From a virus: a stretch of 46,321 bases of DNA. The notes under the pieces were generated by a model. That model searched no databases. It was not told the origin of the DNA and saw nothing but the letters and a program-made list of their open reading frames with translations. Shown one piece after another: positions 1-46,321 of the stretch. Both the position numbers and the translations under genes were made by a program. Each line of letters starts with the position of its first letter. The first letter of the stretch is position 1. Location: IMG/VR virus record IMGVR_UViG_3300043775_004386, positions 1-46,321 of that record; one strand, written 5' to 3'.

Positions 1-2
1 CT

Positions 3-242
3 AAGAAAAAATTTGGAAATACAAAAGCAAAGATAAATAAAAAATCAAAAGTAAAATCTAAAGATGTTGCTGACGATGAAAGCATGGAAGATATGGTCAA
101 GAGACTAGTGAAAAAAGGCATGCCAGAGAAATTTGCAGCTTCGATTGCTAAGAAAAAATTTGAAAAAACAAAAAATGAATCTTGGATGAGAGGAGTTTTT
201 GGGGCAGACCCAAGCAAAAAATTCTTCGATGGTATTAGTTAG
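3..242 (+). CDS. C-terminal part of a Lys-rich protein (5' end outside window)
   Basis: The frame starting at base 3 is open from the window edge to a TAG at 240-242 and encodes 79 residues of a longer protein. It is very basic. The element AKKKFGNTK is echoed later as AKKKFEKTK, so the protein probably carries repeats of about 50 residues, each with a phrase like KKGMPEKFAASIA that looks helical. It ends in a short aromatic tail (FFDGIS). A strong hairpin terminator follows. The basic repeats suggest nucleic-acid binding, but I do not recognise the family. Confidence 0.7.
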   Translation, partial: KKKFGNTKAKINKKSKVKSKDVADDESMEDMVKRLVKKGMPEKFAASIAKKKFEKTKNESWMRGVFGADPSKKFFDGIS

Positions 243-263
243 TAAAACCAAGATCATGATAAT

Positions 264-298
264 ATAAGGCCAAGATTATTTCTTGGCCTTTTTTATTT
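264..298. terminator. Bidirectional intrinsic terminator between convergent genes
   Basis: A perfect 10-bp stem (266-275 pairs with 281-290, sequence AAGGCCAAGA) with a 5-base loop is followed by a T-run on the plus strand. It is preceded by A/T-rich sequence that can serve the minus strand. It lies exactly between the plus gene ending at 242 and the minus gene ending at 293. Confidence 0.85.
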
Positions 299-1174
299 GT
301 TTTGTAGCAATAAATTTATACCATTTTCAATATCTATTTTTGGGATATATTTCAATTCTTCCTTTGCCTTTTCAATATTGGCTAAAGTAAAATTTTGATA
401 AATTGAACTATAAGGGTTTTCGATATAAGTTACTTTTATTGATTTATTCAACAGCTTTTTTAAAATGTTTACTATTTCACTCATTGATGTTGCTATGCCA
501 CTGCCAACATTGAAAATGCCATTTTTTTTATAATCTAGGCACTTTATATTACAATCCACCACATCGTGAACTGAAACCCAATCTCTTTTTTGTTCTCCAA
601 ATTTAAAAAGATTAATTTCTTTATCGTGTAATGCTTGTTGGCATAATTGATATACCATGCTTGCTCTTTTTTTCTTGTGGAATTCTTGGCTTCCATAAAC
701 ATTAAAATAACGCAATCCAATCATGGTTATATTATTTTTCTCTCCAAAATTTTGAGCCACACACTCTAAAATATGCTTAGATTGAGCGTAAACATTCAAA
801 GGGCTTAACTCCATGTCTTCTGTGTATGGAGCCTGTAAATCGCCATATACAGAAGCACTACTGGCATATATTATCTTTTCACAACCAGCATTCTTTAATT
901 TTTCAAAAAGCTTTAAAGACCACAAGCAATTTGTCGAATACATGTACTTTTCATTGGTGTCAGTCGTGTCATTATGTGCTGCTTGATGGAAGCAATAATC
1001 TATTTTTCCAAATTTATCCAAGTTATCTAAGTTATTATTGCAAAAATAATGGTGATTGCAGTTTTGCTCACTATCAGTGCCTGTTATAATAATTTTGTTG
1101 CCCAATTTAAAAAGAGCATCTGCAAGATTAGATCCTATGAATCCAGTTCCACCAGTGATTAATATTAAAGCCAT
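293..1174 (-). CDS. NAD-dependent sugar epimerase/dehydratase (extended SDR)
   Basis: This 293-residue extended short-chain dehydrogenase/reductase probably acts on a nucleotide-activated sugar. The Rossmann signature TGGTGFIG lies at residues 7-14, a Ser-rich strand (YASSASVYG) near 103-111, and the catalytic Tyr/Lys pair YAQSK at 129-133. LRYFNVYG and a later RDWVSVHDV are typical of the UDP-glucose 4-epimerase and ADP-heptose 6-epimerase branch; which substrate is used cannot be told. AAGGAGAAAA precedes the ATG. A second, divergent SDR lies at 7707 and glycosyltransferases follow it, so a role in glycan or nucleotide-sugar synthesis is likely. Confidence 0.9.
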   Translation of the reverse strand: MALILITGGTGFIGSNLADALFKLGNKIIITGTDSEQNCNHHYFCNNNLDNLDKFGKIDYCFHQAAHNDTTDTNEKYMYSTNCLWSLKLFEKLKNAGCEKIIYASSASVYGDLQAPYTEDMELSPLNVYAQSKHILECVAQNFGEKNNITMIGLRYFNVYGSQEFHKKKRASMVYQLCQQALHDKEINLFKFGEQKRDWVSVHDVVDCNIKCLDYKKNGIFNVGSGIATSMSEIVNILKKLLNKSIKVTYIENPYSSIYQNFTLANIEKAKEELKYIPKIDIENGINLLLQNK

Positions 1175-1230
1175 TTTTCTCCTTGTTATTATTTTAAGAT
1201 AGATTCTTTTGCTTCATTTGGCGAATAAAA

Positions 1231-1947
1231 ATGAATAATGAATTGGTTTTTTATTTCAACAATTATTTAAACATGGGTTTAAAGCCAATTCTCTTAAAAT
1301 TTGGTTCAAAAAAACCTTTATTGAAAAATTGGAATGAATCTTATAATCCAAAATTATGGAAACATATCTTAGACCAAGATAAAGAAAAAAAATTCAATAT
1401 TGCAATTCTATTGGGAAGAGTAGTTGATGTTGAGGGTGATACTGATGATGCCAATGAGCTTTTGGAAAATATTATAGGAAACTACAAGCATCCCTGCTTC
1501 AAAAGCAGTAGATCAATTCATCACTTATTCATTAATCCAGATTCTGAACTTACTGTTAAAAAATTTCATGATATTGAATTTCGTGCAAACAAAGTATGCT
1601 CAGTTATGCCACCATCTGTTCACGAAGATGGAACTAAATATAGGTTTTTAAAGGAATGTCAATTCCCCATACCAGCAATGCCAGACAGTTTGCTTGACTT
1701 TTATCGTAAAAATAAAAAAGAACATGATAAATCTGTTTCTAAGACAAAATATGTTAAACCAAAAACAAAAAAAGATCATACCAAAACATTGTGTCATAAA
1801 TGTAGAAAATATAAATTTGTACATAAGAAGAGACTTGCTTTAGAAGTTCATGCATTCATTCTTAAAAATTTATCATGGTCGTGTCAAGAATGTCGGGAAA
1901 TAGATGTGAGAGAAATGTGTCGATTGATTAGAAGCAATCAGATTTGA
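1231..1947 (+). CDS. PrimPol-like (bifunctional primase/polymerase N-terminal) protein with C-terminal zinc motif
   Basis: Residues 1-160 resemble the archaeo-eukaryotic primase-like Prim-Pol domain. Motif I is VVDVEGD (64-70) with acidic metal ligands, motif II is SSRSIHHLF (92-100) with the sxH histidine, and motif III is the DIEFRA region (114-119), followed by a VMPPSVHEDG phrase typical of the family. A Lys-rich linker leads to a C-terminal CxxC...CxxC pair (Cys188/191 and Cys218/221), probably a zinc site. There is no helicase domain in the protein or beside it, so it may be a stand-alone primase or repair polymerase. No Shine-Dalgarno sequence is visible before the ATG. The 3' end overlaps the convergent hydrolase gene by 10 bases. 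Confidence 0.75.
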   Translation: MNNELVFYFNNYLNMGLKPILLKFGSKKPLLKNWNESYNPKLWKHILDQDKEKKFNIAILLGRVVDVEGDTDDANELLENIIGNYKHPCFKSSRSIHHLFINPDSELTVKKFHDIEFRANKVCSVMPPSVHEDGTKYRFLKECQFPIPAMPDSLLDFYRKNKKEHDKSVSKTKYVKPKTKKDHTKTLCHKCRKYKFVHKKRLALEVHAFILKNLSWSCQECREIDVREMCRLIRSNQI

Positions 1948-2540
1948 TTTAAAAATACGGAAGCATAATCTACATCTTCTTTTAAAATAACATGTCCACC
2001 AGAGTTTTTTTCTAAAACAGAAACATTATAATTTTGTCTTAAAAGAGTGTTTTTAGTTGGCATATATCTTTCTTCCCAATTAAAAACACTATCATCTCTG
2101 CAATGAATAAGAAGAATTGGATTTTTGTGCTTAGAATGCCCAATTGAATTAGTGTTTAAAATTGTTCCATTGTGACTAATTGCAGCCTTATATTTGTAAT
2201 TTGTTATAAGTCCTAATGTCACGGCAGCACCAGAAGAAAAGCCAGATAAATATACTTGATTTTGATTTAAATTATCACTTGAAATTATTGAACATATAAG
2301 TTCATTTATTTCCTTAATCGTATTTTCCAATTTTTCAACAGATGATTTTTGATCTGTGATTCCATTTGGTTTTGGATACCATTCTATTTCTGGTGATAAA
2401 ATGTTTAAATTATAATTTTTTTTAATGTAATCATTTGATTGATACAATTCCAATAATGTTTCTACTTGTTGGTTTCTTCCGACAAATAGAAACATTGTTT
2501 TTTCTTTTTTTTCAATCTTTTTTGAAAAAAAATTAAACAT
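1938..2540 (-). CDS. Alpha/beta hydrolase (esterase-like)
   Basis: A 200-residue single-domain alpha/beta hydrolase. The nucleophile elbow is GFSSG (100-104, Ser102), an Asp sits in LIHCRDD (149/150), and the His is in GGHVI (His183), giving a plausible Ser-Asp-His triad. The layout matches small carboxylesterase/phospholipase-like enzymes; the substrate is unknown. I chose the ATG at 2540, which overlaps the TAA of the upstream amidoligase (TAATG) and has GGAAT just before it; an in-frame ATG at 2552 is possible. Translational coupling to the amidoligase suggests that the two act in one pathway. Confidence 0.75.
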   Translation of the reverse strand: MFNFFSKKIEKKEKTMFLFVGRNQQVETLLELYQSNDYIKKNYNLNILSPEIEWYPKPNGITDQKSSVEKLENTIKEINELICSIISSDNLNQNQVYLSGFSSGAAVTLGLITNYKYKAAISHNGTILNTNSIGHSKHKNPILLIHCRDDSVFNWEERYMPTKNTLLRQNYNVSVLEKNSGGHVILKEDVDYASVFLNQI

Positions 2541-3451
2541 TAAATATTCCATTCTTTGTAAAAATCAAAATCTACATTTTGCAATTCTGTAATTTGTTGA
2601 ACCAAATTATTAGGAAGGTAACAACTTACAATGTTCATAAATGTTTCTGCTTCTTTTTTTTTGCAACAATTGATACTGTTTTGCAATAATTTTACATCAT
2701 ATCCAAAACAATTATGAGCAAGAGAAATATCATCATCTTCTGATTGTGAATCATTTATACTCCAAAATTTTTCATGCTCATTGTTTTCAACAAAATCAAT
2801 GGTAAAGCTTGTGATATCATAAACTAGTTCGACTAATTTTGGGCTTTTTATCCAAAAGTTTCCAAGACATCGATATTCCAAACCGTGTTCTGGTATTCTA
2901 TGGCTTCCTGCATGCCCATAAATTTTTCTTCTATATACTTGGTTTATATCGTGATCTAATAAAATTGATGGAATGCCAAGGAACAAATCAAGCATACGAA
3001 CCAAATTTAATGTTTGCATCCCATCATTGAAAATATCATTGTTCCCCAAATGTATATGACCACCAGCAGTACGAAATCCTGTCGTTTCAATAATTTCTTG
3101 TGGTGGCATAACTTGTTGCAAAGTATAGGCACAATATTCTGGATTGCAGCCAGCAATTCTTGATTGTTTGTGACATAGTTCTTTTTTCGGAAACCAATTT
3201 GCTGATTCGGCTTTAAGCTCATAGCCCTCTAAGTCTTCAGCTATATCTTCAAATGCCGATCTGAAATTATTCACCGCATCATATTTGCTTGTGCTTGGCT
3301 TTATTTGTAATTCGACCAATACATTGTCGTAATAATATGAATTATCACGAACCTTTATTTTATGTTCTTTGTCTGGAAGAACACCAATTGCACTTTTTAA
3401 TTCGCCATTTTTTGAAAGAAACAGTTCAGGATCTGATCCGAAAGAAAACAT
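2540..3451 (-). CDS. Amidoligase, phiEco32-type COOH-NH2 ligase (type 2)
   Basis: A 303-residue protein with hallmarks of phage COOH-NH2 ligases, members of the glutamine-synthetase-like carboxylate-amine ligase superfamily: GSDPELFL at 5-12, GGHIHLG at 130-136, an Arg/Gly-rich RRKIYGHAGSHR at 174-185, and EYRCLGNFW at 192-200. Such enzymes form amide bonds ATP-dependently. Proposed targets in the literature are peptides or cell-wall cross-links, but the phage substrate is not known. A strong AGGAGG lies before the ATG. It sits between a co-oriented unknown protein (3461-4213) and a coupled hydrolase, and the three may be one modification module. Confidence 0.85.
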   Translation of the reverse strand: MFSFGSDPELFLSKNGELKSAIGVLPDKEHKIKVRDNSYYYDNVLVELQIKPSTSKYDAVNNFRSAFEDIAEDLEGYELKAESANWFPKKELCHKQSRIAGCNPEYCAYTLQQVMPPQEIIETTGFRTAGGHIHLGNNDIFNDGMQTLNLVRMLDLFLGIPSILLDHDINQVYRRKIYGHAGSHRIPEHGLEYRCLGNFWIKSPKLVELVYDITSFTIDFVENNEHEKFWSINDSQSEDDDISLAHNCFGYDVKLLQNSINCCKKKEAETFMNIVSCYLPNNLVQQITELQNVDFDFYKEWNI

Positions 3452-3460
3452 AGAAGCCTC

Positions 3461-4213
3461 CTAGAAAAGATGCCATTTTGGAATAATGCCTACATATCCT
3501 TCTTCTTGAGTTTTAATTTCATTACTGTACGAGAGAATTCCGGTTGAATTGTGTATACAATCAACGCTTAAATTAGGATAATTTTTATTTATATCCCGAT
3601 AGAATATTTTTCTATCTCCCATTTTCATAATTCTTTCAAACCCCAAGTAAGAATTTTTAAGCAAATATGCATCTTTTTTTTGATATGGCTTTATTTTATT
3701 TTTCAACATATCATCTAGTGTCTTTTTTGCAGTTTGATTAGCTTTGTGCATTAGGCCTATTCTAAGCATTAATACAAACAAAGAAATCATTGGCGGGGCT
3801 TTCATCCACCTTCTTGTAGCTTGAATCAAATATGTTTTATTTTTGCATACTCTTAACTTAGTATGCTTCATTTGTAAACTTGTTTCTAGTTCATTTATAA
3901 ATCGAATTGAATTATTTAATTTTTCTTCAAATAAATTATCGCTATGGTTTTTAACCAATAATCTTAATTGTTTAAGGCATATTTTTGGATCTTTGTGAGG
4001 ACTGTACAAAAAATTAAAAATATTAATTGTTATTTTGTTTATGTTCGAATAAACGATATCTTGTAAAAAATCTTTACAAAGTATGAAATTATGACATTGT
4101 TCATAATTATCGGAAACGAAAGCGAATTCTAATCCCTTTTTATAGATTTGAAGAACATTGGAGTTCTTGCGTTCCGACTCATACCACTTTATTCGTTTCA
4201 AACAATTTGGCAT
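3461..4213 (-). CDS. Conserved phage-type protein of unknown function beside the amidoligase
   Basis: A 250-residue soluble, basic, helix-rich protein with no catalytic motif that I recognise. It has a central segment rich in Leu/Lys and an aromatic phrase RRWMKAPPMISLF. I have an impression, not verifiable here, of similar proteins beside amidoligase genes in other large phages. It starts 9 bases upstream of the amidoligase, with GAGGAT before its ATG, so the two are almost certainly co-transcribed. A partner or substrate of the ligase is the simplest guess. Confidence 0.65.
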   Translation of the reverse strand: MPNCLKRIKWYESERKNSNVLQIYKKGLEFAFVSDNYEQCHNFILCKDFLQDIVYSNINKITINIFNFLYSPHKDPKICLKQLRLLVKNHSDNLFEEKLNNSIRFINELETSLQMKHTKLRVCKNKTYLIQATRRWMKAPPMISLFVLMLRIGLMHKANQTAKKTLDDMLKNKIKPYQKKDAYLLKNSYLGFERIMKMGDRKIFYRDINKNYPNLSVDCIHNSTGILSYSNEIKTQEEGYVGIIPKWHLF

Positions 4214-4272
4214 TATATCCTCTGTAATACAAATTATAAAACAATTAGTAAAGTTAATTCAATATATAATTT

Positions 4273-4566
4273 ATGCAAGGATTTACACAATTTTGTGAAA
4301 ATAATTTTCAAGACTCAGAGATAATACAGAATTATCTCCATAGAGATGATTTGTCTGTCAAGAATATTGCTGTTTTACACGGCAAATCTGAAGCGGAAAT
4401 ATATAGAATATTGCAATATAATGGCATTAATCCAAATAGACAAAAAATACATCATGAAAAGGTTCAAAATCTTTCTAATTTAGGTTGGGGAATTAGAGAA
4501 ATTTCAAATTTCACAGGATATTCAACAAGAAATGTCAGATATATATTGAAAAAACCTACGAGGTAA
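4273..4566 (+). CDS. Small protein with two helix-turn-helix-like segments
   Basis: A 97-residue protein with two HTH-like stretches. One lies around residues 27-52 (LSVKNIAVLHGKSEAEIYRI), the other around 66-93 (NLGWGIREISNFTGYSTRNV). Both have the pattern of a recognition helix following a short turn. Two tandem HTHs in under 100 residues suggest a site-specific DNA-binding regulator or a stripped homing or resolvase-type DNA-binding domain. No Shine-Dalgarno is visible, and its upstream region is shared with the divergent gene at 4213. It ends one base before the structural gene at 4568, so it may be transcribed with it. Confidence 0.65.
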   Translation: MQGFTQFCENNFQDSEIIQNYLHRDDLSVKNIAVLHGKSEAEIYRILQYNGINPNRQKIHHEKVQNLSNLGWGIREISNFTGYSTRNVRYILKKPTR

Positions 4567-4567
4567 G

Positions 4568-5407
4568 ATGGCAATAATTAGCGATGATATAAAATTGTTC
4601 TATAGTGGCGGAATCACTAATTCAAACCCAGATCTTTGTTTGGGTGGAGAAATGTCTACTACTTTTTTCCTAAACGATAGACTATTTGATTCCATAACAA
4701 GCAGCCAATCATCTTCTGGCCATACCGATTATCGTTGTGTTTATTTTTATAATCTTAATCCCACAGATACATTATATAATGCAAAAGTTTACATTAGTAG
4801 TGAAATTTCTGGAGGTGCAGGTGTCGTGATTGGTCTTGAAATAAATAATGAAAGACAAGATATTTACATTACCAATGCCACTTCTGTTGCTACAGGAAGT
4901 TTTATTTTGCAATATTATAATTATTTTAGCGACTCTGAAATTCAATTCACTGTAAATCATAATTCAAACATAACAACATGGGCAACAAACTTACAAAATT
5001 CTATAAGATCAATAAGTGGACTTGAGGAAATTACTGTGATTGGATCGTATATTGGGTCTACAGCATATTTTCAGGTCACATTTGGCGGAACTGCTCGTTA
5101 TAGGTATTATGAATCATTTCAGTTAGTTTCATCTTCTCAATCTTTTTTAGATGTCAATTCCTCATTTACAATTCAAAAAATTATTGATGGTGGACCAAAA
5201 TTAAAAACAGCAATTGAAGTAAACGATGACGCAACATCTCCAAATAATGTAACTTTTGCACCAACATCAATAACCTACCCTATAGAAATTGGAGATTTAA
5301 AACCTTTAGAATTTTACCCAATTTGGATAAAAAGAACAGTTGCTTCAAACACTGGCTCGATGGAAAACGATGGCTTTTCCCTAAAGATGAAAGGGGAAAT
5401 TGTTTGA
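4568..5407 (+). CDS. Probable virion structural protein (beta-rich)
   Basis: A 279-residue protein rich in Ser/Thr/Gly/Asn and aromatic residues in alternating beta-strand-like patterns, with little Lys and no signal peptide. The opening (IKLFYSGGITNSNPDLCLGG) and the ending, which mentions no enzyme motif, look like a phage baseplate or tail accessory protein. GAGGTAAG lies at proper spacing before the ATG. It is one base after the HTH gene, and its TGA overlaps the TTG start of the next gene. The function is inferred from composition only. Confidence 0.6.
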   Translation: MAIISDDIKLFYSGGITNSNPDLCLGGEMSTTFFLNDRLFDSITSSQSSSGHTDYRCVYFYNLNPTDTLYNAKVYISSEISGGAGVVIGLEINNERQDIYITNATSVATGSFILQYYNYFSDSEIQFTVNHNSNITTWATNLQNSIRSISGLEEITVIGSYIGSTAYFQVTFGGTARYRYYESFQLVSSSQSFLDVNSSFTIQKIIDGGPKLKTAIEVNDDATSPNNVTFAPTSITYPIEIGDLKPLEFYPIWIKRTVASNTGSMENDGFSLKMKGEIV

Positions 5408-5928
5408 AATATATTTTATTTTTCTATCTATTTTTTTCATTAAATATTTATGGTCAAAATCACAAAGACCATTCTCCTACTGTTGCACAATATGAAGAAA
5501 AAATAGAATACTTTGGTTCTATAACTAAAAATATATTTCAAGAAAAAACATGGGAAAAGATAATTCTTCAAAATAAAATTACAAAAAAAGAAACTATATG
5601 GGCAAATCTTGATAATTTTCAAAAACAAATGTTCTGTTTTTCTATGGGAAATAGAACATTAAGTGCTTTTTTGAAAATGGAAGAACATTGGGCAGAAGAG
5701 CTTAAAAAGTTTGATAATCCAAATTATAAATTAGTTAATTCTTCGGAATCAAGACCAGCAACAAAAGCAGAAGTAAAAAATTATTTAGAAAAAATTAAAG
5801 AAATGAAAAATGAATTTGCTAAAGAATTTGAAATTTTTAATCATGATTTTTTTAAAAATTATAAAAATAAACTTACATTAGAAGAAATAGAAAGTTATAA
5901 TAAAAAAATACAGGATGCAAAGAAGTAA
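5404..5928 (+). CDS. Secreted/periplasmic protein of unknown function, TTG start
   Basis: A 174-residue protein with a clear signal peptide if translation begins at the TTG at 5404: a Lys followed by a hydrophobic run (ILFFYLFFSL), then a polar region after NIYGQ. This start is supported by AAAGGGG a few bases upstream and by overlap with the TGA of the previous gene. An upstream in-frame ATG at 5323 would bury the signal inside the protein and lie within the preceding gene. The mature part is Lys/Glu-rich and helical with no recognised domain. Export implies a role in the host envelope or periplasm. Confidence 0.7.
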   Translation: MKYILFFYLFFSLNIYGQNHKDHSPTVAQYEEKIEYFGSITKNIFQEKTWEKIILQNKITKKETIWANLDNFQKQMFCFSMGNRTLSAFLKMEEHWAEELKKFDNPNYKLVNSSESRPATKAEVKNYLEKIKEMKNEFAKEFEIFNHDFFKNYKNKLTLEEIESYNKKIQDAKK

Positions 5929-5932
5929 ATCT

Positions 5933-6340
5933 ATGGATTGCCCCTTACACAATAAACCTTGCTCTGCTGTAAAAAATTTACAGTTCATGATTTCTTCAGA
6001 TGAAATCTTAAAAATATTCAATATATGCCAAAGTTGCATGTCTGATTATGAAATAAAAGATCAAATTTTTAATTCTTGTTCTTCTTGCGAAACTTCTCTT
6101 TTTGAAATAAAAAAACATAAAAAATTTGGATGTGCAAATTGCTATGTTCATTTTAAGGATTATGCCGAAAGGTATTTTTCTGTTTGTCAGGTAGGAACTA
6201 AACATATTGGAAAAGTTCCATCTTTATCAAACAGTCTTACAATAGACCAGCTTGGAAAAAAAATGAACGAAGCTATTGTTGAAGAAAATTATGAACTAGC
6301 GAATGAATATAAAAAAATCATTGCTCAGAAATCCAATTAG
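5933..6340 (+). CDS. mcsA: McsA-like zinc-binding protein with UVR motif
   Basis: A 135-residue homologue of McsA, the bacterial protein that activates the McsB protein-arginine kinase and helps mark proteins for ClpCP. Cysteines come in pairs as in McsA: Cys3/Cys10, Cys32/Cys35, Cys49/Cys52 and Cys67/Cys70. Between them are a GCANCYVHF phrase, then HIGKVPS (91-97), and a UVR-type coiled segment at about 107-130 (LGKKMNEAIVEENYELANEY). I start at the ATG at 5933, just after the previous stop, because McsA proteins begin at the first Cys motif; an ATG at 5915 is also in frame. No McsB kinase is in the window. The 3' end overlaps the convergent protease gene by 23 bases. Confidence 0.7.
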   Translation: MDCPLHNKPCSAVKNLQFMISSDEILKIFNICQSCMSDYEIKDQIFNSCSSCETSLFEIKKHKKFGCANCYVHFKDYAERYFSVCQVGTKHIGKVPSLSNSLTIDQLGKKMNEAIVEENYELANEYKKIIAQKSN

Positions 6341-7265
6341 CCAAATCTTGAGGATTTATAATTCCAAAGCCTTCAAAAAACTTTTGTTTTGCAAATTCTT
6401 TATTTTTTACACCTACACAATGTTTTTTAAGTTCATCTCTATAATCTTGACTTGAAATTAACTTTATCTTATTTCCACTTTCTCTATTATAAGACAATAA
6501 AAGACAAGCAATTCCAACCGCAAAAGGATTTGCCATACTCGTTCCAGATAGAATAGCATACCAAGATTCTGGAACTGTGCTGAAAATTTCATTTCCTGGT
6601 GCTAAAAAATCTAAATCTGTTCCAGTACAACTAAAATTAGATCTGTCAAAGTCTTTGTTTATAGAGCCTATACCTATGGTCTCTGGATAATTAGCTGGAT
6701 AAAATATTTCACGAGTCTTCCCAGCATTTCCAGCAGCACAAAAACATACAACCCCTTTTGATTCTGCATATTGAATTGCTTTTCTTACTTGCTGAACTGG
6801 ATTGGGGGAACCAAGACTAAGTGTAATAAAATCAACTTTTTGATCTACTGCCCAACGAATTCCATTTGCTACATCAATAAGATTCCCAGATCCATTTTTG
6901 TCCAATACCTTTACTGGTATTACTTTGGTTTTAGGGGCAACTCCAACCATTCCAATTAAATTGTTTTCCGCACAAATAATCCCAGTACAATGAGTTCCAT
7001 GACCATTTTCGTCTATAGGTTCTTTTTTTGGATCTATAAAGTTTTTACCTTTTAGTAAATTGTTTTTTAAATCTTGGTGATTTAAATCGCAACCACTATC
7101 CAAAACAGCAACAACCACTCCTTCACCTTGAGTTTTTTTCCAAACTTTAGGAAGATCAAAAGCGGTAATCCCCCATCCAATTTGTTGCTTGGATTCTTGT
7201 ATTGATAATACTTCTCTTCTTGAAAATGGAAGAAGTTTACACTTGTGCTGGATCTTTTTTGTCAT
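6318..7265 (-). CDS. Subtilisin-family serine protease (S8)
   Basis: A 315-residue subtilase with an intact triad: Asp56 in VVAVLDSG, His89 in NGHGTH and Ser243 in SGTSMANP. The oxyanion Asn180 is in AAGNAG. No signal peptide is visible and only a short N-terminal extension (about 35 residues) precedes the catalytic domain, so it may act in the cytoplasm or be virion-borne. I chose the ATG at 7265, preceded by GGAGAAAA, over one at 7289. Its start lies inside the 3' end of the upstream gene (7237-7671), implying coupling. It is one of several proteases in the window. Confidence 0.92.
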   Translation of the reverse strand: MTKKIQHKCKLLPFSRREVLSIQESKQQIGWGITAFDLPKVWKKTQGEGVVVAVLDSGCDLNHQDLKNNLLKGKNFIDPKKEPIDENGHGTHCTGIICAENNLIGMVGVAPKTKVIPVKVLDKNGSGNLIDVANGIRWAVDQKVDFITLSLGSPNPVQQVRKAIQYAESKGVVCFCAAGNAGKTREIFYPANYPETIGIGSINKDFDRSNFSCTGTDLDFLAPGNEIFSTVPESWYAILSGTSMANPFAVGIACLLLSYNRESGNKIKLISSQDYRDELKKHCVGVKNKEFAKQKFFEGFGIINPQDLANWISEQ

Positions 7266-7671
7266 TTTTCTCCATGTTCCATAATCCATTACGGTATTTA
7301 CTAACTATAAAGTCTATAAGTTCACTTACAACAATGCTAATTAAAATCTTTTTTATAGTCGAGGACATTGGCTTTAACCATAATGGAAAAATAGAAATAA
7401 CTATGTAGTCATATAATTGCCCTGCGACTAACATAACCACAGCTTTTTTATCTTCTCCTTTTGGTATTATTGGCTCAACAAATTGAATCATATCATCTAT
7501 GGATTTTATGATAAATATTGTTCCATTCAAAAGATAATCAGTTGGAATACTAACCCAACTACTTTTTTTTGGTTTTTCTTCATCCCATTTTTTCTTCAAG
7601 TCAAAAAGACATTGTTCGCATTGAATTATTGCTGATTTTATTTCTTCTGTTGTCATTATTGTTTTTTTCAT
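7237..7671 (-). CDS. Unknown protein with two weak hydrophobic segments (possibly holin-like)
   Basis: A 144-residue protein. After a charged N-terminus with one Cys pair (CEQC) come an acidic/hydrophobic middle and two moderately hydrophobic stretches (around VVMLVAGQLYDYIVISIFPL and KKILISIVVSELIDFIVSKY). The C-terminus is charged. Small membrane-active phage proteins such as holins can look like this, but the segments are too short and polar to be sure. AGGAGAAAAA precedes the ATG. It is coupled to the downstream subtilisin, overlapping it by 29 bases. Confidence 0.55.
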   Translation of the reverse strand: MKKTIMTTEEIKSAIIQCEQCLFDLKKKWDEEKPKKSSWVSIPTDYLLNGTIFIIKSIDDMIQFVEPIIPKGEDKKAVVMLVAGQLYDYIVISIFPLWLKPMSSTIKKILISIVVSELIDFIVSKYRNGLWNMEKNDKKDPAQV

Positions 7672-7706
7672 TTTTTCTCCTGATGTTAAAGATATATATC
7701 ATTAAT

Positions 7707-8573
7707 ATGAATATAATTGTAACTGGCGGTGCTGGTTTTGTTGGTAGTAATCTAGTCGATAGACTTATCGAGCAGGATCATAATGTTTTGGTTTTAGATA
7801 ATTTTGCTACTGGGTTTAAAGAAAATTTAAATAAAAAATCTATTTTTTCAATGTTTGACATAAGGAACAATTGGAATGATTTGCCCTTATTACAAGATTT
7901 TAAACCAGATATCATATACCACATAGCTGCTCTTGCTCGCATACAGCCAAGCTTTAATAGGCCTTATGAAACCTTAGATGTAAACGCCCAAGGAACCGTA
8001 AGGGCTTTGGAGTATGCAAAAAATAAAATTTGTAAATTTGTTTATTCAGGATCTTCATCATTTTATTTTGATCCTCATGTAAATCCATATGCTCATTCAA
8101 AATGGATTGGTGAAGAACATTGTAAGATGTACAATAAAACATATGGAGTTCCAATAGCTATAGCCAGATTTTTTAATGTTTATGGAAAAAGACATGTTCA
8201 GCAAGGAGATAATGCTAATGTCTTGGGAATATTTGAATATCAAAAATCCAATAGTCTTCCAATAACGATAACTGGAAATGGAGAGCAAAGACGAGACTTT
8301 ACGAATATTGAAGATATTTGCGATGGACTTATTTCTATGGGAAAAGGAAGTTGGAATGCAGATATTTTTAATTTAGGAAGAAGTTATAATTATTCCATAA
8401 ATGAAGTTGCCAAAATGTTTAATCCAAAAGAAATAATTTATGTTCCATCAAGAATTGGAGAAGCAACATACACTCTTGCCGATATAAGTTTTTCAAAAGA
8501 AAAATTAAATTGGGAACCAAAACACAATTTGCCAGATTATATTGAAGGGTTTTTAAAAAATATCAAAAACTAA
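7707..8573 (+). CDS. NAD-dependent epimerase/dehydratase, UDP-glucose 4-epimerase-like
   Basis: A 288-residue extended SDR starting at MNIIVTGGAGFVGSN; the Rossmann motif is TGGAGFVG and the catalytic pair is YAHSK after a Ser-rich SGSSSFYF strand. A RFFNVYG phrase and RRDFTNIEDI near the C-terminus place it with nucleotide-sugar 4-epimerases and related dehydratases. I chose the ATG at 7707 because the family starts at this point; the frame is open back to 7569, but that stretch would add a poorly conserved hydrophobic leader inside another gene. Together with the epimerase at 293 and the glycosyltransferases just downstream, it probably supplies an activated sugar. It overlaps the convergent gene by 4 bases. 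Confidence 0.88.
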   Translation: MNIIVTGGAGFVGSNLVDRLIEQDHNVLVLDNFATGFKENLNKKSIFSMFDIRNNWNDLPLLQDFKPDIIYHIAALARIQPSFNRPYETLDVNAQGTVRALEYAKNKICKFVYSGSSSFYFDPHVNPYAHSKWIGEEHCKMYNKTYGVPIAIARFFNVYGKRHVQQGDNANVLGIFEYQKSNSLPITITGNGEQRRDFTNIEDICDGLISMGKGSWNADIFNLGRSYNYSINEVAKMFNPKEIIYVPSRIGEATYTLADISFSKEKLNWEPKHNLPDYIEGFLKNIKN

Positions 8574-9268
8574 TAAAGATATTTTCTCAATAAAAGCTTA
8601 TCAAGCAATGAATTCATAGCAGTTATTTGTTCTGGTTTTTTATCCCATCCACCGCTTCTACAAACTTGTTTAGCTTTAGCTTCTGGTATATATTTAAATA
8701 TAAATCCTTGACTTGAAAATCTAGTATGTAATTCTCTAGTCATTCCTCCATATTGATCAATCCTTTCGCAAAACATACCAGCACTAACCATGTTATTTCT
8801 TCTAATGGCAGAAAAGTTTTCTACAAAACTTGTTTTTTGTGAGCCTTTATCGCCAAAAACCCATAGCTTTTCATTTTTTGATCTTAAAGGTTTTATAAGA
8901 TTGATCAAAGACAATTCTCCATCTGGTGTGATCCTATCATCTAAAAATACTAAAAATTCACCTTTAGATTCTATGACTCCAAAATTTCTTGCTCTTGCCA
9001 ACCCATAATCTTTATTCCCTTTATTATCAAATCTTGCACAATAAATATATTTTACATCCAACTCTTTTAAATTATTTTCAAATTTTGTGCCATTTGAATT
9101 ATGATATTTCTGATCACTATCATCACAAATGATTATTTCTTTTTTTTCATATTTTTGATTTTTAATATTATTGATATTTTCTAATGCAACATCATATCTG
9201 TTATGAGTTGGAATTATAATCGATATCAAATCTTTATTTACAATTGTATTATTTCTTGGGGTTCTCAT
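8570..9268 (-). CDS. Glycosyltransferase family 2
   Basis: A 232-residue GT-A fold glycosyltransferase. It has the family-2 opening ISIIIPTHNRYDVALENI, a nucleotide-binding Asp pair in IIICDDSD, and FLVFLDDR as the metal-binding DxD equivalent. No membrane segment is present, so it is cytoplasmic and may modify a virion protein, DNA or a lipid-linked sugar. AAGGAAATTT precedes the ATG, which lies inside the end of the upstream glycosyltransferase gene (20-base overlap), so the three transferases at 8570-11998 form one operon. Confidence 0.82.
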   Translation of the reverse strand: MRTPRNNTIVNKDLISIIIPTHNRYDVALENINNIKNQKYEKKEIIICDDSDQKYHNSNGTKFENNLKELDVKYIYCARFDNKGNKDYGLARARNFGVIESKGEFLVFLDDRITPDGELSLINLIKPLRSKNEKLWVFGDKGSQKTSFVENFSAIRRNNMVSAGMFCERIDQYGGMTRELHTRFSSQGFIFKYIPEAKAKQVCRSGGWDKKPEQITAMNSLLDKLLLRKYLY

Positions 9269-10211
9269 AAATTTCCTTATATTTTAATCCAACATTTATA
9301 ATTGATATTTGAGGTTTTAATTTTTTAGAAAATTCTGATGTTTCCAGCCAATATTCATGGGAAAAAAGTTTATCTGTGTCAAAAGGTTCCGCCAAGGTCA
9401 GTCCTCTTTTCATGAAATATTCATAGCTATAACTTTCTTTATTTATTGCAAAAGGTATACCAGAAGAAACATATTTTTGGGCTTTTGTCGGTGGCTTATG
9501 ACATTGACTAAAATGAGTTACTGACTTTATATCTATAGCTGCTTTTGCTTGTTCCATAAGTTCTCTTTGAACCTCCTCAGACCACACATGTGATTTTATC
9601 CCATTTGTCGTATTGTAATCTTCAGAAATTTGCATGGACAATCTTAATTCTCGACATAATTTTTCAGCCCCATTTTTTGCTCTTTCGTTTTTTAAATCTG
9701 AGCATATTCTTAATTCATAATTTATTGAATTTTTTTTAATGTAATCTAATAAAAATGGAACATATTGAAAGCTTCCTATCCATAATACAAATCCATCTTT
9801 TTTATAAGAATTTATTTCTTGAAGTGAAAATTTACTATGATGTTCAACAAAATGAACATTATTGTTTATTTTTTCAAAAAATGGAATCCATCTTTCGCAA
9901 TGCAATGCAATAGCGTCACAATTTGAAAGAAAATTTAAATCTTCTTTTAACTGATTTTCGTTATGGTAAAAATCTATAGGACAATATAAAACTTTTGTTC
10001 CCTTACTTTTAATTGTTTGTATATTGATTTTTTTTAAAGGATGTTTAACTAACATTAAAAAATCACAATTTGGTATTTTTTCAAGTGATCTAAAAGTGAT
10101 TACATTGTAATACTTTGAAAGTTCTTTTGCTGTATCTTTTCCAACCCAATTCCATGAAGGCATATTAGATATTTCAGGCCCAACAGCTAATGTTTTTTTT
10201 ATTGTTTTCAT
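9249..10211 (-). CDS. Putative GT-B type glycosyltransferase
   Basis: A 320-residue protein with a two-domain look. An N-terminal half has repeated beta-alpha units (VKHPLKKINIQTIKSKGTKV). A C-terminal half carries VLWIGSFQYVPFL and a conserved-looking loop HKPPTKAQKYVSSGIPFAIN, as in the donor-binding half of GT-B enzymes. It has no family-2 DxD. The assignment rests on fold-like pattern and its position between two family-2 enzymes. The ATG at 10211 follows the previous stop closely; an in-frame TTG at 10217 is the alternative. Confidence 0.6.
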   Translation of the reverse strand: MKTIKKTLAVGPEISNMPSWNWVGKDTAKELSKYYNVITFRSLEKIPNCDFLMLVKHPLKKINIQTIKSKGTKVLYCPIDFYHNENQLKEDLNFLSNCDAIALHCERWIPFFEKINNNVHFVEHHSKFSLQEINSYKKDGFVLWIGSFQYVPFLLDYIKKNSINYELRICSDLKNERAKNGAEKLCRELRLSMQISEDYNTTNGIKSHVWSEEVQRELMEQAKAAIDIKSVTHFSQCHKPPTKAQKYVSSGIPFAINKESYSYEYFMKRGLTLAEPFDTDKLFSHEYWLETSEFSKKLKPQISIINVGLKYKEIYENPKK

Positions 10212-10213
10212 AA

Positions 10214-11998
10214 TCAACGACTATTGTGAGTGAATCTTGTAAATAAATAATTTTCTTTTTTGATATCGCCTGGGAAATGATTTATTTTAATATTTAATTT
10301 TCTAGCCACATAATCAAAACTTATTTGATCTCTTCTTGATCCATTTGATATTTCTTCCCACCACATTTCATTAAATTTTTTAATTTCATTTGAATGTCTT
10401 CTTAACAAAACAGTACATTCGCTTAATCCATTATTTTTAGGATATCCATCACAGGCATATTTTTGAATCTGTTTTGTTATTGTAGAAGCATTATCTAGTT
10501 TTCGAACAATACAAGTTTTTGCTTCATCGTAAATGCAATTTCTTTCATGATGCTTAAAAAGAGCTATGTCGCAATTAGAAAGATATATTTCAGCCAATCT
10601 GCTTATATTGAAGGGAAATTTAATTCTTATAGATCCATCAATCCAAAGACTATATTCCTTGTCTGGAAAGTAAATATGGGATAATATCTTGTGAATTTTT
10701 GCATTTCTATTTGGATCTGAAAATGTTGTATGTATTTGCTTTGAATTCCATGTTTTTGAATCAATTGGATTTTCTAGGAACGCAACAAACTCAGTTCCAT
10801 CATTATGGTCTTTTTGATCTTTTAATTTGTCGTAATTATTGGATGCATTCGTAATTGCAGTGTATACAACAATATTTTTTGGATCTACTTCAATATTATT
10901 TTTTGATATATTTCTTTCCAAAAACGCCTTAAGCATATTTGTTTTTATCCACTTTTGATGAAATATATTTCTATTTTGTTTCACAAATTGATGTGACGCT
11001 GAATTCGTGTGTCCTCCTTTGTGATATATGATGGAATTAGGAGTAAAAAGTATTTTGTATCCATGAGCATGTGTTTTCATGCATAAGTCTGAATCTTCCC
11101 AATAGCCTATTCTATATTGTGTATCAAATTCTCCAATCAATTTAAAAAACTCTGATGGAATCATAAAACAAGCACCAGTAACCATTTCTACTTCTCTTAT
11201 TTCCATTAGATCTTTTGGCACATTATCCAAAGTAAAAGAACGATTGATATATTTCTTTTTATATATGTGTTTTCCTATATGTAAAAAAGCACAAATGCCT
11301 TCATCCCATTCAGAGCCAAGTGAATCAATAATTATTCCTTCTTTAAGATGTAAATTTCCAACTATCCCAATGTCTTTTTGTTTTTGAAAACAATCATACA
11401 TTGGTTTTATCCAGTTCGGAGTAGTAATTGCATCTGCATTTAAAAATATAAGATATTTTCCTTTTGCAAATTTTGCACCTAAATTACAAGCATTTGCAAA
11501 ACCACCATTTGTTCTTTCTACATGAATTATTTTCCCTATTCCTTTTTCTTGTTTTGGTTTGTTTGACCAAGATTTAAGAATTTCAATGTGACTTTTTTCT
11601 GGACAACAATCATCCACATAAATTATTTCTTTCTTAAGATTGTCATGTTCATCGAAATTCCATGATTCAATTTGTTTTTTTATAAAATCTCTGCTTTTAT
11701 AACATGGTATTATTATGGATACATCAATTTCATTTTCCGATGATACAAACCAATGTGGGGTTTCTAATTCTTTGAAAGAAGGGGGAACATATGGGGCTAT
11801 ATGAGGAGCAACACTTATCGTAACTGGAAAATTGTTTTTTTGTACTTTTTTATTTCTTACATTATTGTGAATTTCTATTTTTTTATTTTTCTGAAATATA
11901 TTTGCATTTTCTGGGTTTATACGAAGATATGGATTATTGGCTTTTTTGGCCAATGCTTCTTGTATTTTTATTTGATTCTTTGATTTTTTATCATGCAT
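10214..11998 (-). CDS. Two-domain glycosyltransferase: family 2 domain fused to a DUF616/TOD1-like domain
   Basis: A 594-residue protein. Residues about 92-345 form a family-2 glycosyltransferase domain: VSIIIPCYKS, a VDDCC metal region, FLNADA (185-190) as the DxD equivalent, and GYWEDSDLC near 298-306. Residues about 375-580 resemble the DUF616/TOD1 family of presumed transferases, with NIVVYTAITNASNNYD, a WIDGSIRI motif and a terminal region with RDQISFDY. The N-terminal 90 residues are basic and low-complexity. The ATG at 11998 follows the stop of the upstream gene (TAAAATG); an upstream in-frame ATG at 12040 would lie inside that gene. The fusion may add two successive sugars. Confidence 0.75.
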   Translation of the reverse strand: MHDKKSKNQIKIQEALAKKANNPYLRINPENANIFQKNKKIEIHNNVRNKKVQKNNFPVTISVAPHIAPYVPPSFKELETPHWFVSSENEIDVSIIIPCYKSRDFIKKQIESWNFDEHDNLKKEIIYVDDCCPEKSHIEILKSWSNKPKQEKGIGKIIHVERTNGGFANACNLGAKFAKGKYLIFLNADAITTPNWIKPMYDCFQKQKDIGIVGNLHLKEGIIIDSLGSEWDEGICAFLHIGKHIYKKKYINRSFTLDNVPKDLMEIREVEMVTGACFMIPSEFFKLIGEFDTQYRIGYWEDSDLCMKTHAHGYKILFTPNSIIYHKGGHTNSASHQFVKQNRNIFHQKWIKTNMLKAFLERNISKNNIEVDPKNIVVYTAITNASNNYDKLKDQKDHNDGTEFVAFLENPIDSKTWNSKQIHTTFSDPNRNAKIHKILSHIYFPDKEYSLWIDGSIRIKFPFNISRLAEIYLSNCDIALFKHHERNCIYDEAKTCIVRKLDNASTITKQIQKYACDGYPKNNGLSECTVLLRRHSNEIKKFNEMWWEEISNGSRRDQISFDYVARKLNIKINHFPGDIKKENYLFTRFTHNSR

Positions 11999-11999
11999 T

Positions 12000-12359
12000 T
12001 TATTTCGCAGCGGTATTAGCACCGCCCATAGTTGGAACATTCATTTGTTGTTTATCTAATTTATTTTGAGCAGCTTGTATATTTGAAGAGGTTCCCTTGG
12101 CAATTGCAGCAACTGCCGAAAAGTTCTTTTTAAACTTTGTTTCATAAGTTTTGACAATTTGATTGATATAAAATTCCCATTGTGGTGCAGGTAAATTTGC
12201 TGCTTGTGCCATAAATTTATCAAACATGGATTTTGCTTGGTTTTGTTTAGCAGCATCTGTGATTTGTTGTGTTGGATTTGGATAAGTCGGTGGCATCTCA
12301 CCAGCAGGAGGAACTTCAACTTCATTTAACGACCAATCAGAAAATTTTCTCAATGCCAT
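12000..12359 (-). CDS. Small Ala/Gln/Pro-rich protein, candidate packaged head protein
   Basis: A 119-residue protein starting MALRKFSDWSLNEVE at the ATG at 12359, which has GAGGTG 7 bases upstream. The N-terminus (aromatic, charged, aromatic, then Leu-x-Glu) resembles the short motif shared by several other genes here and the capsid-targeting peptide of T4 internal proteins. The remainder is Ala/Gln/Asn-rich and helical, with a low-complexity C-terminus. It lies between head-type small genes and the glycosyltransferase operon. No enzymatic motif. Confidence 0.65.
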   Translation of the reverse strand: MALRKFSDWSLNEVEVPPAGEMPPTYPNPTQQITDAAKQNQAKSMFDKFMAQAANLPAPQWEFYINQIVKTYETKFKKNFSAVAAIAKGTSSNIQAAQNKLDKQQMNVPTMGGANTAAK

Positions 12360-12367
12360 TTTACACC

Positions 12368-12646
12368 TCAAATTAGTTTTTTGTTTTTACCAACATCATC
12401 ACTTTCATCATTTATTTTTTTTAAAGCATCATTAATACGAGAATGCCACTTTGCTATTTTTTCACTAGGAACATCAAGAAGTTCGGATAAACCCGAAGAA
12501 TTGTTCATGACTCTTAAAAAATTTTCCCAAAAATCTTCATCTACTTGCAATCCTGTTTTTACAACTGAAACAGCTTTATCAGAGATATCATTTTTAGATA
12601 TGGAATTATTTTCCATGTTTTCCCATAATGTGCAAAATGATACCAT
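12368..12646 (-). CDS. Small acidic helical protein, unknown
   Basis: A 92-residue protein with mixed charge and predicted helical character (around KIAKWHSRINDALKKINDE). It lies in a tight minus-strand run, starting 3 bases after the stop of the upstream gene and ending 8 bases before the next start. A GGAAAA stretch precedes the ATG; an alternative start is the second Met (residue 11). It could be a small virion or scaffold-associated protein, inferred only from the neighbourhood. Confidence 0.55.
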   Translation of the reverse strand: MVSFCTLWENMENNSISKNDISDKAVSVVKTGLQVDEDFWENFLRVMNNSSGLSELLDVPSEKIAKWHSRINDALKKINDESDDVGKNKKLI

Positions 12647-12649
12647 AAT

Positions 12650-12862
12650 CTATTTTCCAATTTTCTTTTTTGATTTTTTCTTTTTAGGGCAAAAATAAAG
12701 CTCATCAGGATCAAAATCGCTTTGCCCAGTCTTGTTATTTACTAAGGAATATTTACTTTTCAAATTAGTGAAGTACTGTAGGTCAGCATTGTTATCGTAA
12801 GTCCAAATATTAGGACTTGGCGGGGATTCTTTGTCCAACCATTCCTTAAATGAAATAAGCAT
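12650..12862 (-). CDS. Small protein with capsid-targeting-like N-terminus
   Basis: A 70-residue protein beginning MLISFKEWLDKES and ending in a strongly basic tail (KKKKSKKKIGK). The start fits the pattern aromatic-x-Glu-aromatic-Leu seen in several other genes of this window and in the T4 internal-protein targeting peptide. A basic tail would suit DNA contact inside a head. No Shine-Dalgarno is visible. TATAAATA, a T4-late-promoter-like octamer, lies 4 bases before the ATG on this strand, so the message could be nearly leaderless. Confidence 0.6.
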   Translation of the reverse strand: MLISFKEWLDKESPPSPNIWTYDNNADLQYFTNLKSKYSLVNNKTGQSDFDPDELYFCPKKKKSKKKIGK

Positions 12863-12880
12863 ACTTTATTTATATGATTT

Positions 12881-13087
12881 TTAGTTTTTTTTAATTAAAT
12901 TCTTTATATCGCAGAATGGATTTTTCATTTGTACAGATAAACACTCACACTCAATTTCTTGATTTATTTCATCTTCTGAGTGTTTATCGCAATGCCAAAA
13001 TGATTTTTTTGTAACAGAACCCTTTATTATTTTTCTTTTTATGCACTTATTTGCTTCATTATCGCAATTTTCAAAATGACATTTCAT
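12881..13087 (-). CDS. Small Cys/His-rich (zinc-finger-like) protein
   Basis: A 68-residue protein starting MKCHFENCDNEANKC at the ATG at 13087, with GAGGTG upstream. Cysteines and histidines (Cys3, His4, Cys8, Cys15, then FWHCDKHSE) are arranged as a possible zinc site, followed by a CECLSV segment. It starts 7 bases after the degenerate methylase gene, so it is co-transcribed with it. A longer in-frame ORF to 13174 overlaps the methylase gene and is not favoured. Confidence 0.6.
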   Translation of the reverse strand: MKCHFENCDNEANKCIKRKIIKGSVTKKSFWHCDKHSEDEINQEIECECLSVQMKNPFCDIKNLIKKN

Positions 13088-13094
13088 ATTCACC

Positions 13095-13817
13095 TCAATA
13101 ATTTTTCCAAATACACTCAAGCTTCTTTTTAGTATTTTTTTGCAACATTTTTCTTTTACACGCCCAAGAAACAAAATACTTTTTACAAATCTTTTGATCT
13201 TTGCTAGTAATTAGTACCTTACCAGAAAAATTGTTGAGTAAATTGGTAATTTTTGTGTATTGTTGCTCTCGCAAATCAATTGGGAGATCACAATAAATAA
13301 AACTTTCATGATTGTTAAATTTCTGAATAACCTCAATAGCTTCTTTATTCATAATAAATGTTTCTTGCAAGCGATTTCTTATAGCCAAAGATTCATCTAT
13401 AATTTCATCCCATTTTATTTTCTTGTCGATAAATGACTTCTTGCCTTCTGCTTTACTTAATTTACGCAAAACAAATTCATTTACAGCTTTTTCGATATAA
13501 TCTTCATATTTTTGACCTTCATTTGCAATAAATTTTTCAAATGTTTCACTATTGCATTTAACGGCATTTATTTTTTTGACAAAATGCTTATATTCATCTT
13601 TAATGGCTCGATAAATCTGTATTATCCCTTCGTGGGAATCATTTATAATCTCTATCTTGGATTTAGATTTTTGTAAATAAACCCCAATATTATCACAGAA
13701 TAGATCGATATAAATAAGATCTGTGTAATTTTCTGGGAATTCTTCGATAATCCAACTGATTAGGTTTTGATTATATGTGGTTGATTTGAAAATTGGTTTT
13801 ATTTTTTTATTTTTCAT
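13095..13817 (-). CDS. Degenerate Dam-like (D12-class) adenine methyltransferase, probably inactive
   Basis: A 240-residue protein with the layout of D12-class N6-adenine methylases (Dam family). After KPIFKSTTYNQ, a motif I position reads DLFCDNIGVYL (38-48) where the family has FxGxG. KIEIIND follows as in Dam, then a YR motif. The catalytic DPPY is replaced by YCDLPI (Asp177-Leu-Pro-Ile180). Loss of both the Gly-rich loop and the Pro/Tyr suggests that it no longer methylates DNA but may still bind it. The ATG at 13817 overlaps the end of the upstream zinc-ribbon gene. Confidence 0.65.
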   Translation of the reverse strand: MKNKKIKPIFKSTTYNQNLISWIIEEFPENYTDLIYIDLFCDNIGVYLQKSKSKIEIINDSHEGIIQIYRAIKDEYKHFVKKINAVKCNSETFEKFIANEGQKYEDYIEKAVNEFVLRKLSKAEGKKSFIDKKIKWDEIIDESLAIRNRLQETFIMNKEAIEVIQKFNNHESFIYCDLPIDLREQQYTKITNLLNNFSGKVLITSKDQKICKKYFVSWACKRKMLQKNTKKKLECIWKNY

Positions 13818-14028
13818 CTTTGTAACTCGGTGATTGATAGATCGTGTTTTGGCATTTGCTGCATATGTATTTGAAAGGTCCATATCCTTTCTCTTGAGCG
13901 TTCCAAAACCAACCTACCTTGGGGTATTTTTCGTCATGACATTTAAGACACATTACAGAAATTTGTTGTTGCTCTTCTGGTAATGAACTATCTATATAAA
14001 AATAACAATTTTGAATTTCTTGGCTCAT
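13807..14028 (-). CDS. Small zinc-ribbon protein
   Basis: A 73-residue protein starting at the ATG at 14028 (MSQEIQNCYFYID), with AAGGAGATACATT upstream. Two CxxC knuckles (MCLKCHDEKY and YICSKCQNTIY) frame an aromatic segment WFWNAQEKGYGP. This is a classical zinc ribbon of unknown partner. Its 3' end overlaps the start of the degenerate methylase gene by 11 bases, so the two are translationally coupled. A longer frame to 14121 runs through a terminator and is rejected. Confidence 0.7.
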   Translation of the reverse strand: MSQEIQNCYFYIDSSLPEEQQQISVMCLKCHDEKYPKVGWFWNAQEKGYGPFKYICSKCQNTIYQSPSYKDEK

Positions 14029-14062
14029 AATGTATCTCCTTACTAAAAGAGAATGTGTGCGT

Positions 14063-14090
14063 AAAAAAAGCCCACCAAACTGGTAGGCTT
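14063..14090 (-). terminator. Intrinsic terminator (minus strand)
   Basis: On the minus strand a stem of about 9 bp (AGCCTACCA with TGGTGGGCT, one G.U pair) and a 3-base loop is followed by a seven-T run. It lies between the membrane-anchored gene at 14118-14420 and the zinc-ribbon gene at 13807-14028, and would end the former's message. Confidence 0.8.
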
Positions 14091-14117
14091 CTGCAAATTG
14101 CATATATTTTATTGACC

Positions 14118-14420
14118 TCAAGGCCTACATCTGAAGAATTTAAAAAAATGACTACGCTCACTTTTATGAGATTCTTTTTCCTCTAAATCAGGTTTAACTT
14201 CAGATTTATTGTCAGAATCCGACTTGATTTCAGGTTTTTCCTCTTTATTTTCAATATTTGGCTTGGAGTTCCAACCTGGATCTTTACTTTGCCAATTTTC
14301 GCTTTGATTAGAAAAAGGCATAAATTTGTCCAATAAATTAGGATCTGTTTTCTTTATATAAATAAGGCAATCAGTTAAAGATAATAAGACTATTACACCA
14401 TACAGGAAGTTTCTGTCCAT
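14118..14420 (-). CDS. Small membrane-anchored, charge-rich protein
   Basis: A 100-residue protein with an N-terminal hydrophobic segment (FLYGVIVLLSLTDCLIYI), then a highly charged Lys/Glu/Ser-rich tail. The segment may be an anchor or an uncleaved signal; a Cys near its end is not in a clear lipobox. TTTTTGGAGGTCAT precedes the ATG. It is divergent from the trypsin-like protease gene 22 bases away and is followed by an intrinsic terminator. Position suggests an envelope role, otherwise unknown. Confidence 0.6.
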   Translation of the reverse strand: MDRNFLYGVIVLLSLTDCLIYIKKTDPNLLDKFMPFSNQSENWQSKDPGWNSKPNIENKEEKPEIKSDSDNKSEVKPDLEEKESHKSERSHFFKFFRCRP

Positions 14421-14442
14421 ATGACCTCCAAAAAGGATTAAA

Positions 14443-15270
14443 ATGAAATATATTCTGTATCTTATATTCCCTATGATTGTATTTAGTGCAGACCCTGATA
14501 AAAAATTACACCAGAATAGTTTGTATCCAACAGTAAAAATAAGCTATAACAAAAACAATTGTGATTGCGATGATTGTAAGAAAAATCCACCTCAAGCAAT
14601 TGCTACAGGATTTATAGTAAAGTCTATAAAAATAAAAGAAAAAACACTTGAAAATAAGTTTTTAAATGTGGTTGTTACGGCAGCACACACAGTTGAAAAC
14701 ACACCAAATAATTTAACAACTCATGTTGGCAATTATTCCAATTGGTCATCACTTGAAAAATTTGATTCCTATTCAACTATGCTTTATGGAATCAATCAAA
14801 ATAAAGACCTTGCTGTTATTGTTTTTACATCAGATAAAATGCTGCCAATTGTAGAAATTGATTTTGATAGTAAATTGTATTTTGGTACTGATATTTTTAA
14901 AATTGGATATGGATTAGGAGATGATGTTAGATTAGATTTTGGACAAATTACAGCTATAGAAACCAAATCTCCAACTAAGCTTCAAGGATATCTTAGAACT
15001 AATGCTTATACTATATTTGGAGACTCTGGTGGTCCTTTATTTTCTAAAGAAAATTACAAGGTTATTGGCGTAACAAGTTCTATCCGTGGATCAGATAATA
15101 TATTTCTTCACAAGCAATCTTACTTTAGTCCAATTATTTGGTTAAAAAATTGGGATGATGAATCAAAAGGATCTTTGTCTTTTATATATAAGGAAGATAT
15201 AAAAATACCAGAAACTTTGATATTTCAATTATGGTTAAGAGAATTTGACATTAAAGGAACTAGACAATGA
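14443..15270 (+). CDS. Secreted trypsin-like serine protease
   Basis: A 275-residue protease of the trypsin/chymotrypsin fold. A signal peptide (MKYILYLIFPMIVFSA) is followed by a short Cys-rich linker (CDCDDC). The triad is intact: His82 in VVTAAHTVE, Asp122 in NKDLAVI, Ser195 in FGDSGGPLF. AAAGGATTAAA precedes the ATG. Its TGA overlaps the ATG of the next gene (ATGA), so the structural protein at 15267 is coupled. An exported protease may act on periplasmic or surface proteins. Cellular homologues include DegP-like and extracellular trypsins, but no PDZ domain is seen. Confidence 0.88.
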   Translation: MKYILYLIFPMIVFSADPDKKLHQNSLYPTVKISYNKNNCDCDDCKKNPPQAIATGFIVKSIKIKEKTLENKFLNVVVTAAHTVENTPNNLTTHVGNYSNWSSLEKFDSYSTMLYGINQNKDLAVIVFTSDKMLPIVEIDFDSKLYFGTDIFKIGYGLGDDVRLDFGQITAIETKSPTKLQGYLRTNAYTIFGDSGGPLFSKENYKVIGVTSSIRGSDNIFLHKQSYFSPIIWLKNWDDESKGSLSFIYKEDIKIPETLIFQLWLREFDIKGTRQ

Positions 15271-17060
15271 TTACATTTAAAGAATCTATCGAAATTAAAA
15301 ACACTATAAAATTGGCAGAAAAGTGCTTCCATATGATGGAATCATATAAAATTAGTTCTATTAATTTTGTTGATTGGATTGAATCTTCTTGTGATGACAA
15401 CCAAGATATCAATGAAAATCTTAGACTTTGGCTACAAACAGAAATCAATTTTCTTGAAAATTACGATAGTGAAGTTTTTGAAGAAGAAGATATTACATTT
15501 GGACAATCATTAGCAAAAGATTTTGATGCTGTAAAGAATTCAACTATTGGGAAAAAAATCGGACAGTGGGGTTCTGCTGCTTTGCAAGGGGCAAAACAAT
15601 TAGGTTCTGCTGCTTTACAAGGTGCAAAACAAGGAATGCAACAATATTCTGCACATAGTGATGTTCAAAGTATGGCTAAAAATGTTGGAATTGCTAAACA
15701 GAAATTAACCGATCTCTTTAAAAGAGGAGAAAGACAAGGGTCTATTCTTAGTAACGACAAAATAAAAACAGCTTTAAGTAACATAATCAATATGTTGCAA
15801 AAAATCGACCCATCAACAATTGGAAGAACACCACAACCAGCAAACGCAAATAAAGAATTTGACACAACAGAGACACCAGCACAAAAAGAATTGATAGATA
15901 GGCTTAGTGGATATATATTTGGCAAAGGTTCTGCTGATGATTATATCAAAAGAGGAGAAATTGCAAATGCAGTTAAGCATCTAGGAAGGCAAGGATATTC
16001 TAATGAAGAAATTGAAAAAATGATTTCAGCACACTTAAATGCATCACAACCAGCACAACCAGCACAACCAAATATGGCGAATGTAACTTTCAATGGTCAG
16101 CCTTCAGGCGGGGATGCTAAACAGATCACTCCATTCGACAGGACAACGACAAAAACTGGAAATTTACAAACAAATTCGTTTTCTCCAATTGGGCAAAAAT
16201 TATTCGAGACAAGAATTAAATCTATTTGTTATAAATTAGATGAATTAAAAATTAATCCATATCACTTTGCTACTTGTTTTGTAGATGAATTTTGCGAAGA
16301 CAATAATATCAATGAATCTGGATTTATTGGTGGTGCTTGGTCTGGACTTAAAGGTGCTGTAAAAGGTGGTTGGGATAGATTGATGGGTGGTGGCGAAGGT
16401 TCAATTTGGGATTCTATACAAGGTGGTTATAGATCTGGAAGAGATTCTAAATATGATGACTACGATAGACAAGCAATAGCAGATGCGATTAAACATCTAG
16501 GCAATTTTTCGAAGCAAATAGAAGGTAGCACACTGCAAAATTTCCAACAACAAATCAATGGCCTTATAACAAATTTAAATAAAACATTAACTTATAAGCC
16601 ACAACAAAATGTAGCACCTCAAAAAGCTAGTGCAATGGATATGGACAAATTAAGTGCATCTAGCATTGTTCCTCCAACCGATCAAGAAAAAAGAGCAGCA
16701 GCAGAAGAAGCCGAAAAAATTAGTAATGCGGCCATCGTAGTTAAAAATGCATCTGATAAATCTCTAGAAGAAAAAATTGACGCATCAAATGAATTCTGGA
16801 AAATTAAAACCAAGACCCAATCAAGACTTCAAATACAAGAAAAATGGGCAAAATTACCAAATGAAATTAAAGCTAAAGTTATAGATTTAGATGCTTACAA
16901 AAAAATAATTGCTGATGAAGATAAAAGTAAATCCACTCATCTTCCCTCAATGGAAAAAGGAAAATTATACAAAAAAATACTTAAATTTATAGATGATGAA
17001 CTAGCCTTACTACCTCAACCTACAGCAGATATGAAACCAGCAGCAGCAGCAGCAAAATAA
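15267..17060 (+). CDS. Long low-complexity structural-type protein with internal repeats
   Basis: A 597-residue protein beginning MITFKESIEIKN, a start resembling the capsid-targeting pattern. It contains an exact-type tandem repeat GSAALQGAKQ near residues 102-122, Ala/Gln/Pro tracts (QPAQPAQPN), and two related segments: IANAVKHLG in the first half and IADAIKHLG in the second. A second helical block (FETRIKSICYKLDELKINPY) echoes the N-terminal block, suggesting duplication of a module of about 300 residues. Charged helical stretches dominate and the protein ends in Ala-rich sequence. It overlaps the protease stop. Probably packaged or head-associated; no enzyme motif. Confidence 0.6.
   Translation: MITFKESIEIKNTIKLAEKCFHMMESYKISSINFVDWIESSCDDNQDINENLRLWLQTEINFLENYDSEVFEEEDITFGQSLAKDFDAVKNSTIGKKIGQWGSAALQGAKQLGSAALQGAKQGMQQYSAHSDVQSMAKNVGIAKQKLTDLFKRGERQGSILSNDKIKTALSNIINMLQKIDPSTIGRTPQPANANKEFDTTETPAQKELIDRLSGYIFGKGSADDYIKRGEIANAVKHLGRQGYSNEEIEKMISAHLNASQPAQPAQPNMANVTFNGQPSGGDAKQITPFDRTTTKTGNLQTNSFSPIGQKLFETRIKSICYKLDELKINPYHFATCFVDEFCEDNNINESGFIGGAWSGLKGAVKGGWDRLMGGGEGSIWDSIQGGYRSGRDSKYDDYDRQAIADAIKHLGNFSKQIEGSTLQNFQQQINGLITNLNKTLTYKPQQNVAPQKASAMDMDKLSASSIVPPTDQEKRAAAEEAEKISNAAIVVKNASDKSLEEKIDASNEFWKIKTKTQSRLQIQEKWAKLPNEIKAKVIDLDAYKKIIADEDKSKSTHLPSMEKGKLYKKILKFIDDELALLPQPTADMKPAAAAAK
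15571..15633 (+). repeat. Tandem 33-bp coding repeat
   Basis: Two adjacent copies, starting at 15571 and 15604, encode Gly-Ser-Ala-Ala-Leu-Gln-Gly-Ala-Lys-Gln with only synonymous or near-synonymous changes. The second copy is slightly shortened. It lies within the protein at 15267. Confidence 0.85.
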
Positions 17061-17063
17061 TAA

Positions 17064-17150
17064 TTAAGCAGTAAGATAAGCTTATGTTCGCAAAAGTGAA
17101 GTTCACCCCCTTGTAACGCAGAACAAATAAAGGCTTATCTCACTACTTAA
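17064..17150 (-). other. Long inverted repeat with structured loop in convergent intergenic space
   Basis: An 18-base inverted repeat (17064-17081 and 17133-17150) differs at two positions; in the minus-strand RNA both become G.U pairs, so that RNA folds best. The 51-base loop has a second stem candidate (TGTTCGC near 17084-17091 with GCAGAACA near 17118-17125, one bulge). No T-run follows the stem, so it is not a standard intrinsic terminator. It lies between the convergent genes ending at 17060 and 17147 and could be a small structured RNA or processing site. Confidence 0.55.
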
Positions 17151-17452
17151 ATGTATCCATTCTTTCTGGCATCATCGATCTCTTTCGCAGTGACCTTTCT
17201 ACCAAGAAATTCAGAGCATGATTGAGTAAAATGTCTAACAATATCAGTCTTTAACATTTCCATGTATTGAGGACCCATCTTTTTTGCTTCAAATAAATCA
17301 CCAACATCTATAGACCAATCTAAAAGCTCGTTATTTATGAACACCCCTTGCTTTAGCACTCCTTGGCCATCAGTATACATTTTTGTCTCAAACTTATTTT
17401 TACCTTCTGGGATTGGATTATTTGTTTCCATATTCAAAAAATTTTCTTGCAT
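17147..17452 (-). CDS. Small acidic/hydrophilic protein, unknown
   Basis: A 101-residue soluble protein, Asp/Glu/Lys-rich, with a central segment DVGDLFEAKKMGPQYMEMLK and a terminal helix ending RKNGYI. GGGGAGAAGT lies before the ATG. Its start is 27 bases from that of the divergent SWIM protein gene (17480). No domain is recognised; it may be a small virion or regulatory protein. Confidence 0.6.
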   Translation of the reverse strand: MQENFLNMETNNPIPEGKNKFETKMYTDGQGVLKQGVFINNELLDWSIDVGDLFEAKKMGPQYMEMLKTDIVRHFTQSCSEFLGRKVTAKEIDDARKNGYI

Positions 17453-17479
17453 ACTTCTCCCCTACACCATAAATATAAT

Positions 17480-18016
17480 ATGAACTTTAACGAATTTTTA
17501 AATTTAGACGAATCTACACTACTCGATCTTTATAAGAGTACAGTCGATGCATTTCCTAAGACTACTAAAAGACAAAATTCTATCGATATGATAAAAATTA
17601 TAGAAATGAATTATACACCATATATAGGTATGAAGACTTTGTTTGTCAAGGGAATGGCAAAAAACATAGATAACCAAAAAGAATATGATTCTATTATTTT
17701 ATTTAAAAATATAAATTATGCAAAAGCAAAGAATGAAAGCATAGTAGAACTAATCGCAAGCAATAATAAAAAGTATTATATAGAAAGAATAAACCCTTAT
17801 TTAAATGAAGTAGCAGTAAGATGCAGTTGTCCAGATTTTAACTGGCGATTCAATTACTACAACTCTTTGGATAAGAGCTTGTATGGAAGAAAAAGAAAGA
17901 AATATGAGTCAAGAACTAATGCAATGAAAGCAAATGTTAATGAAGCAGAAGGAATGTGCAAGCACTTGATCAAATTGGTCAAAGCCATAAAAGACTCAAA
18001 ACTCATGGAGGACTAA
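17480..18016 (+). CDS. SWIM-type zinc-finger protein, probable virion-associated
   Basis: A 178-residue protein beginning MNFNEFLNLDES, which fits the capsid-targeting-like pattern. Its C-terminal half carries a SWIM-like zinc motif: CSC at 115-117, followed after a long insert (to Cys160) by CKH at 160-162. SWIM domains bind nucleic acid or protein. I chose the ATG at 17480 because a longer in-frame ORF from 17363 overlaps the divergent gene. The next gene starts at its stop (TAATG). It has no Shine-Dalgarno; the upstream AAATATAAT resembles a promoter-like element close to the start. Confidence 0.72.
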   Translation: MNFNEFLNLDESTLLDLYKSTVDAFPKTTKRQNSIDMIKIIEMNYTPYIGMKTLFVKGMAKNIDNQKEYDSIILFKNINYAKAKNESIVELIASNNKKYYIERINPYLNEVAVRCSCPDFNWRFNYYNSLDKSLYGRKRKKYESRTNAMKANVNEAEGMCKHLIKLVKAIKDSKLMED

Positions 18017-18567
18017 TGAAAAATGATTATCAAACTTTTTACAAAATGTTTTCAAAATTGGAAGGAATTAAAATATTTCAAAGCGAAGAAGATCCTAGTA
18101 CTTGGTTTTTCTTTTCTTGTAATTCTGAATATTCTTTTGCATTTGTTACCGCAATTGTAGAAGAAATAGGAGATGACAATATTTGTAAAATGGTTTCTCT
18201 TGGACACCCAATAAGCACAGAAGATACGGCTTACCAACTTGTTTTTCATGCGGATAAAGAACAATTGTATAAAACATTCATAACTAAAATTCATGCTTAT
18301 TTGGAAAATTCAAAAAACCTTAAATATGATGAATTCGGAACCCCAGATTTATCACTTGTGACAATCAAGCAAATTGCAAAAGAACTTAAAAAAAGAAAGA
18401 ATTTGTCTTTTGCTGTTGTTTGGATGGAAGACACAAATAAAGAAAATATTGCAATAGAAGGTAATGGAAATCCAACTCAAATAGTTGGACTATTAGCTAG
18501 AGGACTACACATGGCAATAGAATGGTCAGATAAATTTTTGAAGATAAGTAAACCAGAAAAAGATTAA
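18016..18567 (+). CDS. Unknown soluble protein coupled to SWIM gene
   Basis: A 183-residue acidic protein with mixed alpha/beta pattern (FFFSCNSEYSFAFVTAIVEE, then KELKKRKNLSFAVVWMED). The start ATG at 18016 overlaps the preceding stop (TAATG) and a GGAG lies 5 bases before it. The ending is Lys-rich. No domain is recognised. Coupling suggests that it functions with the SWIM protein. A longer frame from 17956 is not favoured because it lies inside the upstream gene. Confidence 0.6.
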   Translation: MKNDYQTFYKMFSKLEGIKIFQSEEDPSTWFFFSCNSEYSFAFVTAIVEEIGDDNICKMVSLGHPISTEDTAYQLVFHADKEQLYKTFITKIHAYLENSKNLKYDEFGTPDLSLVTIKQIAKELKKRKNLSFAVVWMEDTNKENIAIEGNGNPTQIVGLLARGLHMAIEWSDKFLKISKPEKD

Positions 18568-18899
18568 GCAATACCAATCTTTACTATCATCCAGTTGACA
18601 ACAGAATTGTTGCTGGATGATATTGTAAATGTCCAATCATGACTTTGTGGAACTGGACTTATTTCTTTTGAAATGTAAGGACAACCCTTATCGTTTGATG
18701 TGAGAAATATGGCGTAATCGGTAAAATCACCAGATGGTGATGGAAATTTGATCGTGGCACTTGTGCCGTTTATTTTTTCTATCCCAGCAGCAACTATTTT
18801 TGGACCAACAAGATTTGTTATACTCAATGAAGCTCTAGATAAATCATTCGATTTATAAGCCGAACCTATTCCTGTTCCTGTTACGCTTGAAGCACCCAT
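18564..18899 (-). CDS. Modular surface-type protein, shared N-terminal tag (1 of 5)
   Basis: A 111-residue protein. It begins MGASSVTGTGIGSAYK, the same N-terminal motif that opens four other genes in a row (18993, 19682, 20357, 21410). The remaining body is small, beta-rich and unlike the others. A strong AGGGGGTATAA precedes the ATG. It is the last gene of the tandem minus-strand array and overlaps the convergent gene by 4 bases. The shared tag suggests attachment to a common virion receptor protein; the body could be a decoration or fiber tip. Function unknown. Confidence 0.72.
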   Translation of the reverse strand: MGASSVTGTGIGSAYKSNDLSRASLSITNLVGPKIVAAGIEKINGTSATIKFPSPSGDFTDYAIFLTSNDKGCPYISKEISPVPQSHDWTFTISSSNNSVVNWMIVKIGIA

Positions 18900-18932
18900 T
18901 TATACCCCCTGATATATGTAAGCTTCACAAAT

Positions 18933-18970
18933 AAAAAAGTGATGTGGTTTTTACACATCACCTTTTTATT
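18933..18970. terminator. Bidirectional hairpin terminator after gene 18993-19574
   Basis: An 8-bp stem (939-946 with 954-961 in the 18900s) with a 7-base loop is flanked by an A-run on one side and a T-rich run on the other. It can terminate transcription in either direction and sits 32 bases downstream of the minus-strand gene that ends at 18993. Confidence 0.75.
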
Positions 18971-18992
18971 TTTAAATTAAATTAAAAAATGC

Positions 18993-19574
18993 TTATGTGT
19001 TTGTGCCAAAAGGATTACTTACAGTTTGACCACCATCTGTAATGACATCGCCTTGTATCCAGTAACTGGTTCCCAAACTAATCGCTACCACATAACTTCC
19101 TATGATACCACCAGTACTATTGTTGGTTCCATATTCGATTTTGTTACTCGTAGCACTGGTAGCAAAAGTTCTAGTTTCAGCTACGCCATTTTTGTGTAGT
19201 GTTAAACTACCAGTCATTAGATCTGAAAACGGATAGCACTGGATGAAAAATTGATCTGGGCGAACCGTGGTCAAAAAGCGGAATGTCTGCCCAATCGTAG
19301 TAGTGCTTAATTCTGGCAATGTTATGAATCCATTTGGTCCATGATCTAACAAAAAAAGTTTTCCATCATCAGATTCAGATATCTGATGAACAGGAAGAGA
19401 TACAACAGAATCAGTGTACGACACTATGGTCGAAATGTCAGATGAAGAGGATGCGTTTCCAATTGCTGAAGTCACATCTGCTGCTAGATTTAGTAGTTTT
19501 ACATTATTTTGAATTCTTGGTAATGAGTTTTCTACTGCTCCATTACCTCTTCCTGTCACACTAGATGATCCCAT
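18993..19574 (-). CDS. Modular surface-type protein, shared N-terminal tag (2 of 5)
   Basis: A 193-residue protein starting MGSSSVTGRGNGAVENSLPR, then a Ser/Ile-rich helix-like stretch and a beta-rich C-terminal domain with many Gly, Thr and aromatic residues. AAAAGGAGATTATT immediately before the ATG is identical to the leaders of two other array members. Its own hairpin terminator follows. The tag is shared, but the body is distinct from the other members. Probable virion surface protein, assigned by composition and context. Confidence 0.75.
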   Translation of the reverse strand: MGSSSVTGRGNGAVENSLPRIQNNVKLLNLAADVTSAIGNASSSSDISTIVSYTDSVVSLPVHQISESDDGKLFLLDHGPNGFITLPELSTTTIGQTFRFLTTVRPDQFFIQCYPFSDLMTGSLTLHKNGVAETRTFATSATSNKIEYGTNNSTGGIIGSYVVAISLGTSYWIQGDVITDGGQTVSNPFGTNT

Positions 19575-19636
19575 AATAATCTCCTTTTTATGTAAAATGA
19601 ATATATTTTTTGAAATGAATTTTTTTGAGAAATGAA

Positions 19637-19674
19637 TAGTTCTGCATCTTGGTTTTTGCCAAGATGCAGAACTA
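19637..19674. other. Perfect 16-bp inverted repeat (hairpin)
   Basis: TAGTTCTGCATCTTGG (637-652 in the 19600s) pairs perfectly with 659-674 across a 6-base loop. It lies between the array genes that end at 19682 and start at 19574. There is no clean T-run, so it may act as a weak terminator, an mRNA-stabilising stem or a protein-binding site. Confidence 0.7.
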
Positions 19675-19681
19675 ATTGAAC

Positions 19682-20245
19682 TTAGGAAACTGCTGCACTG
19701 AAAGGAGTTGCTTCAGTACCGCTATTTGTAAGGAATGCTTTTACGCAGAATTGACCAGAAGCAATATCTATTATCTCAAGACTGTCGCCTTTGATGCCAC
19801 CCTGAGTAGATCCATCCATTGTAATAGTATCAGTAGATGAAGTAGTTGGCCAACCATTTGCTGGTTCGCCATCTCCATCATCGGCAAGAGCCAAGCCAGA
19901 AATAATGTCCGTTGCATTGGCTACTTGAATCTTGTAGCTGTTGCTAGTTACAGTGGTATTAACATAAAATTTATAAATGTCACCAGTTCCAGTAGCTGCT
20001 GGAAGAGTAGCAACAACACCTGCTGCCCTAGTGAAAACCAAAGGAATTCCAGCAAAACTGGAATTAAGAGTTATTGCAGCAGTATCAAGCACCAATGGTG
20101 CTTTTGATAATGCGTTGTTGTCGAGCTTCGCTGCGGTCACAGCGTTTGGCTCGATGTTTGCTGTTTTGACAGAACCATTGAGAACCAATGGCTTGATGTT
20201 AGACGCAGAACCTTGTCCTCTTCCTTCTGTTGATGTAGCTCCCAT
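19682..20245 (-). CDS. Modular surface-type protein, shared N-terminal tag (3 of 5)
   Basis: A 187-residue protein beginning MGATSTEGRGQGSASNIKPL and then VLNGSVKTANIEPNAVTAAK, a linker shared in style with the tag region of the fourth member. The C-terminal body is beta-rich, with Ala/Thr/Gly and few charges. AAAAGGAGATTATT precedes the ATG, and a perfect 16-bp inverted repeat follows the gene. A virion surface role is inferred; no sequence relationship to the other bodies is visible. Confidence 0.75.
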   Translation of the reverse strand: MGATSTEGRGQGSASNIKPLVLNGSVKTANIEPNAVTAAKLDNNALSKAPLVLDTAAITLNSSFAGIPLVFTRAAGVVATLPAATGTGDIYKFYVNTTVTSNSYKIQVANATDIISGLALADDGDGEPANGWPTTSSTDTITMDGSTQGGIKGDSLEIIDIASGQFCVKAFLTNSGTEATPFSAAVS

Positions 20246-20281
20246 AATAATCTCCTTTTATATATAAAAAAAATCAAACAC

Positions 20282-20349
20282 AATAAACTTAGCTTAACAT
20301 AAAGACTAAGTTTATTTGAACGGCTTCAAGAAATTTAAAACCGTTCAAA
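20282..20349. other. Two adjacent hairpins in the array's intergenic space
   Basis: Stem one: AATAAACTTAG (282-292 of the 20200s) with CTAAGTTTATT (306-316). Stem two: TTTGAACGG (315-323) with CCGTTCAAA (341-349). They lie between genes 20357-21319 and 19682-20245. They overlap by two bases, so only one may form fully at a time. Confidence 0.65.
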
Positions 20350-20356
20350 TATTACA

Positions 20357-21319
20357 TTAAACAATCGCAGTTACATCCACACTCTTCCATGCACCGCCAA
20401 CATAGACTTCTATGTTGCTTGTCGCTGTGTTGTAACAAAACATGCCGTTGGTTGCAGTACCAGCAGCAGCATCTCTTGCAGTATTATTTGCATATACTGG
20501 CATGATTGGCATACTTTGAATATAAATGTGACCATTTCTACCAGCACCAGAATTAGTGCCACAAGAAAGAAACATATCGCCAGCACGATCTGTGCCAACG
20601 CTATTACCAGTAGTCAAACTCAAGTCACCACCACGACCATCAACTGTGCCATCACCAGCTTCGATACGGATGTCTCCGCCATCTACATCTGTAGTGGCTA
20701 GTGAATTGCCAGCAGTGATTTCTATGTCACCTGCTTCTGGATCATCATCGCTGCCATCTCCAGTTCCACTATCGCCAGCATGAATATGGACATGACCAGC
20801 CGACCCATCGCCACCAGCATCGCCAGCTTCAATATTAATATCGCCACCCTCGCTGTCAGTAGTACCACTTGATCCATCGCCACCATAGATGTTTACACCG
20901 CCAGCATCGCTGTTTTCGACACTATCGGCATCACCACCTCTAATCGTTACATTTCCAGCGTTTGCATCTGGACCATTGCCGGTATCACCAGCGAATATTT
21001 CAATGTTTCCGCCTTCGCCATTACCATTAGCTTTACCAGCGTAGATGAAAACACTGCCACCATCAGCATCATCTCCGACTCCATCAGCCTCAGAAGGATC
21101 AACCGCTAATGGGTATCCATCACCTGCTTTAATGGTAATGCTGCTTGCATCATCTTTTCCAGCAGTTCCATTTGCTGTTGATATTAAAATATTTGATGAA
21201 ATGTTTTCAAAAACATTACCATCTTGTATGTTTTCTTTTTTCACGACACCGTTTACGATTTTTGGTAAAAATTTTTCTACCGATCCTATTCCTCTTCCTT
21301 CATTAGTTGTAGCTGCCAT
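20357..21319 (-). CDS. Modular surface-type protein with Gly/Asp-rich beta repeats (4 of 5)
   Basis: A 320-residue protein starting MAATTNEGRGIGSVEKFLPK. The middle 200 residues are an irregular repeat, each unit carrying a beta triplet such as GGDIRIEAGDGT, GGNIEIFAGD or AGHVHIHAGD, spaced about 27-30 residues. Strand-turn-strand units rich in Gly, Asp and Asn suggest a beta-helix or Ca-binding roll, typical of phage fibers or adhesins. The tail ends VYVGGAWKSVDVTAIV. AAAAGGAGATTATT is upstream. It is the largest array member and is likely a surface-exposed fiber or host-recognition protein. Confidence 0.78.
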   Translation of the reverse strand: MAATTNEGRGIGSVEKFLPKIVNGVVKKENIQDGNVFENISSNILISTANGTAGKDDASSITIKAGDGYPLAVDPSEADGVGDDADGGSVFIYAGKANGNGEGGNIEIFAGDTGNGPDANAGNVTIRGGDADSVENSDAGGVNIYGGDGSSGTTDSEGGDINIEAGDAGGDGSAGHVHIHAGDSGTGDGSDDDPEAGDIEITAGNSLATTDVDGGDIRIEAGDGTVDGRGGDLSLTTGNSVGTDRAGDMFLSCGTNSGAGRNGHIYIQSMPIMPVYANNTARDAAAGTATNGMFCYNTATSNIEVYVGGAWKSVDVTAIV

Positions 21320-21370
21320 AATAATCTCCTTTTGTTGTGTTAAAAAAATTTTATATAGACATGAGAACTC

Positions 21371-21394
21371 CCAGCGTGAAGAAATCTACGCTGG
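21371..21394. other. Short hairpin between array genes 5 and 4
   Basis: CCAGCGT (371-377 of the 21300s) pairs with ACGCTGG (388-394) across a 10-base loop. It lies between array genes 21410-21808 and 20357-21319. There is no clear T-run. Confidence 0.5.
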
Positions 21395-21409
21395 AAATAA
21401 AAGGTTTGA

Positions 21410-21808
21410 CTAGCTTCTTACATTGATGCCGTTTTTAACGACCATGTACATGAATCTGCGTTCTTCATTGTCGCCAGTATGGAGTATGAAGCCACCAAAT
21501 CCATTCTCGAAACCATCATCTTCGTTGTTTCCATTTGCATCGAGCTTTTGGATGTGTGCTGGATATTGATTGCGTCCATCGTCAGCACCATAGTCAGATT
21601 GAATTACGAAAACAGAATAATGTTCTGGTCCTAGTGGTAATTCTGGAAATTGAATTAATGCTCGCCAGTTACCATTACCTATATCGATAGAAGTATCACA
21701 ATCACCAGACATGATGATATGTGGATCGTTGATGGTAATGTTTTTGATAGCTGGTCCAACCTTGCTGGCGGAACCTTGACCTACTCCAGTTACGCTAGTG
21801 GCACCCAT
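21410..21808 (-). CDS. Modular surface-type protein, shared N-terminal tag (5 of 5)
   Basis: A 132-residue protein starting MGATSVTGVGQGSASKVGPA, then a short linker and a compact beta-rich body. AAGGAGGCTATT lies before the ATG, a different leader from the other members. It is first in the transcriptional order of the tandem array. The body lacks repeats and is unrelated by eye to the others. Virion surface or decoration role inferred. Confidence 0.72.
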   Translation of the reverse strand: MGATSVTGVGQGSASKVGPAIKNITINDPHIIMSGDCDTSIDIGNGNWRALIQFPELPLGPEHYSVFVIQSDYGADDGRNQYPAHIQKLDANGNNEDDGFENGFGGFILHTGDNEERRFMYMVVKNGINVRS

Positions 21809-21917
21809 AATAGCCTCCTTAGAATTAAGGTATAGAAACTAGTATAGATATAATTATCGGTTATTTTTAATATAATCTATTGGATAAAAAATTGCGAAAA
21901 TAATATATACATTTATC

Positions 21918-22484
21918 ATGACTTATGAAAACAGTCCGATTATAAAATCATATCAAAAGCAAATCCTTTATGGAACCATATTGGGAGGATCTTCAATTGT
22001 AAATCCAACTTATGGAAGAAATTGCTATTTGGCCATGAGAGATAATAATTTGAATTGGCTTTCATATAAAATAAATGAACTTAAAGAATTTTTTAAAATA
22101 GATAGTAGTACAATTAAAAAAGACAAAAACACTTATCGGTGCTATTCGGTTGCCTATCCTTGTTTTAATGATTTGTATAGAACATTTTACAAAGAAGGTA
22201 AAAAAGTCGTAACTAGGGAGATATTAGAATCACTCAATGACCTAGCTTGGATGATTTGGTATATCGATTCTGGTAGGAAAAGCAAAAGAAAGGTTTACCT
22301 TAGAACACAAAAATTTGGAGAAGAAGGAACTGTGATAATAGCAGATTATTTTAATTCTCTTGATTGTTTTTGTGAAATTAAAAAACAAAAAGATAGATTT
22401 GAAATTGTATTTGACAACAAAGGCGCACAAGAGTATCTTAAAACATTCGCACACAGAATACCAAATTTTCTCACAAAAGAGTAG
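21918..22484 (+). CDS. LAGLIDADG-type homing endonuclease relict (probably impaired)
   Basis: A 188-residue protein with two LAGLIDADG-like helices: YGTILGGSSI at 18-27 and DLAWMIWYIDSG at 108-119. The second retains the acidic residue; the first has Gly-Gly where the catalytic Asp is expected, so nicking at one strand or no cleavage is likely. Between them are aromatic/charged segments as in the family. It is free-standing, not inside a gene. No Shine-Dalgarno is seen. Close neighbours are unknown small genes. Confidence 0.65.
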   Translation: MTYENSPIIKSYQKQILYGTILGGSSIVNPTYGRNCYLAMRDNNLNWLSYKINELKEFFKIDSSTIKKDKNTYRCYSVAYPCFNDLYRTFYKEGKKVVTREILESLNDLAWMIWYIDSGRKSKRKVYLRTQKFGEEGTVIIADYFNSLDCFCEIKKQKDRFEIVFDNKGAQEYLKTFAHRIPNFLTKE

Positions 22485-22487
22485 TTG

Positions 22488-22919
22488 ATGAGTACAAAAG
22501 TAAGTTTGTATTATGATCCAAAGATACATCTTTACCAAGAATCTTTTAGAGACGATTCTATTCACCTAAATGTTAATGAAAAAGGAATCGATCTTAAAAT
22601 TCAATTTTCACTTGTTGATTTTATAAAAATGATTCAATCAATTGATTTAAATTTATTGAAAAAACAAGCCAACATTACAGACGAACAAATAAAATCTTAT
22701 TGTGAAAAACAAGTTGAAAAAAGAATCGGTTTAAATAATGACATCTGTCAAATGTTTGGATATATGATTTATGGGGATTGCAAAGAATCAAAAGAAAAAC
22801 AAATAACAAATGGTATTCAATATCATGAAAATTTAAGAGAAAAATTGAAAAAAATAATTGAAGAATTAGGTTGTAATAAAAATACTTACTATTTTGGGCT
22901 TGAAGATATTTTGCATTAA
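22488..22919 (+). CDS. Unknown acidic/basic helical protein
   Basis: A 143-residue soluble protein (MSTKVSLYYDPKIHLYQES) with a central heptad-like helix (FIKMIQSIDLNLLKKQANIT) and C-terminal helices. I start at the ATG at 22488, just after the homing-endonuclease-like stop; an overlapping TTG at 22485 is possible. It is tightly spaced with neighbouring plus-strand small genes, suggesting an operon. No domain recognised. Confidence 0.6.
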   Translation: MSTKVSLYYDPKIHLYQESFRDDSIHLNVNEKGIDLKIQFSLVDFIKMIQSIDLNLLKKQANITDEQIKSYCEKQVEKRIGLNNDICQMFGYMIYGDCKESKEKQITNGIQYHENLREKLKKIIEELGCNKNTYYFGLEDILH

Positions 22920-22934
22920 TAGCATAATATTTTA

Positions 22935-23153
22935 ATGACTATAATTGAAAAAACAATATTTGATATTCTTGTTCAATATTCAAAAAAAAATGACTGGATT
23001 TCATTTGATGGCAATTATTTCCAAATCGACTCAGATAAAATAAATGGTATAAATATGCACAAATTAAACAACTTGTCATCTTCTGATGCTTTTTTGTGCC
23101 TTAAAAAGTACCTCAAAAGACAATTTAAAAAAGCGAATAATTCATGCTTATAA
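22935..23153 (+). CDS. Small unknown protein
   Basis: A 72-residue protein (MTIIEKTIFDILVQYSKKND...), Asn/Lys/Ser-rich and helical, with basic residues at its C-terminus (KRQFKKANN). It starts 15 bases after the previous stop. There is no visible Shine-Dalgarno and no recognised motif. Its end overlaps a 32-codon ORF by 10 bases. Confidence 0.5.
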   Translation: MTIIEKTIFDILVQYSKKNDWISFDGNYFQIDSDKINGINMHKLNNLSSSDAFLCLKKYLKRQFKKANNSCL

Positions 23154-23242
23154 ATATTGGAATAATTTTTGTAATTATTTTAATATTTTGCAGACTCGTT
23201 CTTTTGCACAATCAAATACATGAATATTATGAAGACCAATAG
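23144..23242 (+). CDS. 32-residue hydrophobic micro-ORF
   Basis: A short ORF overlapping the previous one by 10 bases. Residues 1-21 are a hydrophobic segment (MLINIGIIFVIILIFCRLVL) and the end is polar/acidic (EYYEDQ). It could be a single-span membrane peptide such as a small lysis or membrane regulator. Evidence is only the overlap and amphipathic pattern. Confidence 0.4.
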   Translation: MLINIGIIFVIILIFCRLVLLHNQIHEYYEDQ

Positions 23243-23281
23243 TTAATTATTTAAATGGAGATTAATATATACAAATAGACC

Positions 23282-23650
23282 ATGAGTATTTCGGGTCTAA
23301 AAGAGAGGAGAATGCATTTAGTAAAAAATGACGACATCTGGTCTTTTCTTGAAAGCCTAAACATATCAAAAGTTTTTATTTTATATCAAGGCAAATGTAA
23401 AGAAAAAGAATTGCCATCTATAAAAATTGATAGCGTAATTGTTACAACAAAATGTGGCAAGAATGAAATAAAATGGGATAACGAGCTTTATAATAACAAA
23501 TCTTTTTTGACAAAACCAATTTATGATTTGCATATTGACTTTACTGGAAAAATTGATGGTATGCTGACTTATGACAATGTGAAAAAAAAAGCAACTATTA
23601 CTGGTAAACATAAATATAAAATCACTGAAAAGTTCAACAAAGAAATATGA
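23282..23650 (+). CDS. Unknown beta-rich protein
   Basis: A 122-residue protein of mixed strand pattern, Lys-rich, with no signal peptide. Its middle (KVFILYQGKCKEKELPSI) and tail are soluble. The start is uncertain: the ATG at 23282 has no ribosome-binding site, while an in-frame ATG at 23312 has AGAGAGGAGA directly upstream (spacing short). The gene overlaps the next by the ATGA sequence at 23647. Function unknown. Confidence 0.55.
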   Translation: MSISGLKERRMHLVKNDDIWSFLESLNISKVFILYQGKCKEKELPSIKIDSVIVTTKCGKNEIKWDNELYNNKSFLTKPIYDLHIDFTGKIDGMLTYDNVKKKATITGKHKYKITEKFNKEI

Positions 23651-23745
23651 TTTATATTATTGTTATTTTTCAATATATTGTCTTTACTTCAATCTATAAT
23701 TTATTTATCATTGTTCTTAACGATATATTAACAGATTTAGATTAA
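23647..23745 (+). CDS. Second 32-residue hydrophobic micro-ORF
   Basis: An ORF beginning in the ATGA overlap with the previous stop. It is dominated by Ile, Val, Phe and Tyr (MIYIIVIFQYIVFTS) with an acidic end (LNDILTDLD). It would be a one-span membrane peptide. GMP reductase starts 9 bases later, with AAGGTGA between. The length is the same as the micro-ORF at 23144, but the sequences differ. Confidence 0.4.
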   Translation: MIYIIVIFQYIVFTSIYNLFIIVLNDILTDLD

Positions 23746-23754
23746 GGTGATTAC

Positions 23755-24771
23755 ATGCAAATTATCAATGAAATAAAACTTGGATTTAATGATGTTCTTA
23801 TAAAACCAAAACGGTCTAAAACAGCCAGTAGGAAAGATGTAGTCCTATCAAGAAGCTTTAAAGGACTAAATAGCAATTCAATAATAAAAGGAGTGCCAAT
23901 CATTGTTGCCAACATGGATACTGTTGGAACTTTGAAAATGGCAGAATCATTAGGTAAATTAAATATTTTTACTTGTCTTCATAAATTCTATGAATTGCCT
24001 GTACTACAAAAATTCTTTGATTCTAATGAATACTCAGAATTCGCATTTTACACAACTGGAATTACCGATGAGGATTTTATCAAACTGAAAGAAATGAAAT
24101 CTACAAATCGCAAAATAAACATCTCCATTGATGTCGCTAATGGCTATACAGAACACTTTCAAAACAAAGTAAAAGAAATTAGATCTATATTCCCAGATTC
24201 ATTTATCATGGCTGGAAATGTATGTACCCCAGAAATGGTTCAAGAACTCTTATTGTCAGGTGCAGCAGATTGTATAAAGGTCGGAATAGGCGGTGGTAGC
24301 GTATGTAAAACTCGTATGGTTACAGGAGTAGGATATCCTCAACTTAGTGCCGTAATCGAATGTGCAGAAGCAGCACATGGATTAAATGGACTTATATGTT
24401 CAGATGGTGGATGCAAAGAATCTGGTGATGTAGCAAAAGCTTTCGGAGCAGGATCAGACTTTGTAATGCTTGGAGGAATGTTCGCTGGTACAGATGAATG
24501 TGAAGGAGAATGGATATTTGAAGATGATACGAAATATTTGAAGTTTTATGGAATGTCTAGTGAAGAGGCAAATAACAAATATTGTGGAGGAATGAAAGAT
24601 TATAGGGCTTCAGAAGGCGAAGTTAAATTTGTTGGTTATAAAGGTAGTGCCGAAACTGTAGTAAATCAAATTCTTGGAGGACTAAGATCTGCATGTGCTT
24701 ATGTTGGAGCAAATCAATTGAAAGATTTAAGCAAATGCACCACTTTTGTAAGATGTAATTCTATAAAGTAA
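23755..24771 (+). CDS. guaC: GMP reductase
   Basis: A 338-residue TIM-barrel enzyme of the IMP dehydrogenase/GMP reductase family. The catalytic loop reads GIGGGSVCKTR with Cys184, and a phrase TGVGYPQLSAVIECAEAAHG follows, as in GMP reductases. SDGGCKESGDVAKAFGAG and the FYGMSSEEA/YRASEGE region are typical. The length fits GuaC, with no CBS domains as in IMP dehydrogenase. It converts GMP to IMP with NADPH, which would rebalance purine pools during phage replication. AAGGTGA lies just before the ATG. It follows a string of small genes and is convergent with the sulfatase gene. Confidence 0.9.
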   Translation: MQIINEIKLGFNDVLIKPKRSKTASRKDVVLSRSFKGLNSNSIIKGVPIIVANMDTVGTLKMAESLGKLNIFTCLHKFYELPVLQKFFDSNEYSEFAFYTTGITDEDFIKLKEMKSTNRKINISIDVANGYTEHFQNKVKEIRSIFPDSFIMAGNVCTPEMVQELLLSGAADCIKVGIGGGSVCKTRMVTGVGYPQLSAVIECAEAAHGLNGLICSDGGCKESGDVAKAFGAGSDFVMLGGMFAGTDECEGEWIFEDDTKYLKFYGMSSEEANNKYCGGMKDYRASEGEVKFVGYKGSAETVVNQILGGLRSACAYVGANQLKDLSKCTTFVRCNSIK

Positions 24772-24774
24772 AAT

Positions 24775-26046
24775 TTAAATATGAATTTTATGATAAATGG
24801 ACTTTAAATAACTTTTTGTTATTCCATCATTTGATTTTTCTGCATAATCTTTCATCAAATGCATCATTTTAAGCTTACCTTTTATATCTTTTGATACGAT
24901 GTTTGTTTTTGCAAATGGATCATTTTTTATATTGTATAATTCTTCTGGTTCCCTAAATCTAATTTTGTTATGCATCTTCATATCAGTTCTAGTGATTCCA
25001 CACATACTCAAAGATTCACTGTTGCAACCACATTCAATAAATTCATTTTTTCCATTAGACCAAAAGTTAACAATGTAACAATAATCTTCATTGTGTATTG
25101 CCCTAGTTTGAAAATTTCTATTTACCCATAATTGGCATAAACAAGTATAAGCATTATTTTTAAATGAAGATCCTTTTTTAATCGTATTTAAATAAGATGT
25201 TCCGTCCATATCTGTTTTTTGTAATCCTAGTAATTCAAGAATGGTTGGCATTATATCTACACTAGAAACATAAGTATCGCTTATCTTAGGCTTTAAAACT
25301 TCTGGACAGTGCCATATTAAAGGAATCCTACTACTAAAATGATAACAATTAGCCTTCACAAATGGAAATGACATGCCATGGTCACTAGTGAAAATTATAA
25401 GAGTGTTATCTATTTTGCCACTTTCTTTTAAAGCACGAATGATCTCGCCAACAGTCAAATCACACCTTTTGACCCCTTCATAATATTGTGCTAATTCAGT
25501 TCTAACTTCTGGAATATCAGGAAGGAAACCTGGCACTTTAACACTATTGGGATCATATCTCGTTTTTTTCTCGAATGGCCTGTGTGGGTAATGAGAATTT
25601 ACCATGAGAAAAAAAGGATTTGGAACCGATGAGAAAAAAGATTTACAAAAGTTGTAATAAGCATTTATATTTTTACCATGACCAGTTATTTTATCGTAAC
25701 CTAATATCTTCTGACTCCATTTGAATTTATGGTCTGGACATAAATGCTCCGCTTTCCCAATTATCCCAGTTGTATATCCTCTATTTTTTAAAATGTCTGG
25801 AAGTGTAGTTATATGTTCATTTATACAATTGAATCCAACAGCACCATTATTCCAAGGGTAAAGACCTGTCATCCATACTGATCTAGATGGCTGACAAAGA
25901 CCTACTGTGGTGTGTGCATTTTTAAAAAATACACCTTCTTGTCCTAATTTGTCTAAATTTGGTGTTATGTCTGGAATTTCACATCCAGACATACCAGTAG
26001 AATTGTAACTCATGTCATCGGCAGATATAAATACTATATTCATCAT
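24775..26046 (-). CDS. Formylglycine-dependent sulfatase (S1 type)
   Basis: A 423-residue type I sulfatase. The metal-binding start is ISADDMS (Asp10/Asp11), and the formylglycine site is CQPSR at 51-55, within the required C-x-P-S-R signature. Later ligands appear in FTSDHGMSFPF. It would hydrolyse sulfate esters, for example on sulfated polysaccharides. No signal peptide is visible, so it could be virion-associated or cytoplasmic; activation needs a formylglycine-generating enzyme or anSME, presumably from the host. TAATG coupling joins it to the upstream gene 26046-26441. Confidence 0.9.
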   Translation of the reverse strand: MMNIVFISADDMSYNSTGMSGCEIPDITPNLDKLGQEGVFFKNAHTTVGLCQPSRSVWMTGLYPWNNGAVGFNCINEHITTLPDILKNRGYTTGIIGKAEHLCPDHKFKWSQKILGYDKITGHGKNINAYYNFCKSFFSSVPNPFFLMVNSHYPHRPFEKKTRYDPNSVKVPGFLPDIPEVRTELAQYYEGVKRCDLTVGEIIRALKESGKIDNTLIIFTSDHGMSFPFVKANCYHFSSRIPLIWHCPEVLKPKISDTYVSSVDIMPTILELLGLQKTDMDGTSYLNTIKKGSSFKNNAYTCLCQLWVNRNFQTRAIHNEDYCYIVNFWSNGKNEFIECGCNSESLSMCGITRTDMKMHNKIRFREPEELYNIKNDPFAKTNIVSKDIKGKLKMMHLMKDYAEKSNDGITKSYLKSIYHKIHI

Positions 26047-26441
26047 TATCGCATAGCTTGATACAAACTTGTAATTGGAGTTAAATCCATAGACTTTGCA
26101 CCCATACTAGCAACTGGAATGCCACCACATCCACCTTCTTCTTCGTCTTCTTCTTTGTCGTTTTTAAATGCGTGGGCAACATCAGACATATATGCCTTAC
26201 AAACCGCAATCTTACTTTCCATCCATTCATGTAAGTTGGAACTTTCATCAACCATGTCCAATAACATATTCGTATGCTCAACAATATCTTTTAAATTTCT
26301 GATAAGCATATTATTGTGATCATCGGAAACTTCATTTACCTTTTCAATTGGTTTGTTTTCTTCGCAACGATCATAGTATTCACTTTCAGAAATGATACCA
26401 GCTAAATAAAACTTGTAGTTTTCATTTTTTTTATCAAACAT
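26046..26441 (-). CDS. Unknown helical protein, possible virion component
   Basis: A 131-residue acidic helical protein with NLKDIVEHTNMLLDMVDE and WMESKIAVCKAYMSDV segments, then a very acidic stretch and a Gly/Cys motif (GGCGGIP) near the end. The helical middle resembles small proteins that I associate with marine and large phage virions, but I cannot confirm this. AAAAAGGAAAATTAAA precedes the ATG. It is coupled to the sulfatase by TAATG. Confidence 0.6.
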   Translation of the reverse strand: MFDKKNENYKFYLAGIISESEYYDRCEENKPIEKVNEVSDDHNNMLIRNLKDIVEHTNMLLDMVDESSNLHEWMESKIAVCKAYMSDVAHAFKNDKEEDEEEGGCGGIPVASMGAKSMDLTPITSLYQAMR

Positions 26442-26479
26442 TTTAATTTTCCTTTTTCCAAAATATTAGTGTACTAATT

Positions 26480-26824
26480 TTATTTTCTTACATCAAATTT
26501 ACGAGAAATATTATCTTTCTTGTCATTCAACCCAAGATCATGTCCAGTCTGGTAATCATCATTCTTGCCAAATAATTTTATCTTCTTGCTAATCATCACA
26601 TCGTTGTACCCACGCATAAAGTCTTCACTTACTATTGTACGAATCGCACATGGCTTACAATATAAAACATCATCAGTCGTCTTGCATAAACTCGTATTCT
26701 TGAAAGACGCTTTTTCTTGATTGTATAAGGGAAAACCACTGTAATTGTTTTCTATATCCCTATGTCTAATTCTCCCACAACCAGAAACAAATAAAAATAA
26801 AATTAAAAAACATGTAATTCTCAT
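26480..26824 (-). CDS. Small lipoprotein
   Basis: A 114-residue protein starting at the ATG at 26824, with GGAGATAAA upstream. The signal (MRITCFLILFLFVSGC) ends in a lipobox FVSGC, so it would be lipidated and anchored in the host membrane. The rest contains a CKPCAIRT stretch and basic/aromatic residues. An earlier in-frame ATG at 26839 is unlikely, as it precedes the signal. A divergent MscL-like gene starts 66 bases away. Confidence 0.75.
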   Translation of the reverse strand: MRITCFLILFLFVSGCGRIRHRDIENNYSGFPLYNQEKASFKNTSLCKTTDDVLYCKPCAIRTIVSEDFMRGYNDVMISKKIKLFGKNDDYQTGHDLGLNDKKDNISRKFDVRK

Positions 26825-26889
26825 TTTATCTCCATACATTTAAATGATTACTCTTATATCATATATATGTTTTTAAGTGAGATAAATTT

Positions 26890-27249
26890 ATGGATGAGAA
26901 AAATTTTATAAGTAAAGAACAATTTAAAAAAGAAATTAATGATTATAAAAAATTTCTATTTTCAAGTAACTTGTTTTCTATGGCCATAACCTTAATATCA
27001 GCACAAACAGTTCAAAAATTCGTTTCAATTATATCAGAAACAATATTTATGCCTTTTATAAATTATATAATAAACTCAACTGGAGGAAATTGGAGGAATC
27101 TAATATTCATACCAGTTACAGGAATGGAAATAGAACTTGGTAAGCTTTTAGGTGGAATCTTAGAGTTCACAATCACCATCACATTCATTTACATAGTTTT
27201 TTCTAAAATTATAAAAAAGTTCGATCCTAATAGCGAAATTAAGCGTTGA
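26890..27249 (+). CDS. MscL-like mechanosensitive channel homologue
   Basis: A 119-residue two-helix membrane protein. It has the MscL layout: an amphipathic charged N-terminus (KEINDYKKFLFSSNLFSM), a first transmembrane helix, a periplasmic loop with a Gly/Asn-rich turn (INSTGGNWRN), a second helix (GILEFTITITFIYIVFSKI) and a basic tail. The typical N-terminal FxxFxxRGNVxDLAVGxxIG is only partly recognisable (YKKFLFSSNLFSMAITLI), so homology is moderate. Large-conductance channels release solutes on osmotic shock; a phage copy could affect lysis or osmotic balance. GTGAGATAAATTT lies before the ATG. It overlaps the convergent gene by 11 bases. Confidence 0.5.
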   Translation: MDEKNFISKEQFKKEINDYKKFLFSSNLFSMAITLISAQTVQKFVSIISETIFMPFINYIINSTGGNWRNLIFIPVTGMEIELGKLLGGILEFTITITFIYIVFSKIIKKFDPNSEIKR

Positions 27250-27859
27250 TGCCTTTCTTGGGAATGCTTGCAATCTGAGGAATTCTAGTAATTATTGTTT
27301 TCCAATTTCTTTTTACCCATTGCATGAATAAACCTTCTGCCTTAACTGGGCCAATCTCACTGGTAGTACCTGTTTTTTGTCTTTCTAATTCATGAGTACA
27401 TTCGTGAACTATTGTACTGGCAATCTCCAAAACGCATTCCAGCGTGTCTCCATGTGATTGTAAATGTTTTTGTACATTTATATGAATGACATCAGATGAT
27501 TTTATCTGATTTAAATCAACATCTGGTATGTATTTCTTTATTACTGCCGATGGAAGATTATTGATTTTTTGACTTGATATAAAATCATCTCCAAATTTCA
27601 TTCTTATCTTACCAACAACATTTGCTCCAATTACCTTCTTATCTTCGGCAGAACTATACATCCCATAAACGCCTGTGTTTAATGTGGCTATAGTGCTTAT
27701 ATTTAAAAGTAATCTCTGATCTCTTGGCAAAGTCTCATCATACATTTGAACTAATTTTACCGAAAATTTTGCCTTGTCGTATGCTGAATCTATTTGTCTT
27801 TCATCAACCATCTCGGTTCCAAGAGTAGATTGTTCTAACCATTGTATAAAACTTTTCAA
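27239..27859 (-). CDS. HExxH-type metallopeptidase-like protein with capsid-targeting-like N-terminus
   Basis: A 206-residue protein with VHECTHELE (His152-Glu-x-x-His156) and a Glu about 19 residues later (KAEGLF), a zincin-like pattern. I propose a TTG start at 27859, with GGGG upstream, because it gives MKSFIQWLEQSTL, which matches the T4-internal-protein-like start seen in other genes here. The frame is open to 27904, also TTG. If so, the protein may be packaged in the head and injected or processed. No signal peptide is visible. It overlaps the MscL-like gene. Confidence 0.6.
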   Translation of the reverse strand: MKSFIQWLEQSTLGTEMVDERQIDSAYDKAKFSVKLVQMYDETLPRDQRLLLNISTIATLNTGVYGMYSSAEDKKVIGANVVGKIRMKFGDDFISSQKINNLPSAVIKKYIPDVDLNQIKSSDVIHINVQKHLQSHGDTLECVLEIASTIVHECTHELERQKTGTTSEIGPVKAEGLFMQWVKRNWKTIITRIPQIASIPKKGINA

Positions 27860-27937
27860 GTTAGCCCCATTATTTAAAAATAAACTTGTTATACTATTTA
27901 TCAATAATTTTGTAATTTAAAATGTAAATAATTTAAC

Positions 27938-28522
27938 ATGAATAACATTACATTAAATTATCTGATAGAAAAACATAAACTAAATGCAAATAGATCTTCT
28001 GGAACTGATAAAGTTAGAAGACATAGCTACATTGATGTTTACGAATCTTTGTTTGCATCAAAAAGAAATGAAAATTTGACAATTCTTGAAATTGGAACAC
28101 ATTTTGGTGGTTCTGCTCTTTTATGGCATGATTATTTTCCAAAATCAAATCTTGTTCTTCTTGATATAATGGATAGAACTTTGGATCAACATATGAAACA
28201 AATGAATCCAAATAGATATAAAAAAATAATTTCAAATGCTTATTCTCAAGAAGTTGTAAGTCAAATTAAAATTGATTACTCAAATGGATTAGATATAGCC
28301 ATAGATGATGGGCCACATACTCTACAAAGCCAAAAAGACTTTATACAACTTTATATGCCCATGATTCGTAAAAATGGAATCCTTGTCATTGAAGATATAA
28401 GTAAAATTGAATATGCACATGAACTTAAAAAAATAACACCAGAAAATTACATTTCCGAAGTAATAGATCTTAGACATGTAAAAAATAGATATGATGATAT
28501 TATGTTAATTGTCAAAAATTGA
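27938..28522 (+). CDS. SAM-dependent methyltransferase (class I)
   Basis: A 194-residue class I methyltransferase with a glycine-rich motif I, LEIGTHFGGSA (50-60), and a motif IV-like AIDDGPHT (121-128). Its closest look is the Methyltransf_24/CmcI-type group, often involved in sugar or polyketide methylation. Two related enzymes occur at 37115 and 43071. A hairpin terminator follows its stop. There is no Shine-Dalgarno. The convergent gene ends nearby. Confidence 0.75.
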   Translation: MNNITLNYLIEKHKLNANRSSGTDKVRRHSYIDVYESLFASKRNENLTILEIGTHFGGSALLWHDYFPKSNLVLLDIMDRTLDQHMKQMNPNRYKKIISNAYSQEVVSQIKIDYSNGLDIAIDDGPHTLQSQKDFIQLYMPMIRKNGILVIEDISKIEYAHELKKITPENYISEVIDLRHVKNRYDDIMLIVKN

Positions 28523-28524
28523 TG

Positions 28525-28559
28525 AACTAAACATTTAAATTTAATCATTTAGTTTTTTT
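28525..28559 (+). terminator. Intrinsic terminator after methyltransferase
   Basis: AACTAAA (525-531 of the 28500s) pairs with TTTAGTT (548-554), followed by a T-run to 559. It follows the methyltransferase stop and overlaps the end of the convergent nuclease gene. Confidence 0.6.
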
Positions 28560-30170
28560 ATTGTATTTTTCTTTTGCTTTTTTAGATCTGCAAATTTTAC
28601 ACGATCTGCATAATCCGTCTGATTTTGAATTGTCTGGAGAGAAAAGTTTAAATTCCAATATTTGCAAACAGTTAACGCATTCTTTCTTTCCGTCAGCTAC
28701 ATGAGGATTGTTTTTTTGCAAATGTGGCTTCGCTCTACTTCCTGTTATATGACCTCCCTCACGCTCACATATGTAGCGACCATTTCTGGCTATATTCTTA
28801 TCGTGCGTAAGTCTTAGCGGAGTATGTTCCTCGTTGCAGAAGGAGCAAAATAAGGTGATTTTGTCGTTGGCAATATGGGTGTGGTAATATCTTTTTGATT
28901 TTTGATTGGCATTTTTCTTTGACTGCTCTTGAAATGTTTTGTCTCCTTGAGTTTCAGCAAGGTATTTCTTGGCCCAAGAAACTATATCCTTATCCGATAC
29001 AAGTTGGCTATCATCTTCAGTCCATAATTTAAATTTTAATCCTTTTTTTGCTGCGAAATCCTTCGAATCATTGATTTGATCGATCACAGTTTGATGTTTT
29101 AACCATAGTTTTGGCTTTATTTCCCATATTTCTGTTCCACTATTTAATTCTACATAGAGGTCTGGATTTCTCCATGATTTCTCTCCACGGAAAACTTCAC
29201 AACGACAAAAAGATTTAACTGAAGGATTTGATTCTAAAAGAAATAGGCATCTTAGTTCATATGATGAAGAAAAATAAATAGGTGAATTGTTTTTTTCGGA
29301 TTGAAAGTAACCTCTAATGTGCGAATGTTTGAAGTCTCCACTAGCGTGTTGACTAGCACATTTTTTCGAGATGTTTTCCTTCCATGTCATTCGAACCTCT
29401 GGTTTTAAATTCATAACCCAACGATTTTTTCCATAATCATAAATTCGTACAAGACCACGACTAAAGGCCCATTCGGATTCGGTCATACCATCTGGACATT
29501 TGCTACTAGATTTCTTCTGGCTTTGTTTGCTTAATCGTTTTTGCAATATGGTGTTTAAGTACGAATAATCAGACTTGTGTTTCTTTTCAAGGGTAAATCC
29601 AATAGATTCATAGACTTTTCCAATACTCATACGATTGTCACTGAAACTTATGATTTCATCATAGTCCATTTTCTTTGCCCAATCTACGGCTTTTTTTAGT
29701 AACTTACCAGCACCACCAATCACTTGTGTTTTGGTTCGGAAACATAGTCGATCTAAAACAATTTTATTTTCAGATATCTGTCGGCTATGTCTTCCAAGTG
29801 ACATGACACCAACTAATTCTTCTTTGTGCCAAAGACCAAAATATACTATTCCAAGATTGTTTGATCCTTGAATGTGAAATTCTTCTAAAAATGATTTTGA
29901 ATCTAATTTTGAAAGTTCTTTTACCTCACAATTTCTAGCTGACAATCTTTTCGAGTAACAACCAGCCTTGGACAACAAAAGTCCTTCCCATTGTTTTCTT
30001 CTAGAAGACCATTCGTCTGAAAAAATGACTATATTTGTTCCCGAAGAAGGCGTTTTAAACTTTGAAAACGATTTCGAATCGGACAAATCGACAAAGTCAA
30101 TTGCGAGTTCAATACCAATACTTTGCAGCCATTCTTGTGGTGTTGTTTGTTTCATTTTAATTTTAGCCAT
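28545..30170 (-). CDS. Large nuclease: GNAT-like domain + PD-(D/E)XK nuclease + C-terminal zinc fingers (homing-endonuclease type)
   Basis: A 541-residue protein. Residues about 108-207 form a GNAT-like domain (VIGGAGKLL then SFSDNRMSIGKVYESIGF), of the kind seen in Hef/Mom-like phage proteins. Residues about 299-352 carry a PD-(D/E)XK core: Glu305 in SSYEL, Asp337 in NPDLYV and Glu350-x-Lys352 in WEIKP. A C-terminal third has two CxxC zinc sites (CSFCNEEH...CEREGG and CVNC...CRSCKIC). It lies next to the gp23 gene, typical of homing endonucleases. No Shine-Dalgarno is visible. Confidence 0.72.
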   Translation of the reverse strand: MAKIKMKQTTPQEWLQSIGIELAIDFVDLSDSKSFSKFKTPSSGTNIVIFSDEWSSRRKQWEGLLLSKAGCYSKRLSARNCEVKELSKLDSKSFLEEFHIQGSNNLGIVYFGLWHKEELVGVMSLGRHSRQISENKIVLDRLCFRTKTQVIGGAGKLLKKAVDWAKKMDYDEIISFSDNRMSIGKVYESIGFTLEKKHKSDYSYLNTILQKRLSKQSQKKSSSKCPDGMTESEWAFSRGLVRIYDYGKNRWVMNLKPEVRMTWKENISKKCASQHASGDFKHSHIRGYFQSEKNNSPIYFSSSYELRCLFLLESNPSVKSFCRCEVFRGEKSWRNPDLYVELNSGTEIWEIKPKLWLKHQTVIDQINDSKDFAAKKGLKFKLWTEDDSQLVSDKDIVSWAKKYLAETQGDKTFQEQSKKNANQKSKRYYHTHIANDKITLFCSFCNEEHTPLRLTHDKNIARNGRYICEREGGHITGSRAKPHLQKNNPHVADGKKECVNCLQILEFKLFSPDNSKSDGLCRSCKICRSKKAKEKYNKKTK

Positions 30171-30235
30171 TGTTTAAGTGTAAAGTTTACCAGCCATTAA
30201 AGAAGACGAAGACTTTATTTTTGTCATATCATTAC

Positions 30236-30264
30236 TTGACTTTTTGCATGTTTTACTATATATA
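30236..30264 (+). promoter_or_regulatory. Sigma70-like promoter for the second nuclease gene
   Basis: TTGACT at 30236-30241 is separated by 17 bases from TATATA at 30259-30264. It lies 41 bases upstream of the ATG at 30305, in the gap between the two divergent nuclease genes. This is a good match to a host-type housekeeping promoter. Confidence 0.6.
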
Positions 30265-30304
30265 TTATATATTACATCAATTGCATTTTACAAGGAAATT
30301 AAAC

Positions 30305-31504
30305 ATGTATCTTCAAGAAATTAAAAACATTTTACAAGGTCACGAAGTAAAAATCAAATATGATTGTGATGGTGGTTATGAAAATTGTGGCCAAGAAAAG
30401 ATGCTAAAATTGAAATATGCTGAAAAAAACATTAGAGATAATGATGGTAAACATATTTGTCGTAAGTGCCAACTAAAAAATAAAAACCCTATGAAAAAAA
30501 AGGAAATAAGGGATAAGGTAAAGCGAACTTGTGTGGAAAGATATGGAAGTACACTTCCGATTAATTCTCAAAATAATATTGAAAAAAGAAGAGAAAAATT
30601 TCAAGACGAAGAATATAAAAGAAAATGGGTCGAAAAGCATAAACAGACATCTTTGGAAAGATATGGTGTAGAACATCCTATGCATTCTGAATCTGTAAAA
30701 GAAAAGCAAAGGCAAACTATGCAGGAAAACCATGGTGTTGATCATCCGTATCAATCTCCCGAAATAATGGCAAAAATGAAAGCCAATAATATGGAAAAAT
30801 ACGGAGTTGAAAATGTTGCCGAATTAGCAGAAGTACAAATAAAAATGGCCCAAACTACTTTGAGAAAATATGGTGTCGAGCATTATAATCAACTGCCAGA
30901 AATGAAAGATTACTTGAGGAAAAATTGCAGGGAATGGTTAGCAGAAAGCTATGCTGCTGGTGGTCCCAATAAAGGCGTTCCAAGACTAGAGGAATGGAAT
31001 CAAAAACAACGAAATACTGTCTTAGAATTGATATTAGATGGTAAGTGGAAGTCTGGTCACAAAAATAGCTGGCGTGGATATTACACATCTATTGGTAAAT
31101 GCAAACGAAGATCATCGTTTTTCAGGTCTGGCTTTGAATTAATTTATCATCATTACCTCGACACATGCCAACAAGTTGAATGGTACGATTATGAACCTTT
31201 TGCAATATCATATGAAATTAATGGAAAATTTCACAATTACATTCCAGATTTTCTAGTAAAATTTAAAAATGATGATGTCCTTTATATTAGAGAGGTCAAA
31301 GCAGATTATCTCCATGATTCTGTAGAAACAAAATCTAAATATGAAGCTGCTAGAAATTTTGTAAAGATGGAAATAAACATGAATTATTCTGTGTTGTTGA
31401 AACAAGACATCTATTCATTAGGTATAGATTTTAAATCACTTAAGCAACAAATCAATGTTGTTATTGTGCATGAACCAAAAACAAAAAAACCCAGCCATTT
31501 CTAG
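30305..31504 (+). CDS. Putative homing endonuclease: zinc site, YGVEHP-type repeats and PD-(D/E)XK core
   Basis: A 399-residue protein. An N-terminal Cys pattern (Cys21, Cys28, Cys52, Cys55) is followed by five repeats of the ERYGVEHP...S type between residues 79 and 200, the style of NUMOD-like DNA-binding repeats. The nuclease core has Glu278 (SGFEL), Asp315 (YIPDFLV) and Glu330-x-Lys332 (REVK). I chose the ATG at 30305 (AAGGAAATTAAAC) over the longer frame from 30170. It abuts the capsid gene's 3' end on the opposite strand; a terminator overlaps its stop. Confidence 0.75.
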   Translation: MYLQEIKNILQGHEVKIKYDCDGGYENCGQEKMLKLKYAEKNIRDNDGKHICRKCQLKNKNPMKKKEIRDKVKRTCVERYGSTLPINSQNNIEKRREKFQDEEYKRKWVEKHKQTSLERYGVEHPMHSESVKEKQRQTMQENHGVDHPYQSPEIMAKMKANNMEKYGVENVAELAEVQIKMAQTTLRKYGVEHYNQLPEMKDYLRKNCREWLAESYAAGGPNKGVPRLEEWNQKQRNTVLELILDGKWKSGHKNSWRGYYTSIGKCKRRSSFFRSGFELIYHHYLDTCQQVEWYDYEPFAISYEINGKFHNYIPDFLVKFKNDDVLYIREVKADYLHDSVETKSKYEAARNFVKMEINMNYSVLLKQDIYSLGIDFKSLKQQINVVIVHEPKTKKPSHF

Positions 31505-31515
31505 TTGGGTTTTTT
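31484..31515. terminator. Bidirectional terminator between homing nuclease and capsid gene
   Basis: AAAAAACCCA (31484-31493) pairs with TGGGTTTTTT (31506-31515). The stem is perfect and has A/T tails on both sides, and it spans the nuclease stop codon. Confidence 0.8.
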
Positions 31516-31559
31516 GTTAATCATTATGATCGTAAGTCCTCGTCTAGCAAGGCTTTACG

Positions 31560-33005
31560 CTAAATAATAAAATTAGCAATCGACATTCTTGCGTAGAACT
31601 TCGCACCTTCACGAAGCAATTTCTTGCCGTATCGTGTTAAAATTCCCTTACGAGGACAGAAGCTTTCTGGATCGAGAACAACAGGAGTCTGAGTAAGAGG
31701 AACATAAGGGCAGTAGAAATATCCTGAGTCAAGATATGAATCGCCTTTATAGCCCATAAGGATTTGGTTAGATGGGAACAATGGATCTTTATATAGTCTC
31801 CAACGATTGTTCACAGTACCAACATACTGGATACCCAAGCTGCTGCTGAAAGTTTCAGAAGGTGCAGGAGCAAAACCAGCGGTTGCGGTTTCAAAGATTG
31901 AAGCAACTTCAGGAGATGTAACGATGAAGTTAGCACCACCACGAAGGGTCTTACGATGAATAACGGAGGAAATTTCAACGATCTTCACATAGAGAGATTC
32001 GTATTTTTCTTTGATAGTATCACCCAAGGAGGTGTTGAAATCCCAAGCGGTTACAGTACCAGCATTTTGACGGAGGTCGGTGAGAACTTCACGATCAATT
32101 TCAAGATTAATTTCTTGAGCAAGAACTGCGGTCAATTCGGCTTCAGCATCCAAGTTGTGTTGTGAGCGAAGATCTTGTTGAGCTTCATAAGACCATACAG
32201 CCTTCAACTTACGGGTTTTGGCAGTAATATCTTCAGATTCAACAACGAGGTTGATTTCTGGAAGATCTTGTGAGCATTCAAGATTAGCTTCGTAACTTGC
32301 AACGATATTGTTTGGGCCAGGGTTGCCGCCAGTCCAAGCAAGGGTAACTATACCGCTAGTAGGATCTAAACTTGATCCTGCGGAGATTGCTTTTGGGGTA
32401 GGAGTTCCGATATCGGTAAAGTTAAATACACCAGCGGAACTTACGCTGAATGTTTGAATAGCCACAGCACCATCATAAACAGTACCAGTAACGGTTCCTG
32501 TCAAGATAGGGGTGTGTTCAAAAGGACTGTATACAGATGTAGCATCTGCACCATCATCGGTAGCTCCCACTTCATTTTGAACGAACTGATGGGAATAGAA
32601 GATATCGAGATTAGCAGTACCATCTGCTCTCTGCATCAATGAATTTGCATCATCGCCAGGGAAACCGCTATTATTATCAGCACCACGAGTAGCACCCTTG
32701 TTGGAAGAGTATCTAAAGCGGAGATAATAAACAAGACCAGTAGGTCCTAGCAAAGGCTGGACTGATACGATCTTATTAGCGATCAATTGTGGGTAGATCC
32801 TACGAACCAATGGGATTGAGATTCGTTTGAATTGTGCGATGTCAGCGGTGTCGGTAGACACTTCGTTGATAAGGCGTTGGTTTTCGAGAAGAACTGCTGT
32901 GGCTGCACGAGTATTACGGTCTTCGATGCCTTCGAGGAGACCAGTCTTAGCCCAGCGTCCTTCTAACTCTTTAGCTTCATTTAAAAATCTAGCATTAGCG
33001 TTCAT
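31560..33005 (-). CDS. gp23: Major capsid protein, T4 gp23-like
   Basis: A 481-residue HK97-fold capsid protein of the T4 gp23 group. Diagnostic regions are ISIPLVRRIYPQLIANKIV and VQPLLGPTGLVYYLRFRYSS near the N-terminus, LRGGANFIVTSPEVASIFE and GYKGDSYLDSGYFYCPYVPL in the core, and RYGKKLLREGAKFYARM at the end. Compared with T4 it seems to contain a Gly/Thr/Pro-rich insertion around residues 165-245, possibly a surface loop. The N-terminal region contains LLE-type sites that fit gp21 cleavage. AAAGGAAATTTTAAT is upstream. It is the last gene of the head operon. Confidence 0.93.
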   Translation of the reverse strand: MNANARFLNEAKELEGRWAKTGLLEGIEDRNTRAATAVLLENQRLINEVSTDTADIAQFKRISIPLVRRIYPQLIANKIVSVQPLLGPTGLVYYLRFRYSSNKGATRGADNNSGFPGDDANSLMQRADGTANLDIFYSHQFVQNEVGATDDGADATSVYSPFEHTPILTGTVTGTVYDGAVAIQTFSVSSAGVFNFTDIGTPTPKAISAGSSLDPTSGIVTLAWTGGNPGPNNIVASYEANLECSQDLPEINLVVESEDITAKTRKLKAVWSYEAQQDLRSQHNLDAEAELTAVLAQEINLEIDREVLTDLRQNAGTVTAWDFNTSLGDTIKEKYESLYVKIVEISSVIHRKTLRGGANFIVTSPEVASIFETATAGFAPAPSETFSSSLGIQYVGTVNNRWRLYKDPLFPSNQILMGYKGDSYLDSGYFYCPYVPLTQTPVVLDPESFCPRKGILTRYGKKLLREGAKFYARMSIANFII

Positions 33006-33042
33006 ATTAAAATTTCCTTTATAACTTGTTAGAATTTAGCTT

Positions 33043-33942
33043 TTACTTTGGTTTCTTTATACCTGAAAGAACCAAAATTTGGTCTATTTCACTGCTGTTG
33101 TTGCCGACATTTTCCGCAATGACGACTTCTTGATCAACAACTTTTTGTCCTCTCCCCGTTACATTCTTTGCTTTTTCAGATCTTTCTTTCTGTTCTGTGA
33201 TTACTTCAGATCTCTTCTGTGAAGATGTCGCTTGTTTTTGCTCTGTAATCAAATTTTTAGCATAGCGTACATTTTCATTAAGTTTGGTATTTTCGGTAGA
33301 CAAGCGAATATTGCGAGCTTCCATAATACGGAGTTGGCCTCTAGACTCTTCCAATTGTTTTTGGAATTCTTCAATTTTAGCCGAAGAGAAGTTTTGAGAT
33401 TCGTCATCAGACAAATAGTTACTTGCGATATCAACGATTTTATCCAAGGCAACTTTATGTTCTGCGATACGAGGATCGCTAACAACATCTTTGCGAGCTT
33501 GTTCGTAAATTTCTTGACCTTTTGCTTGCAAGAATTGATCTACTTTGTCTACGATATATTCTTTCATTTCTTGAAGTTTTTTGTCGTATTCTTCATACAA
33601 CTCAACTTCGATGTTGCCGTTTTTGGATCGTTCGGTCTTCAACATTTGATAAGCTTCTTCGTATCCTTCTTCAAGTGCGTTTTTGTATTCTTCGCCTTGA
33701 ATATCTAGACGATTTCGCAGATCAGCGATGATAGCATATGCTTCTTCATAACCTTGTTCTGCGGTTTTTTCAGAGTTTGACAATTCTCCAGAAAGTTCAG
33801 TATAGGCTTCTTCAAGTTTCTCGTTATATTCTTTTTCGAGATCTAGCTTTGCCTGATTCAGCATTTCGTTGATAGCTGAACTTACTTCCTTTACATCGGA
33901 TTCTGGTAAAAGTTTCTTGATTGCTTCCATTATCTTTTCCAT
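33043..33942 (-). CDS. gp22: Prohead core scaffolding protein, T4 gp22-like
   Basis: A 299-residue, very acidic and coiled-coil-rich protein directly upstream of gp23 and downstream of the prohead protease, the T4 gp22 position. It has repeated helical segments with EEAY-type units (EEAYTEL, EEAYAIIADL, EEAYQML), then a Gln/Arg-rich helix, and a variable tail. Multiple Glu-x-Glu sites suit cleavage by gp21. There are no transmembrane or enzyme motifs. GTGAGGTTAGGCTA precedes the ATG. Confidence 0.85.
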   Translation of the reverse strand: MEKIMEAIKKLLPESDVKEVSSAINEMLNQAKLDLEKEYNEKLEEAYTELSGELSNSEKTAEQGYEEAYAIIADLRNRLDIQGEEYKNALEEGYEEAYQMLKTERSKNGNIEVELYEEYDKKLQEMKEYIVDKVDQFLQAKGQEIYEQARKDVVSDPRIAEHKVALDKIVDIASNYLSDDESQNFSSAKIEEFQKQLEESRGQLRIMEARNIRLSTENTKLNENVRYAKNLITEQKQATSSQKRSEVITEQKERSEKAKNVTGRGQKVVDQEVVIAENVGNNSSEIDQILVLSGIKKPK

Positions 33943-33988
33943 TAGCCTAACCTCACTTTGCTAGTATTTCGTTTTTAAAAAAATTAAA

Positions 33989-34669
33989 TCAAACAATTTT
34001 AGATTTTATATTCTTTGTTTGATCTTCAATTATTCCACCTAAGCAAGCTATTAATGCTTCTTTGCTAATTTTATGTATGCTTCTGCTTTCGTTTTTAACT
34101 AAAGAATCAGAAGATTCCACTGAATTATTTGATGGAATGTAACTTTCACGCTTGCTTACAACTTTTTCTTGGAAAGCAGAATGTGTAGATGGATCAGCCA
34201 CTGCATCGAAAGTTAATAGTTTATAACTTTCGCCAATAACAAGAATTCCACTTTCATCTACTCGTCCGTTGCCAACACCTCTGCTGCTGATTCCAACACG
34301 CACACCATCATTGATGAGTGCTTTTAGAATACGGCCATGAGGAGTGTTTAATATCTCGCCTTCACCCATAAGATTATTTCCTTCCCACCATAACTTAGTA
34401 ATTACATGGGAAGCTTTTTCGAAATGTATGATACTATCTGTAGGATGATCTAATTCGCCAATCAATCCTCTTGCTTCAATTATTGGAGTTAGAGCCTTAA
34501 CATTGTCGTTTAAGACGCTGTAAGGATATTTCCTTTTATTTTTATTGACAGCTTCTGCTTCTTGGAATTTTCCTCTAAAGCTAGTTAATCCTTTATTAGT
34601 GGATTCATTTAGACTTAGAACGAAACCGCCAGAATTGCAGGAGTCAACAAGTAGCATTTTATCACTCAT
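33989..34669 (-). CDS. gp21: Prohead protease, T4 gp21-like (S80)
   Basis: A 226-residue serine protease with the gp21/S80 motifs: GELDHP at 71-76 (His75) and VGISSRGVG around 125-133 (Ser128/129), plus a distal Asp (FDAVADPS). The family cleaves scaffold and capsid proteins after a Leu/Ile-x-Glu-type site inside the prohead. TAAAGGAGAGTA precedes the ATG. Position and order with scaffold and capsid match T4. Confidence 0.93.
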   Translation of the reverse strand: MSDKMLLVDSCNSGGFVLSLNESTNKGLTSFRGKFQEAEAVNKNKRKYPYSVLNDNVKALTPIIEARGLIGELDHPTDSIIHFEKASHVITKLWWEGNNLMGEGEILNTPHGRILKALINDGVRVGISSRGVGNGRVDESGILVIGESYKLLTFDAVADPSTHSAFQEKVVSKRESYIPSNNSVESSDSLVKNESRSIHKISKEALIACLGGIIEDQTKNIKSKIV

Positions 34670-34678
34670 TACTCTCCT

Positions 34679-36517
34679 TTATTGGTTGATTACTGGTCTT
34701 TTGCTTTCTGGGGATAAAGTATTCTTAAGATTAGGCCAAGTATCACTATCTTGATATGTTCCTAATTCATCATTATCTTTATCTGCCCCTTTTTCGCCCT
34801 TCATTGTAAATTCAAAAGCATCAGGAATGTAAGGATTGCTTAGGGAAGGCCAAGTATTATCTCCGCCATCGTTTCCTAAAGCGTCACCCATCATTTCTTC
34901 TTCACCACCGAAGGACTTTCCATCACTTACTGGACTATGATCAACACCATATTCATCCCCACCATTAAATTTGGAAGGAACAGCATCGGTTTGTCTCGCA
35001 GCCCAAGCATTCATGGGGTGATCTCCACCTACTGAGGTATGAACATCCATGTCTTTCCATTCACCAGAGTGATCCAAGTTTGCTTCAACCAATTCACTGA
35101 TATAATCAGCGATATTTTCTGCTAATTCCAAACTAGGAGCAGAATTTCTATTGAGTACAGATTCACATTCAGACATGAAACTAGCGGTTTCCACTTTGGC
35201 AACTTCATCTCCGATTTGAATTGCTGCTTTATTCATTTCGTGAAGTGCTTTGTATAAATCTGAGAATACTTTTAGATCAATGCTATCGCTTTCGTCTAGC
35301 TTATCAAAGAAATCAACAGCTATGTTTTGAAATTCAACATATGAATCTTTGCATGTTTTGCATTCGGAAGTTACATCATTAGAGTAACCAGCCAATTTTG
35401 CGATTTTGCTAACACGACCAGTATAAGCATGATGTGCTGTTCTTAGAATTGCTTCTGCCATAAAGTTGCAGACGCTATCATCATAATTATTTACATTTGC
35501 GATTTCAAGAGCTTCAGCGATGTTTGCTGATAGTTCATCTTGCGTCAAATAAAGAACTGATGGCCATTTTGCGACAATGTTTTCTAAGCATTCTTCAAGA
35601 TTAGCATTATCAGATATATTGTTATATCGTTTAAGTTCAGCAATAGCCTTTACGAATGATTGGTCTTCATTTACTCTTTTTGCTTTGCCACGAAGAACTT
35701 TAACTTCGGTATCTAAAGTCTTCCAATTAAATGCAAGAACTTTACCTTCGTTACGCTTTTGTATGTTTGGAATTGCCAAAGCAACTACATTTCCGTTGTT
35801 GTCATTTTTGACTACAGATTCAGAAATAACATGACCATAATTTTTATAATCAACATATCCAAATACATTTTCAGCTAATTTAGACCATTCTTTCATAGTC
35901 TTTTTAATACGAGTATGAACTCCCCATCGTTTATTGGATGTTTTTCCCAATTTTTTCTTTGCTTGTGCAGCTTTTCTTTTCATTTCTCTTTTTATAGAAT
36001 CTGGAATCATCGCTGCTCGTCTAGCTTTAGTGCGAACGCCAGCCATAACTTCAGCATGTGGCCTTTTCTTACGATATTTTTTTGATCGTTTTCCAGTTGG
36101 CTTGCTAGTAGTAACTATAGCCTTATATCCTTCAGTTAGTTCTCTGCGAACATTTGGCATTGAGAAATATTCTTCAAATTTAGTATTTGCTTTTTGCTTG
36201 TTATTATCAAGCAATGCATCAACCATTTCTGAAATGGCATTACGAGAATTTGCTTTTGCTGATTCATTATCGATTACAAGCTCTTGAATATTTTCAAGAA
36301 TAACTTGATCATCTTCTAATTTGTAAATCGCATGAATATATGTATCATCGGATGTTTTATATGTAACATCTGATTCTCCGTAGCAATGCAATTCAACATC
36401 AACGCCAAGGGTTTTACCCAAAACATCTTGTGCATTGATTAATTCTTGTTCTGATCTTGTCAAAGATCCTTCTTCTAAATTTCTAAACGCTTCGAAACTG
36501 ATAAGTTTTCTTTTCAT
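34679..36517 (-). CDS. Large head-module protein of unknown function, targeting-like start
   Basis: A 612-residue protein in the head operon, between the zinc-ribbon/portal side and gp21. It begins MKRKLISFEAFRNLEEGSL, another instance of the aromatic-acidic N-terminal motif. Residues about 137-205 are extremely basic (KRSKKYRKKRP and neighbours), suggesting DNA or RNA binding. The middle is helical, with a CKTC pair, and the C-terminal 150 residues are acidic and Gly-rich (GGEEEMMGDALGNDGGDN). The position suggests a prohead core or packaged protein. CAGGGAGTTGATTACAC precedes the ATG. Confidence 0.7.
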   Translation of the reverse strand: MKRKLISFEAFRNLEEGSLTRSEQELINAQDVLGKTLGVDVELHCYGESDVTYKTSDDTYIHAIYKLEDDQVILENIQELVIDNESAKANSRNAISEMVDALLDNNKQKANTKFEEYFSMPNVRRELTEGYKAIVTTSKPTGKRSKKYRKKRPHAEVMAGVRTKARRAAMIPDSIKREMKRKAAQAKKKLGKTSNKRWGVHTRIKKTMKEWSKLAENVFGYVDYKNYGHVISESVVKNDNNGNVVALAIPNIQKRNEGKVLAFNWKTLDTEVKVLRGKAKRVNEDQSFVKAIAELKRYNNISDNANLEECLENIVAKWPSVLYLTQDELSANIAEALEIANVNNYDDSVCNFMAEAILRTAHHAYTGRVSKIAKLAGYSNDVTSECKTCKDSYVEFQNIAVDFFDKLDESDSIDLKVFSDLYKALHEMNKAAIQIGDEVAKVETASFMSECESVLNRNSAPSLELAENIADYISELVEANLDHSGEWKDMDVHTSVGGDHPMNAWAARQTDAVPSKFNGGDEYGVDHSPVSDGKSFGGEEEMMGDALGNDGGDNTWPSLSNPYIPDAFEFTMKGEKGADKDNDELGTYQDSDTWPNLKNTLSPESKRPVINQ

Positions 36518-36705
36518 GTGTAATCAACTCCCTGTGCTGTAGGTTACAAATATATTTTTATTAGCACGATTTTGGATGCCGTGTCATTATCGTATATATT
36601 GCATTATAACAATATTTTTACTTTTATTTTTCAATATTTGTTTGTGTCAAAAACAAATGTCACAACTATATAAGTATGCTTATCAATATAAAAATGAGGT
36701 AAAAA

Positions 36706-37020
36706 ATGAAAACATTTTATGAATTTATGGAAAGTGTGGGAACTGATTTGGCCAATGAGATTGGTCCAATGGGATTGACAAAAGAAAGAATGGAAGTTTT
36801 GGCACCAATGTTTGTCTTCGTTGATAAATCAATCAATAATGATCCTACCTTCATGAGTAGACTATATAATTTATTTAAAACAGAAGTTTCGCAATTTCCA
36901 CAACTTCAAGAAGATTTTGATAAATTAGATGTTCAAAAAATTAAACGGGCTGTTAGTGGTGTTGAAAAAAATCGTACTACCGATATGGTTGTTTTGCCTA
37001 ATTCAGATAGCCCAATGTAA
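36706..37020 (+). CDS. Small protein with T4 internal-protein-like targeting peptide
   Basis: A 104-residue protein starting MKTFYEFMESVGTD; the first ten residues are close to the capsid-targeting peptide of T4 internal proteins (MKTYQEFIAE). A Glu at position 9 could be the prohead protease site. The rest is acidic and helical, with no other motif. GAGGTAAAAA precedes the ATG. It lies divergent from the 612-residue head protein, with a shared promoter region between. Confidence 0.7.
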   Translation: MKTFYEFMESVGTDLANEIGPMGLTKERMEVLAPMFVFVDKSINNDPTFMSRLYNLFKTEVSQFPQLQEDFDKLDVQKIKRAVSGVEKNRTTDMVVLPNSDSPM

Positions 37021-37065
37021 TTTATTTTCATTAAGTTCATACCCGATGCAATCAAATATTATTAT
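37021..37065 (-). pseudogene. Remnant of the C-terminus of the zinc-ribbon gene at 37830
   Basis: On the minus strand this stretch reads IIIFDCIGYELNENK in the frame of the zinc-ribbon gene, whose C-terminal part is AIIFDCIGYELTESN. At the DNA level, 40 bases (37024-37063) match 37868-37907 with five differences. It has no start and no Cys pairs. It lies directly after the internal-protein-like gene, while the full gene lies after the methyltransferase, so the methyltransferase gene sits between a remnant and the intact copy. Confidence 0.75.
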
Positions 37066-37114
37066 ATGAGCCAAGTAATTGGTTCATGATCTATTAAAAT
37101 TGAAAAAGGAAAAA

Positions 37115-37828
37115 ATGAATGTTAAAACTATGCAGGAAATCATTTTTTTTATAAAAGAAACAAATATATCGAATATACCAGATAAAGATTTAGAAAAACA
37201 TATTTGTTCTTTTGGATTAAATGGAGAAATTTTAGGAGAGCAACCATTATCATTGTCTAATTATTATGGTAAAGGATTACATCTTTGGCAGTACCCTAAT
37301 CAGTTTGCTCCATTTTTAAAGTGGTTGTCAACAATTAAAGCTGATTCTTATTTAGAAATAGGTTGTAGACATGGAGGTACATTTGTAATAATGTCAGAGA
37401 CATTGAAAAAAAATAATCAAAACATTCGTTTGATGGCTTGTGATTTAATAGAAGAATCTAATGTTTTAAAAGAATATAGAAATTATTCAAATTTTGAATA
37501 TATTAAAATAAGTAGTAGACTTGAAAAATTTAAAAACATTATAGGAAACAATGTTGAAGTGGTTTTTATTGATGGTGACCATGAATATGATGGGTGTTAT
37601 AGTGATTGGAAATTATTTGATTCAAATGATAAAACTAAACACATTATATTTCATGATATAGATAGTGCAAGTTGTCGCCATGTTGGTGCTATTTGGAAAG
37701 ATGTAAAAAAAGATAAAAGATTCGAATCTATAGAATTTATTCAACAATATCCTGTAGAAGATATACCATTTAAAAATAAATTTTTAGGGATAGGCGTATT
37801 ATCAAGAAAAATAAATTTTCTCAGATAA
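37115..37828 (+). CDS. SAM-dependent methyltransferase (class I), Methyltransf_24-like
   Basis: A 237-residue enzyme. Motif I is LEIGCRHGGTF (80-90), and motif IV-like FIDGDHEYDG is at 151-160, the pattern of Methyltransf_24 enzymes that methylate sugars. A preceding 70-residue N-terminal region may bind a substrate. I start at the ATG at 37115, with AAAGGA upstream; the TTG at 37079 is less likely. It is flanked by a duplicated tail of the zinc-ribbon gene, suggesting acquisition as a cassette. Confidence 0.8.
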   Translation: MNVKTMQEIIFFIKETNISNIPDKDLEKHICSFGLNGEILGEQPLSLSNYYGKGLHLWQYPNQFAPFLKWLSTIKADSYLEIGCRHGGTFVIMSETLKKNNQNIRLMACDLIEESNVLKEYRNYSNFEYIKISSRLEKFKNIIGNNVEVVFIDGDHEYDGCYSDWKLFDSNDKTKHIIFHDIDSASCRHVGAIWKDVKKDKRFESIEFIQQYPVEDIPFKNKFLGIGVLSRKINFLR

Positions 37829-37829
37829 T

Positions 37830-38072
37830 TTATTTTGAAAACCAATACTTAAAAGATTTTTGTAAATTACTTTCAGTAAGTTCATATCCAATACAATCAA
37901 ATATTATTGCATCAACTTTACAAATTGGACAAAGTGCAGTTTCCCCTGCGTCTGTAAATTCTTTTACTTCGTCTGCTTTAAAAATTTTACAACAATGGTA
38001 ACATCCTGCATTTCTAGAAATAGAAAGTAAGGATTTATTTTTAAACACAAATGATGGTAATTGTCTTTCCAT
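37830..38072 (-). CDS. Small zinc-ribbon protein in head operon
   Basis: An 80-residue protein. Two Cys pairs (CYHCCKIF around residue 20 and CPICKVD around 46) make a typical zinc ribbon, followed by the conserved-looking C-terminus IFDCIGYEL. It lies 7 bases after the portal gene and is probably co-transcribed with it. No Shine-Dalgarno is evident. A remnant of its 3' end lies at 37021-37065. Function unknown; it might assist portal or head assembly. Confidence 0.7.
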   Translation of the reverse strand: MERQLPSFVFKNKSLLSISRNAGCYHCCKIFKADEVKEFTDAGETALCPICKVDAIIFDCIGYELTESNLQKSFKYWFSK

Positions 38073-38079
38073 TGTAATA

Positions 38080-40590
38080 TTAACTCAAATAACTAGTGTC
38101 TTTATCTTCGTAGTCTTGTTCTGTTCCATAGCTATAGATTTCAAGGTTATATTTCTTCAAATCTTCCTCATCTGCTTCTGGTATTTCAGAGGCGGACGAA
38201 CCAGCTTCTTCTTTTGATTCACCCTCTTCTGGTGGAGTTCCTTCTGGTGGTGGAGTTCCTTCTGGTGGTGGAGTTCCTTCTGCACCCAATTCTGGAGTAG
38301 GTCCACCAGCCTCGGCACCAATTTCTGGAGCAGCTTTTTCTTCACTTGGAACACCGACTCCAAGCAATTGTGGATTTTGCCCCATGATAGCAATTTTTAA
38401 ATCTTCAAGTTTTTGTAATTTCAAACGACTCAACATCATCGATGCATCTTCTTCGCTATGCATAAGTATTTTTGTTAATATGTCGAAATCCGACATAAGC
38501 AAACTTCCCTTAAGCGATGCAGCATTTCCAAATCTTGCAGTCTTAACTTCATTTCTTGACAATTCACGCCAATCAGAAGGTGATGTCATTTTTATTTTAA
38601 GATCTTGATACATTTCACTTGGGTAGCCACGAAGCTCTAAATGTCTTTCGCAAAGATCAAGAATACCATCTTCAAAATTTGATTGTAATCTTTCAATCAT
38701 GCGAGCAAATTTTACATCTTGTGCAGACAATGTAATTCTTGTTGCATTTACATCTTCGCTTGAGAAATAATTTTTGGGAAAGTTTAGAGACACAAATAAT
38801 TTATTTCTGAAGTACAAAGCATCATCTACTTCTCCAAGATTTTGCGCACCAGGCAAAGTTTCAATTCTTGTATTTGCATTAGGGCGAATTGGAATCCAAA
38901 AGTCTTCATCTTGTGCAGGTGGTTGCCATCTTTCTTCAACCATATTGGCTCCGCTATTGCCACGATTACCAGCAATTTTTCTCTTTCTGAATTGATCTTT
39001 CATTCTTTCCAAAAATGCTTCTGCTTTAAATGGAGGAAGCTGACCAACATCAATATAGAACACTCGTCTCTCAGGTGCCCGGGTTAGCCTATACACCACC
39101 ATTGCATCTTCCATGAGTCTCAATTGATGTGCTGGTCCTCTGGCTGGCTCAATAAGAGACTGTCCATAAGGATAGAAGTTTCTTCTATCGTCTCCTATTC
39201 TAATGTGTAAAACTTGTAATGGATTAAATCTAATTGCTGTAGATTGATTGAGTTCCGCATCACTAAGTTGTGATATATCTCCTCTTCCCAACGATTGATA
39301 ATCTGGGCCTTCTTTGGATTGTTGGAATTCTATTAATCTTCCTTTAATGGTTTCAATCCTATACATTGTTTCTGGTGGTAGTGTCGTAAGTTTATATATT
39401 CCGTCAGAAGGCTTGTCGGGATTTATAACTATTTCAAAAAATTTATCACCATGAACAATTAAATCTTTAAAATAGGCAAATGCATGACGATTCAAATTTA
39501 ACATTTTTCTATGTAACAATAAGAATTCAAGTTCTTTTTTCACATCATCATTTTTGCAATCAATTTTAAAAACATTACCAGTATCATCTTTTTGGCAATT
39601 GTGAAGTATAACAGAATCAGTTGCGAAGCATTTGTGTTTTTCCACAGATATGTCATACACATCAATTTCTTTTCCTTCTGTGACTCCAACTACTTTGCGA
39701 CAAGTTTTGCTTTTATTTAAATATTTTAATTCTTTAAGTGAGAATCCATTTTTGTGAATACAATTTTCTACTGTGTGCCAATCTAAATTCATGATTTTGG
39801 CAATTTGTCGAACAGGAATATCTCCACAAATCAATCTTGTTGCTCTATTTAATTTTTCATATTCTGGATTTGTTTTTCCATATCTCCAATCATCGATGAA
39901 TTGTCTTTCATGTACCCATCCTTTTTCAAAGCTCATGATTCTTGGAAATTGATTTGTTTTGATTTTTGTAAGGTCTTGATTTGCTGGGGTTCGATAAAAT
40001 GGCATTAGTTCATCGCCAAATTCTAATTCACCACAGGGTATCCATTCTCCATTTCTTTTAAGAACTCTATGATCTGGTGTTGCGACAATTGACTTTCCAT
40101 TGTCTAAAAGTATTTCAATGGTTTTTGCTTTTTTTACAATTCTTGGAGCAAATGCCCATCCTAAACTGTAATCATTTTTTTCAAAATCATAACAATATAC
40201 TAGAAATCTTTCATCTGCTTTATTGTTTGTTAGCCATTCAATTGTTTGATAGCCGAATGGAGTTGCAATTTTAGTATCACCAGAAACACAAGCTTCATCA
40301 GCAAATACGGTCATAGCCATTTCAATTTCTGGAACATTTCTTAATCTTTCGTATTCCTTGTACCTCATACTCCTATTGCCAAGAGTAGTAGTATCAATCA
40401 TGTCATAGGTTTGACGAAGATTTACATAATTACTTGGTCCTTGGCCTGTTACTAGCTCTCCGCCAGTTTGAAGGGCATCGGTTTGTGCTATACCTGCACC
40501 CGTAAATTTTGAAGTATCCTTTATTTTGCTTAAAGGATCTTTTTCGGTTGCGTATGTAAACAATTTAAAAAAATCTGACCAAACTGTCAT
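38080..40590 (-). CDS. gp20: Portal vertex protein, T4 gp20-like, interrupted by an in-frame intein
   Basis: An 836-codon ORF. Extein 1 (residues 1-100) ends MAMTVFADEA, and extein 2 (332-836) contains portal-type sequences such as AYFKDLIVHGDKFFEIVI, RLMEDAMVVYRLTRAPERRVFYIDVG and FRNKLFVSLNFPKNYF. Spliced length is 605 residues, close to portal proteins of large T4-like phages. The intein is residues 101-331. The C-terminus holds a Pro/Gly/Glu-rich tandem repeat (GTPPPEGTPPPEGTPP). AGAGGAATATT precedes the ATG. It forms the dodecameric DNA-entry ring and starts the head operon. Confidence 0.93.
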   Translation of the reverse strand: MTVWSDFFKLFTYATEKDPLSKIKDTSKFTGAGIAQTDALQTGGELVTGQGPSNYVNLRQTYDMIDTTTLGNRSMRYKEYERLRNVPEIEMAMTVFADEACVSGDTKIATPFGYQTIEWLTNNKADERFLVYCYDFEKNDYSLGWAFAPRIVKKAKTIEILLDNGKSIVATPDHRVLKRNGEWIPCGELEFGDELMPFYRTPANQDLTKIKTNQFPRIMSFEKGWVHERQFIDDWRYGKTNPEYEKLNRATRLICGDIPVRQIAKIMNLDWHTVENCIHKNGFSLKELKYLNKSKTCRKVVGVTEGKEIDVYDISVEKHKCFATDSVILHNCQKDDTGNVFKIDCKNDDVKKELEFLLLHRKMLNLNRHAFAYFKDLIVHGDKFFEIVINPDKPSDGIYKLTTLPPETMYRIETIKGRLIEFQQSKEGPDYQSLGRGDISQLSDAELNQSTAIRFNPLQVLHIRIGDDRRNFYPYGQSLIEPARGPAHQLRLMEDAMVVYRLTRAPERRVFYIDVGQLPPFKAEAFLERMKDQFRKRKIAGNRGNSGANMVEERWQPPAQDEDFWIPIRPNANTRIETLPGAQNLGEVDDALYFRNKLFVSLNFPKNYFSSEDVNATRITLSAQDVKFARMIERLQSNFEDGILDLCERHLELRGYPSEMYQDLKIKMTSPSDWRELSRNEVKTARFGNAASLKGSLLMSDFDILTKILMHSEEDASMMLSRLKLQKLEDLKIAIMGQNPQLLGVGVPSEEKAAPEIGAEAGGPTPELGAEGTPPPEGTPPPEGTPPEEGESKEEAGSSASEIPEADEEDLKKYNLEIYSYGTEQDYEDKDTSYLS
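38226..38282 (-). repeat. Tandem 18-bp repeat in portal C-terminus
   Basis: About three copies of an 18-base unit encode Gly-Thr-Pro-Pro-Pro-Glu; the end copies are shortened. This is a Pro-rich tail, probably flexible and variable between relatives. Confidence 0.85.
39598..40290 (-). mobile_element. Mini-intein in the portal protein, endonuclease lost or replaced by an HTH segment
   Basis: The 231-residue intein begins Cys101 (CVSGDTKIATP, block A), has block B with TPDH near 171-174, and ends with block F/G (VYDISVEKHKCFATDSVILHN, ending His330-Asn331), followed by +1 Cys332. These are the splicing residues of a class 1 intein. No LAGLIDADG or HNH motif is visible. The insert region (about 235-295) instead has a HTH-like stretch (RQIAKIMNLDWHTVENCIHK). 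Splicing would join ...FADEA to CQKDDTG..., a portal-like junction. Confidence 0.9.
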
Positions 40591-40659
40591 AATATTCCTC
40601 TAATTAACTTAGTATGGATTATTTAGTTATTATAAGGCTAATTGTTTTTAAGGTTATAG

Positions 40660-41253
40660 ATGAAAAAAGTTTTATTTTTATCAAGTCATTTAGGATCTGA
40701 GTCTGATCAATTATATGTCGCTTTTTGCGATTTATTATCAATTCAGGGATACAAAAAAGAAAATATCTATAGAAGCATGCAAGATATATATATTTTAACA
40801 GAAAGAAAGCATAAACTCAAAACATCGGCAAGAGTTTACATGGATCATTTGCTTTTTAATTATCAATTTTCATGTAAACAAGCATACGAAAATTGTAAAT
40901 TTATATTTCTTGTACGAGAACCAGAGGAGACAATTGAATTTTTGGTTTCAAATAAATTTTATAATAAAAAAGATGCAATTTCATATTATCTTTACAGAAT
41001 CAGAAGGATATGTGAAATGGCAAAGAATGCAAAAGACGGATTATTTTTAACACACGCAAATTTAAAAAATGGCAAAGGAATACAGGAAATTAAAGATTAT
41101 CTTAACATAAAAGAAAGATTTAATTTTGTTTTTGAAAATATTGAAAATAAAAATAAAAATATTTTGACATATAAAGAAATTGAAAATTTAAATCAGGTTT
41201 ATGAAAAATATCTTTATTTTGTTCATAATATTAATTGCATTAGCATTAAATAA
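40660..41253 (+). CDS. Sulfotransferase-like protein
   Basis: A 197-residue protein. The opening KKVLFLSSHLGSESDQLY suggests a phosphosulfate-binding loop of the sulfotransferase fold (5'-PSB-like), and CKFIFLVREPEETIEFL resembles the 3'-phosphate-binding strand-Arg motif. The sequence is divergent, so confidence is moderate. It would transfer sulfate from PAPS to a sugar or protein. It lies divergent to the portal gene, and its coupled downstream gene starts 3 bases later. AAGGTTATAG precedes the ATG. Confidence 0.5.
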   Translation: MKKVLFLSSHLGSESDQLYVAFCDLLSIQGYKKENIYRSMQDIYILTERKHKLKTSARVYMDHLLFNYQFSCKQAYENCKFIFLVREPEETIEFLVSNKFYNKKDAISYYLYRIRRICEMAKNAKDGLFLTHANLKNGKGIQEIKDYLNIKERFNFVFENIENKNKNILTYKEIENLNQVYEKYLYFVHNINCISIK

Positions 41254-41256
41254 TGT

Positions 41257-41475
41257 ATGAAATTTTTAGATTGGATTATAAAAAGAGACGAGAACTTTAA
41301 TGCGACCATGCCTTCTGATGTTGGAGACGCAGGTGGAAAAGACACTGATATTCCTCCATTAGAAACTAGAGGGGCTTTTCCATTCTATTCAGATGAGGAA
41401 AAGCCACCTGTTCCGCCAAGACTCAAAAAAGAAAAATGTAGCAAAAAGAAAAATCAATTTGGGAATAAAATATAA
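41257..41475 (+). CDS. Small protein with targeting-like N-terminus, Pro/Lys-rich
   Basis: A 72-residue protein starting MKFLDWIIKRDEN, which fits the aromatic/acidic/aromatic-Leu pattern of other candidate head-packaged proteins here. The tail is Pro/Lys-rich (PPVPPRLKKEKCSKKK). No ribosome-binding site is obvious. It overlaps the convergent peptidase gene by 22 bases. It is probably a small packaged or structural protein. Confidence 0.55.
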   Translation: MKFLDWIIKRDENFNATMPSDVGDAGGKDTDIPPLETRGAFPFYSDEEKPPVPPRLKKEKCSKKKNQFGNKI

Positions 41476-42161
41476 TTATTCGGAACAATAAAATTATTAT
41501 AATAATCAACAATTTTTATTTGAGAAGCAATTGTTTTCATGTGAATAATATCATTGTCGGCATAAATCGCACAAATCCATCCATCCCATCTTTGATCAAA
41601 CTCAGACATTTTCCATGTTCTAATTTTTAGTTCTTTATCACTATTGTTGATATATTTTATTATTTTTTTATCTTCATCATAGTGAACCATCACCATAGCA
41701 TGGCCAGGTATTCCAAATAAAACTCCTCTTTTTTCAATTACTATAGCTTTTTTTATAAGACTTCTATCTTTTATGCTATTTGTTTGTTCAAATTTTACAC
41801 CTAGTTTTTTTAATTTCCAAGATGCATTTGATGGACTGCTATAGCTTTGGCAATCACGATCTTTGGTAAGATCAAACAATTTGATTTCACTGGCATATCT
41901 TCCTATGCATTCCAATGATGCCCACACGCATTGGATACCAGTTTTGTTGAAAACTCTATCCTTCATGGGTATTGGAGTCATAACATCAGACAGATTTTCA
42001 TCCTCTTCACCTTCATAAAGTGAAACCGGATTGCGTCTTGTGTCATTTGGATTTGGATATAAACTCTTATCGGATTGTCTAAGAGCAAATGTAAGAAAAG
42101 ACAAAAAAAGCAAAAAAGTACAGACATGGACTAAGAAAAAGCTAGTTTTTTTTAAACGCAT
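41454..42161 (-). CDS. C39-like (papain-fold) cysteine peptidase, membrane-anchored or secreted
   Basis: A 235-residue protein. A hydrophobic N-terminus (SFFLVHVCTFLLFLSFLTFA) is a signal or anchor. The catalytic core has Gln77-Cys78 in GIQCVWASLE, His154 in IPGHAMVMVHYD and an Asn/Asp in INNSD (172-175), the C39/papain pattern. The length fits a single-domain peptidase. An AGGAGG lies before the ATG. It may act in the periplasm or on the envelope. It overlaps the small gene at 41257 at its end. Confidence 0.78.
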   Translation of the reverse strand: MRLKKTSFFLVHVCTFLLFLSFLTFALRQSDKSLYPNPNDTRRNPVSLYEGEEDENLSDVMTPIPMKDRVFNKTGIQCVWASLECIGRYASEIKLFDLTKDRDCQSYSSPSNASWKLKKLGVKFEQTNSIKDRSLIKKAIVIEKRGVLFGIPGHAMVMVHYDEDKKIIKYINNSDKELKIRTWKMSEFDQRWDGWICAIYADNDIIHMKTIASQIKIVDYYNNFIVPNNYILFPN

Positions 42162-42263
42162 ATTCCTCCTTGAAATGTCTATAAATATATAGAATTGCGA
42201 TTAATTTAAGATTAGTCTTTTGATAAGATTGTTGATTATTTACTTGTTTTTGGGTTTAATTGA

Positions 42264-42299
42264 AAAATGCCCCCAATATTTAGATATTGAGGGCATTTT
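42264..42299 (-). terminator. Intrinsic terminator of the poly-Asp gene
   Basis: A 16-bp stem with one mismatch, which is G.U in the minus-strand RNA, and a 4-base loop; on the minus strand a run of T follows. It lies 19 bases downstream of the gene ending at 42318. Confidence 0.85.
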
Positions 42300-42317
42300 G
42301 GTTTAATTATTTAAAAA

Positions 42318-42587
<270 letters not shown>

Positions 42588-42638
42588 GTTTTGTTTCCTT
42601 TTATGTAAGACCTTAATACATAATATAAGGAGATAGTA

Positions 42639-43067
42639 ATGAAAAATACATTGATTTTTTTAATTTTTATGATTTTTTTTTCAGGTTGTCAATTTGTTCC
42701 ACTATTTAGCCCTATTATTACAGGAATAATCATTTGGAAAGAAGGTCAGGCACAAAAATATTATGAAATAAATACTTTAATCATGTATAGATGCGTAAAG
42801 AATTCTCTTCATGATTTAAATATAAAAATAACAAAAGATCAAAAAAATAAAAATGGCTATTATTTACAGGCAGAAAACAAAGACACTTTTTACATTCACA
42901 TATATTATGTTAAAAAAGATGTTAGCAATGTAGCAATCAGAATAAACACATTTGGAAATAAATCTTACACAGAACTTATATATCAAAAAATTGATTCCAA
43001 TATGGATATAATAAATTACGACAATAAGGGATTACCAGTAAAAATAGAAAGCTCTTATTTGGATTAA
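42639..43067 (+). CDS. Lipoprotein, DUF3568-like
   Basis: A 142-residue protein with an N-terminal signal (MKNTLIFLIFMIFFSGC) and a lipobox FSGC, then a segment FVPLFSPIITGIIIWKEGQA resembling the DUF3568 lipoprotein family. The mature part is short and alpha/beta. AAGGAGATAGTA precedes the ATG. It is followed 3 bases later by a methyltransferase gene, suggesting an operon. It would be host-membrane-bound, function unknown. Confidence 0.68.
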   Translation: MKNTLIFLIFMIFFSGCQFVPLFSPIITGIIIWKEGQAQKYYEINTLIMYRCVKNSLHDLNIKITKDQKNKNGYYLQAENKDTFYIHIYYVKKDVSNVAIRINTFGNKSYTELIYQKIDSNMDIINYDNKGLPVKIESSYLD

Positions 43068-43070
43068 ATA

Positions 43071-43673
43071 ATGTTAAAACATAATAATATAATAACTCGT
43101 GACAATCTTGTTGATCACATTCAAAATTATGGTCTTGATAAAAATGAAGTTCATTGGGGTTCTATTCCACAAGATTCAATTGAAAAAATAATTGAACTAA
43201 TAAATGAAAATGATTTAAAAAATGGATTACAAATTGGTGGATTTGTCGGAATAACTCATTGCTGTCTTGCGTATGCTCTTAAAGATAAGGGGATCATGTG
43301 TACAATAGATCCAAATATAGAACATCGTAAAATAAAAAGACCAATGGATATAGCAATAATAATGGCTACAGAATATAAATTAATGAAAAACTCTATGTTT
43401 ATTTGTGGTTATGCCCAACAACAAATGGAAATATTTTATTTTTTGGGATTAAAATTCGATTTTATTTTGATTGATGGTAATCATCAAGAAAATATTTATA
43501 GCGAGATTGAACAAGCAGACAGAATATTGAAAACTAATGGGTTGTTAATCATTGATGATATCGATCTTTGGGATTTCCCCAAAAAATCATATGAAAACTT
43601 CCCATTAGAATCTCGCTATAAAAAAATACCAGCAAACAAAAGAATCGGAGTTCTTAGCAAACTTTCCTGCTAA
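43071..43673 (+). CDS. SAM-dependent methyltransferase (class I), third copy
   Basis: A 200-residue class I methyltransferase. Motif I is degenerate (LQIGGFVG, 53-60), a DPN acidic loop follows, and FILIDGNHQ at 131-139 matches the IDG(D/N)H motif in the enzymes at 27938 and 37115. The N-terminal 45 residues are variable. It is the third member of a small paralogous set, presumably methylating sugars or related substrates. It starts 3 bases after the lipoprotein gene; there is no Shine-Dalgarno. Its 3' end overlaps the metallopeptidase gene by 20 bases. Confidence 0.72.
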   Translation: MLKHNNIITRDNLVDHIQNYGLDKNEVHWGSIPQDSIEKIIELINENDLKNGLQIGGFVGITHCCLAYALKDKGIMCTIDPNIEHRKIKRPMDIAIIMATEYKLMKNSMFICGYAQQQMEIFYFLGLKFDFILIDGNHQENIYSEIEQADRILKTNGLLIIDDIDLWDFPKKSYENFPLESRYKKIPANKRIGVLSKLSC

Positions 43674-45312
43674 TCAAAGATCCTATTGTTCTGCAAATTT
43701 TAGAACAAATCGTACTTGATGTATAACATCCTCTTTTTACAGCTACTGGTTCTTCTTGTGGAGAGCAACTGCAATCTACAGTAACACCTTTAGAGCCACA
43801 GCCAGCGTTATTCTGCCCTTTCCATGGCTTGCCATATTCTGGAGCATTTGGATCACAAGCATTATTTGGATTACATTTACAAACAATTTTCTTTCTTAAA
43901 AGTTTATTGTTTATAACTTCAAACATGTGAGAGTCATCTTCTCCAATAAGATTATTTTCACTTAATGAATTCACACAAGAATTCGCCATTTCATTAACTT
44001 CTTCTTCGCTAGTTTCAATCGCATGAATTAAATTCTTATCTTTATCAAACATATACATATTTCTACAAGGAACCTCTACAGTCATATCTTTTTTGTTTGA
44101 TAAGATTGAAACTTCTTTTTTTATTTTAACTATTGATGCTGATTGTGTTTTTAAAACAAATCCATCATCACAAGTGATTTCCTGTACTTCTCGTTTATTT
44201 TCCTTTACGATGCTTTTATAGGTTTTATTAGAAAGTGCTTGGAGCGTTGTTCCAATTATGTTTCTTTTAATAAAAACCTTTCTCAAAACACTTCCATATT
44301 TGGAATTATTTTGTGATTTATCATAATTCAACATTTGCAAAGCAGCAGAGTTATAAAACTTAATGGTATCTGCAAATTGACAAGCATACAAAATATATGT
44401 TACTGCTGTATCTCTAGCAGATTTAAGTGCTGGCAAAGGTTGCATGCCACTAGACATATTTTGTTTGAATATTTCAATCATACATTCATACCAAGTGCCA
44501 GTCCACACCCTGCTAAAGCTATGTGGTTCGTTAGATAGTTGATCATTAGGACTATCTTTTGGCAATTTTTTAGGATCAACATAAATAAAATCGTTAACTG
44601 CATCACGAAGAAAATATTGATATGTTTTATCCCCAGTAACATCAAATATTGCCTTTCCTAATTCTTCGGCCAATCTTGATATGATATTTGATTTAGAAAG
44701 GTCGTTATTTGTTTGCGTTAAAGCTTTTTGAAGTATTTGGTCATATTGCATAATATTTGAAATAGCTGAAATATCACCAAAAGATTCATGAAAAGCCCAA
44801 GCCTCATATGATTGTGCATTCCAAAGATCTGGTCTAAGTATGTCTAAGAACGCATGTCCGAATTCGTGAGACACAATATCTGCTGATTCGGCTGTATATA
44901 CAGTTTTCTTAGTTACAGTATCAATATCGTAAAAGAATTTAAGATTAGATCTATCATAATATGCGTTAAAATCTTTACCTGCTCTTGGCAATACATTTAA
45001 GGTGCTTGTAGCTGCCCATTTTGTAAATGTCTTTTTGGTTTTATTTTGCGAGATTAAATATTTCGCAGTATTTTGAATAGTCACATAACAACTTGCTGCT
45101 TGACCTTGCAATGTATGCATGGCATAACCACCACCAACATATCCTTGTACATTCAACTTCAGTGAAGATGCAGTTGGTGGAACAATTTTAACACCTTGTT
45201 CTGGTGTAGTTGGGTCATTCAAAAGATAATCTATTGTTTTTACGGGTGTAACAGCGATTTTGTTTTTCGCTGTACATACAGATTTAAAAATGTTTTTTAT
45301 CCAGTTTAACAT
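43654..45312 (-). CDS. Thermolysin-like (M4-type) metallopeptidase with Cys-rich tail
   Basis: A 552-residue protein starting at the ATG at 45312 with AAGGAGGCAATC upstream. The zinc motif is HEFGHAF at 149-155, with the third ligand in AFHESFGDISA (Glu176/Asp180), as in M4 gluzincins. The C-terminal 80 residues are Cys-rich (CKCNPNNAC, CSCSPQEEP, CYTSSTICSKIC), perhaps a disulfide or metal module. No signal peptide is visible. A frame extending to 45447 is not credible as a start. Probably a virion or cytoplasmic protease; exported activity is not shown. Confidence 0.78.
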   Translation of the reverse strand: MLNWIKNIFKSVCTAKNKIAVTPVKTIDYLLNDPTTPEQGVKIVPPTASSLKLNVQGYVGGGYAMHTLQGQAASCYVTIQNTAKYLISQNKTKKTFTKWAATSTLNVLPRAGKDFNAYYDRSNLKFFYDIDTVTKKTVYTAESADIVSHEFGHAFLDILRPDLWNAQSYEAWAFHESFGDISAISNIMQYDQILQKALTQTNNDLSKSNIISRLAEELGKAIFDVTGDKTYQYFLRDAVNDFIYVDPKKLPKDSPNDQLSNEPHSFSRVWTGTWYECMIEIFKQNMSSGMQPLPALKSARDTAVTYILYACQFADTIKFYNSAALQMLNYDKSQNNSKYGSVLRKVFIKRNIIGTTLQALSNKTYKSIVKENKREVQEITCDDGFVLKTQSASIVKIKKEVSILSNKKDMTVEVPCRNMYMFDKDKNLIHAIETSEEEVNEMANSCVNSLSENNLIGEDDSHMFEVINNKLLRKKIVCKCNPNNACDPNAPEYGKPWKGQNNAGCGSKGVTVDCSCSPQEEPVAVKRGCYTSSTICSKICRTIGSLISRKVC

Positions 45313-45397
45313 GATTGCCTCCTTGGAATAATGTGATATAATATATAATAATTTAAGGTTATATATAAATTTAATATTTACATGATATGGAAACAAT

Positions 45398-45931
45398 ATG
45401 CACAATAGAGAGAAGTTAATACAAGAGCAAAGAACAATAGAGGCCATGAAAAAAGGATATATTGGATATGAAGGAAAGTTTGCCTACATAGCTAAAAAAT
45501 TAGGATACCCAATTATATCACAAGGCGGAGGCAATTATAATCAGACATTTCTAGATGATTTTTATGACTTTAATGATAGTAATGATGACAAAAACGAATT
45601 GCCAATCATGGATGAAAATGAATCTATAAGTGAAATTGGAATGTCTTATGAGGGATTGCAATTTGGCAATAATTTAACTATTATTTTGCTATATGGTAAT
45701 GCGGATATTACAGTTAGACATGAGAGCAATCTTGTTTATAAGGAGGTTGCTGGAGAACTTGAAGGATTTGTTCCTAATGAAATATGGGAAAATCATATTG
45801 AAAAGATGTATGAGTATGCAAAAAAAATAGAAAAGAAAAAAAGACCTTTAGAAAATGAAGATTTGGAAAAAAAAGCAAATAAAAAGAAAAAAGAAATATT
45901 AGATGATCTTAAGAAAAAATGGGGAATATGA
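45398..45931 (+). CDS. Unknown acidic protein
   Basis: A 177-residue protein (MHNREKLIQEQRTIEAMKKG...). Charged and helical, with an acidic middle (DDFYDFNDSNDDKNELP) and a Lys-rich C-terminus (KKANKKKKEILDDLKKKWGI). There is no signal peptide or recognised domain. The start ATG follows GGAAACAAT. Its end overlaps the next gene by 4 bases (ATGA). The intergenic region before it is A/T-rich and divergent to the metallopeptidase gene. Confidence 0.6.
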   Translation: MHNREKLIQEQRTIEAMKKGYIGYEGKFAYIAKKLGYPIISQGGGNYNQTFLDDFYDFNDSNDDKNELPIMDENESISEIGMSYEGLQFGNNLTIILLYGNADITVRHESNLVYKEVAGELEGFVPNEIWENHIEKMYEYAKKIEKKKRPLENEDLEKKANKKKKEILDDLKKKWGI

Positions 45932-46287
45932 TGGATAATATATACAAATCACTTTTGAACCTTGGTTTTATCATATATGAGGATAAAAATGAATTTTTTT
46001 TACAAAAAGTTTCTTTGCCACATAGTCCTAAAGTGATATCTCAAATTAATTTTGCAACATATGATGAAGCGTTAAATTTTGCGAAATCTGTTGTGGATAT
46101 TGAAAAAAAAACGAATTACAAAGCTCTAATTAGATATAGACAAGGATTAGGCGTAGAATATGTTACTGTGCCTAGTATTGTTGCCAAGGATGAAAAGGAA
46201 GCCGAAATAATTGCTTTAGAAAAAAGCGGGTTGCTTAAAAATTTGAAAGCTAAAATAATAGAAATAAAAATAAGGTTTCAAAATTAA
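45928..46287 (+). CDS. Unknown small mixed alpha/beta protein
   Basis: A 119-residue protein beginning MMDNIYKSLLNLGFI; GGGG lies 5 bases before the chosen ATG at 45928, and an ATG at 45919 is also in frame. It has a FATYDEALNFAKSVVDIE segment and a C-terminal region of alternating hydrophobic residues. No domain recognised. It overlaps the previous stop (ATGA), suggesting co-translation. Confidence 0.55.
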   Translation: MMDNIYKSLLNLGFIIYEDKNEFFLQKVSLPHSPKVISQINFATYDEALNFAKSVVDIEKKTNYKALIRYRQGLGVEYVTVPSIVAKDEKEAEIIALEKSGLLKNLKAKIIEIKIRFQN

Positions 46288-46302
46288 AATCCATGGCATA
46301 AA

Positions 46303-46310
46303 TATAAATA
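46303..46310 (+). promoter_or_regulatory. T4 late-promoter-like octamer TATAAATA
   Basis: TATAAATA at 46303-46310, about 10 bases before the window ends, in the first intergenic sequence after the gene ending at 46287. It matches the T4 late consensus, but such A/T octamers will occur often by chance in this genome, so it is only a candidate. Confidence 0.3.
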
Positions 46311-46321
46311 GATGTCACTTT

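Follow-up and report, generated by a model that had tools for sequence, protein, structure and literature searches.

The window analyzed here (i.e., the whole 46,321-nucleotide stretch of DNA) is a fragment from a little-known lineage of T4-like large phages, and includes five consecutive minus-strand genes at 18564-21808 (g1 to g5, Table 1). As a preliminary description had reported, all five ORFs begin with a common N-terminal tag, which reads roughly M-G-A-[TS]-[ST]-x-[TE]-G-x-G-x-G-[SA]. Across the six frames of the window, this pattern was matched by 5 of the 86 ATG-started ORFs of at least 60 aa, exactly the array genes, and shuffling residues 2-20 of g1-g5 reproduced it once over 2000 x 5 trials.

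Table 1. Position and description of the array genes, their intergenic hairpins and selected neighboring genes in the window.
Feature	Position	Strand	Description
g1	21410-21808	minus	ORF, 132 aa; tagged small beta-sandwich protein
13-residue tag of g1	21770-21808	minus	equivalent 39 nt open all five genes
hairpin, gap g1-g2	21371-21394	minus	7-bp stem, read from sequence
g2	20357-21319	minus	ORF, 320 aa; tagged Gly/Asp repeat protein
two hairpins, gap g2-g3	20282-20351	minus	20313-20351 and 20282-20316
g3	19682-20245	minus	187 aa; tagged capsid-spike/baseplate-type domain (AF2 model, fold match)
hairpin after g3	19637-19674	minus	16-bp stem
g4	18993-19574	minus	193 aa; tagged; probable relative of g3 body (hhalign)
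hairpin, gap g4-g5	18924-18976	minus	arms 18924-18946 and 18954-18976
g5	18564-18899	minus	111 aa; tagged small beta-sandwich protein (AF2 model, fold match)
LAGLIDADG_2-family gene	21918-22484	plus	PF03161 E 1.1e-28; divergent array neighbor, conserved locus border
conserved gene at other locus border	17956-18567	plus	resembles, as judged by eye, genes close to the tag gene of L121, L122, L125, L126; no Pfam or PHROGs match
major capsid protein (MCP), T4 gp23 type	31560-33005	minus	phrog_138 E 1.8e-83

Beyond the window, 111 tagged proteins were gathered, with up to six tagged genes per locus. The tag regular expression gave 102 hits, of which three were false and dropped (T028, T029, T045), while a Collar protein missed by this filter (L084) was later added with eleven others. 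The tag was present in 20/20 and 35/38 records of two sets, which were mostly reached via tag or MCP hits and hence represent a biased sample. Among 50,697 phage records, tblastn with g2, g4, g5 and the tagged proteins of five relatives recovered tagged relatives in LR756511.1 only, and the remaining phage-record searches returned weak matches (E at least 0.4) or none, apart from the g3 body in Rhizobium phages. One small tagged protein used as a query against bacterial and archaeal genome contigs found no relative. Many of the tagged proteins share a conserved N-terminal stretch longer than 13 residues.

At the nucleotide level, the tags of g1-g5 are alike at just 20-30 of 39 positions per pair, which argues against a pure DNA repeat. 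The same codon is used at 26 of 51 four-fold sites in the five tags, somewhat above the 17.4 expected from codon usage, and the identical leaders noted earlier in three genes are indeed there, AAAAGGAGATTATTATGG (18 nt, i.e., 14 leader bases plus ATGG) being the same in g2, g3, and g4. Both the leaders and the codon excess would be consistent with a functionless tag, which would simply be what duplicated genes inherited at their start, with recombination or gene conversion at the shared leader preserving the likeness. However, G8, G10, and G12 are invariant in 99/99 aligned tagged proteins despite the divergence of the tag DNA, and the tag also occurs on single genes of large phages without an array, which makes this origin very improbable.

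The bodies behind the tag had been described as unrelated, which is true in part. With tags removed, hhalign aligned the g1 and g5 families (probability 91, E 8.7e-7) and probably those of g3 and g4 (probability 44, E 2e-4), and all other window body pairs stayed at a probability of 2 or less. One family for all five bodies is therefore rejected, and three body classes remain in the window (g1+g5, g3+g4, and g2). The body reported as a Gly/Asp repeat is that of g2, which may form a beta-solenoid. Across all 111 tagged proteins, BLAST (E 1e-4) separates 17 body groups, whereas the preliminary description would have taken a single family as evidence against interchangeable bodies.

None of the five window proteins matched PHROGs or Pfam above cut-off or below E 0.001, g5 reaching 19.3 bits against PF24146 (K1-lyase_C; curated cut-off 27 bits), and PDB sequence searches gave nothing convincing (best E 0.52). 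Among tagged relatives, Collar (E 1.2e-22) and K1-lyase_C (E 2.4e-10) domains were identified, with Collar and Gp10_C behind the tag in L084 and a relative in LR756511.1 passing the PF24146 cut-off at 41.2 bits, and another tagged protein (L085) has PHROGs tail-fibre matches. Over the tag itself, neither Pfam nor PHROGs gave a notable match to a tail-anchor N-terminal domain, whether in the window or in the relatives' proteins.

The tag is predicted to be disordered and the bodies folded: in AF2 models of g3 and g5 the tag is mostly below a pLDDT of 50 (residues 1-19 in g3), blocks within the g5 body (34-107) are at 86-92, and those of g3 are at 88-96 over residues 51-120 and at 71-94 further on. 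The best match of the g5 model is the receptor-binding domain at the tip of the Pam1 tailspike (Z 8.9, 1.9 A over 67 residues), i.e., a tip domain with a tailspike C-terminal fold, and non-phage proteins (a subtilase, cellulase modules) likewise appear in its list at about Z 6. This model consists of a six-strand sandwich and the disordered tag alone, with neither beta-helix nor fibrous shaft. For g3, the best match is the capsid spike of Pa223 (PDB 9ny6; Z 11.2, 2.3 A over 100 residues, 14% identity), a Klebsiella phage baseplate chain reaches Z 10.4, and matches in a viral fold library are mostly unnamed. The g3/g5 fold matches further include T4 gp9 and CBA120 TSP4.

Between the genes, hairpins are found in four of four intergenic gaps, as previously suggested. 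The g3-proximal hairpin of the g2-g3 gap recurs in three relatives, and the four phages have between them three different genes ahead of it. The hairpin after g3 shows compensatory changes in relatives. Terminator-like sites are in excess between 18000 and 22500 (7 vs. 2.9 expected), as are promoter-like sites (30 vs. 17.6 expected), although we draw no inference from the promoter scan. The exact late-promoter word TATAAATA occurs ten times in the window, none of them upstream of array genes.

Broadly, the tagged genes lie in a capsid-gene neighborhood, as looked for in candidate head-fibre or decoration genes. In the window, the MCP gene shares the strand of the array and lies upstream of it. 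Of 30 MCP loci for which 7 kb or more of downstream sequence was available, 24 have a tag gene no further than 10 kb downstream of the MCP (88 bp past it in L058), and the other 6 have none nearby. No tag gene was seen upstream of the MCP in the 41 loci examined (out of 80, including all those with at least 7 kb downstream). Untagged relatives of the g3 body (59 rows, two of which, L269 and L278, start beyond the available sequence) point in the same direction: in 43/49 such loci, the first ORF of 100 aa or longer met upstream is the MCP, the adjoining capsid genes belong to two families (phrog_371 and phrog_1328), and the same gene order is found in Rhizobium phages and HTVC023P. Five Rhizobium phages have the g3 body, and the two that were translated are without a tag.

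The LAGLIDADG_2 gene bordering the locus adjoins a tagged gene in 39/46 testable relatives, with none nearby in 7/46. Active free-standing LAGLIDADG homing endonucleases have an acidic residue in motif 1; at this position, G or T was seen by eye in 8/8 aligned sequences, and the neighbor may be inactive.

Where these proteins would dock can be considered from both the domains and the neighborhood. In known phages, Collar, K1-lyase_C, and the matched baseplate folds are associated with the tail; the same modular adhesin logic could hence operate on the tail or baseplate (in a whisker or short-fibre position) rather than on the capsid, as the domains of L084, the tail-fibre matches of L085, and the resemblance of g3 and g5 to tailspikes, T4 gp9, and baseplate chains would all suggest. 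However, the locus sits amid capsid genes, the untagged g3 body follows capsid genes with two different capsid-protein families, and the top g3 fold match is a capsid spike, so that we consider a tail site unlikely.

The tag might alternatively be an address or processing signal for another destination, i.e., the inside of the head (as for T4 internal proteins), the host membrane, or export. Such a role would accommodate four small tagged proteins which, by their sequences, are exceptions to the adhesin-like appearance: L228 (74 aa) and L229 (65 aa) have a terminal hydrophobic stretch resembling a membrane helix, as judged by eye, and L235 and L238 are Cys-rich and tiny (66 and 68 aa). Some tags also contain T-E-G or N-E-G, reminiscent of T4 prohead protease sites. 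Yet the targeting peptide at the N-terminus of T4 internal head proteins is helical and ends with a Glu-containing prohead protease site, whereas the tag is predicted disordered and helix-free and its position 7 is Glu in 17/99 proteins only (Thr in 71/99), which weakens the case for a T4-type capsid targeting sequence. Many bodies being of adhesin type as well, such an alternative address or processing signal seems improbable.

Cassette swapping, proposed in the preliminary description by inference, was evaluated through identity comparisons that included 20 hand-chosen records. Individual tagged genes reach 90-94% identity in pairs of phages that are only 64-86% identical in their flanks and capsid genes. 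Compared to L137, the window is 94.0% identical over 1684 bp spanning g2 and g3, with the remaining segments of the pair at 65-86%; compared to L135, g3 is 91.5% identical over 656 bp, with the other segments longer than 100 bp at 64-77%. Similarly, g2 is 94% identical over 973 nucleotide columns in records with an MCP at 85% and flank genes at 72-78%, and g4 is at 90-92% in four records with an MCP at 74-75%. These identities show horizontal transfer of cassettes, with breakpoints that fall between genes, in the gaps. A further record, L002, matches the window at 100% identity over g1 and MCP and carries the same set of five tagged proteins, hence is uninformative on exchange, and as several compared records are near-duplicates, the counts are not all independent.

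Conversely, contig 4717 is a close relative of the window (flanks 97-99%, with flank genes at 97-98% and MCP at 97% nucleotide identity) in which bodies have been replaced or have diverged, yet the g1 tag is unchanged: g1 is identical at 31/31 of residues 1-31, followed by 56/103, the g2 match is limited to 62 bp, and g3 is at 75%. Against the L005 orthologue of g1, the values are 31/31 identical residues in positions 1-31 and 56/103 columns in the rest, and the ten pairs of five g1 orthologues range from 28 to 31 of 31 in the first part and from 52 to 89 of 103 thereafter.

Overall, our preferred reading, at a probability of roughly 0.62, is that the array supplies a T4-like large phage with exchangeable adhesins or spikes for the virion surface, each held in place by a constant N-terminal peptide whose docking site is most likely the capsid. 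The cassette system first proposed for this locus is partly supported: computation bears out a constant tag, interchangeable bodies, and exchange between phages, and adds adhesin/spike-type bodies and a capsid-gene neighborhood, whereas presence in the virion and docking to one receptor are inferences, and the bodies are not all unrelated. Each protein would consist of an unstructured peptide of about 13 residues and a folded outer body, with the peptide plugging into one repeated site of the particle, likeliest on the capsid, so that any tag-bearing body would be displayed on the virion. The bodies, many of which are beta domains of the tailspike-tip or spike type, would probably bind host or environmental glycans. 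A cassette would comprise a ribosome-binding leader and a tagged ORF, with hairpins in the gaps and presumably separate expression of each gene, and would be gained, lost, replaced, or moved between phages via recombination in the gaps. Swapping genes one by one probably redecorates the particle while the docking site stays the same.

A broader and more tentative proposal, which we hold at somewhat less than even odds, is that the 13-residue Gly-comb tag acts as a lineage-wide display address putting any bearer on one particle site, with pooled single-gene cassettes reshuffled gene by gene. The bodies in this pool would be related to tailspikes, baseplates, and the capsid-adjacent spikes of other phages, and the particle coat would thereby change faster than the remainder of the genome. 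If true, uncultured large phages could alter their surface properties with the capsid protein untouched, and the tag would be a very small natural display peptide. Because tag and body are separable in tests, particle redecoration is a directly testable question.

Tail fibres are known to pair a constant anchor with a variable tip, and head fibres to dock through a short N-terminal segment. Our literature search gave no precedent for a single very short tag shared by 17 body groups, in arrays with singly moving members, nor a paper on the Pa223 capsid spike (identity from its PDB entry title), which has the fold of the g3 body in common, and the three tag strings did not occur in the literature text searched. 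The consulted portion of PMC12619734, on a large-phage lineage, provided no link to the tagged array. Locally high identity beside an endonuclease-type gene is reminiscent of HEG islands, described in excerpts of PMC10448857 as regions over 10 kb long, beside endonuclease genes, in which otherwise less similar phages are highly identical in nucleotide sequence, but the units here are single-gene cassettes and the LAGLIDADG neighbor is perhaps inactive. Capsid-bound T4 Hoc and T5 pb10 have beta-sandwich (Ig-like) domains and reportedly add little to capsid integrity while aiding adhesion, and the excerpted review text mentions neither a short shared tag nor tandem cassettes (PMC7602432); the window proteins gave no Pfam or PHROGs match to Hoc/pb10-type families. 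By description, there is also a likeness to the phiCrAss001 head fibres gp29 and gp21, whose N-terminal residues (1-58 and 1-38, respectively) sit in a capsid hexon pocket and present an outer domain, a predicted beta-sandwich at residues 58-118 of gp29 (sections of PMC10172136), an arrangement that the conserved, predicted disordered tag and folded beta body may share here. However, phiCrAss001 has two fibre proteins for two hexon types, as against one near-invariant tag, up to six genes per locus, 17 body groups, and gene-by-gene exchange. Finally, tailspikes and fibres (Pam1 and CBA120 TSP4 by fold, and phage Adele in the text available from PMC12846349) combine a constant N-terminus with a variable receptor-binding end, as in this array, but in contrast to tailspikes g5 is devoid of shaft or beta-helix, and the anchor is a short, predicted disordered peptide.

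Five consecutive minus-strand genes of the window, g1 to g5 (see table), open with a 13-residue tag, M-G-A-[TS]-[ST]-x-[TE]-G-x-G-x-G-[SA], as the preliminary description had stated: the pattern marks 5 of 86 window ORFs (ATG-started, at least 60 aa), all of them in this array, and was matched once in 10,000 after shuffling of residues 2-20. The three identical leaders (14 nt before the ATG) and the hairpins in the gaps (4 of 4) were likewise recovered.

Coordinates of the array, its neighbour, the head genes and two tagged proteins of related loci
Feature	Position	Strand	Remark
g1	21410-21808	-	tag at start
g2	20357-21319	-	tag at start
g3	19682-20245	-	tag at start
g4	18993-19574	-	tag at start
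g5	18564-18899	-	tag at start
LAGLIDADG_2-family gene	21918-22484		array neighbour
major capsid protein	31560-33005		phrog_138, E 1.8e-83
prohead protease	33989-34669		Peptidase_S77, E 8e-26
portal with intein	38080-40590		Portal_T4, E 3.2e-75
L228 protein	L228:6001-6222		tag, LIGPRW segment, C-terminal hydrophobic stretch
L229 protein	L229:6001-6195		tag, LIGPRW segment, C-terminal hydrophobic stretch

Across 99 tagged proteins, G8, G10 and G12 never vary; A3 occurs in 95 and G2 in 87, and at position 7 there is T in 71 and E in 17. Two flavours can be told apart by eye: members with a 'TEG' tag tend to continue with K-P-x-I-x-N-G-x-V-K-x-x-N and a larger body, and after 'VTG' tags the next stretch tends to end L-I-G-P-[KR]-V, then a small beta-sandwich. 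In the AlphaFold2 models of g5 and g3 the body is well predicted and the tag mostly has pLDDT <50 (residues 1-4 and 8-21 of g5, 1-19 of g3). Any two window tags have 5 to 10 of 13 residues and 20-30 of 39 nucleotides in common, with the same codon at 26 of 51 comparable four-fold sites vs. 17.4 expected from codon usage; we read the tag as conserved at the protein level, plus some common ancestry. A literature search with three tag strings found none, the available excerpts of PMC10172136, PMC7602432 and PMC10448857 hold no description of the tag, and among the proteins searched in the phage collection tagged relatives occurred only in LR756511.1.

The bodies, first described as unrelated, are so only in part: once tags are removed, homology links the g1 family to that of g5 (E 8.7e-7) and probably the g3 family to that of g4 (E 2e-4), and g2 stands apart. 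The 111 tagged proteins of the collected loci formed 17 body groups (BLAST E 1e-4; a division by sequence, in which some groups may have folds in common), of 69 (small beta-sandwich), 16, 6, 5 and 3 members plus twelve singletons, including a tagged tail Collar protein (PF07484 E 1.2e-22) and a 363-aa tagged protein of LR756511.1 ending in K1-lyase_C (E 2.4e-10). Residues 34-107 of g5 are modelled as a six-strand beta-sandwich. Fold matches indicate likeness of fold and do not prove function. For g5 the top hit was the tailspike of cyanophage Pam1, in its receptor-binding domain (Z 8.9, 1.9 A over 67 residues); at Z 5-7 came the K1 capsule lyase, depolymerase S2-4, the LKA1 tailspike, an R-pyocin fibre and an H-type lectin, with some non-phage proteins at similar Z (5-7). 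For g3 the capsid spike of Pa223 ranked first (Z 11.2, 2.3 A over 100 residues), ahead of a baseplate chain from a Klebsiella phage (Z 10.4; presumably gp10), CBA120 TSP4 and T4 gp9.

The array had been proposed to combine a constant docking tag with exchangeable surface bodies, a reading that the results support in part: that cassettes are exchanged beneath a constant tag is shown. Between the window and its close relative, contig 4717, nucleotide identity is 97-98% in the flank genes, 99% in the protease and 97% in the capsid gene; within the array it is 75% for g1 and g3, 92% for g4 and 98% for g5, with only a 62-bp match for g2. Residues 1-31 of g1 are all identical to those of contig 4717, and 56 of 103 columns beyond; in ten pairs of five g1 orthologues these values are 28-31 of 31 and 52-89 of 103. 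The g2 and g3 genes common to the window and locus L137 are 94.0% identical over 1684 bp (the pair's other segments, 65-86%), g3 common to the window and L135 is 91.5% identical over 656 bp (other segments >100 bp, 64-77%), and g4 reaches 90-92% in four records (one via a 398-bp match) whose capsid genes are at 74-75%. In two of these four, L035 and L081, g4 sits 3.2 kb after the capsid gene, and cassettes therefore occupy different loci. The 5' hairpin next to g3 is alike in the window, L137, L135 and L133, among which three different genes precede it, and pairing in the 3' hairpin of g3 is kept via A-T to G-C changes on both arms. What moves is thus roughly a single gene plus the hairpins in its gaps, or a pair of adjacent genes.

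Of 30 capsid loci with 7 kb or more examined, 24 have tag genes no further than 10 kb downstream of the capsid gene, 21 of them on the same strand (counts that include near-duplicate records); in L058 the distance is only 88 bp. None was found upstream among 41 loci examined, and two of the six capsid loci lacking a nearby tag (L013, L052) carry tags further off in the same record. In more distant loci the g3 body is untagged (59 of 60, two of the 59 cut at the start); among the 49 untagged loci with an ORF upstream, the closest one of 100 aa or more encodes the major capsid protein in 43, at 129-412 nt (families phrog_371 and phrog_1328). The annotated order in Rhizobium phages is likewise capsid gene, then g3-body gene, as in cultured Pelagibacter phage HTVC023P (gp40, then gp41). 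This neighbourhood and the position of the untagged g3 body point to the capsid as the probable docking site. The tag may instead dock on the tail, to which the Collar and baseplate relations of tagged bodies would be suited. Overall, we infer virion docking by the tag, most likely on the capsid, with a probability of roughly 60%.

Another short common start, like MASTTFSGPVTS, is found in 52 of the 60 distant g3-body loci (the untagged L258-L316, with L317). This MASTTFSGPVTSTAGF-like start may be a separate anchor that a different phage lineage uses.

Four tagged proteins do not resemble adhesins, which shows that use of the tag is wider: those of L228 and L229, possibly membrane-anchored, whose hydrophobic stretch resembles a membrane helix by eye, and two Cys-rich ones of <70 aa (L235, L238). 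The L238 gene (L238:828-1031, 68 aa) lies directly 3' of an apparent relative of window gene 43654-45447, whose product matches Peptidase_M4 weakly (E 0.0066, below cut-off) and has a Cys-rich tail at its end. The tails look similar, as though in L238 the tail had turned into a tagged gene in its own right (likenesses judged by eye).

The array is bordered by a LAGLIDADG-family gene. Using this gene as query we found 50 loci; in 46 of them the relevant side extends for 400 bp or more, and a divergent tagged gene lies 87-158 bp from the query gene in 39 of the 46. Three of the other seven (L156, L158, L161) carry tags in another part of the locus or record; scans of the L166, L167 and L176 records revealed none. 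A lone tagged gene (112-113 aa) sits between the array's two neighbours in L125 (record of 223 kb) and L126 (98 kb), and L130 (532 kb) retains the LAGLIDADG side alone; one small tagged protein would be ancestral and the array an expansion. The first LAGLIDADG motif usually has an acidic residue. The neighbour, judged by eye, has G or T there in 8 of 8 aligned sequences, and we therefore make no claim that it drives exchange; it is possibly a domesticated DNA-binding protein.

The window is a virus record of IMG/VR, 46,321 bases long, and its head module is of the T4 type. By capsid protein, the top phage-collection record is LR756511.1 (uncultured phage, 595 kb; 77.7%), and related capsid proteins occur in IMG/VR records of up to 532,729 bases. 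Within the portal gene lies an intein splicing domain (PF14890 E 2.2e-12), and a fusion-like protein (28545-30170) matches Mom (E 8.9e-10), GNAT and, below threshold, a TnsA-like nuclease. Several proteins (window 36706-37020; also in L232, L234, L237 and L240) start like MKTFYEFMESV, which is reminiscent of T4 capsid targeting sequences; a second address at the N-terminus may direct proteins of this lineage to the inside of the head.

Known systems offer precedents. In phiCrAss001, capsid hexon pockets hold the short N-terminal docking segments of head fibres, a precedent for such docking, and gp29 has a beta-sandwich at its C-terminal end (PMC10172136). Hoc and pb10, adhesion proteins bound to the capsid (PMC7602432), are a precedent for capsid-bound adhesins, and HEG islands, exchange segments adjoining nuclease genes (PMC10448857), for exchange beside such genes.
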